Shown: one piece after another, positions 1-64,000 of the stretch
How positions within the stretch are numbered: position 1 is the stretch's first letter
How the letters are laid out: each line of letters begins with the position of its first letter
Assembly (NCBI RefSeq): GCF_002234675.1
Contig: NC_019876.2
Span: 18,793,354 to 18,857,353 of the forward strand
DNA length: 64,000 bases
Direction of reading: 5' to 3'
Origin: Oryzias latipes
Lineage: Eukaryota > Chordata > Actinopteri > Beloniformes > Adrianichthyidae
Notes under the pieces: model-generated
What the model saw: only the letters and a program-made list of their open reading frames with translations
Databases searched by the model: none
Told to the model about the DNA's origin: nothing
Translations under genes and position numbers: made by a program

Positions 1-1250
1 GGGTGGGGGGTTTAGCCTGCGATGCGCCTTGGGGGGGGGCTACTTGGGAGTGGCCCCCCTCCTAAGGTTGCCGTATGGAGTGGGCCCCCCCTCTTTCGGT
101 TTTATTTGCACCTTAGACACGTAGGGTCCTTGGTAGGGGGGGTGCTTGGACATCACTGCAAGCAAGCAGCAGATGTCCTCCTGGCACCCTACCCGCCAAT
201 TTTAACCGCACCTTAGACATTTAGGGCCCCTTGGTGTGGAGGGTGAGGGGACATCACTGTGAGTAATCAGGAGATGTCCCCTTAGTGCCCTACTCGCCAA
301 TTTTAACTGCACCCCCCTTAGTACACACACCCCTCCCCCTTCAATATATACATTCAAACATAAACACACACACATGCACACAAACACCCTCTCAAACACC
401 CATACACGCACACACATTTTACAAGGAAGGTGGGACCTGGGTCCATCTGTCCCCTACCCCGTCCCTGGTGGGGGGTGCGGGCCTCTTGGCGATGGCGGCC
501 GTGTCCCTTGGGTGCCGGCTCCCTGGGCCCGGCGGTGCTCTCTCCGCGCGGTGGGGGGGTTCATATTACACCTGAGCCGGGGGTGTTCGTGTCCCTGGGG
601 GGTGGGTCCTGGTCCTTGCCCCTGGGCGCTGGGCCCCGCCAAACTTCCAACATGGCCGAGCCTGGTCGGGCCATATTTATAACATCCCTTATGGGCCGCC
701 CTTTTTTCCCCGGGGTTCCCCCCTCCTGGGCGGGGGCGGCGGGCCCCTGCCTTGCTCCTACCTGGACCAACCGTGGGCCGGGTGGGTGGCTGCCTGGAGT
801 GCGGAGCGGGTCTCCCTTGGGGGGTCCTGGCTCGTACCTGGGGTCGGGGCGGGGGGATGCCCGGAACTCCTGGGTGGTGGTGGGGTGCTCGTCTGGGGCT
901 GTGGGCGTCCCTCTCCGGTGGGGCCCTGCGTTGGGCTCTTCCGGCGCGGCGGGGGGCTGCTTTCCTGGCTGGGCTGGGGCGGCGCTCTCTTTCCCTCTGC
1001 GCCTCCCTGCTCTCTGGCTCTGGGGGCCTCGCGGCGGTCCTGCTGGCCCTGGCCTGGGTGGCGGTCTTGGTCGCCCGGGGGGCGGTTGTTCCCTGCCTGT
1101 TCCCGGTGGCGCTGGGGGAATTCCGGCTGCCGCTGCTGCTGCGGCGGGGGTATGGGTGTGGGGGTGGCTGGGCGCTCCTCCTCCTTCTTTTCACATTCCA
1201 CCATCCATTTTAGAAGAACATAAACACTCACCTGAGCACAGGTGTTAGCT
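1..1250. repeat. GC-rich repetitive block, family unknown
   Basis: A very G/C-rich stretch in otherwise AT-rich DNA. About 120-330 holds two imperfect direct copies of a unit (acatcactg ... agatgt ... ccaattttaac), followed by a CA-rich run at about 325-415. About 430-1190 is dominated by runs of G and C. Long open frames on both strands here are Gly/Pro/Arg-rich and look like compositional artefacts, not genes. It may be the GC-rich part of a retroelement whose tail is the next feature; I do not recognise the family. Confidence 0.5.
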
Positions 1251-1812
1251 CACCTTTGCACTAATAGTTTGCATGATTGAATGAATGAAAGATTTCACAC
1301 TAGTTGGTTTAAAGGCATAGGTATGCGTTCGTGAACACTATCTGTTTTGTGTGCATGTTGACATGTGGACATTTCTGCGGCTAGCAGGTGTGTTGATAAT
1401 ATTTGAGTGTGTGTGAACAGGCCCCGCCCTTTTTGTACTACATTTGAACCGTACCGTAACGATAAACAACCAGTAAACCTGTCTGCTCTATGCTGCTTCA
1501 TGGTCTTACCCCCCTTCCCCTCCTATTATCACCCTCCTACCCCCCCCTCTCTCTTGTTCCCCTCTTTCCTTTTCCGTCCGGTCCAACACCAAAGATTTTC
1601 AAACATGATTGAAATTAATAAAGTTTGGCCTCAATTACAAAAGGGGTTTATTCAGACATACCTTTGGTTTGTCTGAAGATGAATAACCCCTCTTGTTAGA
1701 ATAAAATATGTCCAACACAAGAGGCCCTCAGTTCTCATCTGTTTGCCTAGCTGTTGGACAGGACAAGTTAAGAAAAAAAAAAAAAAAATAAAAAAAAAAA
1801 AAAAAATAAAAA
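1251..1812 (+). repeat. Repeat-like segment ending in an A-rich tail
   Basis: AT-balanced sequence that ends at about 1771-1812 in an almost pure A run broken by single T residues, as expected for the 3' end of a retroposed element on the plus strand. No reverse transcriptase motif is visible, so it may be a non-coding 3' region continuous with the GC-rich block. About 1813-2289 beyond it shows only short TTTA runs and a small duplicated motif near 2108-2155 (cagctgaaca); I see no gene in it. Confidence 0.4.
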
Positions 1813-2289
1813 TGTGTGAGAGGCCTCCTTAGGGCTGACTCAACTTTTTATTTATTTATTTATTCACTTATTTTTTATGCTTTAATCACACTGTGAAGGA
1901 AGAGCAGAAGCGGCCGTGCTACAGTGACCAGTCTGGGTCTTGGTTGTTTGGAGCCAACAGTTTTGTTTAATTTATCTATTTATCTACTTGTGTATTTTCA
2001 CAGTCCAATGGGTTCTCAATAACAACTCCCCCTATTGAGCAAACACCCCTGCTTATATAGCCTTGCCCCTATTGGATCAAACCATTACCGAAGGGATGCG
2101 GGGTTAACAGCTGAACACCCCTTTCAAAATGGTTTCAGCTGAACATTCAAAATGGCTGCCAAGCATCTTAACAAACATTTGTCCAAACATGCCCTGGTGA
2201 GGAAGCAGGGGAGCAGAAAAACAGGAAAATTGAGTGGACACAAGTTGACACACACCAGTAACAAATGCCACTTTGTCACGCTCACAGAA

Positions 2290-2297
2290 GAGACAAG
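2290..2297. repeat. Left 8-bp target-site duplication of the hAT element
   Basis: The bases gagacaag immediately before the hAT terminus are repeated exactly after its right end at 6488-6495. Eight-bp duplications are the hallmark of hAT integration, and they fix the element borders to the base. Confidence 0.92.
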
Positions 2298-2572
2298 TAG
2301 TGATGGGACGAGCGACACTGGTGCATCAGCACTGTGCCGAGAGCTCAAGAGCGAAACCTCGTATCGGTGCGTGTATTGCTTTAAGAAAGAATCACGTGAC
2401 CGATACAGGAACTGTATCGTTTGGATGTGCCGCGCCAAAGTGTGTTTATCAGGAAACAAACTGTGTCAACAATTCGTGGGATTGTCGGATGAAGTTTTGC
2501 TTGATCGTGGATCGTCCTAGGAAGTTTTCCCCGGTGTGGAATAATTTTGATCTCGTGACGCCAAACAAGGTA

Positions 2573-3997
2573 CCGTAATTTCCGGACTACAAGCCGCTAC
2601 TTTTTTTCTGCGCTTACAGCCCTGCGGCTTATTCAGTGACGCGGCTAATTTATGGATTTAATTAGCGGCCGCCATGTACGTACTTTCGAACTCAGTGAAT
2701 AGTTTGTATTCTTTATCTAACACCAAGCACAAGACATTTATATCCAACACACCTCTAAGCAGCCAAACAGCATGGACTTGACTTCAGGTCTTAGACACTT
2801 CAGTCATGGTTCAACAAAATGAAACACGCATGCCCAGCCGCATCCCAGAATCCTTTGGGGCCATTAGACCCAACGTGCACGTGATCGCCGCTACAATATG
2901 ATGAAGCTTTCAAGTTAAAAGCAATCGTTAAAAGCAGCGTAAAAAAGTCCACCGTCACCAACGGGTTTGGAAAAGCCGGTTTGCTGCGTGACGGAGAGAA
3001 CAGCGCATGGAGTGAATTTACACTCCATTTACGGTTTCTAAGGAAACCGTAAAAGCGGAATTTTGCTTTGAAAAACTCACAGCCTCCGTGTGAGCTGGAG
3101 ACATCTTCTCCTGCTGATTGAGCTGCGGGGCCGATGGCAGTCTGAAGGCTCCCACACGTAACAACGCACCCGCCCCTCATACACAAAACGTACAGTATTA
3201 AGTCCGATTGCTTTGCACAGAAACGATTTGCTCGGTTCAACGGCGCAATGGGGACGAAGTGCTCCTCCTTGAAGCTGCCCTGGCCAGAGGTGTCGGAGTA
3301 GATAGGAAGGGGAGACAAGGAGCGCGCGGGGCGGGAGCGGAGCGCAGAGGCTTCTGAATTCTGACGCACGCGCCGCACTGAGGCGCGCGTATCACGCTGA
3401 GGCGCGCGCTTTTCAGTCGCCGCTGCTGTATTTTACCGGTGTGTTTTTTAACCAGTCCTGTTACTCCCATAACGCTGCTGCGACACAAGGGGAAGGAGAG
3501 CTGTACCCGTTCACCCCTCCATGCACTGCTGATACTCATTCTTAAACACGTACAACAGTATGGCGAGCCGGGCATTGCCCCCGCCTTTAGCCCCTAAGAC
3601 TCATGGGAAATGTGGAATCGCGGATGTAAATTTCCTCATCATAACTGAGGGATGTAATGTTGATTATATGGTTACTGTTTGTAATTTTATGTATGATACC
3701 TAGATTGTCAATAAGTAAAAAAAAAATGAAATAAAAACACCATAACTGAGGAACTTGTGAACAGAATAGAGGTCCATGCTGTTTGACAGATGTCGATACA
3801 CTCAAATACATGAGCCAGAGGCAAAGCTGGTACCACCCACAATGTGCTAATGAGTTGCACTCACTCTGGGATACTGGCCGTGATCTGTCGCGGCTTGTAC
3901 TCTGATGCGGCCTGTGTATGTATAAAACTAATTAACCAGGTGAAAATGGGTGGGTACGGCTTGTAATCGGGTGCGCTTTGTAGTCCGGAATTTAAGG
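2573..3997. mobile_element. Nested DNA element with TA target duplication
   Basis: A 1.4-kb insert in the 5' part of the hAT element. Its ends form an imperfect inverted repeat (ccgtaatttccggactac at the left; gtagtccggaatttaagg at the right) and are flanked on both sides by TA. That pattern fits the Tc1/mariner/pogo superfamily. An open frame on the minus strand (2800-3378) covers much of the inside but shows no transposase catalytic motif I can identify, so I treat it as non-autonomous or too decayed. It must be younger than the hAT element it interrupts. Confidence 0.75.
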
Positions 3998-4434
3998 TAA
4001 ATCTTTTTCTCCTTTATATACTATTTTTTACGGTGGCGCATTGCACTCACTTTATCAGTTTATCAAGTGAATGACCTGTGATACATATGATAGTCAGTTA
4101 AAGAGCCTTACAGTTGCTTTATTCATGTTATCATGTGATTATGAGATCCTGATCTCGTAATCATGAGATAGGGTGTCTATTTTTTTTAACAAGTGAATGC
4201 AATGTTCTGGTAAGAGGTTTGAATTGTTTAAATTAACTTTTTATGTTATTGTAGGTGAAGTGTCGGCTCTGCTCCACAGAGCTATCTTATATCAATAAGA
4301 GCACTTCATCAATGCTGAGGCATTATAGAGCTCGGCATGGCAATGAAGAATTGGCAGCTACTCGTGAGAGTACCCCAGGTATGTTGACATTCTCTCTAAA
4401 AATTGTGCTAAAAAAAAAAAACATGCATGCAAAC

Positions 4435-4515
4435 AGAAATGCTCCAGGCCTGGTATCAAACCTTCAATTCTCTTGCTGTGAGGCGACAGTGCTAACCACT
4501 ACACCATGTCGTCTT
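4435..4515 (-). repeat. Fragment of a tRNA-derived SINE
   Basis: This short stretch (ggtatcaaacc ... gctgtgaggcgacagtgc ... accactacacc) is the complement of the head of the widespread fish tRNA-derived SINE type (HE1/DANA-like). It lies in an intron of the decayed hAT transposase, next to a short A run. Confidence 0.5.
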
Positions 4516-6487
4516 GTGTCTATTTGATATTGTTTGTAAAAATTACAGTCCTTTTATTAAGCTTTTGACAAAATAGTTCCTTTTGGCTTGCAGTTCCTAA
4601 CAAGCAAGCAGTGGATGAGGCAGGGGTCAATATGATGATCAAAGACTTCATCAGCCACTCAGCTTTGGTGAAAACGAGGGATTCAGGGAGCTCCAGAAAC
4701 GTATTTTACCCTTGTATGCTCTAACAAGCAGGAAGGTATGTTTAAGGATTTGTATTATGTGTTTGTACTAACTATATAACTATTTTTTATTGGTGTAATT
4801 GTATGGTTATTTTCAGACCATCAAGGACTTGGTGAGCCAGAGATAAAATGAGGAAAAGGAGAAAACCAAAAAGGACCTCCAGAGTGCCGTTGCTGTTACT
4901 TTAACAGCTGATATGTGGACGTCTATGAATATGGAGGCATATCTAGCTGTTACTGGCCACTATGTGGACAAAGAAAGCCATGAACAACATTGCCATGGTT
5001 AAAAGGAGCCTCATGGAGGAGTGGGGCATAGCAGGAAAGGTCAGGTGTCTTGTCACTGATGCAGCAGCAAACATGACTGCATGCGCTCGAATGCTGCAAA
5101 TACGGCACACCATTTGTATAGCCCCTTCCCTAAATTTAATTGTGAGAAAATCATGTGATCAAATCCCAACAATAACTGAAATACGCAACAAAACACGACA
5201 CATTGTGACATACTTTCGATCGAGCGTGACAGCTAAAGAGAAGCTCACTCAAATACAGCAACAGTTGGGAACACCGGGCCATAAATGAATAAACGAGGTG
5301 CCAACACGATGGAACAGTACCTACCAAATGTTTGAAAGAATGACTGAGCAGAAGGAGGCAGTCTGGGTGTCACTGGCCTCATCAAAACCTGACATAACTC
5401 CAGAAGAATGTCAGATCATTGAAGAGATGCTCAGGGTTCTTGCTCCTTTTGACAAAGCTACAAGAGAACTGTCTGAGGAAAACAGGGTCTCTGGGTCGAA
5501 GGTCATTCCCATGATGAGAATGCTCCACATTGAGCTTCAGCGTCAGGCCACAACAGGTACAAAAACAGCTGCTCAGCAACTGGCTGAAAACCTGAGGAAG
5601 CGGCTAACTGACGCCATTTGCGGCATGGAATCTCTCAGTGTGATGACTCTGGCAACTCTGTTAGATCCCAGATTTAAAAAGAATGGATTTGTTAGCCAGC
5701 AAAAGGCAAGGGAAGCGGTGAAGAGACTGCAGTCAGAATGTGCAGAAGAAATGAGGAGCCAAGAGCCTGACCCAAGAGAAGAAGAGCCTAGCTCTTTACA
5801 TGGGTCAGAACCCAGTTCAGGTATGAAAATACATTTTTGTGGCACTTTGTGATATGATATATACCATGTGATAATAAAGTAATGATTAACTATTTTTTTA
5901 GGGCACAGTCTCTGGAAAACTTTAGATCTGGAGGTTGCAGAGACCCAGAAAACGAGGAACGCAACAGCTGACTCCATTATTGAAGTCCAACGCTACCTGG
6001 CAGAAACAAACACACCCAGAAACCAAGATCCTTTGCAATATTGGAAATGGAACCAGGAAATATACCCACACCTTCATCAACTTGCATTTAAAACTCTGTA
6101 CCATGCGAAAGAGTATTTTCCAAGGCTGGAGAGCTGGTGTGTAAGAGGAGAAATCGCCTTGGAGCAAAGACACTCCAAAAACTTTTGTTTCTGAATAAAA
6201 AATCATGAACTAATCACTTTTGTCTTTTATTTCATATGATTTAACAGTTAAGTTGACAAATGTGCACATAAGTTAAAAAAAATTGTAATTCTGAATCTTC
6301 ACTCTAATTTGCTATATTTTACATACCAACTCAGTTTTAGCATTTACACGAACAATTTATTTACCTGCAATGATTTGATAACTACTGCAGGGGTCACTAT
6401 GGGTGACCAACACAATATCAATACAGTGCCGACACAGTTTGTTTAGTGTGTCAATACACTCCTTGAGGTATCATCGTCCCATCACTA

Positions 6488-6495
6488 GAGACAAG
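6488..6495. repeat. Right 8-bp target-site duplication of the hAT element
   Basis: This gagacaag follows the right inverted terminus directly and matches the copy at 2290-2297 without mismatch. Confidence 0.92.
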
Positions 6496-8310
6496 CCCAT
6501 AACTGACCAATCCAAATGCAGGTTAAACTAGAAAATGTGCAAAGCTTCAACAGAAAAGAAACCAAACAAAGAGCCACCACAACAAAGCCAGCACCGAATG
6601 AAAGCCCACACAGCGGAAACCAGACCAGGTGTTGAAGAAAACGCAGTGCTGCAGTAAAGAAGGATGAACAACTTGCACACCTGGACTTAAATAGGATGCT
6701 GCACAGGTGAGTTGATTAACTGACCCACCCTAGGGGAGTGGCCTAAGGAAAAGCCTGCCTGAGTTGCCTGCCCGAAATGCTCCCAAGGTCGCTCACTTTG
6801 GGTGACAATTTTAGTGTCCTATTGTTCCATATTTTTATTTTAAAGTGTAGATGCAAACAATTAACTTCCAACCTTAAAATTAGAAAAATGCAAAATAAAT
6901 TCTATAAATTACAGATCAACATTCTTGTTCCATGTACTTTGTGTATCAATAAAGGAAGATACAATATCTCTTTTTTGTGACCAAACCTGTGAACGGGAGG
7001 TAATCACATGAAACATGTAAGAATTGAACAAGAGTAACTGAACATAAACAATTTCAGTTGATTAATTTTTCCAGCTTCTCTTGCTACCCTGTAATCTTTA
7101 TTTGAATGCTCCACTTTTATAAACTGCACTTGCTACTCTTTCATTTCTGGTATTTCTTTAAGCTTATGTGTCTAGTAGAGTGATGTGTGAACAGTTCAAC
7201 TAAAAAAATGAAATGATGGAACTGTCACCAAGATCATTCTATAACAGCATGCTTTTTGTGAATGCCCAGTTGGCCAGTCCTTCTTTGAGTGGTCTGAGTG
7301 AGTTTCTAAAAGGATTTTTTTTACCACCTAAACATAATTACAATGACAGCACAGCTAATAAAACACAACTAAAAATATTAGCAACACAAATAAAAAAAAG
7401 GAAGAAAGGATAAAGCACATAACACAGAACTGCTGATATTTGAAGCATTATAATATTTGCATCCATTAGACAGCACACTGCCCCTTCATTTGAACTCAGA
7501 TTAAAACACTTTATTATTGCTAACTTCAATACAGCAATATTTATTTTTGTTTATTTATTTTTAGTGAATAATTTAGGCCACTATATGTTGCCAGCTTTAA
7601 CTTGACTATTGTAGTAGTTCTGTTAACTGTTGCAATATTTAGATACATTTTGCCCTTCTAAATAGGGGTGGGTGATACTAGGAATATGGGTATCGATCGA
7701 TGCTGATGCTGATACATTTTTTATGTGTTTGATTATAGAAAATCTTTGGAAATACACAATTTTTTGTCATTTTTTTATCAGAAACTTTTGACAAAGAAAA
7801 ATGTTTGTTTACTAATCGTAACAATCTGAACTGAACATGTACCAACTATACAAGATGTATATTAGTAATGGCATAATACAATAATAGTAACAACGAAACA
7901 GTAACTAATGCAACAATTTTTTAAAAAGCTACTCCAATATAACAAAAATGTCAAAAAACAGCACAACAAACATACATTTTTCTTTTAAATAAAGATAGCA
8001 TTAAAAAAGTACAACAGAGTTTTAGGGCCAGGTTACAAACAATTTTTTTTAATTACAACTTGTAAGTTATAACTTTACGAGAGAAAGAGCCACCCATCAA
8101 TAAAAAAAACATTAACAAATCATAAATTGAACAAAGGAGCTTCCAAACATTTTTAACATCAGCAGTAAACATTCAGCTTACCTGTTCAACTAAGTGTAGT
8201 CAGTCTGCTCTGCTGCGTTCACATGCCGTACTGTATATTCTTACTTCGACTTTCAACTCATAAATTTACAAGTTTTTTTACTTGTAAATGTACGACTTTA
8301 AATCTCGTAC
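6496..8310. other. Gene-free AT-rich stretch with repeat-like pieces
   Basis: No convincing coding region. 6496-6790 is more GC-rich and resembles flanking DNA shared with the pre-insertion site of the hAT element. About 7662-8110 starts with a motif (ggggtgggtgatac ... tatcgatcgatgc) that looks like the start of an interspersed repeat and continues as A/T-rich, A-run-rich DNA. I cannot assign a family. Confidence 0.4.
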
Positions 8311-8319
8311 AGCTAACCT

Positions 8320-9190
8320 CCATCAACCGTCCCTTCACCTGGAACCCGGTTCAATGAACTCAAGTCCCTGTTTGTGTCAGCTCCCATTCTCATTCAACCC
8401 GACGTCACCAAGCAGTTTATAGTGGAGGTAGACGCCTCAGATTCTGGTGTGGGGGCTGTTTTATCTCAACGTGAGAAGGGCTCAGGTAAACTCAAACCAT
8501 GCGCTTTCTTTTCCGGTAAACTAAGCCCTGCAGGGCAAAACTACAACGTGGGCAACCAGGAGTTATTGGCCATCAAGCTCGCACTGGAATAATGGCGCCA
8601 CTGGCTGGAGGGAGCGGAACAACAATTCATTGTGTGGACTGACCACAAAAAACCTGGCCCATCTTCGTAGTGCCAAGCATCTCAAGATTCACCCCATGTT
8701 TCACATGTCTCAAAATAAGCCTGTCACCGAGAGTCCACTTTGTCCGCCGTCCGCTTCCCCTCCGCCCGCCCGTACCATCGACGGCGCGCCTGCCTTCACC
8801 GTCAGCAGGATTTTGGATGTCCGGCGCCGTGGGCGGGGTGTTCAGTTCCTGGTGGATTGGGAGGGGTATGGTCCAGAGGAACGTTCGTGGATCTCCCGTT
8901 CCCTCATTCTGGACCATACCCCCATCGATGATTTCTACCACGCTCATCCTGACCGTCGCCTTGGACCACCGGGTGGCGGTCGTTGAGGGGGGGTACTGTC
9001 ATGGCGCCACTGTCAGTTACTCTCCCCCTCCCCCGCCTGCTCTGCCTTGGACGAGACCAGCTGTTCCCACTTACCTCATCAACCCTGCAGCCTAAGGAGC
9101 TTCTGGATCATCCTTCGTCGCCAGTTCGTTGTTCCTCCTATGAAAAAATCTCTTCGGTTACTCACCTGGTCGCAGTCCACTGTCCAACAG
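8320..9190 (+). mobile_element. Ty3/Gypsy chromovirus fossil (RNase H, chromodomain, start of 3' LTR)
   Basis: Remains of an LTR retrotransposon on the plus strand. About 8370-8670 encodes the end of reverse transcriptase and the start of RNase H ([15 protein letters not shown] ... [10 protein letters not shown]). About 8785-8985 encodes an integrase-terminal chromodomain ([31 protein letters not shown]). A purine-rich tract (about 8983-8993) and a TG-starting segment from about 8997 look like the junction to a 3' LTR. The element is broken and much of its middle and 5' part is absent, so it is a relic of moderate to old age. Confidence 0.85.
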
Positions 9191-9950
9191 TCCAACATGT
9201 GAATTGGAGAAGACAGCTAGGAAATTGGCGGACTACAAGAACCACCTCAGGTTCAACATGAGATGCAGACAAAGCAACGTGATACCCAAAAGCCTAATGA
9301 TGGGCAAACTGGTTAAATGACACAGAGCTGAGAACATCATGCACAGAGCCAGGACCCAATTTTTAAAGGACAGGATCAGACAGACGTATTTAATCGTTAA
9401 CAACCTGAAAGGTAAAATGAAGAATCTACAGGACAATTTGGCCGCAACTGTTACTGAAGAAGTCTTTGAGAAGATTGTCGGTTTCACCCAGACGGCACAA
9501 CTGGCACAACACAATAAAAGCAAGCAACGGCAAATCAAGAAATTTCAGATTCTCACAAATCAACAACAGATTCCTAAGGACAGGCTCAACAGGGAGAGTA
9601 GAGGAAACCACACCATGGCACTGATTGATAGAGAGAAGTCGATTGAGAATATTTCAAAACCGCGAGCTGACTCAAACGGAGAAAGAGGTATTATCCAAGG
9701 GGCTGAATTTCTCGGTTACATCCAATCATGCCATAAAGAGGAACAATTTGACTGGATCTCTAGCTGAAGAATTACGACTCAAAATTTCGGCTGCACTGTC
9801 CAGTGCCAAACCACCACCTTCCAATCTTTGTCAGATGAAAGAAAGGCCTTGACAGCCCTGGGGAAGGACCACAGTATCAACATTTTACCAGCGGATAAGG
9901 GGAGATGTACTGTGATCATGAATGCGGGTAGAGTGTGTAGAGGTTAGAGG
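9191..9950 (+). mobile_element. Penelope-like retroelement fragment
   Basis: Frames on the plus strand read like the N-terminal linker region of fish Penelope-like elements (Poseidon/Neptune type). They run from a segment near 9215-9290 (ADYKNHLRFNMRCRQS), through RARTQFLKDRIRQTYLIVNNL and TQTAQLAQHNKSKQRQIKKF, to ELTQTEKEVLSKGLNFSVT (about 9670-9720) and LSSAKPPPSNL ... ILPADKGRCTVIMN (about 9795-9920). The last motif is the conserved start of the reverse transcriptase. The copy stops there, so the catalytic core and the GIY-YIG endonuclease are missing. Stops and frame changes interrupt it. It sits directly after the Gypsy remnant. Confidence 0.75.
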
Positions 9951-10534
9951 TATCATGACCATCATCTACCAGTGGGACAATAAGTATGGAGTTAATAAGG
10001 GAACATAATTAGATTTCACAGCATTCATTAATGATTTTAACAAAAATTAAAAATCTACTTTAATATGAAGTATTTGTTACTTCAAAGCTCAGAACAAGTG
10101 TTTTCCAAGAAATATTGGCCATAACTTTTTTTTTTTTATTTCGAAATGACAAAATACAAATCAAGCTTTACAAAAAGAAGTTTAATAAATCCCAATATGC
10201 AAAGTTCAAAAAGGGCTTTGGAAGAAGTTTAACAACTTATGGAGTTGAAAACCCTTTTTTCAATGAAGTCCAAACTTTAATTTATACAAACATTATTTTT
10301 TCAGAATAACAAGAAATAAACACATACAATGAAAACAATCAATAGTGATCAAAAGGAAAAAAAGCAAGATTTTACAAAAAAAATCTTTTGAATTGGTTGA
10401 AAGGTAAAAGCTTATATTTTTTAGTTTTTTTCACAAAATTATTTGTATTATTTATGAGTATATTTTAATCTTAATAAAAGACATTTTCTAATTTGTTTTG
10501 CAAATAGTTAAAAGAAAAAAAAATTGATCAACTC
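9951..10534. other. AT-rich intergenic stretch downstream of the PARP14-like gene
   Basis: A/T-rich DNA with A and T runs between the Penelope fragment and the stop codon of the PARP14-like gene (minus strand). It probably contains that gene's 3' UTR. I see no coding or repeat signature. Confidence 0.4.
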
Positions 10535-13500
10535 TTACTTGAAGGTGATGAGATAATCTGGATAGGCTTGGTCATCATGGAACACAACATACATGTTAGG
10601 ATTGCTCAGATTGTCCACCACGCTGTCATAACGTTCATGGGGTTGTTGAGCATTGCGTGGTGGAGGCACCTTTATGCCACTTTGGCCCTGATCGTAGACG
10701 CCAGTCAGCACCAGAGCTGCAAACATCAGCTGAGAACCGTCAGCACCTGGCTTGGAGTAAGTGCTTTGTGCTGAGTAGGAGGCATTTACAGCAAAGTAGG
10801 TTCCTTCCCCATATGCCGTTGCTGGAACATGGAACAGAAGTCACATTTGTAACTGCATTTGATTTATCCCCCATTTGCTGCTTTGAAAGTTCCAGTTTTG
10901 TGCAGGTTTTGTTAAGAGACTTGCTTTTCTATCCATTACTATTAAACCATGACATGGTTGCAAAAAAACACTGATCATTTTTTACAGTAAGAACTAGAAT
11001 CAATAACAGAATGCATGGATATAAGGACTTTTAAAGGGAGAATTACCATTTTGTCCTGCGAAGCGCCTGTTGAACCCAGTTTTCATGATGGAGTCACAGT
11101 TTTCATGTGTTGTCCCGTGAAAAAGAGTCTTTTCCCCTGCTCCTCCAAGCTTTGCATTCTTATGGGCTATGTGTTTCTTTTGTGCTTCATAGGCCCGTCG
11201 CAGATGAATGTTCTGTAAGCGCTCGATCTAACAGAAAAAATTTGGGACAAAAAGCATCTGGCAACTTAAAATTGTATCAAGAAACAAACTGTTGATTTGA
11301 AAATTATTCAGTTACATGAAAAATGTCTTGATAGTTTCCCAAGAAGCAGTTGTTAAAAGTGGGCAAACAATTATTAAGGAAAAATCAAGTATTTGAGTAA
11401 AAAAGTAAATATAAATCATCATTTTTAAACCTACATGATTGTTATGAAAACCTAAAGATATGTCACAAGGGTTGGCCAGCCTTGGCCCATATTTACATCA
11501 CCTGAGACTTTTTCATGGCATTTTATTAGTTGTTGAACATTGACAAAACATTCAAATCTGCTTACTTAATTATTTATTGAAGTGAAACAAACTGAAATGT
11601 GTATTTTCAAGACAATCAAATATTAGGGGTTGTTTATGATTTAAAAGATTATTTTAACCTAAAAGTTAAATGTAGCATATCTAATCATCTACAAACCAAG
11701 TTTATCATTAGTTATTCATTAAATTGCTGTTAAGATTTAGATTAGATCGTGTTTTTTTTTACTGTTAAATCTTGAAGACTTTATTACAAACTTTATTTTA
11801 ATGTAATTGTATGAGTAGAAGGTCAGAGTTTGATATATGCTCTTGGACAGTCACTAACCTTTTTTACAGTCTGTTTTGCAGTCCTTTTAAAAGCCTCCTT
11901 CACAACCTTGTACTCTGCAGAGGATTGCTTTAGTGGAACCGCTGTAATGGACTCATTTGCAGTCATGCTATCCCAGTATAGAGGAAAGCTAAAGTCTGAA
12001 ATTGATTAAATGAATCAGAAACAAAGGCTCACAAACAAACAAAAACTGGATTACATGTCTAAGTACAACAGCAAGGTATCAAATCATTTGCATGGCATTG
12101 TTTTTATTTTTTGTTTCTCTCACCCATTCGATTTTCAAGACGCTTCAGTTTGGTCTTCTGACCAGTTGCAGTTGCTGTCATCTCCTGCAGATTTACTTGC
12201 CATGTGACATTCTGTGCATCCACTATTCCTTCTGCTATATCCTTCTTTTCCAGATCGTAGTTCGCTACTTTTGGAAGTCTTTGCCAGATGCCGTTTTGGT
12301 CCAAGATGCACCACATTATGCGATTATACAAATCTTCCTCCTCTGTGACTCTCACCTTTATTCTCAATCTGCCTTGCAGACAGGACTGAATCATCAACAT
12401 CAACTGGTTGACTCCATCTTTCAGTCCAGTCACTGTTAGGCCACCTGATGGGTCCTCCTTCATAAATAGACCCTCAGACTCAACCAGCTGCTTAAAGGCC
12501 GTAATGTCTTCCTGGGTGAGGACCTTCATGTCTTCTTTGCTGATGGTTTGAGTGGAACACTGAGCCTCATACAGGCTCTTTAGATTTTTCATGGCAGCAT
12601 CAACTTTATCTCTACCAAGACCAATGAACTTGAAGGTGGACTGCTGACTTCCTGAACTTTTGAAAGTAAGTTTCAAATCTTTGAACTGAGGAGGTGATTG
12701 AGGTTGTACTTGATGCATCAAAGGTGCTGACACAGCTAGAGAAATAAACCACGTCAGTGAAAATCTTCAAGTAAAGGAAACACTTGAAAAATAGAGGAAG
12801 AAGTTACCTCTCTTAATAACAGAGGAAAACATCTGTGTTGCTTCCTCTTTGAACACTAGGAAAACCTTCATCCTAATCAGGACAAGATGGATGCAGGTGA
12901 GTTTGCTAAGATTCCTGGATGACGTTGCAGTTTTGATTCCACGGAGGACTGCACCTGCTACAACACCAGGGTCCAACCCTCCAGCCCCTGCACACATTTC
13001 AATCTCCATGAACTTAAAAATTGTTTTTGATTTCAAACTAAATAAAGCTCACAGACATCAATATACATACCAGCACAGATTGCAGGAATGGCCACAGATT
13101 CAAACCCAGAGTTCTCACATTGATTTATGATGTTGCCTACAAGTTTCTCAATGAGATTTGAATCTTTTTCACCACAAACATGAAAAAACGCTTTACAAGG
13201 GAAGAGCCCAGACTGGGTCACAAAAATGTCTCCACAGTTCACTTTGGCTGCATAAAAAACACACAAAATAGAAATCAGTTGTTGATATGCACTTTCTTGT
13301 TGACAGTGTGGTGTTGTTCTCCTTTCTGACCTGCTTTCAGTTCTGCCTCCACCTGCGGTCCAGCCACTGTTAGGATGTCTTTGCACACCCCCTCTAAGTG
13401 ATGAAAAGATTCATGTGATCGTAGACACCAAAGACTTTATCATTTTCAAAGAGAAACTGTGTCTCCTAGTGTACTGGAGACAATAGGACTAGTCCCACTT

Positions 13501-16500
13501 GATGCACTGCATTTTTACATACCGGTAATGGTCTTCAATAACATTTCCCTTGCAAGTGTTTTTGTATGACATTGGAATGTGTCTGCATAAATCATGCTGA
13601 TGTTGGCAACTACTAGCTGGCTTCCACATGTTTGGGGAAAACACTGCAGTCAGGAGTTTTTAGTTCAAATTCTTTAACTACAATCTGATGGGGGCCTGTT
13701 GATGCTTATGACTGATATGTGACTTTTCATTGGCACCTTAGAAAACGCGAGGGAACATTTTTGTCAGGTATCACTTTACAACTACATGTTAAAATGTGTA
13801 TTTTGCACTTTCAAAAAATATACTTTGAAATTAAACAAAAAACAGAGCAGGCAAAAGATTCAATGGAAAACTCTTGACTGTATATGAGAACTGGAATGAG
13901 TGATTCCTCCCCCATGGCGTTCCAACAGGAAGTACCCACTGACCCCAAGTAGCCAAAATCCCATAGACCTCTATAGAGAAATAAACAGCTATAATCAGTC
14001 ATTCTATTTGTCAGAACAGTCATTCTTGTTGTGAGACCTTTTCTGAACATGTTCTTGTTAATAATATTTGTCATAATACTTCTTTATTGAAAGTCATTCA
14101 AGTTATAATCTGGCCAACCTTTTGCAGCAAGTGTTTGCAGCGTTTGATTGACAGATTCTTCTGAGCCTGCTTTTAAGAGGTAGAGGTGCGGCATTCCAAC
14201 AAGCTAAGTCTGGATTGGTGAAAGTGGTTTCCATGGAAGCATTGACTTGGACCAGGTCAGACCAATCACTGCTTAATGATGAGTTCTGGTTTCAACATGG
14301 CGATGGCCGTATCGCGAAAAAATGGCGACTCAATTGATTTTATTTTGTTGGAGCCAGACACAAGTCATTTTCTGTGGGTGACACCACACTCAATGTAGTT
14401 CTCATTTGCAATCAATGAGAGAAACATAAACCTGCTCTAGATATCTTCAAATACCATTGTGAAAATTGGTGAAGTCTGTTGTGTTCACCACAACGTCTGT
14501 AGTTTCGTTGGTGATGTCCCCAAACACAAGGTGCAGTTGAACCTTTCCTCCCAAAGCCATGATGAATTCATCAAGGTCACTGGTGAGGGACTTGAATATT
14601 GCTGCAAAGAATAGCACCAGTTTGACACATTTTAAACAAGTATTCATTCTGATTAATAAACATTTTACTAAAAAGGTAAACATTTGATAGTTTACCTTTA
14701 CATTACTTATTAAGATCTTGGCAGTTTTACCTTGGTGTATTTCATAAAAGGTTATGAGATCTGATTTACCTTCACCTGCATGATTCATACTTGAGCAGAG
14801 CTTTTTGTGCACCTCATGGTAAGCCTGTCAAAGAAAACAGCAAAAGTAAACATTAGCGATTCTAAATAGTCTGTTTAAATTCTGTAGAGCACTTAAAAGT
14901 GGAACTAAAAGCAAACCTTATCAGAGTCACGATAATCAGGATGGATCACAATGTTGATGCTGTAGAGAGATCCTGAAGTTGCAGATAATCCAAACTCGTT
15001 AATCTTCTCTGTCAGCACTTTAATAGCTTCTATTTGAGGGTACTTTAGAACAATTCCATGTCCAATTATTGGTATGGCAACTGAGCCATATCCTTGCTGT
15101 ACACAGAGGTCAAAACACTTCTGCAGCCCTTTGCTTAGAGCCTACAAGTCAAAGGTGACACACAGTTGCGTTTGAAAATGGGATAATTGCAATAATCATA
15201 TTTGAACAAAAAGATTAATAATAACACACGTTATTGATTGCAAAAAAACAAATGTGTTTTGTGGAAAAAGGAAATTTGTCATCTAGAAAATATGTTTGTC
15301 TTATATGTTCAGATAATAATGATAACCATCCAGACTGACAAAGAGTGTTGTTTTTGACTGTTTATAATGAACTTCCTAGAAGGTTCATTGGCAGCTCCCT
15401 GCTATCAGCTGTAACTTCCTGCTTAATTTCTATGCAATTTGCCTGAACACTGAAGGAAAATTTTCTCTATTTTACCTGCTTATACTAAGATTACCTCCAA
15501 CAGCTGTTTGTGATTAAGCCTTGTACTATTAAAGCAACTATGCAGCAATGATCTAAATTAAAATTCACTGTTTTTTTTCTTTCCATTAATGTTCAGTAAT
15601 TTTCTGTACTGAAAATTACTCTTCAGCTGAATAAATGGAAGCTCAGTCCCTCTAATATGCATCAGTCTGAGCTTCACTGTTTAACATTTGAGTACTTTCA
15701 AGACCCACTCCAACGAAAATTGTGTTTTTGGTGTTTTTAACATGTTCTTGTGGCATTTTTCTCATGATGGAGGACAGAAAATTAAGCTTGTTTATTTATT
15801 AAAAAATAGTGGTGAATTAGGAGCAGACGAAAAATGCAGTTGTAAAAAGTGTAACGCCCAGAACTCAGAGGAGAATTTCTGACAAACTACTGCTGCCCTG
15901 CAGAAACTATGTCAAAAATTCACAGGTTTTTGGGGGGGTTTTGGCTAAATTTTTGGCACAATCATAATTTAAAAACCACTAAGAACAGTATCAAAATAGA
16001 TAAAAAGATGACCAAGTGCTACTTTAATGCTTTTCATATTTCAATTACTGTAAATAGATAGATACTTTATTGATCCCGTGGGAAATTACATGGGAGGCCA
16101 CTGCTCCACACACTCATCAGACAACTCACAAAGATTAAAACAAACATTTAAAAGAATAAATAAATGAATGAATGAATGAATGAATGAATGAATGAATGAA
16201 TGAATGAATGAATGAATGAATGAATGAATGAATGAATGAATAATTAAATAAATAAAAAACAAATAAATAAATAAATAAAAAAGGAATAGAAAAGAGAATA
16301 GTTAAAAAAGGGTAAACAAGAATGGCAGTGTTAACCAGGTAAATGGAATTCTCCATTCTCCCTAATATTATTTTGAGAGGTTTTTCTCTTTATGATTGAA
16401 ATTCACCTGTACACTTTGTCCTCCAACTCCATCCCAAGGCAAGCACTCTATGAAGAAGATCTTGGAGCATCCCAGAGATGGAGGTCCAGGAACCTGAAGA

Positions 16501-19500
16501 ACGTCTCCAGGGTGGAGAACAGAGGTTGCTGCTGCTGAGAACTGAGATTGAAGCGTGCTGCCCGCTTTTCTAAGCAGGGATTTACTGATATTATTTGACG
16601 TCAGCTGATTCGCAACCATGGGAGCCACAATGACATTCACCTGTGACAAAAATGAGAATGTGTGTGAACACAAGTGTTGCAATTTGCCAACGATGTTCAG
16701 CAAGGTAAAAGAAAATGACCCAAACCTGTTCATCCTCCAGACAGCAAAGCCTGATCCTTAGATTTATTTTGTTGGCTGTGGGACTTCCAACGAAGCTCCT
16801 GCTCTGTCTGTTATGGGATGGTCTGTGTGATGTCACATTTGTAGTGCTGCTGCTGCCTAGCTGTTGGGTGTTTACATTTGGGGAGCCCACTTCTTGCTGC
16901 GTCCTGATAAGGACCTCATTGGAATTCTCAACCAAATTTTTGCTAACTTTTCCATCTCCCTGGAAATAACGCAGAGCCCCTGGCCCATTTAAAACTAAAG
17001 AGTCTACTGTAAGGTTGGCTAAAACAGACTGGAGAACCTGATGTTGATCCTTGACTTGCCCCCGGGGACCAGACAGAACCACACATGGATATGGGACGTG
17101 TGAGGTCTCTAATGTGACACTGGTTATTTTCACTCCAATCCTGTTCAAAATTTCCTCAAAGCAGTCCACCAGAGTTGGATCTGGCAGTTTCAGGGTCTCC
17201 TGAGTTGGAGCTTGATTCAACTGATATTCATCAAGTAACCCTTTAAGTTTGATCACTTCTTGTCTGTAGCCAACTAGCTGCACTGTGTTTTTGTCGACAC
17301 CTGGGATGGAGCTGACCTCCACTCTGAGCTCCACAGAGTTGGCCTCATCTTTGGCCTTGTTAAAGACTTTTTTCAGCTCTGGAGTCACAGTGGCAGCTGC
17401 CGGCAGCTGAACATTGATCACAGCGATCTCTCTGAGAAGTGCTGCCTCTGCCTCCTCAAGGGAAACAGAGGACAGACTGGACAGACGCAGGTCAGAATCC
17501 AGCTCCAGGGATACAGGACTTCTAAAACTCTGCTTAAATCGAGCTTTGTACTTGGAGATGGCATTGCTGGTTTTCATGAAGGCAGACAGACATAAAGGGA
17601 GCTGAAGTCTCTTCTCCTTTATCTTTTTGACCATTTCATCCAGCTTTGCAGCTCCTGACTTTACTTTCTCATTAGGACCTTCCAAGATTACCACGTTGGC
17701 ACCTGTAGTGATTTTAACTTCTGGAGAATCAGCTTGCATTTCTCTTTTGAGCTCTTCTTCTATCAGTTGGAGGTGTTTCTCCATGATTGGTAGCTCCATG
17801 GTGGTTGAAAGGGCCTTCTCTAAAACTGAAACCTTCTCTTTCACTTCATCAGTCTCTCCCACCACCACAACATAACCTTTCTCATAGTACACTTGTATAT
17901 CATCAGTCTCATGGGAAAGGTCCTGCAGGACCTTCTTGATTAGTTTAGGTTCAAACACATGATGGCACGTATATTTCTCAGTGAGATCAATGAATATCTT
18001 ATCAACCTGATGCTCCCATTTTTCAGCTCCTCCTGGTCCCTTTGCAACATCTCCTTTCACCACTGCCTCCTCTGATTCAAAATCTAGCGTCACACTGCAG
18101 TCAATAGTAGAGAGCTGCTTCTGTAAAAACTTCAACGCTTGGGGGCAATCTCTCAGGTAAAACAGGAGGAAGGTCTCAAGTTGGAAAATTTTCTCAAGTT
18201 CTTTTGTGTTTGCTTTGGTGAATGTCTGAAAAGAAAAGTGAGCATTTTATTTAGAAATTTTTTTAACATATTTAAATGTTAGTCTGTTATAAAATTGTGT
18301 AGTTGATGCATAGCTGTGACTTGACATAACAAAATTGAAACTTAACTGTAATCATAGCTTAAGGGGATTTGGTCTTCATTTGAACATTGACCTTTTTACT
18401 CAAGATGACCTTTATTAGATAATCAATCTATTTAAGAAAAATTTTATAGTCTTCATTAAATATTTGAAACTTTTTTTGAGGAGAAGATCCACATGTATGT
18501 GTGTCAAAGGTAGAATTTTTAGGTAAAAGCTTAAAGGCAGCTACCTTAACATCTCAGGAAAAATGGCCTATTAATCAGATTTATTGTAAAAATTCTGATT
18601 CCAGGGGAAATATTTTCAAACAGTTAAGTCTGAATCCAAGCTAAGGGGTATTCAGACTACAAAATCTGGACAAAGTCAGTTTAATTTGGTCCAGATCAAG
18701 TCCTGAACCTTGCATTCAGACTGGCATCAATACAAATTGTCATAAAAGCAATTCTGTTTGAGCGACCTGTGGAACCTGAAAGACCATCAGCTACAGTATT
18801 TGGTCCATGAAGTTTTATTTCTTTGATAGAGCTTGTTCGATATGTGAAAAAGCTCATGAAGTCTTTATGCCTTTGTGGCTTAACAGAACTATGGCGGTCA
18901 GTCAGTCTGGCCACAGTGACATGTTATTGCACATTAGAGGGGTTCCGTACAGTGGCCCTGAAGTGCAGATCACACGGACAAATCACTCAATCCAAAATAC
19001 ACTCAAATTTAAGACAACTGAAAAAGCACAAGAATAAAAAAAACATGACATTTTAGAATCAAAATCAAATTCCAGAAATCTAAACATAATAATCAAAAGT
19101 TTCGAAAAACAAAAGTAAAATTTCAGAAATCAAAATGAAATGTTAAAAAACTAAACACAATAAGAAACTGGAAAATTAGGAGATTATATTGAATGATGAC
19201 GTTTGATTTTTGACCTTTGAGTTTTTCAAATGCGTTTTTGTTGTCCAAATACTAATAAAGGTTTTATGAGGAGCAGGGAACTACCTAGCTTTTCTTATTT
19301 CTGTAGAAAAATACTTAAAAAAATTAATACAAATACAAATACAAATAAAATTAATTTCCAGATATTAAAAGGAAATGTTAAACATTAAAACAAGAGGAAA
19401 CTGGAAACAGTAGGTCCTATGGGACATCTCTGAATTTTACTAAGACCGGCAAAGACGCAGCAATTTTTATACATATTCTAAAGCATTTTTAAAGCCATAT

Positions 19501-20261
19501 TAGCTTTAGTTCGGAAAAAGGTAAATTAATTGTGTGTTTTTATGTAGTTTTAAATATGGCTTTATTTTTCTTTGTTTGGTGCCTGCAGAACAAAAGAGAA
19601 AATAATAATTTTATTTCTTGTCATGTTTTCCAAACTGTTATTTAAAAAAATGCCAAGATTTTGGAAAACAAGCCAAGAAACTGTATTATTATTAAACTAT
19701 TATTAATAAATGAGTTTAATGCATTTTAAGATGTGACACAGGGACAATTTTAGGTTTCCACTAAGTCATCTGAATTCCCAAAACCCGTCTTAGCTTGTGA
19801 ATCTGTCAGTACAGTAGCTAATCTCAAACCACAGGAGGTCAAGTAGCAGCTTAACTTTCTTTAAAAAATCTATGCTCACCTGACCATGACTTGTTGATGG
19901 ATGATCTGAAGCCTGTTGGGAGCTGCTTAAGCTCACAGTCAGATGCAGTTCTCCATCAGGAAGACAGATGGTGTGAGACTTTCTTTGCAAAACCCTTTCC
20001 CGATCTTCAGAAGGAGAAAGGTCACTGCAAAGTCTAAAATCTCACAAAAATACTTTTTTTTCCTTTTTTTTGTTGCTGTCTTTGCTTACCTTCTTTTGCC
20101 CTGAAACAGATTTTATACGTATTGTCTCCAATCTTCTGTATCTCGTTACAGTCACCTCCTCCTGAATCCCTTTTTTTTTGAAAATATAGGTGGATCTTTC
20201 CTTTTTCTTTCTTGCTCAGATCCCTGGCTTCAAAAAATAAAGGATGTGGGTATTCATCCAT
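10535..20261 (-). CDS. parp14: PARP14-like mono-ADP-ribosyltransferase, two macro domains, 14 exons
   Basis: Exons from 5': 20090-20261, 19880-20040, 16726-18225, 16407-16640, 14917-15141, 14731-14824, 14455-14601, 13331-13393, 13071-13247, 12808-12987, 12124-12735, 11859-11995, 11047-11227, 10535-10821. All junctions are GT-AG and in frame, giving 1389 aa. Domains: RRM-like N-terminus (1-111); KH-like region in one 1.5-kb exon (112-611); macro domain 1 (about 605-795); macro domain 2 (about 796-984, with GDIT and AICAGAGGLDPGVV); WWE (about 1115-1190, ANYDLEK); PARP catalytic domain (1235-1389). Catalytic His (LFHGT, about 1271), Tyr (GTYFAV, about 1303) and Leu (YLITF, about 1385) form the H-Y-L triad of mono-ADP-ribosyl transferases. 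Human PARP14 has three macro domains; this copy has two. The exon 2 acceptor was chosen because it keeps the frame, but its pyrimidine tract is weak. The protein is expected in nucleus and cytoplasm, acting in interferon signalling and antiviral defence. Confidence 0.9.
13846..14430. repeat. Interspersed repeat-like insert in a PARP14-like intron
   Basis: Most of the intron between exons 7 and 8 is filled by sequence with repeat character (cctcccccatggcg ... catagacctctatag; aacatggcgatggcc ... aatggcgactc). It resembles short non-coding fish DNA elements, but I cannot define termini or a family. Confidence 0.35.
15693..16033 (+). mobile_element. Short non-autonomous element, 'CCCACTCCAA' family, copy 1
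   Basis: It begins tcaagacccactccaacgaaaa and shares its start, a middle motif (aattaggagcagac) and an end region (ctgccctgcagaaac ... aaaccactaagaac) with the copies near 47434, 51694 and (reverse) 57465. It lacks coding capacity. It lies in the intron between exons 4 and 5 of the PARP14-like gene. Confidence 0.6.
16048..16246 (-). repeat. Retroelement tail and (AATG)n microsatellite
   Basis: A short piece (gatagatactttattgatcc ... gggaaatt) typical of a widespread fish repeat is followed by A-rich sequence and about 20 uninterrupted copies of AATG at 16161-16240, then AATA repeats. The repeat supplies the apparent open frame on the minus strand (Ser-Phe-Ile-His repeats), which is not a gene. 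Confidence 0.7.
18641..19790. other. Large PARP14-like intron with AT-rich repeat-like DNA
   Basis: This is part of the intron between exons 2 and 3. About 18650-18800 has a motif block (tttggtccagatcaagtcc ... ttcagactgg) that looks like a decayed inverted-repeat element. About 19060-19400 has short near-repeats (aaatcaaaat, acaaatacaaat). I see no exon. Confidence 0.35.
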
Positions 20262-20270
20262 TTTATCAAA

Positions 20271-20280
20271 GAAAGTGAAA
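20271..20280 (+). promoter_or_regulatory. ISRE core upstream of the PARP14-like gene
   Basis: The bases gaaagtgaaa match the GAAANNGAAA interferon-stimulated response element core exactly and lie 10 bp upstream of the ATG (the gene reads to the left). Function is inferred from the motif and from the known interferon induction of PARP14. Confidence 0.6.
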
Positions 20281-20330
20281 AGAAGAGCTTTCCTTCATCT
20301 GACTGTCCGTGACAGCAACTTGCAATTTTT

Positions 20331-20346
20331 GTTTCACTTTTGTTTC
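20331..20346 (+). promoter_or_regulatory. Second ISRE-like motif upstream of the PARP14-like gene
   Basis: The sequence gtttcacttttgtttc holds two overlapping near-matches to TTTCNNTTTC, about 70 bp upstream of the start codon. With the perfect core at 20271 it makes a compact cluster of possible IRF sites. Confidence 0.5.
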
Positions 20347-20380
20347 TGTGCCACTCCTTCCTCGTCCTGTTGCCGGTAAA

Positions 20381-21410
20381 ACACACCTTAGAGTTCCTTG
20401 CAAGGAAGTGAGCTATTTGTGAATATATCTTTACATGCAGTGTAATTGTTTGAGTCTCAAATGATAATCTGAGTTAAATTAGTGTTTTAACTCAATGTTT
20501 AAATAAGATTCAGAGAAAACATGTCAGAAACACTGCGGGTGACTGTGCCTTTTTCATTGCCACCCGGCCAGCTACTAGTTATGGAACAATATTCCTGCAG
20601 AACTGTGCATGATATCAGACCTTAACAGTTTTAAATGTCAACTAAAAACATACCCTTTTTTTTCCAAATTTTACATTTTCTTTTGTCTTTCATTTTATTG
20701 TAAAGCACTTTGGTCCCCTGAGGGAGTTGTAAAGATCCATATAAGAGCTAAATAAATAAGGCTTCATTCCTTTAATGCAGAGACGCTAGTCTTATTTAGA
20801 ACATTTTCTTAGGTAATTTATTGAATTTCTGCCACTATAGATCAGATAAGACAAATACAGAATTGACATTGTACCAGCCAAAACTAAAAAGAACTGTGTA
20901 AATATTGTCATTGGAATCTGTTGGAACAGAATCTTAAAATAGCAGAATGAAAGCTTCTCAAGTTACAGAACATTACATAACTTCTACAAATTAAAACCAC
21001 CACAGAGGTTTTAATGCATGCTTTTAATTCTAGCAGGTTAGAATGATCTAGTCAGCTAGAATTAAAAGAATTATTTTTATTTTTTTATAGCACGGTCTTC
21101 CGAGCTTGGGTGTGTGTGTGTGTTTTTTTCTAAAATAAAAAAAAAGTTTTTTTATTTTAGAAATGTTTTTATGGTCTTGGGCCACCATATCTATCTGATA
21201 TGATTTACGGTATGAGCCCTCATAGACCTTGAGATCCTTCAGGCTTCATTCAGTTTTTATGGACCTCGCCAGTGGTCCATAGAGTCAGAGACTGTTCATG
21301 TTTTAAAAAGATGGCTCAAGACCTAATTTTTTAATCTGGGTTTTGGCTGAAATTAAGGAATATTCCTATTCGATAGTTATTCTTTTTTATTTTTATTTTT
21401 ACTTATTTGA
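20381..21410 (+). repeat. LINE 3'-end fragments
   Basis: About 20600-20760 ends with the text (taaagcactttgg ... gctaaataaataa) common at 3' ends of fish L2/CR1-type LINEs. About 21175-21345 resembles the C-terminal region of an L2-like reverse transcriptase (GPPYLSD near the start; KKMAQDLIF near the end). Both are short 5'-truncated pieces with broken frames. Between them is AT-rich DNA with a TG run at about 21112. Confidence 0.45.
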
Positions 21411-21416
21411 ATTGAT

Positions 21417-22667
21417 TGTTACGCCCAGGACGTTTTTCTTTGTGTGGTTTTTTGTTTTTGTGTCTTGCAAATGTCAGTGTGCAGGTGCCGGGCTGCGATT
21501 GGTGTGGTGCTCCAGCACCAGGAGTGGATTGGCTGCCTGAAGTCACACCTGGAATCACACCTGCTATAAAAGGAACCAAGAAAAAGACCAAAGGATGCTC
21601 ATTTGACATCTCCCACCTTTGCCTAAAACCAGCTATATGGAGTTTAGGGTTGTAGGAGTGGACTGCCATTTGCTTTGACTCATGGTTTTTCTCATGTTAT
21701 GTTAGGGAGGTAAGTTATTGTCTTTTGGTTTATGTTGTTTTACTAGGTAAGAGTTGGGTTCTTGTTAGGCTCGTCCATTGGGTTTTCTCTGCTCTGCATT
21801 GGTGAGTTCTGGTTGGCAGTTTTTTTTCTTGTGGTGTGAGGACATTATGGATGTTTTTCTTGGTTTTTTTGGCGGCTCCGTCGCTGGACAAACTAGATTA
21901 ATGTACAAAAGCACGTTTGATTCTTATTGCTAACAGCTTTGGCCTTGAAGTCTCTTCCAGCATCCGGAAAACTGAGATTAAGCAGCTGCTGTGCGAGGCC
22001 CTTTTGGAGAGGGGCGTCTTCTCTGCGTCACCTGTTGCTGAGGATGAGGATGGTGATGCTGTGGAGACTAAGGTGGCAGAGGTTGCTGGTGTGTTCGATG
22101 CCAGACAGAAAAAATGAATCGGGTTCTGATTATCATCCTCATATGTCCACCGAGGATCTTCAGTTGACCCTCCGCATTAAAGAAGTGCAAACCCGTCACA
22201 AAGAGCTCGAGGTACAGCATTAGAGTATGGAGTTAATTCAGTCTCAATAATCAGAAATGCACACAACCTGTTTTACAAATATTAAAGCTCTTTGAGTTAG
22301 AGAAAAGATCATGTTGCCACATCACCTCCAGGCACATCTGCCTCTCCTTTGAACGGTTTTGACATCAGTAAATATATACCATTAGTTCCCCTTATTTTGT
22401 GAATCAGAAGTTGACTCTTATTTTGGTGCTTTTGAGTGCATAGCCACTGCATTAAATTGGCCTAAGGAGTGTTGGTCTTTACTGTTGCAGTGTAAACTTG
22501 TTGGTAAAGCCCAAGAAGTCTGCTCTTTATCACTTGACCAAAGTCTAGATTATGAAGTTTTGAAGAAAACTGCAAGCTTATGAACTTGTCCCTGAAGCAT
22601 ATTGACAAAACTTTAGGAATGTAGTAAAAACTGCCAACCAGACATTTGTAGAATTTGCACGAGAAAA
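21417..22667 (+). mobile_element. Ty3/Gypsy fossil, 5' part (possible LTR and gag start)
   Basis: A TG-starting, promoter-like segment from about 21417 may be an LTR. After it, about 21920-22110 encodes a gag-like N-terminal region (LIANSFGLEVSSSIRKTEIKQLLCEALLERGVF) typical of fish Gypsy elements. The element continues at 24818 after a fold-back insertion. It is broken; no full pol is present. Confidence 0.6.
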
Positions 22668-22672
22668 GTATT

Positions 22673-24812
22673 GGTAACACTTTATATTAAGATTCCTTAA
22701 CAAGCTCTGTTAACACATTAACAAGCATTATAAATGAATTTATAGGGTGTTAGTAAGACATTTATTAGTACAATAAGTCTAATAAGGTTTATTAAATTAC
22801 TTAGTTAACACATTTACAAGCATTATTATTAGGATGTTTTTAAGATGCTAATGATGCATTTACTGATATTATAGGTGCTTAACAAATGTGTCAGTGTTAA
22901 TAAGCTTAATAAGATTTATTAACAACCTTTGTTAACAAATTAAGAAGTATTATTATTTTTTGGGGTTTTAGTAAGATATTTATTAACATTATAGACACCT
23001 GACACGAGCCTAAGTGTTCATAAGCTTAATAAGTTTTATTAACTAACTTAACAAATTAATAGGCTTTATTAATGTGTCAGATGCTAGTAAGATATTTATT
23101 AGCATTATAGATGTCTTGCAAATACCTGAAAGTGTTAATAAGATTTATTAACATCTAAAGTCAGACCATTGTCTTCTAAATCCATATTACTAAACTGCTT
23201 ATAAGCTTTACAAATGTATTAATTAACTTTGTTAATAGTTTATTAATTGTTTTGCAGCACCTCATCTAAAGTGTGGACGTTTTTTAGCACAAACAACCAC
23301 AAAGCATAAAGATTGTAAAAAGAACTCTATGACATTAAAACAGACTAAACATACACAAATCGTTCTGTAAAAGATATATAATTTAATTCAGACAAATAAT
23401 TAAAAAAATATATATATATATACTGGTGTTGGATGACTAGCATCATAGCTAATAAGGATAAAGTATTAGCATGATCTATCCTGAGTGAAACATTCATTGC
23501 AAATCCCATCACCAGGAGACAGTTCTCTGCATTCAATGCCAACTTCATTCAACCACTGTTGCCTTGCTTCAAAGTCCACAAGAAAGTTGCACAAGCCAGT
23601 CATTTTTGAAGACCGAAGACAATAAACCTACAGGAGCCATGCTAAAGCTAACACGCTAACGACCGACCGGTACAGAATCAAAGATTGGCGGGGCTTTTTT
23701 CGTCACCTGTGTGAAAGCAAAGTCTAAGAGGCCATTCAATTGGCTGAAAGCGAGCATGCCTGTTTTGCTGATGAGTTTGATTGACAGATTCATTAGCCAA
23801 TGGTGACATTAGTTAACCTGCCCATCTTTATTCATAGATGGGCAGGTTAGCGTGTTAGCTTTAGCATGGTTCCTGTAGGTTTATTGTCTTCGGTCTTCAA
23901 AAATGACTGGCTTGTGCAACTTTCTTGTGGACTTTGAAGCAAGGCAACAGTGGTTGAATGCAGTTGACATAGAATACAGAGAACTGTCTCCTGGTGATGG
24001 GATTTGCAATGAATGTTTCACTCAGGATAGATCATGCTAATACTTTATCCTTATTAGCTATGATGCTTGTCATCCAACACCAGTATATATGGTTTTTTTT
24101 TTTAAATTATTTGTCTGAATTAAATTATATATCTTTTACAGAACGATTTGTGTATGTTTAGTCTGTTTTAATGTCATAGAGTTCTTTTTACAATCTTTAT
24201 GCTTTGTGGTTGTTTGTGCTAAAAAACGTCCACACTTTAGATGAGGTGCTGCAAAACAATTAATAAACTATTAACAAAGTTAATTAATACATTTGTAAAG
24301 CTTATAAGCAGTTTAGTAATATGGATTTAGAAGACAATGGTCTGACTTTAGATGTTAAATCTTATTAACACTTTCAGGTATTTGCAAGACATCTATAATG
24401 CTAATAAATATCTTACTAGCATCTGACACATTAATAAAACCTATTAATTTGTTAAGTTAGTTAACAAAACTTATTAAGCTTATGAACACTTAGGCTCGTG
24501 TCAGGCGTCTATAATGCTAATAAATATCTTACTAGAACCCCAAACAATAATACTTAATTTGTTAACAAAGGTTGTTAATAAATCTTATTAAGCTTATTAA
24601 CAGACATTTGTTAAGCACCTATAATATCAGTAAATGCATCATTAGCATCTTAAAAACATCCTTATAATAATGCTTGTAAATGTGTTAAGTAATTTAATAA
24701 ACCTTTTTAGACTTATTGTACTAATGTCTTACTAACACCCTATAAATTCATTTATAATGCTTGTTAATGTGTTAACAGAGCTTGTTAAGGAATCTTAATA
24801 TAAAGTGTTACC
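22673..24812. mobile_element. 2.14-kb fold-back (long inverted repeat) element
   Basis: The left arm (22673-23660) and right arm (23846-24812) are close inverted copies of about 970-990 bp around a 185-bp spacer that itself contains a short hairpin (gcccatct ... agatgggc). The ends are ggtaacactttatattaag and its complement. The element is flanked by gtatt on both sides (22668-22672 and 24813-24817), a 5-bp target duplication. Much of the arms is built from degenerate TTAATAAG-like subrepeats. No transposase is visible, so it is non-autonomous. It splits the Gypsy fossil, so it is younger than that insertion. Confidence 0.88.
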
Positions 24813-24817
24813 GTATT

Positions 24818-25655
24818 TTATTTGATACTTCCAATCCAAAAGTCTTGAGGATTTAAGAGAACTTATTCTATTGGAGGAGTTTAAGAAATGTTTGCCAGAG
24901 CACATGGTCATTTATTTAAATGAACAGAAGGTGACAGGTCTTATGAAAGCGGCAGTCATGGCAGATGAGTTTATTTTGACTCAAAAATGTTCCTTCCATC
25001 AATAAATTGTAGTTCTAATAACGAACAAAAAACGTCTCCAAAAGCAGCGCGTGAGGGTGTGTCCATGTCTGTTGGTGACAATCAACAATGTTTTTATTGT
25101 CATAAGCCTGGACATCTGGTTGCAACATGCCATATTCTTAGAAACTGACAACAAACTGACTCCTACTGGTGTGGGTTTTGTTAACTCTTTTGGTTGAGAA
25201 AAACTCCATTAAACAAAATCCTGAGACTGACGTTGAACCCAATTTTGTACCATTTAGTTCTCATGGTTATGTATCTTTATATGGGGAGGACAAAGATAAA
25301 GTACCAGTTACTATTGACACCAGTGCTTGTCATTTATGCAGTCAGTCTTGCCATTGTCAGAAGAAACCTCTTGTGGTTCTGACTGGGGTATAAAAATGAG
25401 TTATTTGAGTGCCATTACATGAAGTACATTTACATTCTCCACTGGTTACAGGACGTGTTAAAGTAGCCATTTGCTCAGGGTTACCAATTAGTGGTGTTTC
25501 ATTCATTCTTGGAAATGACTTGGCGGGTGGGCAAGTTTTTCCATTACCAGAAGTTGTTGAAAAACCTGTTGCATCTAGTGCCTTTGCATCTGTGACCGTA
25601 TGTCCTCTTACATGTGCACCCCAAATGGAGACTGTATTTCATAAAGGTTAAAAAT
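24818..25655 (+). mobile_element. Ty3/Gypsy fossil, continued (zinc knuckle and protease region)
   Basis: This continues the fossil interrupted by the fold-back. A CCHC zinc knuckle (CFYCHKPGHLVATC) lies near 25090-25132 and a retropepsin-like region follows at about 25300-25560 (VEVHLHSPLV-like and SFILGNDLAGGQVFP segments). The element is broken, with several interruptions, and reverse transcriptase and integrase are not seen. Age is older than the fold-back element. Confidence 0.65.
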
Positions 25656-26925
25656 GTACAATTAAAAACTTGACAAATTCCATAAAAGAGAAAGTTAAAA
25701 TAGACTCGGACAGTTGGACCGCACTCCAACACTGCATGTGGGCGGCTGCCTCCTGGATCGCCTCAGCCCCACTGCACTGGCGGGTAGCCACAAACACCAC
25801 CAAGGGAGATCTCTGATCCAACTCTCACCAGGAGTACCTGCTCAGGGCCCAAATGCACACAAAAACAAAACACACCACAAACCAAACAGTGATTAAAAGA
25901 AAATACAAAACAGAAGAGGTGCACCTGAGCAGGTCACCACTGATTTATGGGCTGAAAACAGGGGGGTCCCCCTTGCACAATACTAAATATGGCACCCACC
26001 AGCTACCATAAGGATAAAAGAAGGAGGCAGCCACCTTCAGCCAGGTCCAGACACCAAGATACTAAAAATGAGCACAAAACAGTTTAAAAATGGATAAAAG
26101 CAAGGGTGTCAAGCTTGATTAAAACATTAAAAACAATGACTAAAAACACTAAGCAAAACAGCAGTGGCAACTCTGCTGGAAAAAGAAAAATAAGTTAGTT
26201 CTCCCCTGGGACAAACATGTTTTACAAACCCTTATATTACCTCTCATGCCCCAGGGTCAGAACTCATACCACCACCTGTTAATATAAATAGAATTTAAAA
26301 TGTTGCAAACTCAAATGCTTAAAAACTTTAGTAAAAGGACTCAAATGATTAAAAGCTTTCGTAAAACCGGTCCACATGTCAAGCTCACCCACCCAGGCCA
26401 AACCAGGAAACCAGCATCTAGATGGAACTCCCACTGCTGCTATTTATCAGCCTTGTGAGCCAATCACAGCTCAACAGACAGGTGCTGGCCATGAATGTTT
26501 AACTATGGAACACCATGTGGGACAAACCACCACCTAAAGCTCTGTCTGTCACATATCCTCCATGCCAAATGTGTTTCCTGTATGCGCAATTACACACACA
26601 CAGGCTCGTAAGATGGGTGAAACAATAGATTTGTCTGTCTTTTATGGACACTCTTGATGAAAGTGAGACTCTTCACCCCTGAAGCGTGAGTCGACGATTA
26701 AAAGTGAGACTGAGTCAGGTTGTCAGAACGACAATATGATTTTGAATGTTACTGGAGACATGTTGATAACAGCGCAGCAAAATGATAAGATAATGATATT
26801 CTTTGTTACAAAGAATCATATAAATCACGTAATTAACAGCAGCATAAATAGTTGTTAGCGTTTACATCTGGAACCATCTGCTGCTGATTTCTCAAGCTAT
26901 GTTTTAATCTAATAGAAAATTGAAA
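25656..26925. other. Unassigned repeat-like intergenic stretch
   Basis: About 25700-26560 is GC-richer and looks like a retroelement terminal region or other interspersed repeat (ggctgcctcctggatcgcc; a run of A-rich words; gtcacatatcctccatgcc). 26561-26925 is AT-rich and probably includes the 3' UTR of the next gene. I found no coding motif. Confidence 0.35.
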
Positions 26926-26927
26926 CA

Positions 26928-29900
26928 CTAGCTAAAGGTGATGAGGTAGTCCGGGTAGGCTTGGTCATCATGGAACACCACAAACATGCTGGGGTTGTCT
27001 ATTCTGTCCACCAGGCTGTCGTATCGGTTGTGAGGCTCCTCAATGCTCAGAGGTGGAGGCATTCTCATGTCGCTTCGGCCCTGAGTGAAAACGCCTGTCA
27101 GAACTCGGGCCACAAACACGGTTTGAAAACCATCAGCAGCTGGTGTAGAATATCTTGAGTTGGCTGAGTAACTGGCATCTACAGCAAAATAGGTTCCAAG
27201 ACCAAAGGCGGTCGCTGTGAAAAAAGAAGATAGTGTTATCTAAAAAAAAAAAAAAAATCAAAACTACTGAATTAACATTAGGTTTTCAATTGTTATTCAG
27301 GTCCAACACTGTGGTGATATAGATATTTTCATAAAGGAAGCAGAGATATCACGTCAAATATCAAAGAATCACTTTTGCATTGCAAACATCAAATACTGTT
27401 CTTTTTAGTTGTTCACCTTTCAGCATATTTCCCTTCAGGGAGTCGCCACAGCAAATCTGCTTTCACTGATTCCCACAGGCAGTTTGGCAGAGATTTTTCA
27501 CAACGGTTGCCTTTCCTGACACAATCCTATATTTTATCAGGGCTGGGGACCGATACAGGGGTACCCAGACTTGGGCCCCTTTGTGGCTATATAGTTAGGT
27601 AGTAGTGTGAAGGGTCTTACCCAAAGACCCACACTGGATGAAACTTATTAGGCCCCCTGGGATTCAAACCCTGATTTGCCATACGTTACTCCTTCTATTC
27701 TGCTCCCACGTATATAAACCTTTTTAACTAATCCAGCATGTTCTCTAACATTCTAACATATTTCTAAAATTACCAATTACAACACTTTTTGAAAAGATTT
27801 CAAAGGTAAAAATTTTTTACATTTGTGTGGAAACAACAAAAAGGATTAATATATTTCATACTAATACAAACTGTTACATATTTTGTTAAAACTGTATTCT
27901 TTTTAAAAAGATGAAACTTTATTGGTTTACCCAGCTAAGCTACTTTTTAATATTTGGTATTATATATAGAAAACTTAATAAAATTATTAGCTGATCCTCT
28001 GAGTTTAACGGGCTTATAATTAAAGTGATTTGGATTGCAATTAGATTACTATTGTGGAGAGAGAGGTGATGATGTCTGCTTTGAGTTGGTCGCAATTTAA
28101 GTTAACTGAATGAAATGTGGCGGGTACAGTCATCTGGCTGAAACAGACCGTTTCTCCCAGAAAAGCTTCGGTTGAATCCTCCTGTTTTGATGGAGTCAAG
28201 GCTTTCTTGACTTGTCCCGTGGTAAAGAAGTCTTTCTCCTGCTCCACCTTCCAGCCTGTTTTTGTCAGAAATGTGTTTGCTCTTGGCTTCATAAGCACGC
28301 CGCAGATGAATGTTTTGCACGCGAACAATCTAGCAACACAACATAAGGAAAAAAACTGTTTAAAGTAAATGTTTCAAATATTTTTAAAATCCAAATAGTC
28401 CTCTGAATACAATTTAAAATTAATGTAGGATTAATGTAAATTTAGATCATTTTAATACCAAAATGTTATAAATGAACATGGGGGACAGCCACATACCTTC
28501 AAAACAGTCTTTTTTACTGTTTTTCTGAAACGTTTCAGTACTGTGCAGTACTCTGCAGACTGTGGGTCCAGCAGAACTTCTTTCAGATTCTCTCCAGAAG
28601 CCATGCTGTCCCAGTAGAGGGGGAATGTAAAATCTGACAATAAAGGACAGAAGGGCTTTAAAATAAAAAAATGGGTCTGATGATTTTCCCTGTTGAAATA
28701 GTTATTTGTCAACGATGATCTGACCATTTCCAGATCTAAAGAATTATTTTTAATAAAAGAGATGACTTAAAAAAAGGAAAACCTTACACTAACCTCACAA
28801 AGAAAATCAATAGAAAGTAGTAAAGTTATAAAATCTTATTAGAAGATATTAAAATCTAGAAACGATGCATTGTTCTATATTCGCCTTGTACGTTTTTTTC
28901 TTTCTACTTATTACACAAGAATTCAAAAAGGAAAATTAAGCTGAAAAAGTTAAATGTTAGACTTACTTCAAATTGAATGTTATTTATTTATTTTTTGAGT
29001 TTGTGTGTACTGAACTATAGTTCACTTTGATTGCAAACAAACATCTTGTGTCATGTGGAAATGACTCATTTTAGAACAAAACCTGAACAAAATAGAATGT
29101 GATCTTAGCTGACACAAGATGACCAGTCTTATTAAATCCTCATTAAATCTGAAACCAGAACCTATTGAATCTCAACTTTTGTTTCCAAAATAATGATGAA
29201 TGCCAGTCTAACATTTATTGAACATTAAAATAACATCCTTAAAATTGAACCAAAAATGACATCGAAATTTGAGTTTTTTAAGTCTTAAATTAAATTTGTG
29301 CATTGCCAAGAGAATGGACCAAAAGGATTTTGACTCATTTCAATAATGTCCTTATTTCTAGATCATTGCTCTTAAATGAGACAAAAAATTCTCAACTGTG
29401 CTGATTTTGAGAAAAGCTTGTAAAGGTGTAGAGCAAAGAACAGTTAAAACCACTTCAATCCTGGTGAAATATCTTTAACATCTAGAAAAAAGGTTTTAAA
29501 TCTTTGCAAATGTGACATAATTTGCAGTGTAGAGCCATGGCAAACATTGGCGTAAGGTAAGCTGTATGGGTAAAATAAAGAGTTTCATACCATTAACATG
29601 AGGTCATCACTAACCACCAGCATTCTCCCCTATCAAATTCTCCAGTCGTTTCAGCTTTGCTGCTTTTTTTGATGCTCGACTTCTGGCCTCTGTCTTCTGT
29701 AGATTCACAGTCCACTTGATTCCTTTTGCGTCCACTATACCATTTGCAATATTTCCCTTTTCCAAGTCATAATTTTCTGCTTTAGGGAGTCTTTCCCAGC
29801 TCTCATTGGGTGCCAGGAGGCACCAGGCCACACGAAGGTATAAACTGTCTTCTTCTTTAACTCTCAATTCTCTTCTAAGGGGGATGGCGGTGTCGACCAT

Positions 29901-32051
29901 CTGCACCACCTGGCCGACTCCAGCTTTTAACCCGCTTATTATTAGTCCACCCTGGCCTTGCGGGTTCTCTTTAATATACAGCTTCTGCTGTTGGGCCAGT
30001 TTTCTCAAATCCTTCATGCCATCTTCAGTGAGGTCTTTGAGATCCTCATTTGTAAAGATTTTTGTAGAACAGCGATCTTCAAACAAGATGTTTAATTTGG
30101 TCACAGCTTCATCCACACCATCTCTGGTCAACCCCACAAATAGGAAGCTAGACTGTTGATTGGAACCTGTTGCAGGCAAAGGAGGTTGGTGTGAGTTAAT
30201 GAGCTTATGGCAGTCAAAACATGAAAGATGCTGAAATTTACACAACACATATTTAAGGAGAATAAATGTGCTAAAAAGGCCCCACCTTGCTTTTCTCTAA
30301 TGCAGACATGGAACAAACGCTCAACAGCCTCTTTTTCCTTTTTTCCATCAGTGCTGAAATAGTGCAGAGCCCCCGGTCCATCTAAGACCACTATGTCAAA
30401 AATCAGTTTGGCCAAAGCAGATGCAAGAGCGGAATGGGTGTCCTGAACCAGACGACAGGGACCAGACACTGTCACACTCGGGTGAGGAAGACATGTGGCT
30501 TTCATGGATATGTTGCTCGTCTTCAAGCTGATGAGCTCCAAGATGTCATCAAAGCAGTTCACCAGCTCGGGGTGAACAAGGTCAAGCACTTCTTCGATAA
30601 TAATCTCATTTAGCAGATGCTCTCTGAGCTCATTCACATACTTTGTGTAGCCCACCAGCCGTACTTTAACCACTGATGCAGTACCCAGCTCTGAGATGAA
30701 GGAGACCATGACTCTGAGCTCACCACAGTTTACCTCATTCTCAGCTTTGGTGAGGATTTGTTTGATTTTGTCTACATTTGGAAGCACAGCTGCAGCACCT
30801 CGCAGCTTCTCGATCTCCACACTCAGGTCATTTAGTACTGCACCTGTTGCCTCATCAAGGTCACGAGAGCACAAGCTGGACAGAACTACATCTTTCCCCA
30901 CCTCCAGAAACACAGGGTTCTTGAATCTCTGCTGAAAGTCAGTCTGGTACTTGGAGACCACCCTGCTGTTTTTGATGAAGACTATCAAATCCTGAGGAAG
31001 TTTAATTCTCTTGTATAGTTGGTCTTTCATTGGTCCTTCAAAGTTAACAGCTCTTGACTGCACCTCCAGAGACCTAAACTGGATGAGGAAACAATACGAA
31101 GAGTTTAATCAAGACAAATGTTTATATTTAAATACTGTCTTACCTCTCTGTTGACTCGCCCAATAATGTGTGAACAATTGAGGCTGTTACACTGGGACAA
31201 TTTATCTGGAAAAATTGCCACAAAAAAAATATCCAGAAAAGTTTTTATAGAAAGTTAAAACCTAACTTTTCTTAGGGGGAAAAGAAAGGATCAATGAATC
31301 TAGCAGCATCTGCTGGTCAAAGTTGTCACAAAAAATGCAGACAGCTTGTTCCAAATGCAGCAGGTTTATTAGCTCAGCTAAAAGTCCACAAAGCTAAATC
31401 AGAGCCAGGCAGGCAGAGGTTAACAATGAGCATCGGAGCATCAGAGAAACTACGAGAATAGTCAGGATCAAGGCGAGAGTCGGGGCAAGCAAACAGAGTC
31501 AGAAACAAAACAGGGTCAGGAAATCAGACAATCATGTCAGGATATAACACTCAGTAATGCATGCAGGGTGGCACAAACAATACTTCACACTGAGGTAGGC
31601 TCAGTGCGGTGCTTAAGTGTATTGTGAGTGATTGTAATTGAGATGAAATGGAAGTGAAATGGAGATGAAGTGCATTAAAACGCTGGACACGGTTCCCACC
31701 AGTGACCAGAGGGGGAGACAGAGCTCTGACTTCTGATAAAAGTTAATAATGACGATGAGGAAATTGTATTCTTTTTAATCTTGTGAAGACTAAAAACTTG
31801 TGGTTTGTTTTAAAAACATTGATGAATTGTAATTGTGTAGGTTTTAGTTAAAAGTGTGTCTGTGTTTGGGTAAATTCCCAGCCTTGTGTCCACACTTACC
31901 TCTCCAAGAAGAATCCCTTCTTTCCGTCCATCTGCCAGCACTTCTGAAGGGGCTTTATCTCAGCTGTGATCTCAAAAAGTTTTTGTTTGCTTAATTTATA
32001 ACTATTTCTGAATAAATAAAAAAAACTTGTCAAAATGAAGCCGTCTTGCAT
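26928..32051 (-). CDS. parp14-like: Short PARP14-like mono-ADP-ribosyltransferase lacking macro domains
   Basis: Exons from 5': 31900-32051, 31144-31191, 30286-31073, 29615-30166, 28497-28633, 28149-28329, 26928-27214. The phases fit and give 714 aa. Residues 67-330 resemble the second half of the KH-like exon of the neighbouring PARP14-like gene (DGPGALHYF matches NGPGALRYF). A linker plus WWE domain follows (about 440-515, ENYDLEK), then the catalytic domain (560-714). His (LLYHGT, about 596), Tyr (GTYFAV, about 628) and Leu (YLITF, about 710) form the H-Y-L triad. The last three exons have exactly the same lengths (137, 181, 287 bp) as in the neighbour, so the two arose by duplication. No macro domain lies between KH and WWE. 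The first two exons are the weakest part: no homology supports them, and an internal ATG at 31931 is an alternative start. Confidence 0.82.
27400..27700. repeat. Interspersed repeat in an intron of the short PARP14-like gene
   Basis: A segment with text of a common fish repeat (gggagtcgccacagcaaatc ... ctttcctgacacaatcc ... gggattcaaaccctg). The final part resembles a tRNA-like B box, so it may be SINE-related. No gene. Confidence 0.45.
31270..31745. repeat. Repeat-like insert in intron 1 of the short PARP14-like gene
   Basis: A GC-richer, C/G/A-word segment (gcaggtttattagctcag ... ccaggcaggcagaggtt ... gtcaggatcaaggcgag) that resembles the complement of a retroelement terminal region. It has no coding motif, and I could not find its matching other end. 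Confidence 0.35.
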
Positions 32052-32075
32052 TGACAGATCACTAAAACCTTTTCA

Positions 32076-32087
32076 AGTTTCACTTTC
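32076..32087 (+). promoter_or_regulatory. Perfect ISRE upstream of the short PARP14-like gene
   Basis: The bases agtttcactttc match the AGTTTCNNTTTC consensus fully, 25 bp upstream of the proposed ATG at 32051 (the gene reads left). This supports the 5' end being near 32.1 kb and suggests interferon control. Function is inferred. Confidence 0.65.
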
Positions 32088-32099
32088 TTTTACTTATGG

Positions 32100-34800
32100 A
32101 CCAGAGACCAAGTAAGGAAAACTGAAACACCCATAGACATAAATAGATTAGTATTAAAACGTATGCATCACTTAGGTACTTTTTTTCAAAGTGAACTTTG
32201 GGGAAAGGACGTGTCATACTTTAAATCCTTCTGTAATTAACTTGTAACTTGTTTGAAATGAGTTCCGTTTTTAATTAATTTGAAGACAGTGATCAGATAT
32301 GGCACAAAAATTGCACTAATCTGTAAAACTTTACTTAAGTAAGTTGATCAATTATGCTCTTTCTCCTACAAAAACATAAAACAAATGAAATATAATGTAA
32401 AAGAAAAAAAATGTTGAAAATCTAACAACTGTGGTACCTTCTAATACCACTAGATGTCGCGCTAGGTCTAAAAACTACAAAAGTTCGAACTAAAAAGAAG
32501 TGGTTGCAAGTGAATTACAAGTTTTTTTTTTTTTTTTTTATAGATATAATATCAAAGTAAGTTTACCTTTTTATGTCATATAATCTGCTGTGTTTAAATT
32601 AAGAACTCTGATTAAATGCATCTGGAAATACTAATGTTACAGGAATAATAATTTTGTCAGTCATATTTTTGTTGGCAAAAATATTAAACCAAAGGAAACA
32701 ACTCAGGTCCTGAAAGTAGACCGTCATAAAACAAAAGACTGTTACATTTCAGGTCTCATAAAATACTCTAATAAAATTAGAATATCATGAAAAAGTGTAT
32801 TTATTTCCATAATTCCCTTTAAAAAAGGAAACTTTCACAGACTACAGATTCAGGGCCCACTGTTTAATTAGTATTCGTTTATATTTACATAGATTGGGGT
32901 TCCTGCTCATAAAATCCCCGAAAACAAAATTTAAAAAATTAGAATACTGTGGAGAAATCAGCCCAAATTTTGCAGTACATGAATGTTTTAAACTGCGTTT
33001 CTGTCTGTTCATGTCCTGCACAGTGGTGTAAGCCTTGCTTTGATAACTCTTAATGACTCCAGCTAAAAGTAAAGAGGACACCTTGTTCTGTTCCCAAAGA
33101 CAAAACACTCTATTGTTCATATGTATGTCAGTAATTTTACTGCATTACAATTTACAGTAAATGATTACAATACATATTTTTATTGGTAACAAATAAAGTG
33201 CCCTTTACTTTAATTTGTCACTTCTCAAAAAAACATTGAAATTTTAAGAAGTTTAGATTGCTTTTATCCTGGAATAGTCCTGTTGATGTGGATTGAAACA
33301 AGCTCAAACCCAAATCTCAAAAGGAAATTTCAAGAAGAAGTTAGTCCCACCCCACCCTGACTGACAAGACGTCAATCTGTTTTTTCATGAATTTGTGTTT
33401 TTTTCAAATTGGTGCAGTGGATCTTTTTTTCCTTCTTCACAATGTGTGCCACTTCCTCCCATTGGTTTGCTTCCACTGTTTGGTCTTTTGAAAGAACATT
33501 CAGATTGAAATGAGAGGCACCAGATAATATCTGAAAGCAAATACAAGACGGATATTCTCAAACAGACCCCAGTTTACTGGAAGGGAGTTGAGGTGGAGTT
33601 TCACATTCACCAATTCAAGTATCAGAAGAGAGAAACTGAGATGCAGATGAAAGGAACATGCTAGTGTGAATATGCTAAACAGATGCCTCACAAACACAAC
33701 TTGTGTCAGTTTATGACTTTAACCCTCCAATTATTGCAAATGGGGATCAAACCAATTTGGGTCAAAAATTACCTTAGAACTACTTGTAAGCAAAACTTTT
33801 TTTTTTCATAGTTAGAAATAAATTCAGGCATCAATGGGTCAATAATTTCACTTTGCTGCATTTGAGTGTAATCATTTCAGGTGAGCTGGAAGGACTTTTA
33901 CTTTGGCTGCTTTTCACACAACTTTAGAATCTCTCTTTTCTTGTGTTGTCAACTTCCATCATTATGAAAAGGCACATTCTTCTATTGGAACAATAGGTGT
34001 AATCCACACAGAACTCTGCCGTGGAAAAACAAATGAAGGTTGTGTTCTTTATTTGTTTTATTCTGACTTTATTTTGACTAACTTTGTCATTGTCTTTGTC
34101 TTTGTCATTGTCATTGTCTGGCTCTGGCCACACAACAGAATGTTGTTTCATGCAACTTGACAAAATTTAATACAGAAATGGCCTGTTGCATCCCACTTAT
34201 AGAGGTTTTCACAGTCATTTGATGTTATAGGCAGGCTCATTTTATATGTCTGCCTTCCTCTGTTGATGAAAAATGTCTTAACAAGCATTCTCAATCATCT
34301 TTTTTAAAAGTGGTCTTTTAATTAGGTCATTTTAAGCCAAAACCAAAAATATCGCGTCTTTTCTACAGAGGGCCAGTAGTACATTAGGCGCTGTGTAAAC
34401 CCACCCCATGTCCCATCATCCAAGACTTTTTGCGTTTCCTCCTAATTCACCACAATTTAAATAAATAACTAAAAATCCCAGCTTAATTTTCTTTATAAAT
34501 GTTCTCCACCACTGGAAAAATGCTACAAGAACATGTTCAAAACACCAGAAACACAAATTTCATTAAAGATGGTCTTTAAAAAACATTTGCTAAAATTGGA
34601 AATTGTCTTTGGAGCAATTGTTTTGATCCTCAGACTTTCTTTTAGAAAACTTTGTCTTGTTTACCTCTTTTAGTGGCCATGATCTTGGCTTGTTTTAAGG
34701 TTTTTGATTCCATTCCAACTTCATTCCAGATTTAAACCGGAATTATTTTTTCCCCAATTTAGAAGAAAATGTATTCATTAAACTGCAAAAAAGTAATGTG
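32100..34800. other. Intergenic stretch, no gene seen
   Basis: AT-rich DNA between the short PARP14-like gene and the chemokine region. It holds a T run at about 32522-32540 and a small TTGTCA/TTTGTC microsatellite near 34080-34120, which explains the Val/Ile-rich open frame there. No exon with a homologue is visible. Confidence 0.4.
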
Positions 34801-34816
34801 CAAATGGTAAATATAT

Positions 34817-35395
34817 AGGCAAATGGTAGATCATGTATACTTGTATTTCGCCTTTCTACCATTCTTGAAGGCCCAAAGCGCTTTGCAATCACAGTCCCAT
34901 TCACCCATGCACATACACACTCACAATGATGGCAGCTCTGCTGTTAAACACTGGAACCAACCTAACCACCAGAGGAAAATTGTATTTCTATCAAGTTTTG
35001 TGTGCAGCATCACACCCCCTTTTAGCTGATGTGTGTTTGGGCCCTCAGTGCATTATGGTGGTGGATTTTGGCAGGTCGGTATCAGTACCTCCCATCCAAC
35101 CATCCCTTTTCTTAACCCACTGTAACCCTTTTGGGGTCATTGGGTTGCTGGGGCCTGTCTCAGCTACTATTGGGCAAAAGCGGGGTACACCGTGGTCAGG
35201 TTGCCAGTCTATCACAGGGAACACAATCTCACAATTTAGGAGACACTCCTGCATGTTTGTTTGTTTACTAATATGCCTGTGTGTGTTTATTTGTGTCTCG
35301 CTACTGATTTTATATTGTTTTAATCATTGTGAAGCACTTTGTGAGTCGGTCTCTGAGAAAAGTGCTATATTAATAAAGATTTACGACTTACTTAC
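34817..35395 (+). repeat. Composite of fish interspersed repeats and a LINE tail
   Basis: About 34817-34960 (atttcgcctttctacc ... ccaaagcgctttgcaatc ... ccattcaccca) matches a widespread fish short repeat. 35100-35260 (ggggcctgtctcagctac ... gccagtctatcacaggg) is another. 35310-35390 ends as an L2/CR1-like LINE tail (gaagcactttgtg ... taataaagatttac). Confidence 0.55.
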
Positions 35396-35439
35396 ACACA
35401 CATATAGGGACACTTAGGAGTAACAAATTAACGAAGCAC

Positions 35440-35605
35440 GTGAAAGCCGGAGTGCCCAGAGAAAACCTACACATGCAGGGGGGAGAACATGCAAACTCCA
35501 CGTTGAAAGGTCTCAGCCTGGTTCGAAACCCGAGTGGTCTCACCTCACAGCGAGAAGGCTGTGAGGTGAGACCACTAACTACTGCACCACTGTGCAGTAC
35601 CTTTC
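35440..35605 (-). repeat. tRNA-derived SINE (HE1/DANA-like) with an internal perfect hairpin
   Basis: Read on the minus strand, it starts with a tRNA-like head (tggtgcagtagttagtgg; gttcgaaacc on the plus strand marks the B box) and continues into the gtttgcatgttctccc core typical of this SINE class. Where the tRNA-like head should lie there is a perfect 19-bp inverted repeat (35533-35551 and 35558-35576) around a 6-nt loop. Confidence 0.65.
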
Positions 35606-35645
35606 CTGTCAAATTCAAAGACGCACATTTCATATCACTTTTATA

Positions 35646-37760
35646 GGTATACATTTGTACAACAGGCCAAATATATAATGCTGTAAAATAAATCTTTTTT
35701 GCAAAACTTGACTACCGGTAGTTAAATTGTAAACAGCTAAACATCTTTTTTACTTTAACTGACTTGTATGAAGTTGTTTTGGTACCTTGATGCTTATCTT
35801 TTTTTTTATTGTGTCTATGTGAACAATGATTATTTCTTTAATGTGTAAAAATGTATGTATAAAACATGGTCAGTTTGGGGGTGGAAATTAGTGCAGTTTA
35901 AATCACTCAATGCAAAGAAGCTCAGTTGCTTGTAGTTTTTCTTGAGAAAAGATGTCCCAATAATTGTTGTGCAAGAGACTGGAAGCTTTGCAATGTCACT
36001 CAGCATTGCTTGCACCTTGGCTGACATCTGTGGTGTTGAATCAGAGCCCACACAGAGACTCTACCATTTCTTACTAATCCAATTGCTTCTAAAAAAGCTC
36101 TCCTTCAGATACACTGAAACGTGAGACAGGTCCTTATGTTTTGACTCTCAGGCAGACCTGAGGTATGTGACAAGCCTCTCAACTGGCTATTCAGAGGCTG
36201 CAGGGCGTGCTGAGTTTTAGCAACAATTTCAGGTTTCAGTACAGCTCTCATTCTAAGGAATTCTATAAAATTCATTGACGTTATCAGGAGTTGTTTTAAA
36301 TATATTAGCAGCTCTGAATCTCATAATATTTGTATAATTGCTTTCAATTTAGACCGTTTAGAATTGTAAAGGTTGCTGACACTTCACCAATAAGAACAGA
36401 AGATGATCACATTTTTAATAAAGGGTAAAAAAGCAAAAAAGATGAGAAATTGGAGTATTTAGAGGCTTAATCAAGGTTTTTGTGCAGAGCTGTTGGATTA
36501 TAACTGCTAAAAGATTGTATTCCATTTGTAAACTGTCAAACTTACTGGAAGCTGCAATAATTAGTACTTGTTGACTTAAGACATTTGGACTAACTTGTTC
36601 TCCTGCTGCTCAACGGCCAAGTTGTGAAAGTTGAAATCGCACAAATTGGTTACAAGTTCTTTGTAGCTGAAGAACAGGTTTAAATTCTGTTTTTGCTCTA
36701 TTTTGATCTTCATGAAGAAAATGATCACGTTTTAATATTTTTTACAGATTAAAAAGGCCACTTGTGAAAAAATCTTTGGACAGCGGGTCTTCACTGTAGT
36801 TGTCCTACAGACAAATATAGATGTTTGTCTGTATCTGTCAGATACAACTAAGAAAGAGCTAATGAATTTTAATAAAGCAACTTCAAGCTGCATCTTAATA
36901 TTTTTGAGTTAGCCTGACACGTCCATAAGACTGGAGTTTCGTTAGCTAACTCAAATTGAGCAATTAAATGGAAAAATTGGAAACATGGAAGTAAAGAGGA
37001 CTTTGACTCAACTTGATGACACTTAAATCTGCAGATTTGTACATTATATTCTCATTCAAACAGCACACATGGCAAAATAAATCTAAACTTGTCCTTCATT
37101 TTTGTTTACACTGTTGCAAATATAGAATATTTCAATGACTAATATGAAAAATGAGCAATAACTTGTAATATCAGACATCAATCTGTTATAAAAGATAAGA
37201 AAATGCGAGTAAAAATAGAAACGCAAACATGCATAGCTGTTTAAAAAAAATCAGTCACAGCTTCATGGGTGTTTTCACTTGTTACCATTTTTAAAAGAAA
37301 TTAAGAGTTTGATCTTATCTGGGTTTTTTTTTTTTTTTTTATGAAACTTTCATCTGCAGCCTTTTTCCAAGGTAAACTTAAAAGTTCTTTTTTTAAATAC
37401 CAATGCAAATACAATGTAAATGGATGATACATATCCCTCTCTCTTTCTTGGATGCATACTGAGTGCCGAACATCATGGAAACAGTTTCCCTATTTATTTT
37501 TAGTTAGTTAGTAGTAAAAAGGAAAACGTTTCTACAAACTGACTGATAAGTGCAAATGTTTATTTTCACTAGACTGACTTTTACTGATTACCAGTTTCAG
37601 TTCCTGTGTGATTCATGACTTTGGGATACTGTTGAGAAATATCTTTTTTGTTCCAGTTAGAAAGATTTATAGTTTACATTTTGTTGCCACTGGAGTGTTA
37701 CTTCAGTGCAAGCCCAGCATCAATAAAAAAAAGCAAAACCCACAGGTAATTCAGTTCAAA
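35646..37760. other. Intergenic stretch, no gene seen
   Basis: AT-rich DNA with a T run near 37327-37340. Open frames are short and without recognisable motifs. I see no clear repeat borders. Confidence 0.35.
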
Positions 37761-37761
37761 C

Positions 37762-38290
37762 AGATGTCCTTAAAAGGAAAAAGGCTAGTGGAAATTCTTT
37801 GGAAAGAGGGTTCTAGATTGAAAAGATGCCAAACATGTCTTTTAATGAGTTGAACTTGACCTGCAGCTACATGAGAGAGTAGATAAAGGGACTCTCAAAG
37901 TCTTGCACACTATTGAGCTGAAGAGGACAGGGAACAGGGAACTATGCCTTGACCCTGAGTGTGAATTCAGTGAGAAAGAGCTCTAATGAAGTGCACATCT
38001 TTGATCCTGTACATCAAACCATTATTGCAAAAGATGAAGAGTAATTTACATTTTTAATCTGCTCTTTTTTTCATATCTCCTACATTAATTGAACATTTCA
38101 GACACTCATTTAGCTTCAACACTTGTGGAAAAAAAATGTTTTTTCTTTTGCAGGCAGACTGAAAGAAATTCTGCAGCCAACCAACGACGGCAACAGCAGC
38201 CACAGCATCAGTAGCGCCAACATGGTTGAAAAGAGCAATGAGATCAAAGCTGCTGGAATTTTTGTCAGTAAAAAAAAAGCATTTTTTTAA
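37762..38290 (+). pseudogene. Relic of a third copy of the 110-aa CXC chemokine gene
   Basis: 37762-37830 aligns by eye with the upstream region of the intact chemokine genes (cagatgtccttaaaaggaaa versus caggaagtccttaaaaggaaa). 37909-37985 can be read as a chemokine exon 3 (TIELKRTGNRELCLDPECEF, compare VTLKNNVKVCLDPTHKF) but ends in two stops. After an AG acceptor at about 38153, exon-4-like sequence follows (ccaacgacggcaacagcag ... gtgc/gcgccaacatgg), similar to the Thr-rich last exon of the intact genes. Exons 1 and 2 are not found. A shared motif (gtgcaggcacttga) downstream at 38567 also matches the 3' region of the intact genes. The exon 3 call is the least certain. Confidence 0.45.
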
Positions 38291-39588
38291 GGCAGCTTGG
38301 GAAAAATTCTGTCACAGAACACAGCTGTGTAAAAATGACACAACATTGAACACATTGGTTTGTGTGATAAATGATGGTGTGTTTCTCTCATACTTTTTTG
38401 AAGTTGACTGTTATAAATAAACTGTTGTATTATATGTAATGTAATTTATTCTCATGCACTCCTGCCTTAATTCTACAAGGATATATATTGTGTGTATTTA
38501 TCAAATTATGTATATAAACGTCCTATTCATGTATGTATAATTTTTGAAAATGTTTTTGAGTACAAGGTGCAGGCACTTGACATAAGTGACATCAAAGTGA
38601 CATAATGCCTTGACATTAAAGTGTTGAAAAACTTACAGCTGCACCACTCTGTTATTTTCTCCTTTCCAAAGTCCAGATGAATAATTGTCTTTCCATGTAA
38701 TCTGCTTTTGCTGCATCCAAACTGCACAATGTTTTTAAAATACGTAGAATTTTTTTTACATCAGTGGGACAATACATCTACATACTGTAGGTCTAATTTA
38801 TTGTAATTCTTTTAAGGGAGAAACATTTGTGTCTTACTTTTTTTCCACAAATTTTCAATCATTTTATTTAATACATTAGTACTTTTGAACATAACTTTTC
38901 AAGATAAGTTTTAATTAGTTGTTTGCTGCTCCATGTGCTTTAAAACAGCTTTCATTTCAGTTCAAATCAAAATTATGATGAAGACAAAAAGCTGCTGTAC
39001 AGAAATAAATTAAACTTTATAGACATTGAGTTTTGTGTTGATTCCTTGATTTTGTAGACCAACAATTTAAATGTTTTAAACCATTATTCAAATGTCATAA
39101 AATCAGCACCAAACACAACTGTACACCGCACAAGAAATCCTTCTGATGAGAAAAAAGATGTCCAAATAAAACAAACTCCAGTTAGTTGTTGATTTTGTAC
39201 TTTTAATAAAAAAAATTCTATTTTTTAAACGCTGAATTATCTGTGACATAAATTAGCTTTAAAAATATGCACAGATTCTCTTTCTTTACTTTTGCTGATA
39301 TCAGACCCATGGTAAACTGGGCTTGTGATATTTTTCTTCAGAGATTAATGTAATGAACACCTTAAAATATTTTTGATTGGTCAATGTCTGGTCTGGTGTT
39401 ATCTTTATCTTTGATCTTTTTTTTATTACTGGAAATTAAAAAAGTCATTTAAAAGTATGTCTGTGTAATATAAACTTTTAAACCAGCAGGATCATTTCAG
39501 TTCTCTTTAGGATTAGTTTAACAGATTTCTAATATAGACCATATCATGAAGTTCTAGAGTCGTTTAAGGTCTGGTGTGACTCATAACT

Positions 39589-39598
39589 GAAACTGAAA
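39589..39598 (+). promoter_or_regulatory. ISRE core upstream of chemokine gene 1
   Basis: The bases gaaactgaaa are a perfect GAAANNGAAA core, about 450 bp upstream of the ATG. The same site is conserved in the duplicate at 43213-43222. It fits interferon induction, which is known for the CXCL9/10/11 group. Confidence 0.55.
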
Positions 39599-39913
39599 GC
39601 TGCCGTAAAGAACCGTTTCCATTAAAAAATTAAATTATAAAGTTGTCATTTGAATCAGTTGACACTGATCCAGGCAGTTATTTATGAAGTAATCTTTAAA
39701 AAATGATCATCACAAATATTATTTCTAGCATTGGCAGTACGGATATATAAAAAGGAACCCATTCACAGATCCACAGGAAGTCCTTAAAAGGAAAGAGGAG
39801 CTCCAGGAGTTCTGTGGAAGAGTTTGCAGTACAATTGGGTATACTCCAAACTCCAGTTTATTCTAATCTGTTCTTAAGAAATTTCTCATGGCCTGAACTG
39901 CATGAGGGCAAGT

Positions 39914-39921
39914 GTATAAAA
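39914..39921 (+). promoter_or_regulatory. TATA box of chemokine gene 1
   Basis: The sequence gtataaaacc lies about 120 bp upstream of the ATG, with a matching copy upstream of gene 2 at about 43536-43543. Another TATATAAAA motif lies farther up at about 39743-39751. The nearer one leaves a normal-length 5' UTR and is preferred. Confidence 0.5.
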
Positions 39922-40039
39922 CCTGCCTCACACTTGAGTTTAGAGAGAGGAGAACTGCTCAAGGAGAACAGCTGCACAAAGATATAGACTCCAGATAACT
40001 ATAAGTAATTATTGCATATTCCCGTCATTGTCCACAAAG

Positions 40040-40952
40040 ATGAAACTTGTCATTCAGAGCATCATTCTCTTGGTCTGTGGGGTCGTTTGCAATTCAGCAA
40101 GTAAGTATCAAAAATCAAAGGTATTTTTACGTTGTTTGTAAGTATGACTGAAATTGAATCTTTAACAGTATCTTCCAGATTATTTTTTTATCTCAGAAAT
40201 ACAAAAAAAATCTTCTGAAAATGTATGTATGTGTTTGCATGGGTATGGATTCAATCTTATTATCCTTGTTTTAATTATTTTTTAGTTCTGAAATGCCAGT
40301 GTTTACGGACATCCAAGACAGTACAGCCCTCTCTCATCAAAAAAGTTCAGGAGATTCCGCCTCGTCCATATTGTAGCAAGCTGGAAATCATGTAAGTTAA
40401 ACAAAGACCCACAGATTTATGAAAATTGTAGACCTATTTCATGTAACATATTTTATTCTTTTACTACAGAGTCACACTGAAAAACAATGTCAAAGTGTGT
40501 CTGGACCCCACCCATAAATTTGCAAAAGCAGTCCTGCAATCTATAAAAGTGTAAGTGAGAAAACATGTTTGTCTTGGGGCAGATCTTTACCATTTCTTGA
40601 ACAAACTATGAAAAGAATTTGCTAGTTACTTTGCTTATCAAGGTACAGATCCTTTTTGTAAAGGTCTGCAGTCTGCAGGCAGATCTACATCACTCCTTTT
40701 ATATTGGAAATAAAAAAGAAGTAGAAAGTTTTGTTAATAGACATATGCTGGTTAAAATTGAAGCTGGGGAATATATTTGTTAGAAATTATCATTCAGATT
40801 ACTTTAAAATACACTATGTAAGCATTTGCCTTTTGACATGGCTGACCATGATGTGTTTTCTTTACAGGAAAAGTGAAAGACAAGCTGAAGTCAGAACAAT
40901 GGGGTCGACAACGACCACAACGGCAGCGACAGCAGTGCCAACATGGTCATAA
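40040..40952 (+). CDS. CXC chemokine gene 1 (ELR-negative, CXCL9/10/11-like)
   Basis: Four exons: 40040-40100, 40286-40391, 40470-40550, 40868-40952. All introns are GT-AG and in frame, giving 110 aa. Residues 1-20 form a hydrophobic signal peptide (MKLVIQSIILLVCGVVCNSA). The CXC motif is CQC (24-26), preceded by ILK, so there is no ELR. The two further conserved cysteines are in RPYC and VKVCLDP. The four-exon layout and intron positions are those of CXC chemokines. The C-terminus is unusual: after the helix (FAKAVLQSIKVKSERQ) comes a Thr/Ala-rich tail (STTTTTAATAVPTWS). It is a secreted leukocyte attractant by family; receptor CXCR3 is likely but inferred. A nearly identical copy lies 3.6 kb downstream. 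Confidence 0.9.
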
Positions 40953-41689
40953 TGCCTGTTTTTGATAGATGCTTTAAAAACTAAACTTAAACATTTGAAG
41001 ATGAATAAAGCTAGCTTTTGAAAATGTCAGCGATGGAAAAAAACATTTTAAAATAAATATTCAGCTAAAGTGAACTTCAGTACTTGCAGAAGACTGCAAA
41101 GAATGAAGAATAATAGAATGTTCTCCTCTGACTATTTTATATGCTTTTAGTTACTCTCTGCTTATGTATGTATAGTGATTTATGAAGCCAGTAATAGTTT
41201 AATAATCTATTTCCGAACAAACAATTTTGCTAAAATATGTAACATTTCTCTGTAAGAAATGAATTATGCATTTTCTACTGCACATCTGTGTTAAAGGCTG
41301 AAATCATAAAGTGCAGGCACTTGAAATTTTGTGTTATAATCAATTGATTTGTAATAAATGTAACAAATGCTTAACAGTAATTGTTTTGTCTGTCATGTTA
41401 CCATTTTTATCATTTAGTGAAGGTTAAAGACTAATATGCCTAGAAGCTCCCAAATAAATTTCATTTCATAGCTTAAATAATGCTAAGCAGTTACTGGGGA
41501 TTTTAAAAAAGCAAGAGCCTTTATGTGGTACAGATATTTTTATTTCACATCTGGAATCAGGAAGGTCGCCATTCAAAAGCTTAAAGAAAAAAGAGAGAAC
41601 TTTTGAATTAGAACGGACCTGCCTTTTCTGTGGTTTCACTTTAATTAATTTGTAAATTGTTCAGCAAGCTTAAGTTGTCACAGTTCCTG

Positions 41690-42152
41690 TTCTAAGTCCT
41701 TTGATATTTTAATGCAAGTTAGCTGTGGCTCCTGGAGGGCTCAGCCCCTTCACCTTTCTGTTCCTGCAGTGGCTCACAGTGGCCTGTACTTTATTTTTTA
41801 TTTTTTGTGTTCTATTTAAGCTCCCCTGTTTCTGTGCTCTGTGTTACAGAGTGGTTTTCTGTTTTGGCTTAGCTATGGGTCTGTGTTATGTTTGTTTGAA
41901 GTTTTCTTCCCACTTGGAGTGGTGCTTTTTGTTAAATTAAATTATTGTCCTCCTCTCTCCACTTAGCCTCTTCTTTCCTGCATTTGGGTTGTCCTGATTC
42001 TCTGTTACATATGTACCAAGTTTTAATTTGAAATGCTTCCTGTTGTTTTCTTATGTGGTTTTGTCAGTCTGGATAATTTTTTTGAATTATTTCCATTAGT
42101 TTTTCTATTCCTCCTCCAGTATTACAATCTTCCCTCGTTTCCACCTCATTTC
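41690..42152 (+). repeat. Interspersed repeat within unit A, duplicated at 45485-45915
   Basis: GC-rich start (tggctcctggagggctc), a TATTTAAG promoter-like box and a T-rich end. It resembles a retroelement terminal region but has no clear flanking duplication. The copy at 45485-45915 is collinear, so the repeat was present before the tandem duplication. Confidence 0.45.
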
Positions 42153-42250
42153 CGTGACAGAAATTAGCTTTGAAAATATGCACGGATTCTCTTTCTTCAC
42201 TTTTGCTTATATCAGGACTCATAGTACTTTCACACTGGGCATGTGATATT

Positions 42251-42950
42251 AGCGAATGTACCTACAGTTAAAAGTACTTTTTTTTCACAGCTCTATTCAG
42301 ATGAACGGAGCCCCTAAAGAGACATAAAAGTAAAAATAATTAGCATTGGTTTCTGGTTTGTACCTGAACCTAGAAGTAAAAAAAAACAAAAAACGGTGTC
42401 TTGTGCGCAAACGAAACTAACTGGTGCACAGTAGTTAGTTTCAAGTGCGCACCAGAAAACCAGTGCTAATTTTTCATTTTTACTTAAATGTCCCTTTACA
42501 GCAGGGGTGTCAAACTCCAGGTTTTGAGGGCCAGTCTCTTACTGGTTTTTCAGAAATCCTGCCTGGAAGGTTTTGGCCAATAAGGAGCTTCAATGGCAGG
42601 TTGGTTGGAAAATATGTTGGACACCAGCCCTCGAAGCCTGGATTCTGATGCCCCTGCTATAGGGGCTCCATGTCAATGAATGAAAGACTTGGAGTCATAG
42701 AATTCTGTCCGGCCACAAACAAGATTTATTCATTTCTCCTTCATGCTCAACTTTCAAATGGTTGGCATCTCTGTGAATTAAAAGGGACGCTACCCATAGG
42801 TCACTACGAAATCCTGAATGGTCAAAGTTTGACCTGGTTTACCTTTCAACCCAGGTTCAATGGCAGCGCGTTTTTTTACGTAAAGCCCAAAAACGGTCTT
42901 AAAAATGTGCTTAATGACAAGTGAATGTGCACGTTTTCATAGCAAAAAGC
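42251..42950. mobile_element. Insertion specific to unit B: nested inverted-repeat elements
   Basis: Unit A lacks this 700 bp (its gtgatatt runs straight into tttcttcagag). Inside is an imperfect palindromic element from about 42308 (ggagcccctaaaga) to 42670 (tataggggctcc). It is interrupted by a shorter hAT-like element at 42502-42656 with ends caggggtgtcaaactccagg and cctggattctgatgcccctg, and a poorly preserved 8-bp duplication (ctttacag/ctataggg). The rest of the insert is unassigned. The alternative is loss from unit A. Confidence 0.55.
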
Positions 42951-43212
42951 TATTTTTCTTCAGAGATTAATATAATGAACACCATATAATATTTTGATTG
43001 GTCAATGTCTGGTCTGGTGTTATCTTTATCTTTGATCTTTTATTTTTAATTACTGGAAATTAAAAAAGTCATTGGAAAGTATGTCTGTGTAATATAAACT
43101 TTTAAACCAGCAGGATCATTTCAGTTCTCTTTAGGATTAGTTTAACTGATTTCTAATATAGACCATATCGTGAAGTTCTAGAGTCGTTTAAGGTCTGGTG
43201 TGACTCATAACT

Positions 43213-43222
43213 GAAACTGAAA
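43213..43222 (+). promoter_or_regulatory. ISRE core upstream of chemokine gene 2
   Basis: The same gaaactgaaa core as at 39589, at the same place relative to the gene, about 440 bp before the ATG. It was copied with the tandem unit. Confidence 0.55.
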
Positions 43223-43662
43223 GCTGCTGTAAAGAACCGTTTCCATTTAAAATTAAATTATAAAGTTGTCATTTTAATTAGTTGACACTGAACCAGGCAG
43301 TTATTTATGCAGTAATCTTTAAAAAATGATCATCACAAATATTATTTCTAGCATTGGCAGTACGGATATATAAAAAGGAACCCATTCACAGATTCACAGG
43401 AAGTCCTTAAAAGGAAGGAGGAGCTCCAGGAGTTCTGTGGAAGAGCTTGCAGTACAATTGGGTATACTCCAAACTCCAGTTTATTCTAATCAGTTCTTAA
43501 GAAATTTCTCATGGCCTGAACTGCATGAGGGCAAGTGTATAAAACCTGCCTCACACTGGAGTTTAGAGAGAGAAGAACTGCTCAAGGAGAACAGCTGCAC
43601 AAAGATATAGACTCCAGATAACTATCAGTAATTATTGCATATTCCCGTCATTGTGCACAAAG

Positions 43663-44586
43663 ATGAAACTTGTCATTCAGAGCATCATTCTCTTGGTCTG
43701 TGGGGTCGCTTGCAATTCAGCAAGTAAGTATAAAAAAACAAAGGTATTTTTACGTCGTTTGTAAGTATGAGTGAAAATTGATCTTTAACAGTATCTTCAA
43801 GATTATTTTTTTATCTCAGAAACACCCAAAAAAAATCTTCTGAAAATGTATGTATGTGTTTACATTTATATATATGGGTATGGATTCATCTTATTTTCCT
43901 TGTTTTCATTATTTTTCAGTTCTGAAATGCCATTGTTTACGGACATCCAAGACAGTACAGCCCTCTCTCATCAAAAAAGTTCAGGAGTTTCTGCCTCGTC
44001 CATATTGTAGCAAGCTGGAAATCATGTAAGTTAAACAAAGACCCACAGATTTATGAAAATTGTAGACCTATTTCATGTAACATATTTTATTCTTTTACTA
44101 CAGAGTCACACTAAAAAACAATGTCAAAGTGTGTCTGGACCCCACCCATAAATTTGCAAAAGCAGTCCTGCAATCTATAAAAGTGTAAGTGAGAAAACAT
44201 GTTTGTCTTGGGGCAGATCTTTACCATTTCTTGAACAAACTATGAAAAGAATTTGCTAGTTACTTTGCTTATCAAGGTACAGATCCTTTTTGTAACGGTC
44301 TGCAGTCTGCAGTCAGATCTACATAACTCCTTTTATATTGGAAATAAAAAAGAATTAGAAAGTTTTGGTAATTAACCTATGCTGGTTTAAATTGAAGTTG
44401 GGTAATATATTTGTTAGAAATTATCATTCAGATTACTTTAAAATACACTATGTATGCATTTGGCTATTCACATGGCTGACCATGATGTGTTTTCTTTACA
44501 GGAAAAGTGAAAGACAAGCTGAAGTCAGAACAATGGGGTCGACAACGACCACAACGGCAGCGACAGCAGTGCCAACATGGTCATAA
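43663..44586 (+). CDS. CXC chemokine gene 2, tandem copy of gene 1
   Basis: Four exons: 43663-43723, 43920-44025, 44104-44184, 44502-44586, with the same lengths as gene 1 (61, 106, 81, 85 bp), giving 110 aa. The coding sequence differs from gene 1 at five bases by my reading: V16A in the signal peptide, Q25H inside the CXC motif (CQC to CHC), I44F and P45L before the third cysteine, and one silent Leu codon. Signal peptide, four cysteines, absence of ELR and the Thr-rich tail are kept, so the gene looks functional. The changes at 25 and 44-45 fall in surfaces (N-loop and 30s-loop region) that in this family touch receptors. Confidence 0.9.
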
Positions 44587-45039
44587 TGCCTGTTTTTGAC
44601 AGATGCTTTAAAAACTAAGCTAAAACATTTGAAGATGAATAAAGCTAGCTTTTGAAAATGTCAGCGATGGAAAAAAACATTTTAAAATAAATATACAGCT
44701 AAAGTGATTTATGAAGCCAGTAATAGTTTAATAGTCTATTTTCGAACAAACAATTTTGCTAAAATATGTAACATTTTTCTGTTTGTAAGAAATGAATTAT
44801 GCATTTTCTACTGCACATCTGTGTTCAAGGCTGAAATCATAAAGTGCAGGCACTTGAACTTTTGTGTTATAATCAATTGATTTGTAATAAAATGTAAAAA
44901 ATGCTGAACAGTACCGGTAATTGTTTTGTCTGTCATGTTATCATTTTTATCATTTAGTGAAGGTTGAAGACTGATATGCCTAAAAACTCTCAAATAAATT
45001 TCATTGGGGATTTTAAAAAAGCAAGAGCCTTTATGTGGT

Positions 45040-45445
45040 ACAGATATTTTTTTATTGCTTTTTTAACAAAGTTTTAAACACACACAACACAAACACTGCC
45101 AGTGTACAAATGAGAAATACAGCATAAATACCCACATACAGCAACAACACAGAAGGATTCATCCTAAGAATGCAGAGAAAGGTAAACAGTCATCATCAGA
45201 TGAGAGGCTGGGTTTTTGCCTGGTTAATATGATCCATGAAAGGTCCCCAAGTCTTTGTGAATTTATCCTGCTGACCAGTCAATTTGTATCGGATTTCCTC
45301 AAGGTACAAACAGCTCGCCATGTCATTTAGCCACTGACAGAAACTGGGGGAGGTAGAAGCCTTCCACTCCTTCAGAATAATCCTTTTGGCTATAACCATT
45401 CCAAACATGACTGCTCGTTGAATTGAGTGTGACAGCTTCTGAGTT
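45040..45445 (-). mobile_element. 5'-truncated L1-type LINE 3' end
   Basis: The minus-strand frame 45196-45408 reads like the C-terminus of an L1 ORF2 protein (AKRIILKEWKASTSPSFCQWLNDMA ... KFTKTWGPFMDHI). The insert is flanked by agatatttt-type direct repeats (about 45042 and 45445) and has a T-rich left edge (its A tail). It is missing from unit A, so it inserted after the tandem duplication. It is far too short to be active. Confidence 0.7.
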
Positions 45446-45915
45446 TAGATATTTTTATTTTACATTTGTTTTTTTTTAATACCGGTTGGCTGTGGCTCCT
45501 GGAGGGCTCCGGCCCTTCACCTGTCTGTACCTGCAGTGGCTCACAGCGGCCTATACTTTTTTAAATTTTTTTGTGTTCTATTTAAGCTCCCGTTTCTGTG
45601 CTCTGTGTTACAGAGTGGTTTTCTGTTTGGTTGGCTTAGCTATGGGTCTGTATTAAGTTTGTTTGAAGTTTTCTTCCCACTTGGAGTGGTGCTTTTTGTT
45701 AAATCAAATTATTTTCCTCCTCACTCCACTTAGCCTCTTCTTTCCTGGATTTGGGTTGTCCTGATTATCCGTTACTACTAAATTTTTATTTGAAATGCAT
45801 CCTGCTCTGTTCTTATGTGGTTTTAGTCAGTCTGGATAATTTTTTTGAAAAATTTTCACCAGTTTTTGTATTCCTCCTCCAGTATTTCAATCTTCCCTTG
45901 TTTCCACCTTGTTTA

Positions 45916-47430
45916 ATCAATTTTGTTTGTTTGTCTTGCTTTTTCTGGTTTTCTTGATATTTGTCTGTTTTTTTTTGTGTGAGTGGATTTTTGTGTTCAG
46001 GAAGTCAGGCTACCTCTAATGTCTGAGGACATCTCCTCAGACATCTATAGATTTCCTTGTTCTCCTAATGTTTTCCTCCTTTCGCCATGGCCTTCTCTCC
46101 AACCTCCAGTTTTTATCACCTTCATCTTTCCTCTTCTTGCTCATGGTGATTACAGTTTATTTCACTCTTGGCCCAGACAATTAATTCAAATGAAATATGC
46201 TGGAGATGTTTCTGTCAATCAAGCAAAGAGTAGTATAACCTTGGACAACTTGCCAGTTATCCATAACCATGTAAAGACAACCATCCACCGTTTAGTGACA
46301 AAAATTGTGTACATATGAATGGGATTTCACATGTGTGTGACAAAATTCTTCCAAGTTAAGAAAGCTCCACAAAACCATTTAGCTTTATTAGGTTAGCTGA
46401 TGCTTTCATCCAAAGCGACTTGCAAATGATGTGCAAAATTATTAAGGTCACATTAGGTCATTTATTACTTCCGTTTCATTTGTTTTTTCAAAGGGACTAA
46501 GTTGATTGGTCCAACTCACTTTTGTTGGATAGAACTTCACAAAAGATTGTTGGTTTTTCTGAAATTATAATTTAGCTATTTAGAACATTTCCTCTAAATC
46601 TAATAAACAAATATTGTCATTTATAAAATGACAATATTTAAAATTCCTGTGACCCCTGAAGGGATAAAATGGGAGAAAATGAATGAACGAGCAAAAATTG
46701 ACACTTTATACATCAGACATCATTACTTGATGAAATAAACATAGTTTGAGATCAGACCTTGTGATCTTATTGGCCTCTTCTCCACCAGTCTTTTACATCC
46801 CTGCTGTGTGATCTTGTATATTTTCTGAGGCAAAATGCATCTGAACCAGGTTTATCTAATAGCTTGCAACCATCCATTTTCTTCTTCATAAAGTTCAGTC
46901 GTGGCATCATATTGAGCCAAAACTCAACTGGTTTAGCTTTGTATCATTGCCCTGCTGGAAAAACAATTCTCAAAGTTTGATCTTGACTGTCAGGACCGCA
47001 AAAGGTGAGATTAAAACCACAGAAAAAAAAAAAAAAACTACTTTCCATGGAAGATTGACTTTGACTTCAAAAGCTCATGTGTCAGTGAATACTTTACAGG
47101 TAAACGGCCTGAAGCAATTTCTCACCCACAGTTGAGCAATATTTGTCACTTATCTTCCCATTTTTTGTGCCAAAAATCTTTAGTAATAAATCAAATCTTT
47201 CAATCTTCATCCTCACTCTTTTTAATGCCAAAAGAGAGAAGGGGCATTTTTTTTAAATCAGAGGTTTATTTCGGAAAAAAATTACGATAATTTGCTTTGT
47301 GATTGCGCAAATGTTTTTACACTAACACTCTTCAAGATAGAATGCTTTAGTAAGCACGGGGGGGTTGACATGGGGGCTGCAGACCTTTGGATTGTCTGGA
47401 TCGATGGAGGGTCATAAACAGAAAGCATCT
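45916..47430. other. Intergenic stretch with minor repeats
   Basis: T-rich DNA with a small inverted repeat at about 46019-46042 (tgtctgagga ... tcctcagaca). A short piece near 46385-46430 (gctgatgctttcatccaaagcg) belongs to a common fish repeat. An A run lies at about 47022-47037. No gene seen. Confidence 0.4.
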
Positions 47431-47433
47431 TAA

Positions 47434-48030
47434 AGAGCCACTACAATGAAAATCGTGTTTTTGGCATGTTTTAACATGGTCATAATGGAGGACATATATA
47501 AAATAATAATATAAGAATGTAAGCTTAAACTGCATTTCTGAGTATTTCTTTATTTAAATTGTAATGAATCAGGAGCAGATGAAAAAGAACGCTCTTTAAA
47601 AAAAAGCTCTCAGTTTTTTCCACTGAGAACCTGCGATGAGTGGTGCAAAGTCTCCTTCATGCGCTCCATTCTGATGCATCCACTTGACAAATAGATCCAT
47701 GTACATCTCTGTTTTCCTCGTCCGAACTGGTATCTGGCTCAAAACTGTACGGCTGGATAGCTCCAGTATTGATCACCTTTTTTTTTTTTTTTTGCACCGC
47801 TAATGTTAGATTGAGATTGGTAGAGATTGTAAGCTAGCAGGAGAGAGTATAAACAAAAGGAAATGAGCAAGGTCTTTATCTGCGCCAATAGCCCAGCCCA
47901 CAACTCAGTGGCAAATTTCTGATAACTCCTGCTGCCCTGCAGACATAGTTTTATCAATTTTACCTAAAAATATCATTCTCTCTTAAAAACCATTGGGAAC
48001 GTTGTTACAATAGATCAAAAGATGATCAGA
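47434..48030 (+). mobile_element. 'CCCACTCCAA' family element, copy 2
   Basis: It starts near agccactacaatgaaaatcg and shares ordered blocks with the other copies: aatcaggagcagat, tctgatgcatccacttg, agatccatgtacatctc, ctgccctgcagac and aaaaccattgggaac. The inverted ends are decayed. It is non-coding. Confidence 0.6.
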
Positions 48031-49129
48031 GTGAAAAAACAAAAAGATTATGGGTACCTTAGGGTAAGCGCAGGTGTGTCTTGACCCTTGTGGCTAATGC
48101 AGCCACCTTAAGTGAATTCATGAAAATGAAATGCGCAATTGTTGTGCATGTAGAAAGTGTTTCATGAAGTACTTGTAAGTTATAAGCACTTTTGACATAC
48201 AGGTGATGCTGTGGTAAAGTGCGGTTTTGCCTGCACTCTAGTCGTTAATGAGATGTGCGCACCAGTACCTTACTGACCGCGCACAAATGCCAAATGCACA
48301 GGATGTGTAGGTGAAAAGTAAGTGACCGTAGGATGCCTACACAAAGTACACTCTGACTAATTTTCTCATTTCCAACAGTAAGGCAAAGAACGCATACTTA
48401 TCACTTGAACATCACTAACTGGCTCCATGTGCAGTGCACAGGAATTGGGGGGTGAAAAAATGAAAATGAGTTCAACATGCCTGCGTTTCACCTACTTCAC
48501 CCTTACTTACCCCAACATATTTGCCACGGCATGAACATCTACGAGCTCACAGAGCAGTCTACAAACTAGATATTCCGTGCCCCATACCTGTGTGCCCCAT
48601 ACAGGTTTTCCCTTTTTTTGCTTGCAGACAGCCTTCAGGCACGAGTAAGGACAGCCATAGCTAAGACAAAACCAAACCGAGTGATTTACATTTAAACTTG
48701 CAACTTGTCGATTCGAAATTCAGTGAACAAAGTACATCTCGCAATTTCCATCTTGAATGTAAAACTTAATGAAAAAGTTTCCAGGGCAGACAAAATATCT
48801 AACTCTATCACATTGTTGATTCAGTTCAGACATGTTTGAGAGTTTCTGGCAACAGTTGGTTAACATGAATTAGAGAAAAATCCTCTCCAGGCAAAAACTA
48901 AACGGCCTCTCTTTGAGGCTGTCCCTTTCTCTATTGGGTTAACTTGTCATTTGAATGTGGATTTGATTGTGAGGGTTAAATTGCCCCTGGTGCATCAGTT
49001 AGGCAGGAAATGAAAAGTTAGTCATTGCAGAAGTTAGAGAGCAAAAGCAGTGAAATATTTGTTATAATACAAAATAGCCTAAACCAGTGAGAGGAATCTG
49101 TTGAGCCGAGTGTGTCTATGCCCCCACAG
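48031..49129. other. Intergenic stretch, no gene seen
   Basis: Unassigned DNA of mixed composition; about 48100-48560 is GC-richer with many gcgca/tgcac words and may be an old element. No coding motif is evident. Confidence 0.3.
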
Positions 49130-49510
49130 CACATTATCTCAGCCCCCAGTGAGCTTAATTCTCTTCAAAGAACAATACTGGTTCTTTTAAGCAGGCTGTC
49201 CTCTTTCCTTCAGTCCTTGTTAGCCTGCCGCAGCAGACATTAAGGCACTTGTTATTACAGTCTGATACAGCATTTGGAGCATGTTACTGCAGGGATTAAA
49301 AGACCATCTCCTTAGCAAGAACAGACAGCTCTGCACCTCTATGTCAGTGTTAAGGGACCATTCAAGCTTGTGGTTCAGATAAATCCACAGGTATTTGTAA
49401 GTGTGCACCTGCTCAATTTCTGCCCGTGTTCTCCAGACTGGAGACAGGGATTTCTGCGATTTTTAAAAGTCCATCACTTTCTCTTTTGTCTTGGAGGTGT
49501 TCATGTAATG
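49130..49510 (-). mobile_element. LINE reverse-transcriptase fragment
   Basis: On the minus strand, 49220-49408 reads YKYLWIYLNHKLEWSLNTD ... LFLLRRWSFNPCSNMLQMLYQTVITSAL, which matches the thumb region after the catalytic core of fish non-LTR reverse transcriptases (compare YKYLGVHL-type text). Upstream frames (about 49430-49510) carry the preceding part (NTSKTKEKVMDF). It is a fragment with at least one stop. Confidence 0.65.
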
Positions 49511-49659
49511 GACTACGACTAAATGAAAGACACACAGGTTAAAAATTGGGGAGATAAAATTGAATCACTTAAAAAGAAAAATAATAGAGATAATTTAGAG
49601 TATTGAGTGACTTTATTCTAAAGAGAAAATAGAAACTGAAAAGTAGATCACAAATGTTT

Positions 49660-50280
49660 TCTTTAGGATGTGGATTGTAATTTATATGGCAGTATAGGAC
49701 TACAATAACAAGGGTTACTATAGTAAGACACTACATGGTCATAGATTTGAATTCTGCAGTGCTCCTGCTTAAACCAGAACATGGCCAGACTCGTCAAAAG
49801 TTCTCTAGAAACCACCTGAATGATCCAGAGGATGATTGGGTGAGTCATCAGATAAGATCTTTAGTATAAACACCACTTGCCTTGTTTAGAAGGAAAGAAT
49901 TCTGAGTTACAGTGGAAACATCACAGTTGGGGCTGCTTTTCAGTAAAGGATGACTGATCTTGTGTTAAGAAAATGTTGAATAAGGCCATGTATGGTGATT
50001 CTGGATGTTTTGCAGTGGCCTAGCTAGTCTCTGGACCTTAATCCAATAGAGAATCTGTGGAGGAAGTTGAACTTCCACGTTTTCCAGCAACAGCCCCAAA
50101 ACATTAAAGTGAAGATCTGCATGGAAGAATGAACCAAAATAGCAGTTACAGTGAAAACCTGCTACTTATTTTCTGCCATACCTGCTACTCTGGTTTTCCA
50201 AATAAATTATTTAAAAATCAAACAATGTGATTTCCTGGTTTCTTCCTATTTTACATTCTGTCTCTGACAGTTAAAGTCTA
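49660..50280 (+). mobile_element. Decayed Tc1/mariner transposon end
   Basis: The core text near 50033-50075 translates as [26 protein letters not shown], the hallmark of the C-terminal half of Tc1 transposase, including the downstream part of the DDE catalytic region. The final segment (tttaaaaatcaaacaatgtg) matches the usual end of fish Tc1 elements. Stops and frame changes are frequent, and the 5' half is unclear. Confidence 0.7.
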
Positions 50281-51690
50281 TCTATGAGGAACATTATAGA
50301 CCAAAGTCATCTTTGTAAGTGGGACATCTTGCAAAATAGGTACTGATTCATTCAAAAGAACAACCATTTAGAAACATATTTTTCTTGTTTCCCTTTTCAT
50401 AAATGCACAGTAAGTAGTTAAATGTTTTAGCACCTAGTTTAGATTTAGATCATGTCCTGATCAAGTTTTTTGTTTTTTTATCCCAGCTGAAACTTACTAA
50501 CTTAGAAACTGTAATTTCTTCAGTCAAAAGATTGTACTTAAAAATAACAACCAATGTCCCTTAAAATGATTATTCAAACTAAAATTGATTTTAAAGCTAT
50601 TTTAAAGTTAAAAGTTTGATTTTGACAAAGTTGTCTGACTTATAACCTTTTCAACAGTACAACAGTTCATTTACAGTTTTATTTTTAAAAACACAGAAAG
50701 AAAATTACATTTTGGAGAGGCTAATTTGTAATACTTTTTGGTGGATATTTTAAGCTATTTTTAACTTTTGAAAACCCAAGGTGGTCTTTAACTGTAAAAA
50801 CTAATACGGCAGCAGAAACTTATGTCAAATGTAAATTACAATAGAAGAAAAAATATAACGGTACTAAAAATGTTTTTTTACTTTCCTTTTACAGTTGCAA
50901 ATAAGTAAATTATCAATTTTATACTCCTCTTCCTGTAAATTGCATTGAAAATATAACTTCTCTGTTTTTATTAGCATACATATTTTTCCTGGGCTCAACA
51001 AATCCAATATGCATTCCACATTCCACTAAACTTATCTGAACCTAAATCTCTCTATGGCATTTTTATTCTAAAAAATTCCAAAATCTTGTTTTCAGGTTCT
51101 GATCATTTGCTGAGTCACAGTTAGTCAGCTCTGTGGCTGAAATCATGAGGGATATTTCTTTTGGACCGCTTTTACCACTGCAAACACAGATGTGGTTTCA
51201 TCTGTCTGCTCTCCCAGCCTTCTGTCTCATAAATCACAAGCCTTGTAATACTTGATTGTTTACATATTGTCAAACAAATGTTAGCTAGTTATCACTTGAT
51301 TAAAACAATACCTCTGCTAACTTTTTTTTAATGCTGTTAAAGGTGTATTTGTCTCAGCTTGTGGAAACTCTGTTTGTCTTTTAGGTAAACTTGCATAAAC
51401 AACATCTGATCTGGGTTTGTGCTGTTGTTGTTTACAAATTTGGACTCCTACATTTGTGTTGTATTGAGAAAGAAAATGTCTGTCCTGATGGATTTTTAGA
51501 AAATTTTCAATTAGATTTTTCATTGAAAATCCAGGTTGCTCCATGAGAACCAAATCAAATAGATGTTAAACCCTAAAGTTTAGATACTGTGACCACTCTG
51601 GGCTCAGCACAATCAAGTGTTGCATGCCTGGGCACAACACTGCAAAGCACTGACACCGACTGCAGAACATGGTAGACTGACATGTCTATT
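50281..51690. other. Intergenic stretch, no gene seen
   Basis: AT-rich DNA without recognisable coding or repeat borders. Confidence 0.35.
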
Positions 51691-51693
51691 TTT

Positions 51694-52586
51694 AAGACCC
51701 ACTCCAATAAAAATGGTGTTTTTGGTGTTCTTGTGGCATTTTTCTGATGAAGGACATGTATAAAGAAAAGTAAGCTTTAAGTAGTATTTCTGAGTTTTTC
51801 TTCATTCAAATTGTTGGGAATTAGGATCAGGCAAAGTGATGCTCTTTGAAAAAGATTATAGTAGTGATATAGGTGCTACAATCAGCGGGCCACAAGCTCG
51901 CTACTCCGCTCCATTCTGATGCATCCACTTGTAGATCCATGTACCATCTCTGAGCTGCTGCAGCCTCATGTCCCCTCTCGTCCTCTTACATCAGCTGATC
52001 AGCTGCTTCTAAATTACTGAAATCAAAACTCAAACTTAGAGGGAACTGAGCTTTTACTGCAGCAGCTCCAAAACTCTGGAACGATCTTCCAATTTATGTT
52101 AGAGAGGCCACATCACTGCCTGTTTTTAAGTCTTCTCTTAAAACCCAATTTTTAAATTTGTCTTTTAATAGAGGTATAGAGAGGTTCCCTCTCTTTCTTT
52201 TATAGCACCATTACAATTTATTCTCTTTTATGTAATGTTTGTGATATGTTTTGTTTTAGCAATGTACAATTTCCTTGTACACTATTAATCTATTTTTATC
52301 TGAATATTTACATGTTTTATTCTCTGTTATTGAACAGCACTTTGCATCTATGGGCAATTTAGGTGCTTTTTAAATAAAGCTGATGGGAAGTGTAGAAGGC
52401 CTACCCCACACCAACAATCCTGCCAATAACTCAGAATTGAATTTCTTATGAACTACTGGTGCTCTGCAGAAACGATGTTCCAGTTTTGTTGTGTTTTATT
52501 ATCTTGGCTTAAAATTAAATATTTATAATTAAAAGACCACTAAGAACGCTTCTATAATAGAACAAAAGATAACTGGAGTGGGACTT
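51694..52586 (+). mobile_element. 'CCCACTCCAA' family element, copy 3, with preserved ends
   Basis: The left end aagacccactccaat and the right end aactggagtgggactt form an inverted repeat, showing that this family is a terminal-inverted-repeat DNA element. The inside shares the family blocks (attaggatcaggca, tctgatgcatccacttg, gatccatgtacc, tgctctgcagaaac). A LINE tail (51985-52384) has inserted into it. Confidence 0.7.
51985..52384 (+). mobile_element. 5'-truncated LINE tail inside the short element
   Basis: It encodes AFTAAAPKLWNDLPIYVREATSLPVFKSSLKTQFLNLSF followed by a stop, the usual C-terminus of L2/CR1/Rex1-type LINE proteins. The 3' end follows with the gcactttgcatc ... aaataaagctgatg tail. 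This last part of the frame is intact, so the insertion looks fairly recent. Confidence 0.7.
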
Positions 52587-53316
52587 AAAAAGTTATAACA
52601 TCTGGCATATGTTTTGCATCAATAAAAATGTGTCCACAAGCCCTTGTTTTCATTTATTGGTGAATTTGAAACGAACACCAAAACAACAGCGTCTGTGTCT
52701 TTATGGGCAATGTTAACGCTGACCTGGGAGAACCCTGATTATGTGAAACAAAGGTGTTCTAACAAGGCTCAGTATAGATTTGTGAGTTCGACCTTTGTTA
52801 CTTTGGATGCAAGCAACTGCTAAATGCTGGAATATTTGAGTATGAAAATTTGCAAAGAAAAGTGTATAAAGAACACTGCAGTTCAAAATAATGACAGAAT
52901 GTCAATGTTTTTACTGTCTACAATCCCCTTGGGACAAAAGTATTCCACATCATTACTAAAACCACAAGTAAACAACGACTGTTTGGAGAACTGCATCTGC
53001 TGATAATTTTGATCATTTTTCATGGTTTTGTGAGCTCACTAGCACTTTTACGAAGCAACAACATGCAGAACTGAAAGAGTTGTTGTCTGATTATCAAAAC
53101 AACCTCATTCCCTCTGACATGTTTATGACACTGCTAACCGCAGGCTCACCAAATCTTAACCTCGACGGGGCCTCCAGTTGTTCCCTGAACCTTCAGTCTC
53201 ATGACTGTCTTCTGCTGCACATGTGAACACAACACAGTGAAACCACACACGTGCACTGTTTTTCCTCAAATCTCCCACAGCCAATTTAACGATGACAAGC
53301 ACATGATCACTGTACG

Positions 53317-53323
53317 TATAAAA
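53317..53323 (+). promoter_or_regulatory. TATA box of CXC chemokine gene 3
   Basis: The sequence tataaaa lies about 75 bp upstream of the ATG at 53395, well placed for a short 5' UTR. I see no clear interferon element nearby, unlike genes 1 and 2. Confidence 0.55.
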
Positions 53324-53394
53324 ACTGTAGAGCAAAGGCACATTGACAGTATCCACATATTTTTTCCTCTGTGACAAGGAGCCAACTGATCGCG

Positions 53395-55733
53395 ATGAAG
53401 CTCTACAGTCTGCTTCTGCTTGGGACCCTGGTTGTCCTCATTGATGGTGAGCTAATCTCTTGTTGATCCTTTCAGCTGCACACTTCACTTAAGAAAACCA
53501 CTGAAAATACCAATATTTTGTCTTTTTTTACCTGAGTTTTGGCCCAACATTTATCAGTTACAAGTTGACACAGCAGTAAAGAACTACGTAGAAAGCATGT
53601 GCTGAATTATTGTCTTTTCTGACTAAAAAATGCTGACTTTTCAGGAACAAGCCCCCTAATAAGCCATTTGTATTATTGAAACCCCCTAAAAGGCCTAAAG
53701 TGATCATGAACAAAGTAATTAATGTATAAAAAAACAATTTTGTACGACAAGAGCAACAACTTTCTGCAAGTTTCTGCTCATGAGAGTTGATCAGACTTTA
53801 TTGAAAACACTTGGCTTATGTGTTGCTTTATTACACAACTCTGGAATGGATAAAACAGTTGTTTCTGTGAAACTGAAAGAACTTGACTTCTGATGAACAG
53901 GAAAATGACCTGAGGGAAAAGAGAGAAGTGCCAAGTTTTTTAACATTTCGTAAGTCTACTCAACCCTGACAAAACATGCTGGTAGAAAGTGCTAAAATCA
54001 TTATTTAATTCATAAATTAGAACTTGTACAAAGAAGGAAGCTGGAGAGTTTAAAAGGTGATTCTGAATTCCAAATAAATTAAAGCAAAATGAATAATAAT
54101 AGTAATAGTAATTTTGGCTGTTACCTCTTTAACAACTCCATCCCAAAAAAAAGGGTTTTTGTTTTTGTTGCAATGGATGAATAACATACATGATAAATGA
54201 ATTTGAAAATTTGTTTGTCAAAATGTGCATTATAATTTGGTTGAGCAGGCAGTTAACCCTGTTTATACCATGGTCCACACTCGATGCTGAGTGTGGATTA
54301 AAAAGTGATCATGGACAGTGATATTGTACACATTAACCCTTGTGCTATCTTAGATGACCCCACCCTTACATTGACATGTTCTCCCTACCATGAAGAAGGT
54401 GGATAAAGGTGGATAGATTTCATGTAATCCATGGACACCAGTGAAGTTCACAAATCATTGAAGAAAAATGGTTCAGCGCACTGTCTAGTGGGTCTAGATG
54501 ACCAAATCCCAATGTTAAAGTGATAGCACAAGGGTTACAAAGAAGTTCCGGTCACATAGCCCGAATGTTCTATATCATTGCGCTGGCTTCTTTAAAACAA
54601 ACGTTTGCTTCATCATCTGGACAAAGACAAGCAGTAAGAGGTGAATTTTCTCTCTGAATAGAAGCTTTTTTAAACATATCATGCCAATCAGCATTTATAT
54701 CACTTTCCTTTGCCACTGCAGTCAAGGTCAGTGCCAGCATTCTTGTTATTGGTCAGTGCCGATAACAAGAATAAACTACTAAAAATTTATTGAATATTTA
54801 TTTCTTTTTTAAGAGACCATGGTATAAACGGGAAAATGCCCTTCGAAGTATCTATTGTCCGAAATGAACAGACTTCATGAGAGTAACGGTCCTCTGCTTA
54901 GCGTCGGACAGTTCAGGCTTCCATGTAGTCCATCAATTTCTACTTTGTGGGGTGTTAGCACAAGGATTAATACGAAGACAAGGGCAATAAACAGAATGTT
55001 AATATCAAACAATAATTAAGTGTTCTGATTAAAACTATGTGTATTGCAGGTATACCACCAATAAACAGGGACTATAACACACGTTGTCAATGTCTGAAAG
55101 TGGAGTCCAGGATTATTCCTCCTGACAGCCTGAAGAGCATCAAGCTGGTCACTGAGGGACCTCACTGTCCAGAGACTGAAGTCATGTAAGAGAACAACAC
55201 ACAAACTGCTCTGAATTGATCAACTGTCTGTTTAATTGTTGCTTTTATTATTTAACATCAGTTTTTTTTTTCTTTCCTTAATATTTTGCCAAGTTTTATG
55301 AAGATAGACTCCATCCCAAAGATTTTTTTTCGTTGTTGTTTTAGTCTAACACACCAAAACATCATTTGAATAAAGTAAATAAAAACTATTAGATGGTGTT
55401 GTAGTTTTGTTTTTTCATTGACATATTTAACCTCTAAATTTATTGTTATACAGTATTCTTTTTTTTAAATTAATTTAATGTTTAGCTTTTAAAAGACATT
55501 TTGTCAAAAAGCTGAATATTTTCCAGAAAGAAAAAAAAGGCATTGGGATTATCACTCTCTTAAAAGTCCATCTTTTACCTTAACTGCTGTAAATCCCTGG
55601 TTTTAGAGCGGGCCTGGTGACTGGGGAGAAGGTCTGCCTGAACCCACGGTCCGCCTGGGTGAAGAAGCTGGTCCAGTTTGTTCTGGAGAGGCAACTTAAT
55701 CATCAGAAGGCACCTGCCAAAAACCAAGCTTGA
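53395..55733 (+). CDS. CXC chemokine gene 3 (CXCL8/CXCL10-like, no ELR)
   Basis: Three exons: 53395-53446, 55050-55185, 55607-55733, GT-AG and in frame, giving 104 aa. Residues 1-18 form a signal peptide (MKLYSLLLLGTLVVLIDG). The CXC motif is CQC in NTRCQCLKVES. EGPHC and GEKVCLNP give the other two cysteines, and a C-terminal helix (WVKKLVQFVLERQ) ends in a basic tail (LNHQKAPAKNQA). There is no ELR before CXC. Many CXC genes have a fourth exon; here the last coding part is joined in exon 3. It is distant from genes 1 and 2, so it is an older member of the cluster. Intron 1 (1.6 kb) carries nested transposons. Orthology is uncertain. Confidence 0.88.
54257..54832. mobile_element. Inverted-repeat element in intron 1 of chemokine gene 3
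   Basis: The ends ccctgtttataccatggt and accatggtataaacggg are inverted copies. The inside is non-coding and is interrupted by a second element at 54335-54536. Family not recognised. Confidence 0.6.
54335..54536. mobile_element. 202-bp short element nested in the previous one
   Basis: The ends aacccttgtgctatct and gatagcacaagggtt are inverted repeats. The inside (ggtggataaaggtgg ... tccatggacaccagtgaag) has the look of an abundant miniature element. A lone end of the same type occurs near 57262 (aacccttgtgctatct). Confidence 0.7.
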
Positions 55734-56905
55734 AGAAAAAAAATCCTGCTTCAAAAGCTGAAGACCTGCAAACACGAGCCACTCCAGATTTAATCACTTG
55801 AATGGATAACTTTTAATTTGGATTTAATTGTTTTCTTTTTTTATTTTCTATTTTACAGTCTTGTACCTGTCTTTTTCGATTTTTTTTTACCACATGCAAA
55901 TGTTTGACAGTTGTTTACATAAACTGTTAAAGAGCACAGAAAATGGGACTGATTTTCTAACACCTGTAAAACAAAACTCTAGAAGGAGTGCAAGTGTTTG
56001 AACAGAAAAATGCAAAGCTTTGGCACTGGGAATTTGTCTGTTAATTTTCTAAAAACAGACATTATTTGTAGCAAATATGTAGCATTAAAACACACTTAAA
56101 CACTGTGCAATAGTTAAAATGAAACAGGAACTTAAATGGATCATGTCAGCTCAAGAAAATGAGATGAAGCATAAAGGAGATCGACCTTAAAGAAGTAAAC
56201 ATTTGTTGTTTGTTTTTGTTATTTTTTAAGTCAGTCTTGTATCTGTTTTTGAATGTGAATCTTTCTGTATCTCTGATAATGCTGTTGAAAATAAATTGAA
56301 TGCTTATTAAATTCCAAGTAAAGCAGAAATGGTTTAGTTTTGTTTGTCTCTTTGGTCTTCTTTGGAACTGTTCACTTATGGCAGAAGGATGAAGTCAATG
56401 ACCAATTTAAATGAACTAGTGAGGCCAAACCTTTGAAAGTAGTTCATATGTGAAAACCACAAACTCTCACTATAAAGTAGGTTGTTGATTTATTCTTTGA
56501 TCTTTTATGTGTTTGGGTAGCATTGAGATTTTAGGAATGCTAACCCATGTGTAATGTTTAAAGGAGATAGCATTGAAGTACACATTTCAAAATGTGTTTT
56601 TTTTTAAGGGGAAATGTTTCATAAATGAGTTTAAAGGTTAACCAGTTTTGCCTTCCAGACAATAATTCCTGTGTTTTCAGTTAAGTGTTGATACATTTAG
56701 CAACAATATACATCTCAGATGTCTTTATTATTTTCTTTCTGTCTGCTGACCATAAACCTGATCCCTTCAAAGTGTTTGTAACGTTCTAAATACCGGTGCT
56801 GCTGTTTGAACTTGTCCTTTTGGAAAAGAATGTTTCATTGTTTCAAAACTGCTATTCAGTCATGTACTTCAGTGGGAAAGAAAGATCTGGAACTGTCAGT
56901 CACAA
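55734..56905. other. 3' region of chemokine gene 3 and intergenic DNA
   Basis: The probable 3' UTR contains AATAAA near 56290 (gaaaataaattgaatg), 0.55 kb past the stop codon. ATTTA-type motifs are present, as in many cytokine mRNAs. Nothing else is recognised. Confidence 0.4.
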
Positions 56906-56907
56906 AG

Positions 56908-57170
56908 TTAAATGAGTTAAAGTCCCATTAGCTGTCACAAACCTGGGTGCGTGAAATGTGTTCTCTGAATTTGACCAATCCCCTGCAGGATCAGAGAGCT
57001 GCAAACACAGCCACACAGAACCATTTGGTGGTTTAACCCTTCCAATCCAACCCCTTAATGCTGAACATCAAGCAGGGAGGCATTGGTTCCCATTTTTAGA
57101 CTCTTTTGTAGTCTTTGGCCTGGATTTGAACTCATGACGTTCCAGTCTCCCGCAAGGCCACTGAGTTGGT
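56908..57170 (-). repeat. tRNA-derived SINE, copy 1
   Basis: On the minus strand the head holds a tRNA-like region (actcagtggcc, then gagttcaaatcc as B box), and the body ends in taatgggactttaactc. The copy at 59006-59249 is collinear. It is a fish SINE type I associate with medaka and relatives. Confidence 0.65.
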
Positions 57171-57464
57171 TTTGTTAACAAGTTGACGAGAACATGCTGA
57201 GGTCAATAGCATGACATGATAGAGTCCAAATTTAAACGGCTGCTTTGTACTACTATCAACCCTTGTGCTATCTTCCTGAACATTTTAAAACCTTTTTATT
57301 AATTTTTTTTTTTTAAAGCATGCAAGTTTGTTTCTGAAGACACCTAAACTCACCCTGTAACAGTCTAAAGAAACTGTTATGAATTAATTCACATTTGAAA
57401 TCTCTCAATTTTAATTTTACACACTGAATGATTTTGTTTACATTTTTATGATTTTATTATGTCT

Positions 57465-58560
57465 TTAAAGTCCTACTCCAATCATCTTTTGATCTATTTT
57501 CAAAGTGTTTCCATTGCTCTTTAAAATCATGACTATGCCATTTAAATTCAATGCAATTCAAAAAATAAATTCAATGTTATTTGTATAGCCCTATTTTACA
57601 ACAATTGTTATCTTAGCCTAGTCTGTTCAGTTTAGTTTAGCCATTACCTTTTGAATTCTATAACTTTGTGTTCATTATGATTTCATGTTTATTATCCAAT
57701 TACTGGTGTGAAGCCCATTGAGACGACAATTGTTGGGGTTGCTTCATTCAGCCTAACATTGTCCTCCTGTTGGAGCCAAGTTTCTGTCACGGGTAGTAGA
57801 CTAAGTTTGTTATCATTAATGAACTCATTGACTAAGAGGGATTTTGAGGAAATTGATCTAATTTTTAATAAACCACATTTACTTAAATAATAATTCTGCT
57901 AGTTGTTATTGAGAGTACTAGTATCTATTACTTTTAGGTTTCTGTTACTCACTCCTTTTACTTGCCTTTAGGCGCCAAAAATAAAGTTAGGAACTGGTCG
58001 ACTATTCCTGCATGGGGAATTGTCTGGGCACCATCCTGCTAACCAGCATTTAAATGATGAAAAGCGGCTGGACATTTCATCACTGACTAAGTTCGGCAGG
58101 GGACCTGAGAAAACTTTTAGGCAAAATGTTTAAAAAAAATGTTAACTGTATCATTTCATAAGGTCATGGTTTCTGCAGACCGGCAGTAGTTCTTTAGAAA
58201 TTCAAGCCTACCCACATTTCCCATTATCCTTTTGTTTACAGCCCCTCACAATCTCAGCCGTACATTACCAGCGTAACAAAAATGTCAAGCAAATTTGGAG
58301 CTATCCAGTTCTGAGCCACATACCAGCTCAGACGAGGAAAATGAAGATGTACATGGATCTGTTTGTATGCAAGTGGATGCATCGGAACAGAGCAGCGATT
58401 TCGTGGCCCACCCATTGCAGTTTCTACGTCACAACTACACGATTTTTCGAGCAGCATTTTTAATCTGCTCCTGATTCTCAGAAACACAATTTCAATCTTA
58501 ATTTTCAGTTTAATCCTCCATACTCAGAAAAACACCACTTTCACCTGGGTGGGGTGTTAG
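57465..58560 (-). mobile_element. 'CCCACTCCAA' family element, copy 4 (reverse), interrupted
   Basis: The plus strand starts with agtcctactccaat ... ttttgatctattttcaaag, the complement of the 3' end of the family. It resumes at about 58165-58560 with ctgcagaccggcagtag, atgtacatggatctg, gcaagtggatgcatcggaac and gattaaaa/ctgctcctgattctc. The part between (about 57545-58160) is foreign sequence. Confidence 0.6.
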
Positions 58561-59005
58561 TTGTGTCATTTCCCTTTTGGTTGAAGATGTTGTTCCCCAT
58601 ATCAGATAAAAGCATATTAAAGACTGAACTCTTTAAACAGGAGATGAGTAAACGTTGATTCTGACGTGCTAATGTTTCCACAAACAGAGCGTGTAAAACT
58701 ATGGAAGAATGATGCAAGATTCTTTATTTGTCACAGCTTTCACTGGCGCATGAAATGATGTTACAGTTAAACCCAGACAAGAGGGGAAATGCACTTGCCC
58801 TGACAATGCACAGGGGAGGGGGAGGATAACAAGAATGCTGACACGAAAAGTGAAATCAGCGTCAAGTGTCACCTACCACACACACAGCTAATTTTCTGTT
58901 TCTGTAGAAGTGGAAATGCTGGTTGTATCTTGTACTGGTCTAACAGAGTTGTTGAGGGGAATGTTATGGTCAATTTTGAAGCAAATTCCCCTCAATTTGG
59001 GCAGA

Positions 59006-59249
59006 AAGTGAAAGTTCCATTAGTTGTCATGCAATTAGGTGTATGAAATTTACGAACAATTTCCTTAACTGGGGGAGCGGTCAGCTGCACACATTTTAGT
59101 GGTTTAACGCCAGCAATACAACCCATTCACGCCGAGTGTAAAGCAAGGAGGCACTGGCTTACATTTTTAGAGTATTTTGTATGACCTGGCCTAGAACTCA
59201 TTTTGACCAGTCTCAGGGCGGTCATTCTCTCACAACGCCGCTGAGCTGG
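59006..59249 (-). repeat. tRNA-derived SINE, copy 2
   Basis: Same family and orientation as the copy at 56908. Shared text includes ttccattagttgtca, ggtttaacgccagc, agcaaggaggcactgg and cgctgagctgg. About 58561-59005 before it is unassigned DNA with a GC-rich patch. Confidence 0.65.
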
Positions 59250-59672
59250 CACTTACTTGTTTTTAACGTTTTTATATTTAGGCTAAATAAAATATTTGGG
59301 TTTAAAGAAACTGACAGTCATTAAGCCACATTTCTGTCCTGAACTTAACAAAGCACCTTAGGAGAGTCTGGAAAATGTCTTTCCATCAGTCCGAACTCCC
59401 CAATACAATCTAAGACAATTCAACTGATAAAATGTGAAATAAAAAAGAATGTATAGTAAAAACAAAATTCCCTCTGAAAAATCAACTCTGGGACAAATTT
59501 CCAGCGGTGATTCCAAAATACTCGTCATAAAGACATACAGAGAAAGCGTGCGGTTTCTCTTCACAATGGCAGTTTGGGCTGTTTTTAAGTCTGCAGAAAA
59601 AAACAATATGAAGCATTTTTTTCCAGTATCTTTAATAGGAGATTTTGTCCAAAAACAAGAGCAACAAAAATA

Positions 59673-62209
59673 TTATTGATTCTGATGCTGAGTCTTTGCA
59701 ACAGCAGAGCGTGGAGGTGAACCGCCTGCTGATATCACGTAACCCTTTCCAGCCGGGAACCAAGCCTGCAAAGATTTAGTCCAGCTTCCGCTCTCAAAGA
59801 AAGTCAGCAGGATGTCAAAAACTGTGGCACAGAAAAAACACAGAGAATAATACAACTTTTTTAAAGGAAGGTAATATACCTGTTTTATATTAAATCCTTA
59901 ACAAGATGAAAATAACTTTGCCTTGATTAATGGCCAAAATCTTGGAGTGAAAATTCTTGACATTGTCTTTCTTTATCATGTATTCATCGATAGGCAGCCT
60001 TGCTGTGCGGACGCTCAAATCTGAGGCTTTTGAGAGGCTCAACTTCTGTAACAAACATACAAAAGAAACAAAAGTTGAAAATGCAATTTCCTCGCACACA
60101 TAAACCTGCTAAACTCAGAGCTACTGTGTTATATTTAATCGTGAATGTTTAAATGGGCAACCTATGAAAACACAAACAATTACAAAATTATTTACATTTT
60201 CTTGTCTCTTTTATTCTGTTGGAATTAATTCTCAATACCTTTTGAATACTCTCGTCCACAAGACCACCAAGAACGTAAACCTTGTCTGGATCCACCGTTT
60301 CCAAAGCTGCACACAGAAGAATTTATTTATTTATTAATTTATTTATTTATTCATTATAAACTGAATGTTTCTCAAATTCTTTTTACATTTTATTTAGGAG
60401 TAAAGATGATGCAGATGTTGTCAAATGACGCCCTCTGCTGGTTCATAAGTCACATTAGAAAAGTTGAACTCAGATCATAGTAATGACTAATACTGCACTG
60501 ATGTGTCACCTTCTTCAGCATCTGGTGTGAGGTAGACCACACTTTCTGGAGAAAAAAGCTCCAAAACTCCTTTTTCTGTTATGTCCATCTGCAAGAAAAA
60601 CACAAGGAAGAGAAAAGTAAATGATAAATGAAGCCTAAACTGAAAGAGCAGTGAACACTTTGCAATTTATATAGTAAAGATTTAATGCTAATGTGTAAAA
60701 AGCTAAAAAGAAAATGTGTCAATTGTTTTCCATGAAGTTTTTGGATCCGGTTTAAACCTTTCTAACTTTTCTGTGTGCTAAATTTACATTTCTATATGAC
60801 AAATATTTTTGTGTTAATAAAACTTTGCTCAACACTTTTGGTTGAAAAAGTAAAAACGTGAATCACCATGTAGTTGAGGAACCCATCGTTCATGCGAATA
60901 CACTCTCTGTAAAGCCGGCTGTCTTCTCCCAGGTCTGTGAGGAACACGTGAAATGGCCAAGTCGCCTTCTTGTTAGATCCGTACAGCCGCCTTAACTGAC
61001 CAGCAAGCCGGCTTATCTCCTAACCAGGAAAGAAAAGAGATCAAATCATTCAGGCTTTAGGACAAACTCTTTCTTGATTTTAAAAAATGATTTCTGAAAA
61101 TGCTGTTCAAGACACTTCTATACAGATTAATTGCCTGCAACCCACTTTGTCAGACATCCGATCAGTCATACTCAGATCGACGCAGAGTTTGAGTCCCGTA
61201 CTCTGAGCATCAGCAAGACGTTCTTTAGTGATTGCCTTCCAGACTCGTTTACTAAGCCGAGGATCGTCTGTGCTCGACTCTACCGGAAAGAAACACAAAC
61301 CATGCAGGCGGACAACGGTATTTATCTCCAGTGTCGAAATATGCTTAGCATTTTTCTTTTCTTCCACTGATCTTTATACCAGCATTATGCTCACGGCTGA
61401 GCTTCTTCCTTTGCTTCTCTTCTTTCCTCTTGCACTTTTTAGCAGCCAGCTGCCTCTCCCAGTGCCGCTGCTTCCTCAACACATTTCTCTTCGCATTAAA
61501 AGACAAAAAACAAAATTTTACTAGAAATCACAGTTCATCTCAGATCTTTATGAATGAATCTTTGCAATCCCTTAGCAAAAAGTAGTACAGTTGAATTTAT
61601 TTTGAACAAGTACACCAAGTCTACTATAAACCATGCAATGAATAAAAAGTAACTAAAAAGTAAACTTTTAATGTAGACTAGGTATTCTTGTAGTACACTT
61701 AAAAAGACAACTTTTTGTTAAGGAGTGATAACACTTCTTTACCACAAACAAATAACACTTCTCATCCAGTGATACAAATGTATAATTTCTATAATTAATT
61801 AATCACATAAGGATTTTTTTTTAACCCAGACTAAAAAAAAGTAAATCTTAATTTATGCTTTGGTCCTAATTTCATTGTGGTTAAAAAAGAAATGACAGTT
61901 TTTTATAATCTCAATCTCGCAACATCGACGTTTTACAAGACACCGATCTGTCTTAACTTAAATCGTTAAGTAAATGATTTGATGGAAATTGGGAGTGCTA
62001 TCTACTTAAGTGGACTTGAAAACACATGTTTGAGCTGCTGTACTGTAACACTGTTCTTTAAATCAAAGGTAAATACTTACTGAACACGCTGCGCTCTCTT
62101 TCCCTGCTCTTTTTTCCACGTTTGTTTCCACATCGATAAGAAGCAGATCGATGATCTCCGAGTCTCCAATGATCTGTTTTTCACGTCTATCAGATTCTAC
62201 AGTTTCCAT
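59673..62209 (-). CDS. trmt10b: tRNA methyltransferase 10 homolog B
   Basis: Exons from 5': 62081-62209, 61380-61488, 61146-61279, 60867-61019, 60510-60588, 60239-60306, 59922-60045, 59673-59821. The reading frame is continuous and gives 314 aa, close to human TRMT10B (316). TRMT10 enzymes are SPOUT-fold methyltransferases that use S-adenosylmethionine to methylate purine 9 of tRNA. The basic N-terminal region (RNVLRKQRHWERQLAAKKCKRKEEK) matches TRMT10B. The catalytic domain shows LCVDLSMTDRMSDKEISRLAGQLRRLYGSNKKA, the segment ending in YLTPDAEE, the conserved KVYVLGGLVDESIQK and ARLPIDEYM ... FHSKILAINQVFDIL. Seven introns; the one after exon 7 uses a GC donor (CAAG|GCAAAG), the others GT-AG. 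It faces the THAP-like fragment across a 0.7-kb gap. Confidence 0.93.
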
Positions 62210-62946
62210 TTCACTAAGCTAAGTGGAGGCATACTCCAAGACAACCCTTTAAATGTAGATTTAAAGAAAATATGACATGTTTGTACTGTGTATGTAGAGC
62301 TTAACATATAATTGTGTTTGTTGGTAAAATAATCGTGGAACTTCAAAAATAAACTCTACAACAATAAAGACGTCGTTTAAAGATATATTATTTATGTCTC
62401 AGTAGTGGAAAAACTACGCCTTAAAAGTCCAAATAGAGAATTGTGAAGGCAGAAACTGATCAAAAACTAAATCGATCCAACACAGCCTGTTAGCCAATAT
62501 TTCGTGTCCCTTTTAAATGACGCAATAGTTACCAGACCCAGAACAATGACCCCTACTGGTGGGTCCGACTAATGACAATTTTTATAGTTTAACTTTTTTC
62601 AACGATGTTTTCATTGAAATCATTTTAATGACTATTATAATTCATTATCCTATATTGTCAGTATATTTGCATAATATTGAGATTGAAGCTTTGTATTATA
62701 AAAAAAATCGTCAGGCTTTTTTTTCCCTACATGATCATTCCTCTTGACTCACCACAAGAGGACGCTGTAAGCTTTGGTCAGATCAGTTATATCGCGAGAG
62801 GAGACACGCCCGCTTGGGAAGCCTGGCCCAATGAGTTATATCACTAGAGGAGACATCACGTGATTCCTCATGGGAGGAGAGCACCGCCATCTTGGTGAGG
62901 TCAAGTCACTGCTGCAGTGCATGCATGTGAACTCATTTTTTGCAAA
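62210..62946. promoter_or_regulatory. Shared upstream region of trmt10b and the THAP-like fragment
   Basis: A head-to-head intergenic region of 737 bp. Near the right side two direct copies of a motif lie 48 bp apart (agttatatcgcgagaggaga at 62785 and agttatatcactagaggaga at 62834), followed by cacgtga (an E-box) at 62857. The right half is GC-richer. A bidirectional promoter is an inference from orientation. Confidence 0.4.
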
Positions 62947-63531
62947 ATGCCAGTTCATTGTGCAAGTTTCAACTGCCAAAATCAGAGTCCACAAAGGAGG
63001 AAGGCAGAACATTTCACAGGTAAGAACTATAATTTTTTCTTTCACTGCTGGAGGGGCTTTATTAATAGAACACATGTTGACATGCTTGATACTGCAGGGC
63101 TATTATCAACATGCTGCATGATGTACGTATAATTTGCTGTCGACATAAATATAAACTTTATTTAGTTAAACCTGTACACGGTATACTAGGACTAGGCTTA
63201 TATAGTTATATAGATTTATACATTTCTGACTAAGTGACTGAACTTTTCTTGCAGGTTCCCAATGGATTCAGACTTAAGGAAAAAGTGGGCCTCAGCAATA
63301 AAAAGAGCTAACCCAGATGGATCACTGTGGTTACCAACTAGCAATACAGTCTGGCTATGTTCAAAAGATATTGGGGAAACAGATTTTGATAAGACTGGCC
63401 AGACTGTTTGCTTGAAACCCGACACCATACCATCTATGTTACACAAACTGATCACTCACATGAATCAGTGGGGAAATCAATTGTTTTTCTTTTGTTTTTT
63501 GTTTCTTTTTAAAGGGGAAAATCTTTTTTGA
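62947..63531 (+). pseudogene. THAP-domain fragment, probably non-functional
   Basis: Exon 1 (62947-63019) starts MPVHCASFNCQNQ, the usual THAP start with the first zinc cysteines. After a GT-AG intron, exon 2 (63255-63531) reads [44 protein letters not shown], the middle of a THAP finger with its invariant Trp and third Cys. Two faults: exon 1 leaves one base while exon 2 needs two to keep frame, and the final zinc His (normally in C-S-x-H-F) is replaced (CSKDI). No other domain follows; the frame ends after a Phe-rich run. It could be a young host pseudogene or a remnant of a THAP-bearing DNA transposon. Confidence 0.6.
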
Positions 63532-64000
63532 CTTTTGGACTTATTGTTGACTTATTATTATCATTTATTATTATTGACCTATCATTGATTTATTGTTATC
63601 ATTTAATATTATTATTGACTTACTATTGATTTATCATTATTATTTATTATTGATTCATCATTATTATTTATTATTGACTTATTTATATATTGTTATTTTG
63701 TATTATTATTGACTTATTATTGATTTATTATCATTTAATATTATTATTGACTTATTATTTTTATATTGTTATTATTTATTATTAATATCAACGTATTGTT
63801 GGGCTTTTCTAAATAATTTAAATTACAAGTCAAAGAAGTCTAAAACTTTGAAATGTTTAAATATTATTTTCAAAAATTCTTTGTAATTTTTATTTATTTA
63901 CAAGAAGTTCTGCAACAATGCATTTTGTTTGTACAGCAACAAATGATGTATGTATATATATATAAATTATATACATATATTATATATTTATTTATATGTA
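63532..64000. repeat. TTATT/ATTGAC low-complexity tract
   Basis: Irregular tandem copies of ttattattgac and gatttattatc at about 63538-63790, then AT-rich DNA ending in TA repeats (about 63952-64000). No gene. Confidence 0.75.

Follow-up and report, generated by a model that had tools for sequence, protein, structure and literature searches.

A tandem pair of PARP14-like genes in Oryzias latipes, one with two macrodomains and one in which no macrodomain is found

A single chain of human PARP14 writes, reads and erases, and these roles are therefore hard to separate. The question raised by the locus described here is whether it holds a PARP14-like writer without a reader of its own, as a preliminary description of this DNA proposed, and what such a gene has lost. 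The window, i.e., the whole stretch analysed, is 64 kb of Oryzias latipes NC_019876.2 and contains no N. It has two PARP14-like genes:

20261–10535, minus strand: gene A, PARP14-like, 14 exons, 1376 aa, two macrodomains
32051–26928, minus strand: gene B, PARP14-like, 6 exons, 698 aa, no macrodomain found

When spliced and translated, both models have GT..AG introns and an open frame in which the sole stop is the terminal one. The last three coding exons are identical in length in A and B (137, 181 and 287 bp), which confirms the tandem pair as first described. These lengths are specific to the pair relative to the PARP14 gene on another contig, C9, whose last three exons, counted from the sequence, are 143, 175 and 281 bp. 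A and B are 65% identical in the ART core and 50% identical over the shared codons, which indicates that the pair is old. They are each other's closest relative, and the sequence comparison and the tree both support B as a paralogue of A. No further convincing PARP14-like match is present elsewhere in the window or, with E up to 1 allowed, in the approximately 9.9 kb that flank it on each side.

Gene A has the following parts:

19880–20261 (20261–20090, 20040–19880), minus strand: exons 1–2, RRM_PARP14_1 (Pfam)
16726–18225, minus strand: exon 3, 1500 bp, KH-like units, N-terminal half of the split KH, linker and start of the first macrodomain
14770–16640 (16640–16407, 15141–14917, 14824–14770), minus strand: exons 4–6, most of the first macrodomain, MD2/PARP9-like
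12808–14601 (14601–14455, 13393–13331, 13247–13071, 12987–12808), minus strand: exons 7–10, second macrodomain, MD3-like
12124–12735, minus strand: exon 11, 612 bp, second half of the KH, KH8-like unit, WWE-like region
11859–11995, minus strand: exon 12, 137 bp
11047–11227, minus strand: exon 13, 181 bp, ART
10535–10821, minus strand: exon 14, 287 bp, ART, stop TAA

Intron 1 is 49 bp in the sole in-frame model built and is doubtful, and the N-terminus of A is uncertain. Pfam gives macro hits in two stretches of A and none in B, as had been noted from the sequence. The second macrodomain of A has its best structure matches to PARP15 and PARP14 MD3 and its worst to MD1. The first has a weak structure match to PARP9. 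By eye, the NAANEDL..GG loop of C9 MD1 is absent from both. On these structure scores, on which the typing rests, the two macrodomains look MD3-like and MD2/PARP9-like, and neither looks like MD1, the eraser type. A match of the whole-A query to C9 MD1 (A 803–947, 30%, E 9.4e-6) counts against this typing; it arises because MD1 sits in one exon on C9. PARP14 itself is characterized by three macrodomains, including an MD1-type hydrolase, and the genes with three are on C9 (30857–30875 kb, and a second at 30922–30937 kb). Gene A is not full PARP14, and the earlier view of it as the full protein with an eraser is not supported. Since C9 has the complete PARP14 genes that include an MD1-like domain, the eraser-type domain seems to be already absent from the A/B pair.

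Gene B and the elements associated with the two 5' ends are as follows:

32076–32091: ISRE, AGTTTCACTTTCTTTT as read on the plus strand, 25 bp upstream of the first ATG of B
20271–20280: ISRE core, GAAAGTGAAA, 10 bp upstream of the start codon of A
31900–32051, minus strand: exon 1 of B as first proposed, 152 bp, with a second in-frame ATG at 31931
31324–31736: interspersed repeat in intron 1, with 39 other places scored at 75–85% identity
30286–31073, minus strand: exon 2, 788 bp, KH-like units and N-terminal half of the split KH
30167–30285, minus strand: intron 2, 119 bp, between the KH and WWE-like parts, where A has 444 aa
29615–30166, minus strand: exon 3, 552 bp, C-terminal half of the split KH, a KH8-like last KH and a WWE-like region
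28497–28633, minus strand: exon 4, 137 bp, start of the ART region, sharing 52% of its aa with A exon 12
28149–28329, minus strand: exon 5, 181 bp, ART with the catalytic His, sharing 63% of its aa with A exon 13
26928–27214, minus strand: exon 6, 287 bp, 3' half of the ART, stop TAG, sharing 67% of its aa with A exon 14

Support for exon 1 is weak; the exon has no homology to A and no second genomic copy was found. By our reading, exon 2 has three KH-like units. An alternative donor is possible for exon 3, which makes this exon 3 bp shorter. The ISRE upstream of B fits the consensus AGTTTCNNTTTCNY. With AGTTTCACTTTC at 32076, an ISRE is located at the presumed promoter of B, which is itself assumed from the proposed exon 1. 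ISRE cores are common in the window, with 12 found and about 8 expected.

Gene B looks like a real gene that is probably interferon-driven, and its conservation is the best reading of the DNA. It might instead be a tandem copy that was truncated and has either ceased to be expressed or lost its function only recently, i.e., a young pseudogene with a frame that is open by accident. Such a copy would be consistent with the absence of the 5' half and first exons of A, the repeat within intron 1 and the weak donor of exon 5 (ACG/GTCTGT). However, the 698 codons of B are open despite near-saturated synonymous divergence, changes are in excess at third codon positions as they are in A, phases are consistent at all five introns, and there is the ISRE at the 5' end. 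These properties make an unexpressed pseudogene unlikely.

In the ART domains, PF00644 (PARP catalytic) scores 80 bits in A and 71.6 bits in B, with a cut-off of 26.7. The B domain is of the PARP14/15/10 kind; its best match among solved structures is PARP15 (1e-47), and PARP12 is far more distant (1.6e-25). The catalytic His (HGT) and Tyr (GTYFA) are conserved in both genes. The residue aligned to PARP15 L659, which was placed by assuming a PARP15 length of 678 aa, is Met in both, and the triad reads H-Y-M. Of the H-Y-L residues given in the preliminary description, the His and Tyr stand and the third does not; its Leu is probably the one in YLITF. Both A and B display the mono-ART pattern of His, Tyr and a hydrophobic third residue. 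PMC12572374 describes the role of L659 as the third catalytic residue and reports that PARP15 activity requires ART dimerisation. This requirement and the 65% identity of the ART cores are consistent with B acting mainly via its ART, either by partnering A or by competing with it (a heterodimer), and not as an independent writer, but the two cores differ at about one third of their positions, and we consider such a role improbable.

ART trees were computed in five runs. They are unrooted, and the C21 sequence is included in four of the five. The clade that unites C9, C21, human PARP14 and PARP15 leaves out A and B, with moderate support (SH-aLRT 87–94, bootstrap 56–88). The C11 gene groups with human PARP10 in a separate clade (SH-aLRT 96–98, bootstrap 97–99). 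B is similar to PARP10 in being a macro-less mono-ART with KH units. PARP10 carries UIMs within its split KH, as described in PMC10450202, whereas B has no Pfam UIM hit at E 1, and B as PARP10 was rejected on the ART tree together with the missing UIM. B could still keep an ancestral macro-less state from a PARP10-like lineage, in which case A acquired its macrodomains at a later time or through exchange with PARP14. The branching of A and B outside the PARP14/PARP15 clade and the lack of a macro match at the C11 PARP10 locus fit such a history, as does the WWE ahead of the ART in zebrafish PARP10; PMC4245714 reports this WWE for chicken PARP10 too. Nevertheless, the A macrodomains are PARP14-like in type and interrupt the split KH at the point where those of the C9 and C21 genes do, and the B ART is 45–48% identical to the two PARP10s vs 65% to A. 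An ancestral macro-less state is quite improbable.

A search of 26.8–33.5 kb for macro remnants with twelve queries, six from A and six from C9, gave nothing better than E = 0.37, and macro exons hidden in the introns of B were rejected. As a control, four of the six C9 queries (MD2a, MD2b, MD3a and MD3b) match the A macro exons at 5e-10 to 1.4e-5; the C9 MD1 and MD3c queries show no match to these exons at E 0.1. A match of m2 at 62.06 kb (E 0.005) was rejected as a remnant and attributed to chance, as it is 38 residues on the plus strand with a stop inside. The DNA all but excludes the splicing of macro exons into B transcripts. Homology of B to A begins within A exon 3, so that B is also without the RRM and the first KH units, and there is no Pfam RRM hit in B. 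The proposal that B has lost every macro exon agrees with these searches but understates the loss. An incomplete gene model or assembly, with B part of a longer gene or its macro exons lost by assembly collapse, would be compatible with the poor support for exon 1 and with the genome sequence as sole source, but it is very doubtful given a window free of N, the 119-bp intron that links two conserved exons in phase, and no additional convincing PARP14-like match in the window or the 9.9 kb or so on each side of it.

The 444 aa of A opposite intron 2 of B consist of linkers and the two macrodomains. This missing block is the insert that splits one KH domain in PARP14, and the KH of B may therefore be whole and contiguous again. 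Comparing the profile of this rejoined KH with that of the KH before it was unsuccessful (P 0.035, wrong register). Structure models of two B units are compatible with a KH fold. None of the units is over the Pfam cut-off; the single hit from three pieces of B is KH_PARP14_8 (E 0.069, under the cut-off). The WWE domain that both genes were said to share is weakly supported. The A WWE_1 hit (E 0.031) is under the cut-off, B has no Pfam WWE hit, and an hhalign profile comparison with the C9/C21 WWE gives P 0.022 and a probability of 2%. The B WWE exon has no matches to solved structures up to E 1.

The explanation we favour, by a modest preference, is that B is an old tandem paralogue of A and a compact interferon-inducible mono-ADP-ribosyltransferase without reader or eraser. 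The observed part consists of the intact frame, A as closest kin, no macro exons found, the ART homology, the 5' ISRE and two KH-compatible models. The protein would be composed of KH-like units, one rejoined and one last KH, a WWE-like region and a mono-ART. It would be transcribed from its own promoter after interferon, and the KH units would direct the ART to RNA or RNA-bound proteins. B would add single ADP-ribose units that it neither binds nor removes, so that reading and erasing would have to occur in trans, e.g., by the three-macrodomain PARP14 genes on C9. A paralogue of A with no macrodomain found and an ART of the PARP14/15/10 kind can fairly be described as a writer that lacks a reader of its own. 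The macro block would have been deleted from the split-KH loop where PARP14 has it, with loss of the linkers, leaving a contiguous KH. A more specific proposal is tentative: the block may be a removable insert in a KH loop, and B its clean natural removal, with the KH restored in an interferon-induced, RNA-directed writer whose marks are unread and unerased by itself.

PARP14-like gene turnover in fish is already known, and the general fact is thus not new. If the above is true, B, with no reader or eraser, beside A, with reader-like macrodomains only, and complete PARP14 elsewhere, form a ready-made comparison in a fish whose genes can be removed. The macro block could then go as one unit without destroying the protein, which would back the published view of this block as lying within a split KH domain. 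Of the two roles suggested earlier, a division of labour in antiviral ADP-ribosylation is hypothetical; escape from viral macro-domain antagonists does not follow and was rejected as a direct consequence of the loss. Viral macrodomains act on the ADP-ribosylated product, and the loss of host ones would not in itself allow escape from them; Mac1 reverses PARP14 marks, according to PMC10499325. A survey of titles and starts of abstracts gave no paper on macro-less PARP14-like genes or fish PARP14 paralogues, which does not establish absence from print, and no paper was found on parp14rs1.

Compared with known PARPs, A and B share with PARP14 (C9) the ART and KH-like units and membership of an interferon-inducible family, and A has the macro block at the same point. 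B differs in its lack of macrodomains and of an RRM and in its smaller number of KH units, and A in having two macrodomains, neither MD1-like. PARP15, like B, is a shortened PARP14-like duplicate with an ART. It kept macrodomains 2 and 3 and no RNA-binding domains, the reverse of B, according to the PARP15 domain content given in PMC4038475 and PMC10450202. PARP11, PARP7 and PARP12 are also macro-less, with a WWE-like region followed by the ART, but there is no Pfam zinc-finger hit in B. A PARP14-like gene on C21 (3571–3583 kb) has, like A, MD2- and MD3-like macrodomains; no MD1 was seen in the 29.8 kb examined. Its ART joins the PARP14 clade, with an identity of 50% to that of A and 48% to that of B.

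Two PARP14-like genes lie in succession on the minus strand of the window (contig C18, 18793354–18857353). The genome search (734 Mb, 25 contigs) shows three further genes of this type, two on contig C9 and one on contig C21. The exon models of genes A and B use GT..AG junctions placed by hand with phase control. The features are:

Window 20261–10535, minus strand: gene A, 14 exons, 1376 aa, frame open up to the terminal stop
Window 32051–26928, minus strand: gene B, 6 exons, 698 aa, frame open up to the terminal stop
C9, about 30857–30875 kb, minus strand: three-macrodomain gene
C9, about 30922–30937 kb, plus strand: second three-macrodomain gene, macrodomain 1 (MD1) 99% identical to that of the first
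C21, 3571–3583 kb: PARP14-like gene whose macrodomains are MD2- and MD3-like

Genes A and B end in coding exons of the same three lengths, 137, 181 and 287 bp; the identity of lengths proposed in the preliminary description is thus borne out in the spliced models. The same exons in a C9 PARP14 gene, counted from sequence, are 143, 175 and 281 bp. Amino acid identities between the shared exons of A and B (tblastn) are 41% for the KH exon, 46% for the KH/WWE exon, and 52, 63 and 67% for the ADP-ribosyltransferase (ART) exons. Intron 1 of the in-frame gene A model (window 20041–20089) is 49 bp, which is below the usual vertebrate intron size. It is the weak point of the model; the 5' end of gene A is uncertain and needs cDNA. 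Exon 1 of gene B follows the proposal of the preliminary description and has two in-frame ATGs (32051 and 31931). It has no homologue in gene A, and the genome search gave no second copy of it.

Gene B has no detectable macro exons, as had been claimed, but the loss is larger than that claim held. Homology to gene A begins inside A exon 3, so that the RRM and the first KH units are gone as well as the macrodomains. Above the Pfam cut-off, PARP is the only hit in gene B; gene A has it too, together with a single RRM_PARP14_1 and two macro stretches. The 444 residues present in A and absent from B separate the halves of a single KH domain, and at this point gene B has an intron of 119 bp. Twelve macro queries from A and C9 gave nothing better than E = 0.37 across 26.8–33.5 kb. 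As a control, four of six C9 macro queries recover the A macro exons (5e-10 to 1.4e-5). At E 0.1 neither C9 MD1 nor the final MD3 piece matches them, so the search is not fully sensitive. Splicing of macro exons into gene B, which would contradict the proposed architecture, is close to excluded by the short intron and these searches.

Partial duplicates of PARP14 are already known. According to PMC4038475, PARP15 retained macrodomains 2 and 3 and the ART, PARP15 of elephant and manatee lost one macrodomain, and many fish have extra PARP14 copies. PARP14-like copies are frequently near one another, and PARP10 of zebrafish and chicken has a WWE ahead of the ART (PMC4245714). A PARP14-like copy with KH units and ART that has lost the entire macro block was not found in the portions of the literature searched. 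Macrodomains are present in four of the five genes of PARP14-like type found in this genome and absent from B; five may be a lower bound, as only the best candidates were scored. The second C9 gene is inverted relative to the first; a run of N follows it, so that its last ART exon could not be read.

Gene A had been described as the full protein, with an eraser. Its second macrodomain has best solved-structure matches to the PARP15 macrodomain 3v2b (1.3e-18) and PARP14 4abk (3e-17), and its lowest match among PARP14 structures is 3q6z (2.9e-4). We take 4abk to be MD3 and 3q6z to be MD1. Within the two-domain structure 3vfq, the match to the second domain has 35.0 bits, against 20.8 bits for the first. 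The first macrodomain of A has a weak match to a PARP9 structure (3.6e-8). Counter to this typing, a whole-A query also matches C9 MD1, which is within a single exon, with 30% identity over A 803–947 (E 9.4e-6). MD1 is the hydrolase and MD2 and MD3 are not, according to PMC10499325 and PMC10221186. Gene A would thus probably provide readers at most and no eraser. No MD1 was seen in the 29.8 kb fetched around the C21 gene, which has MD2/MD3-like domains, and MD1 may therefore have been lost more than once in this genome.

The ART cores of A and B are 65% identical, and each is 43–50% identical to those of PARP10, PARP14, PARP15 and the C21 gene. Five maximum-likelihood runs on three alignments, for which model selection chose the same LG+G4, gave small, unrooted trees. 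A and B are separated from the remaining sequences (SH-aLRT 93–96, bootstrap 79–91). A clade of C9, human PARP14 and PARP15 (with C21 where included) leaves out A and B (SH-aLRT 87–94, bootstrap 56–88, with the values 56 and 60 from runs after removal of a partial C13 row). The pair is therefore an old lineage of PARP14-like genes, or else one that evolves fast. The position of PARP15 L659 was located in the ART alignment by taking PARP15 to be 678 residues long. At the aligned position A, B, C9 and C21 all have Met. In PARP1 the residue homologous to L659 is the catalytic glutamate (PMC12572374). The catalytic triad as read from the alignment is thus H-Y-M, of the hydrophobic mono-ART kind, and not H-Y-L as earlier reported.

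Over 632 shared codons, A and B have dN 0.39 and dS 1.65, the latter close to saturation. In 196 ART codons, B-specific changes at codon positions 1/2/3 are 20/13/31 and A-specific changes are 13/17/33. In a simple simulation, 1 of 300 frames stayed stop-free at 0.05 neutral changes per site, and none of 300 at each of 0.1, 0.2, 0.4 and 0.8. Two features count against a working gene B. The exon 5 donor is weak (score 3.4 with rough home-made weights), a score also held by A introns 5 and 7. Intron 1 contains a 413-bp interspersed repeat (window 31324–31736), found at 39 other places with 75–85% identity among the 40 scored of 2032 candidates.

In the likeliest working model, gene B would be transcribed upon interferon. 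The motif AGTTTCACTTTCTTTT at 32076 fits the ISRE consensus; the first ATG of gene B lies 25 bp downstream of it. The strict motif is expected 0.003 times per kb and is present twice in the window, with the other copy at 62201. An ISRE core also lies 10 bp from the ATG of gene A; this is weak evidence, since the window has 12 cores vs about 8 expected. Fish parp14, paralogue not specified, is induced by interferon in salmonid cells (PMC6612602) and up-regulated in sole infected by virus (PMC8875540). The KH units would carry the B writer to RNA or RNA-bound targets. Human PARP14 KH8-WWE-ART binds RNA and WWE-ART does not; WWE-ART modifies phosphorylated RNA ends (PMC10450202). Because B is without a macrodomain, its marks would be neither bound nor removed by that route, and other proteins would be needed for this.

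Between A and B is a palindrome of ~2.1 kb (window 22673–24812) with a 91.8% match to its own reverse complement, which looks like a large foldback element. A recent tandem duplication has given two near-identical open-frame pairs ~3.6 kb apart (window 39751–39984/43374–43607 and 40725–40949/44359–44583). In each copy, a GAAANNGAAA core is about 160 bp ahead of the first frame. By eye, an open frame at window 60795–61019 (minus strand) resembles an exon of a TRMT10-type tRNA methyltransferase, and window 4947–6191 and 8317–8589 (plus strand) look like hAT/ZBED-type transposase fragments and a gypsy-type RT/RNaseH fragment.
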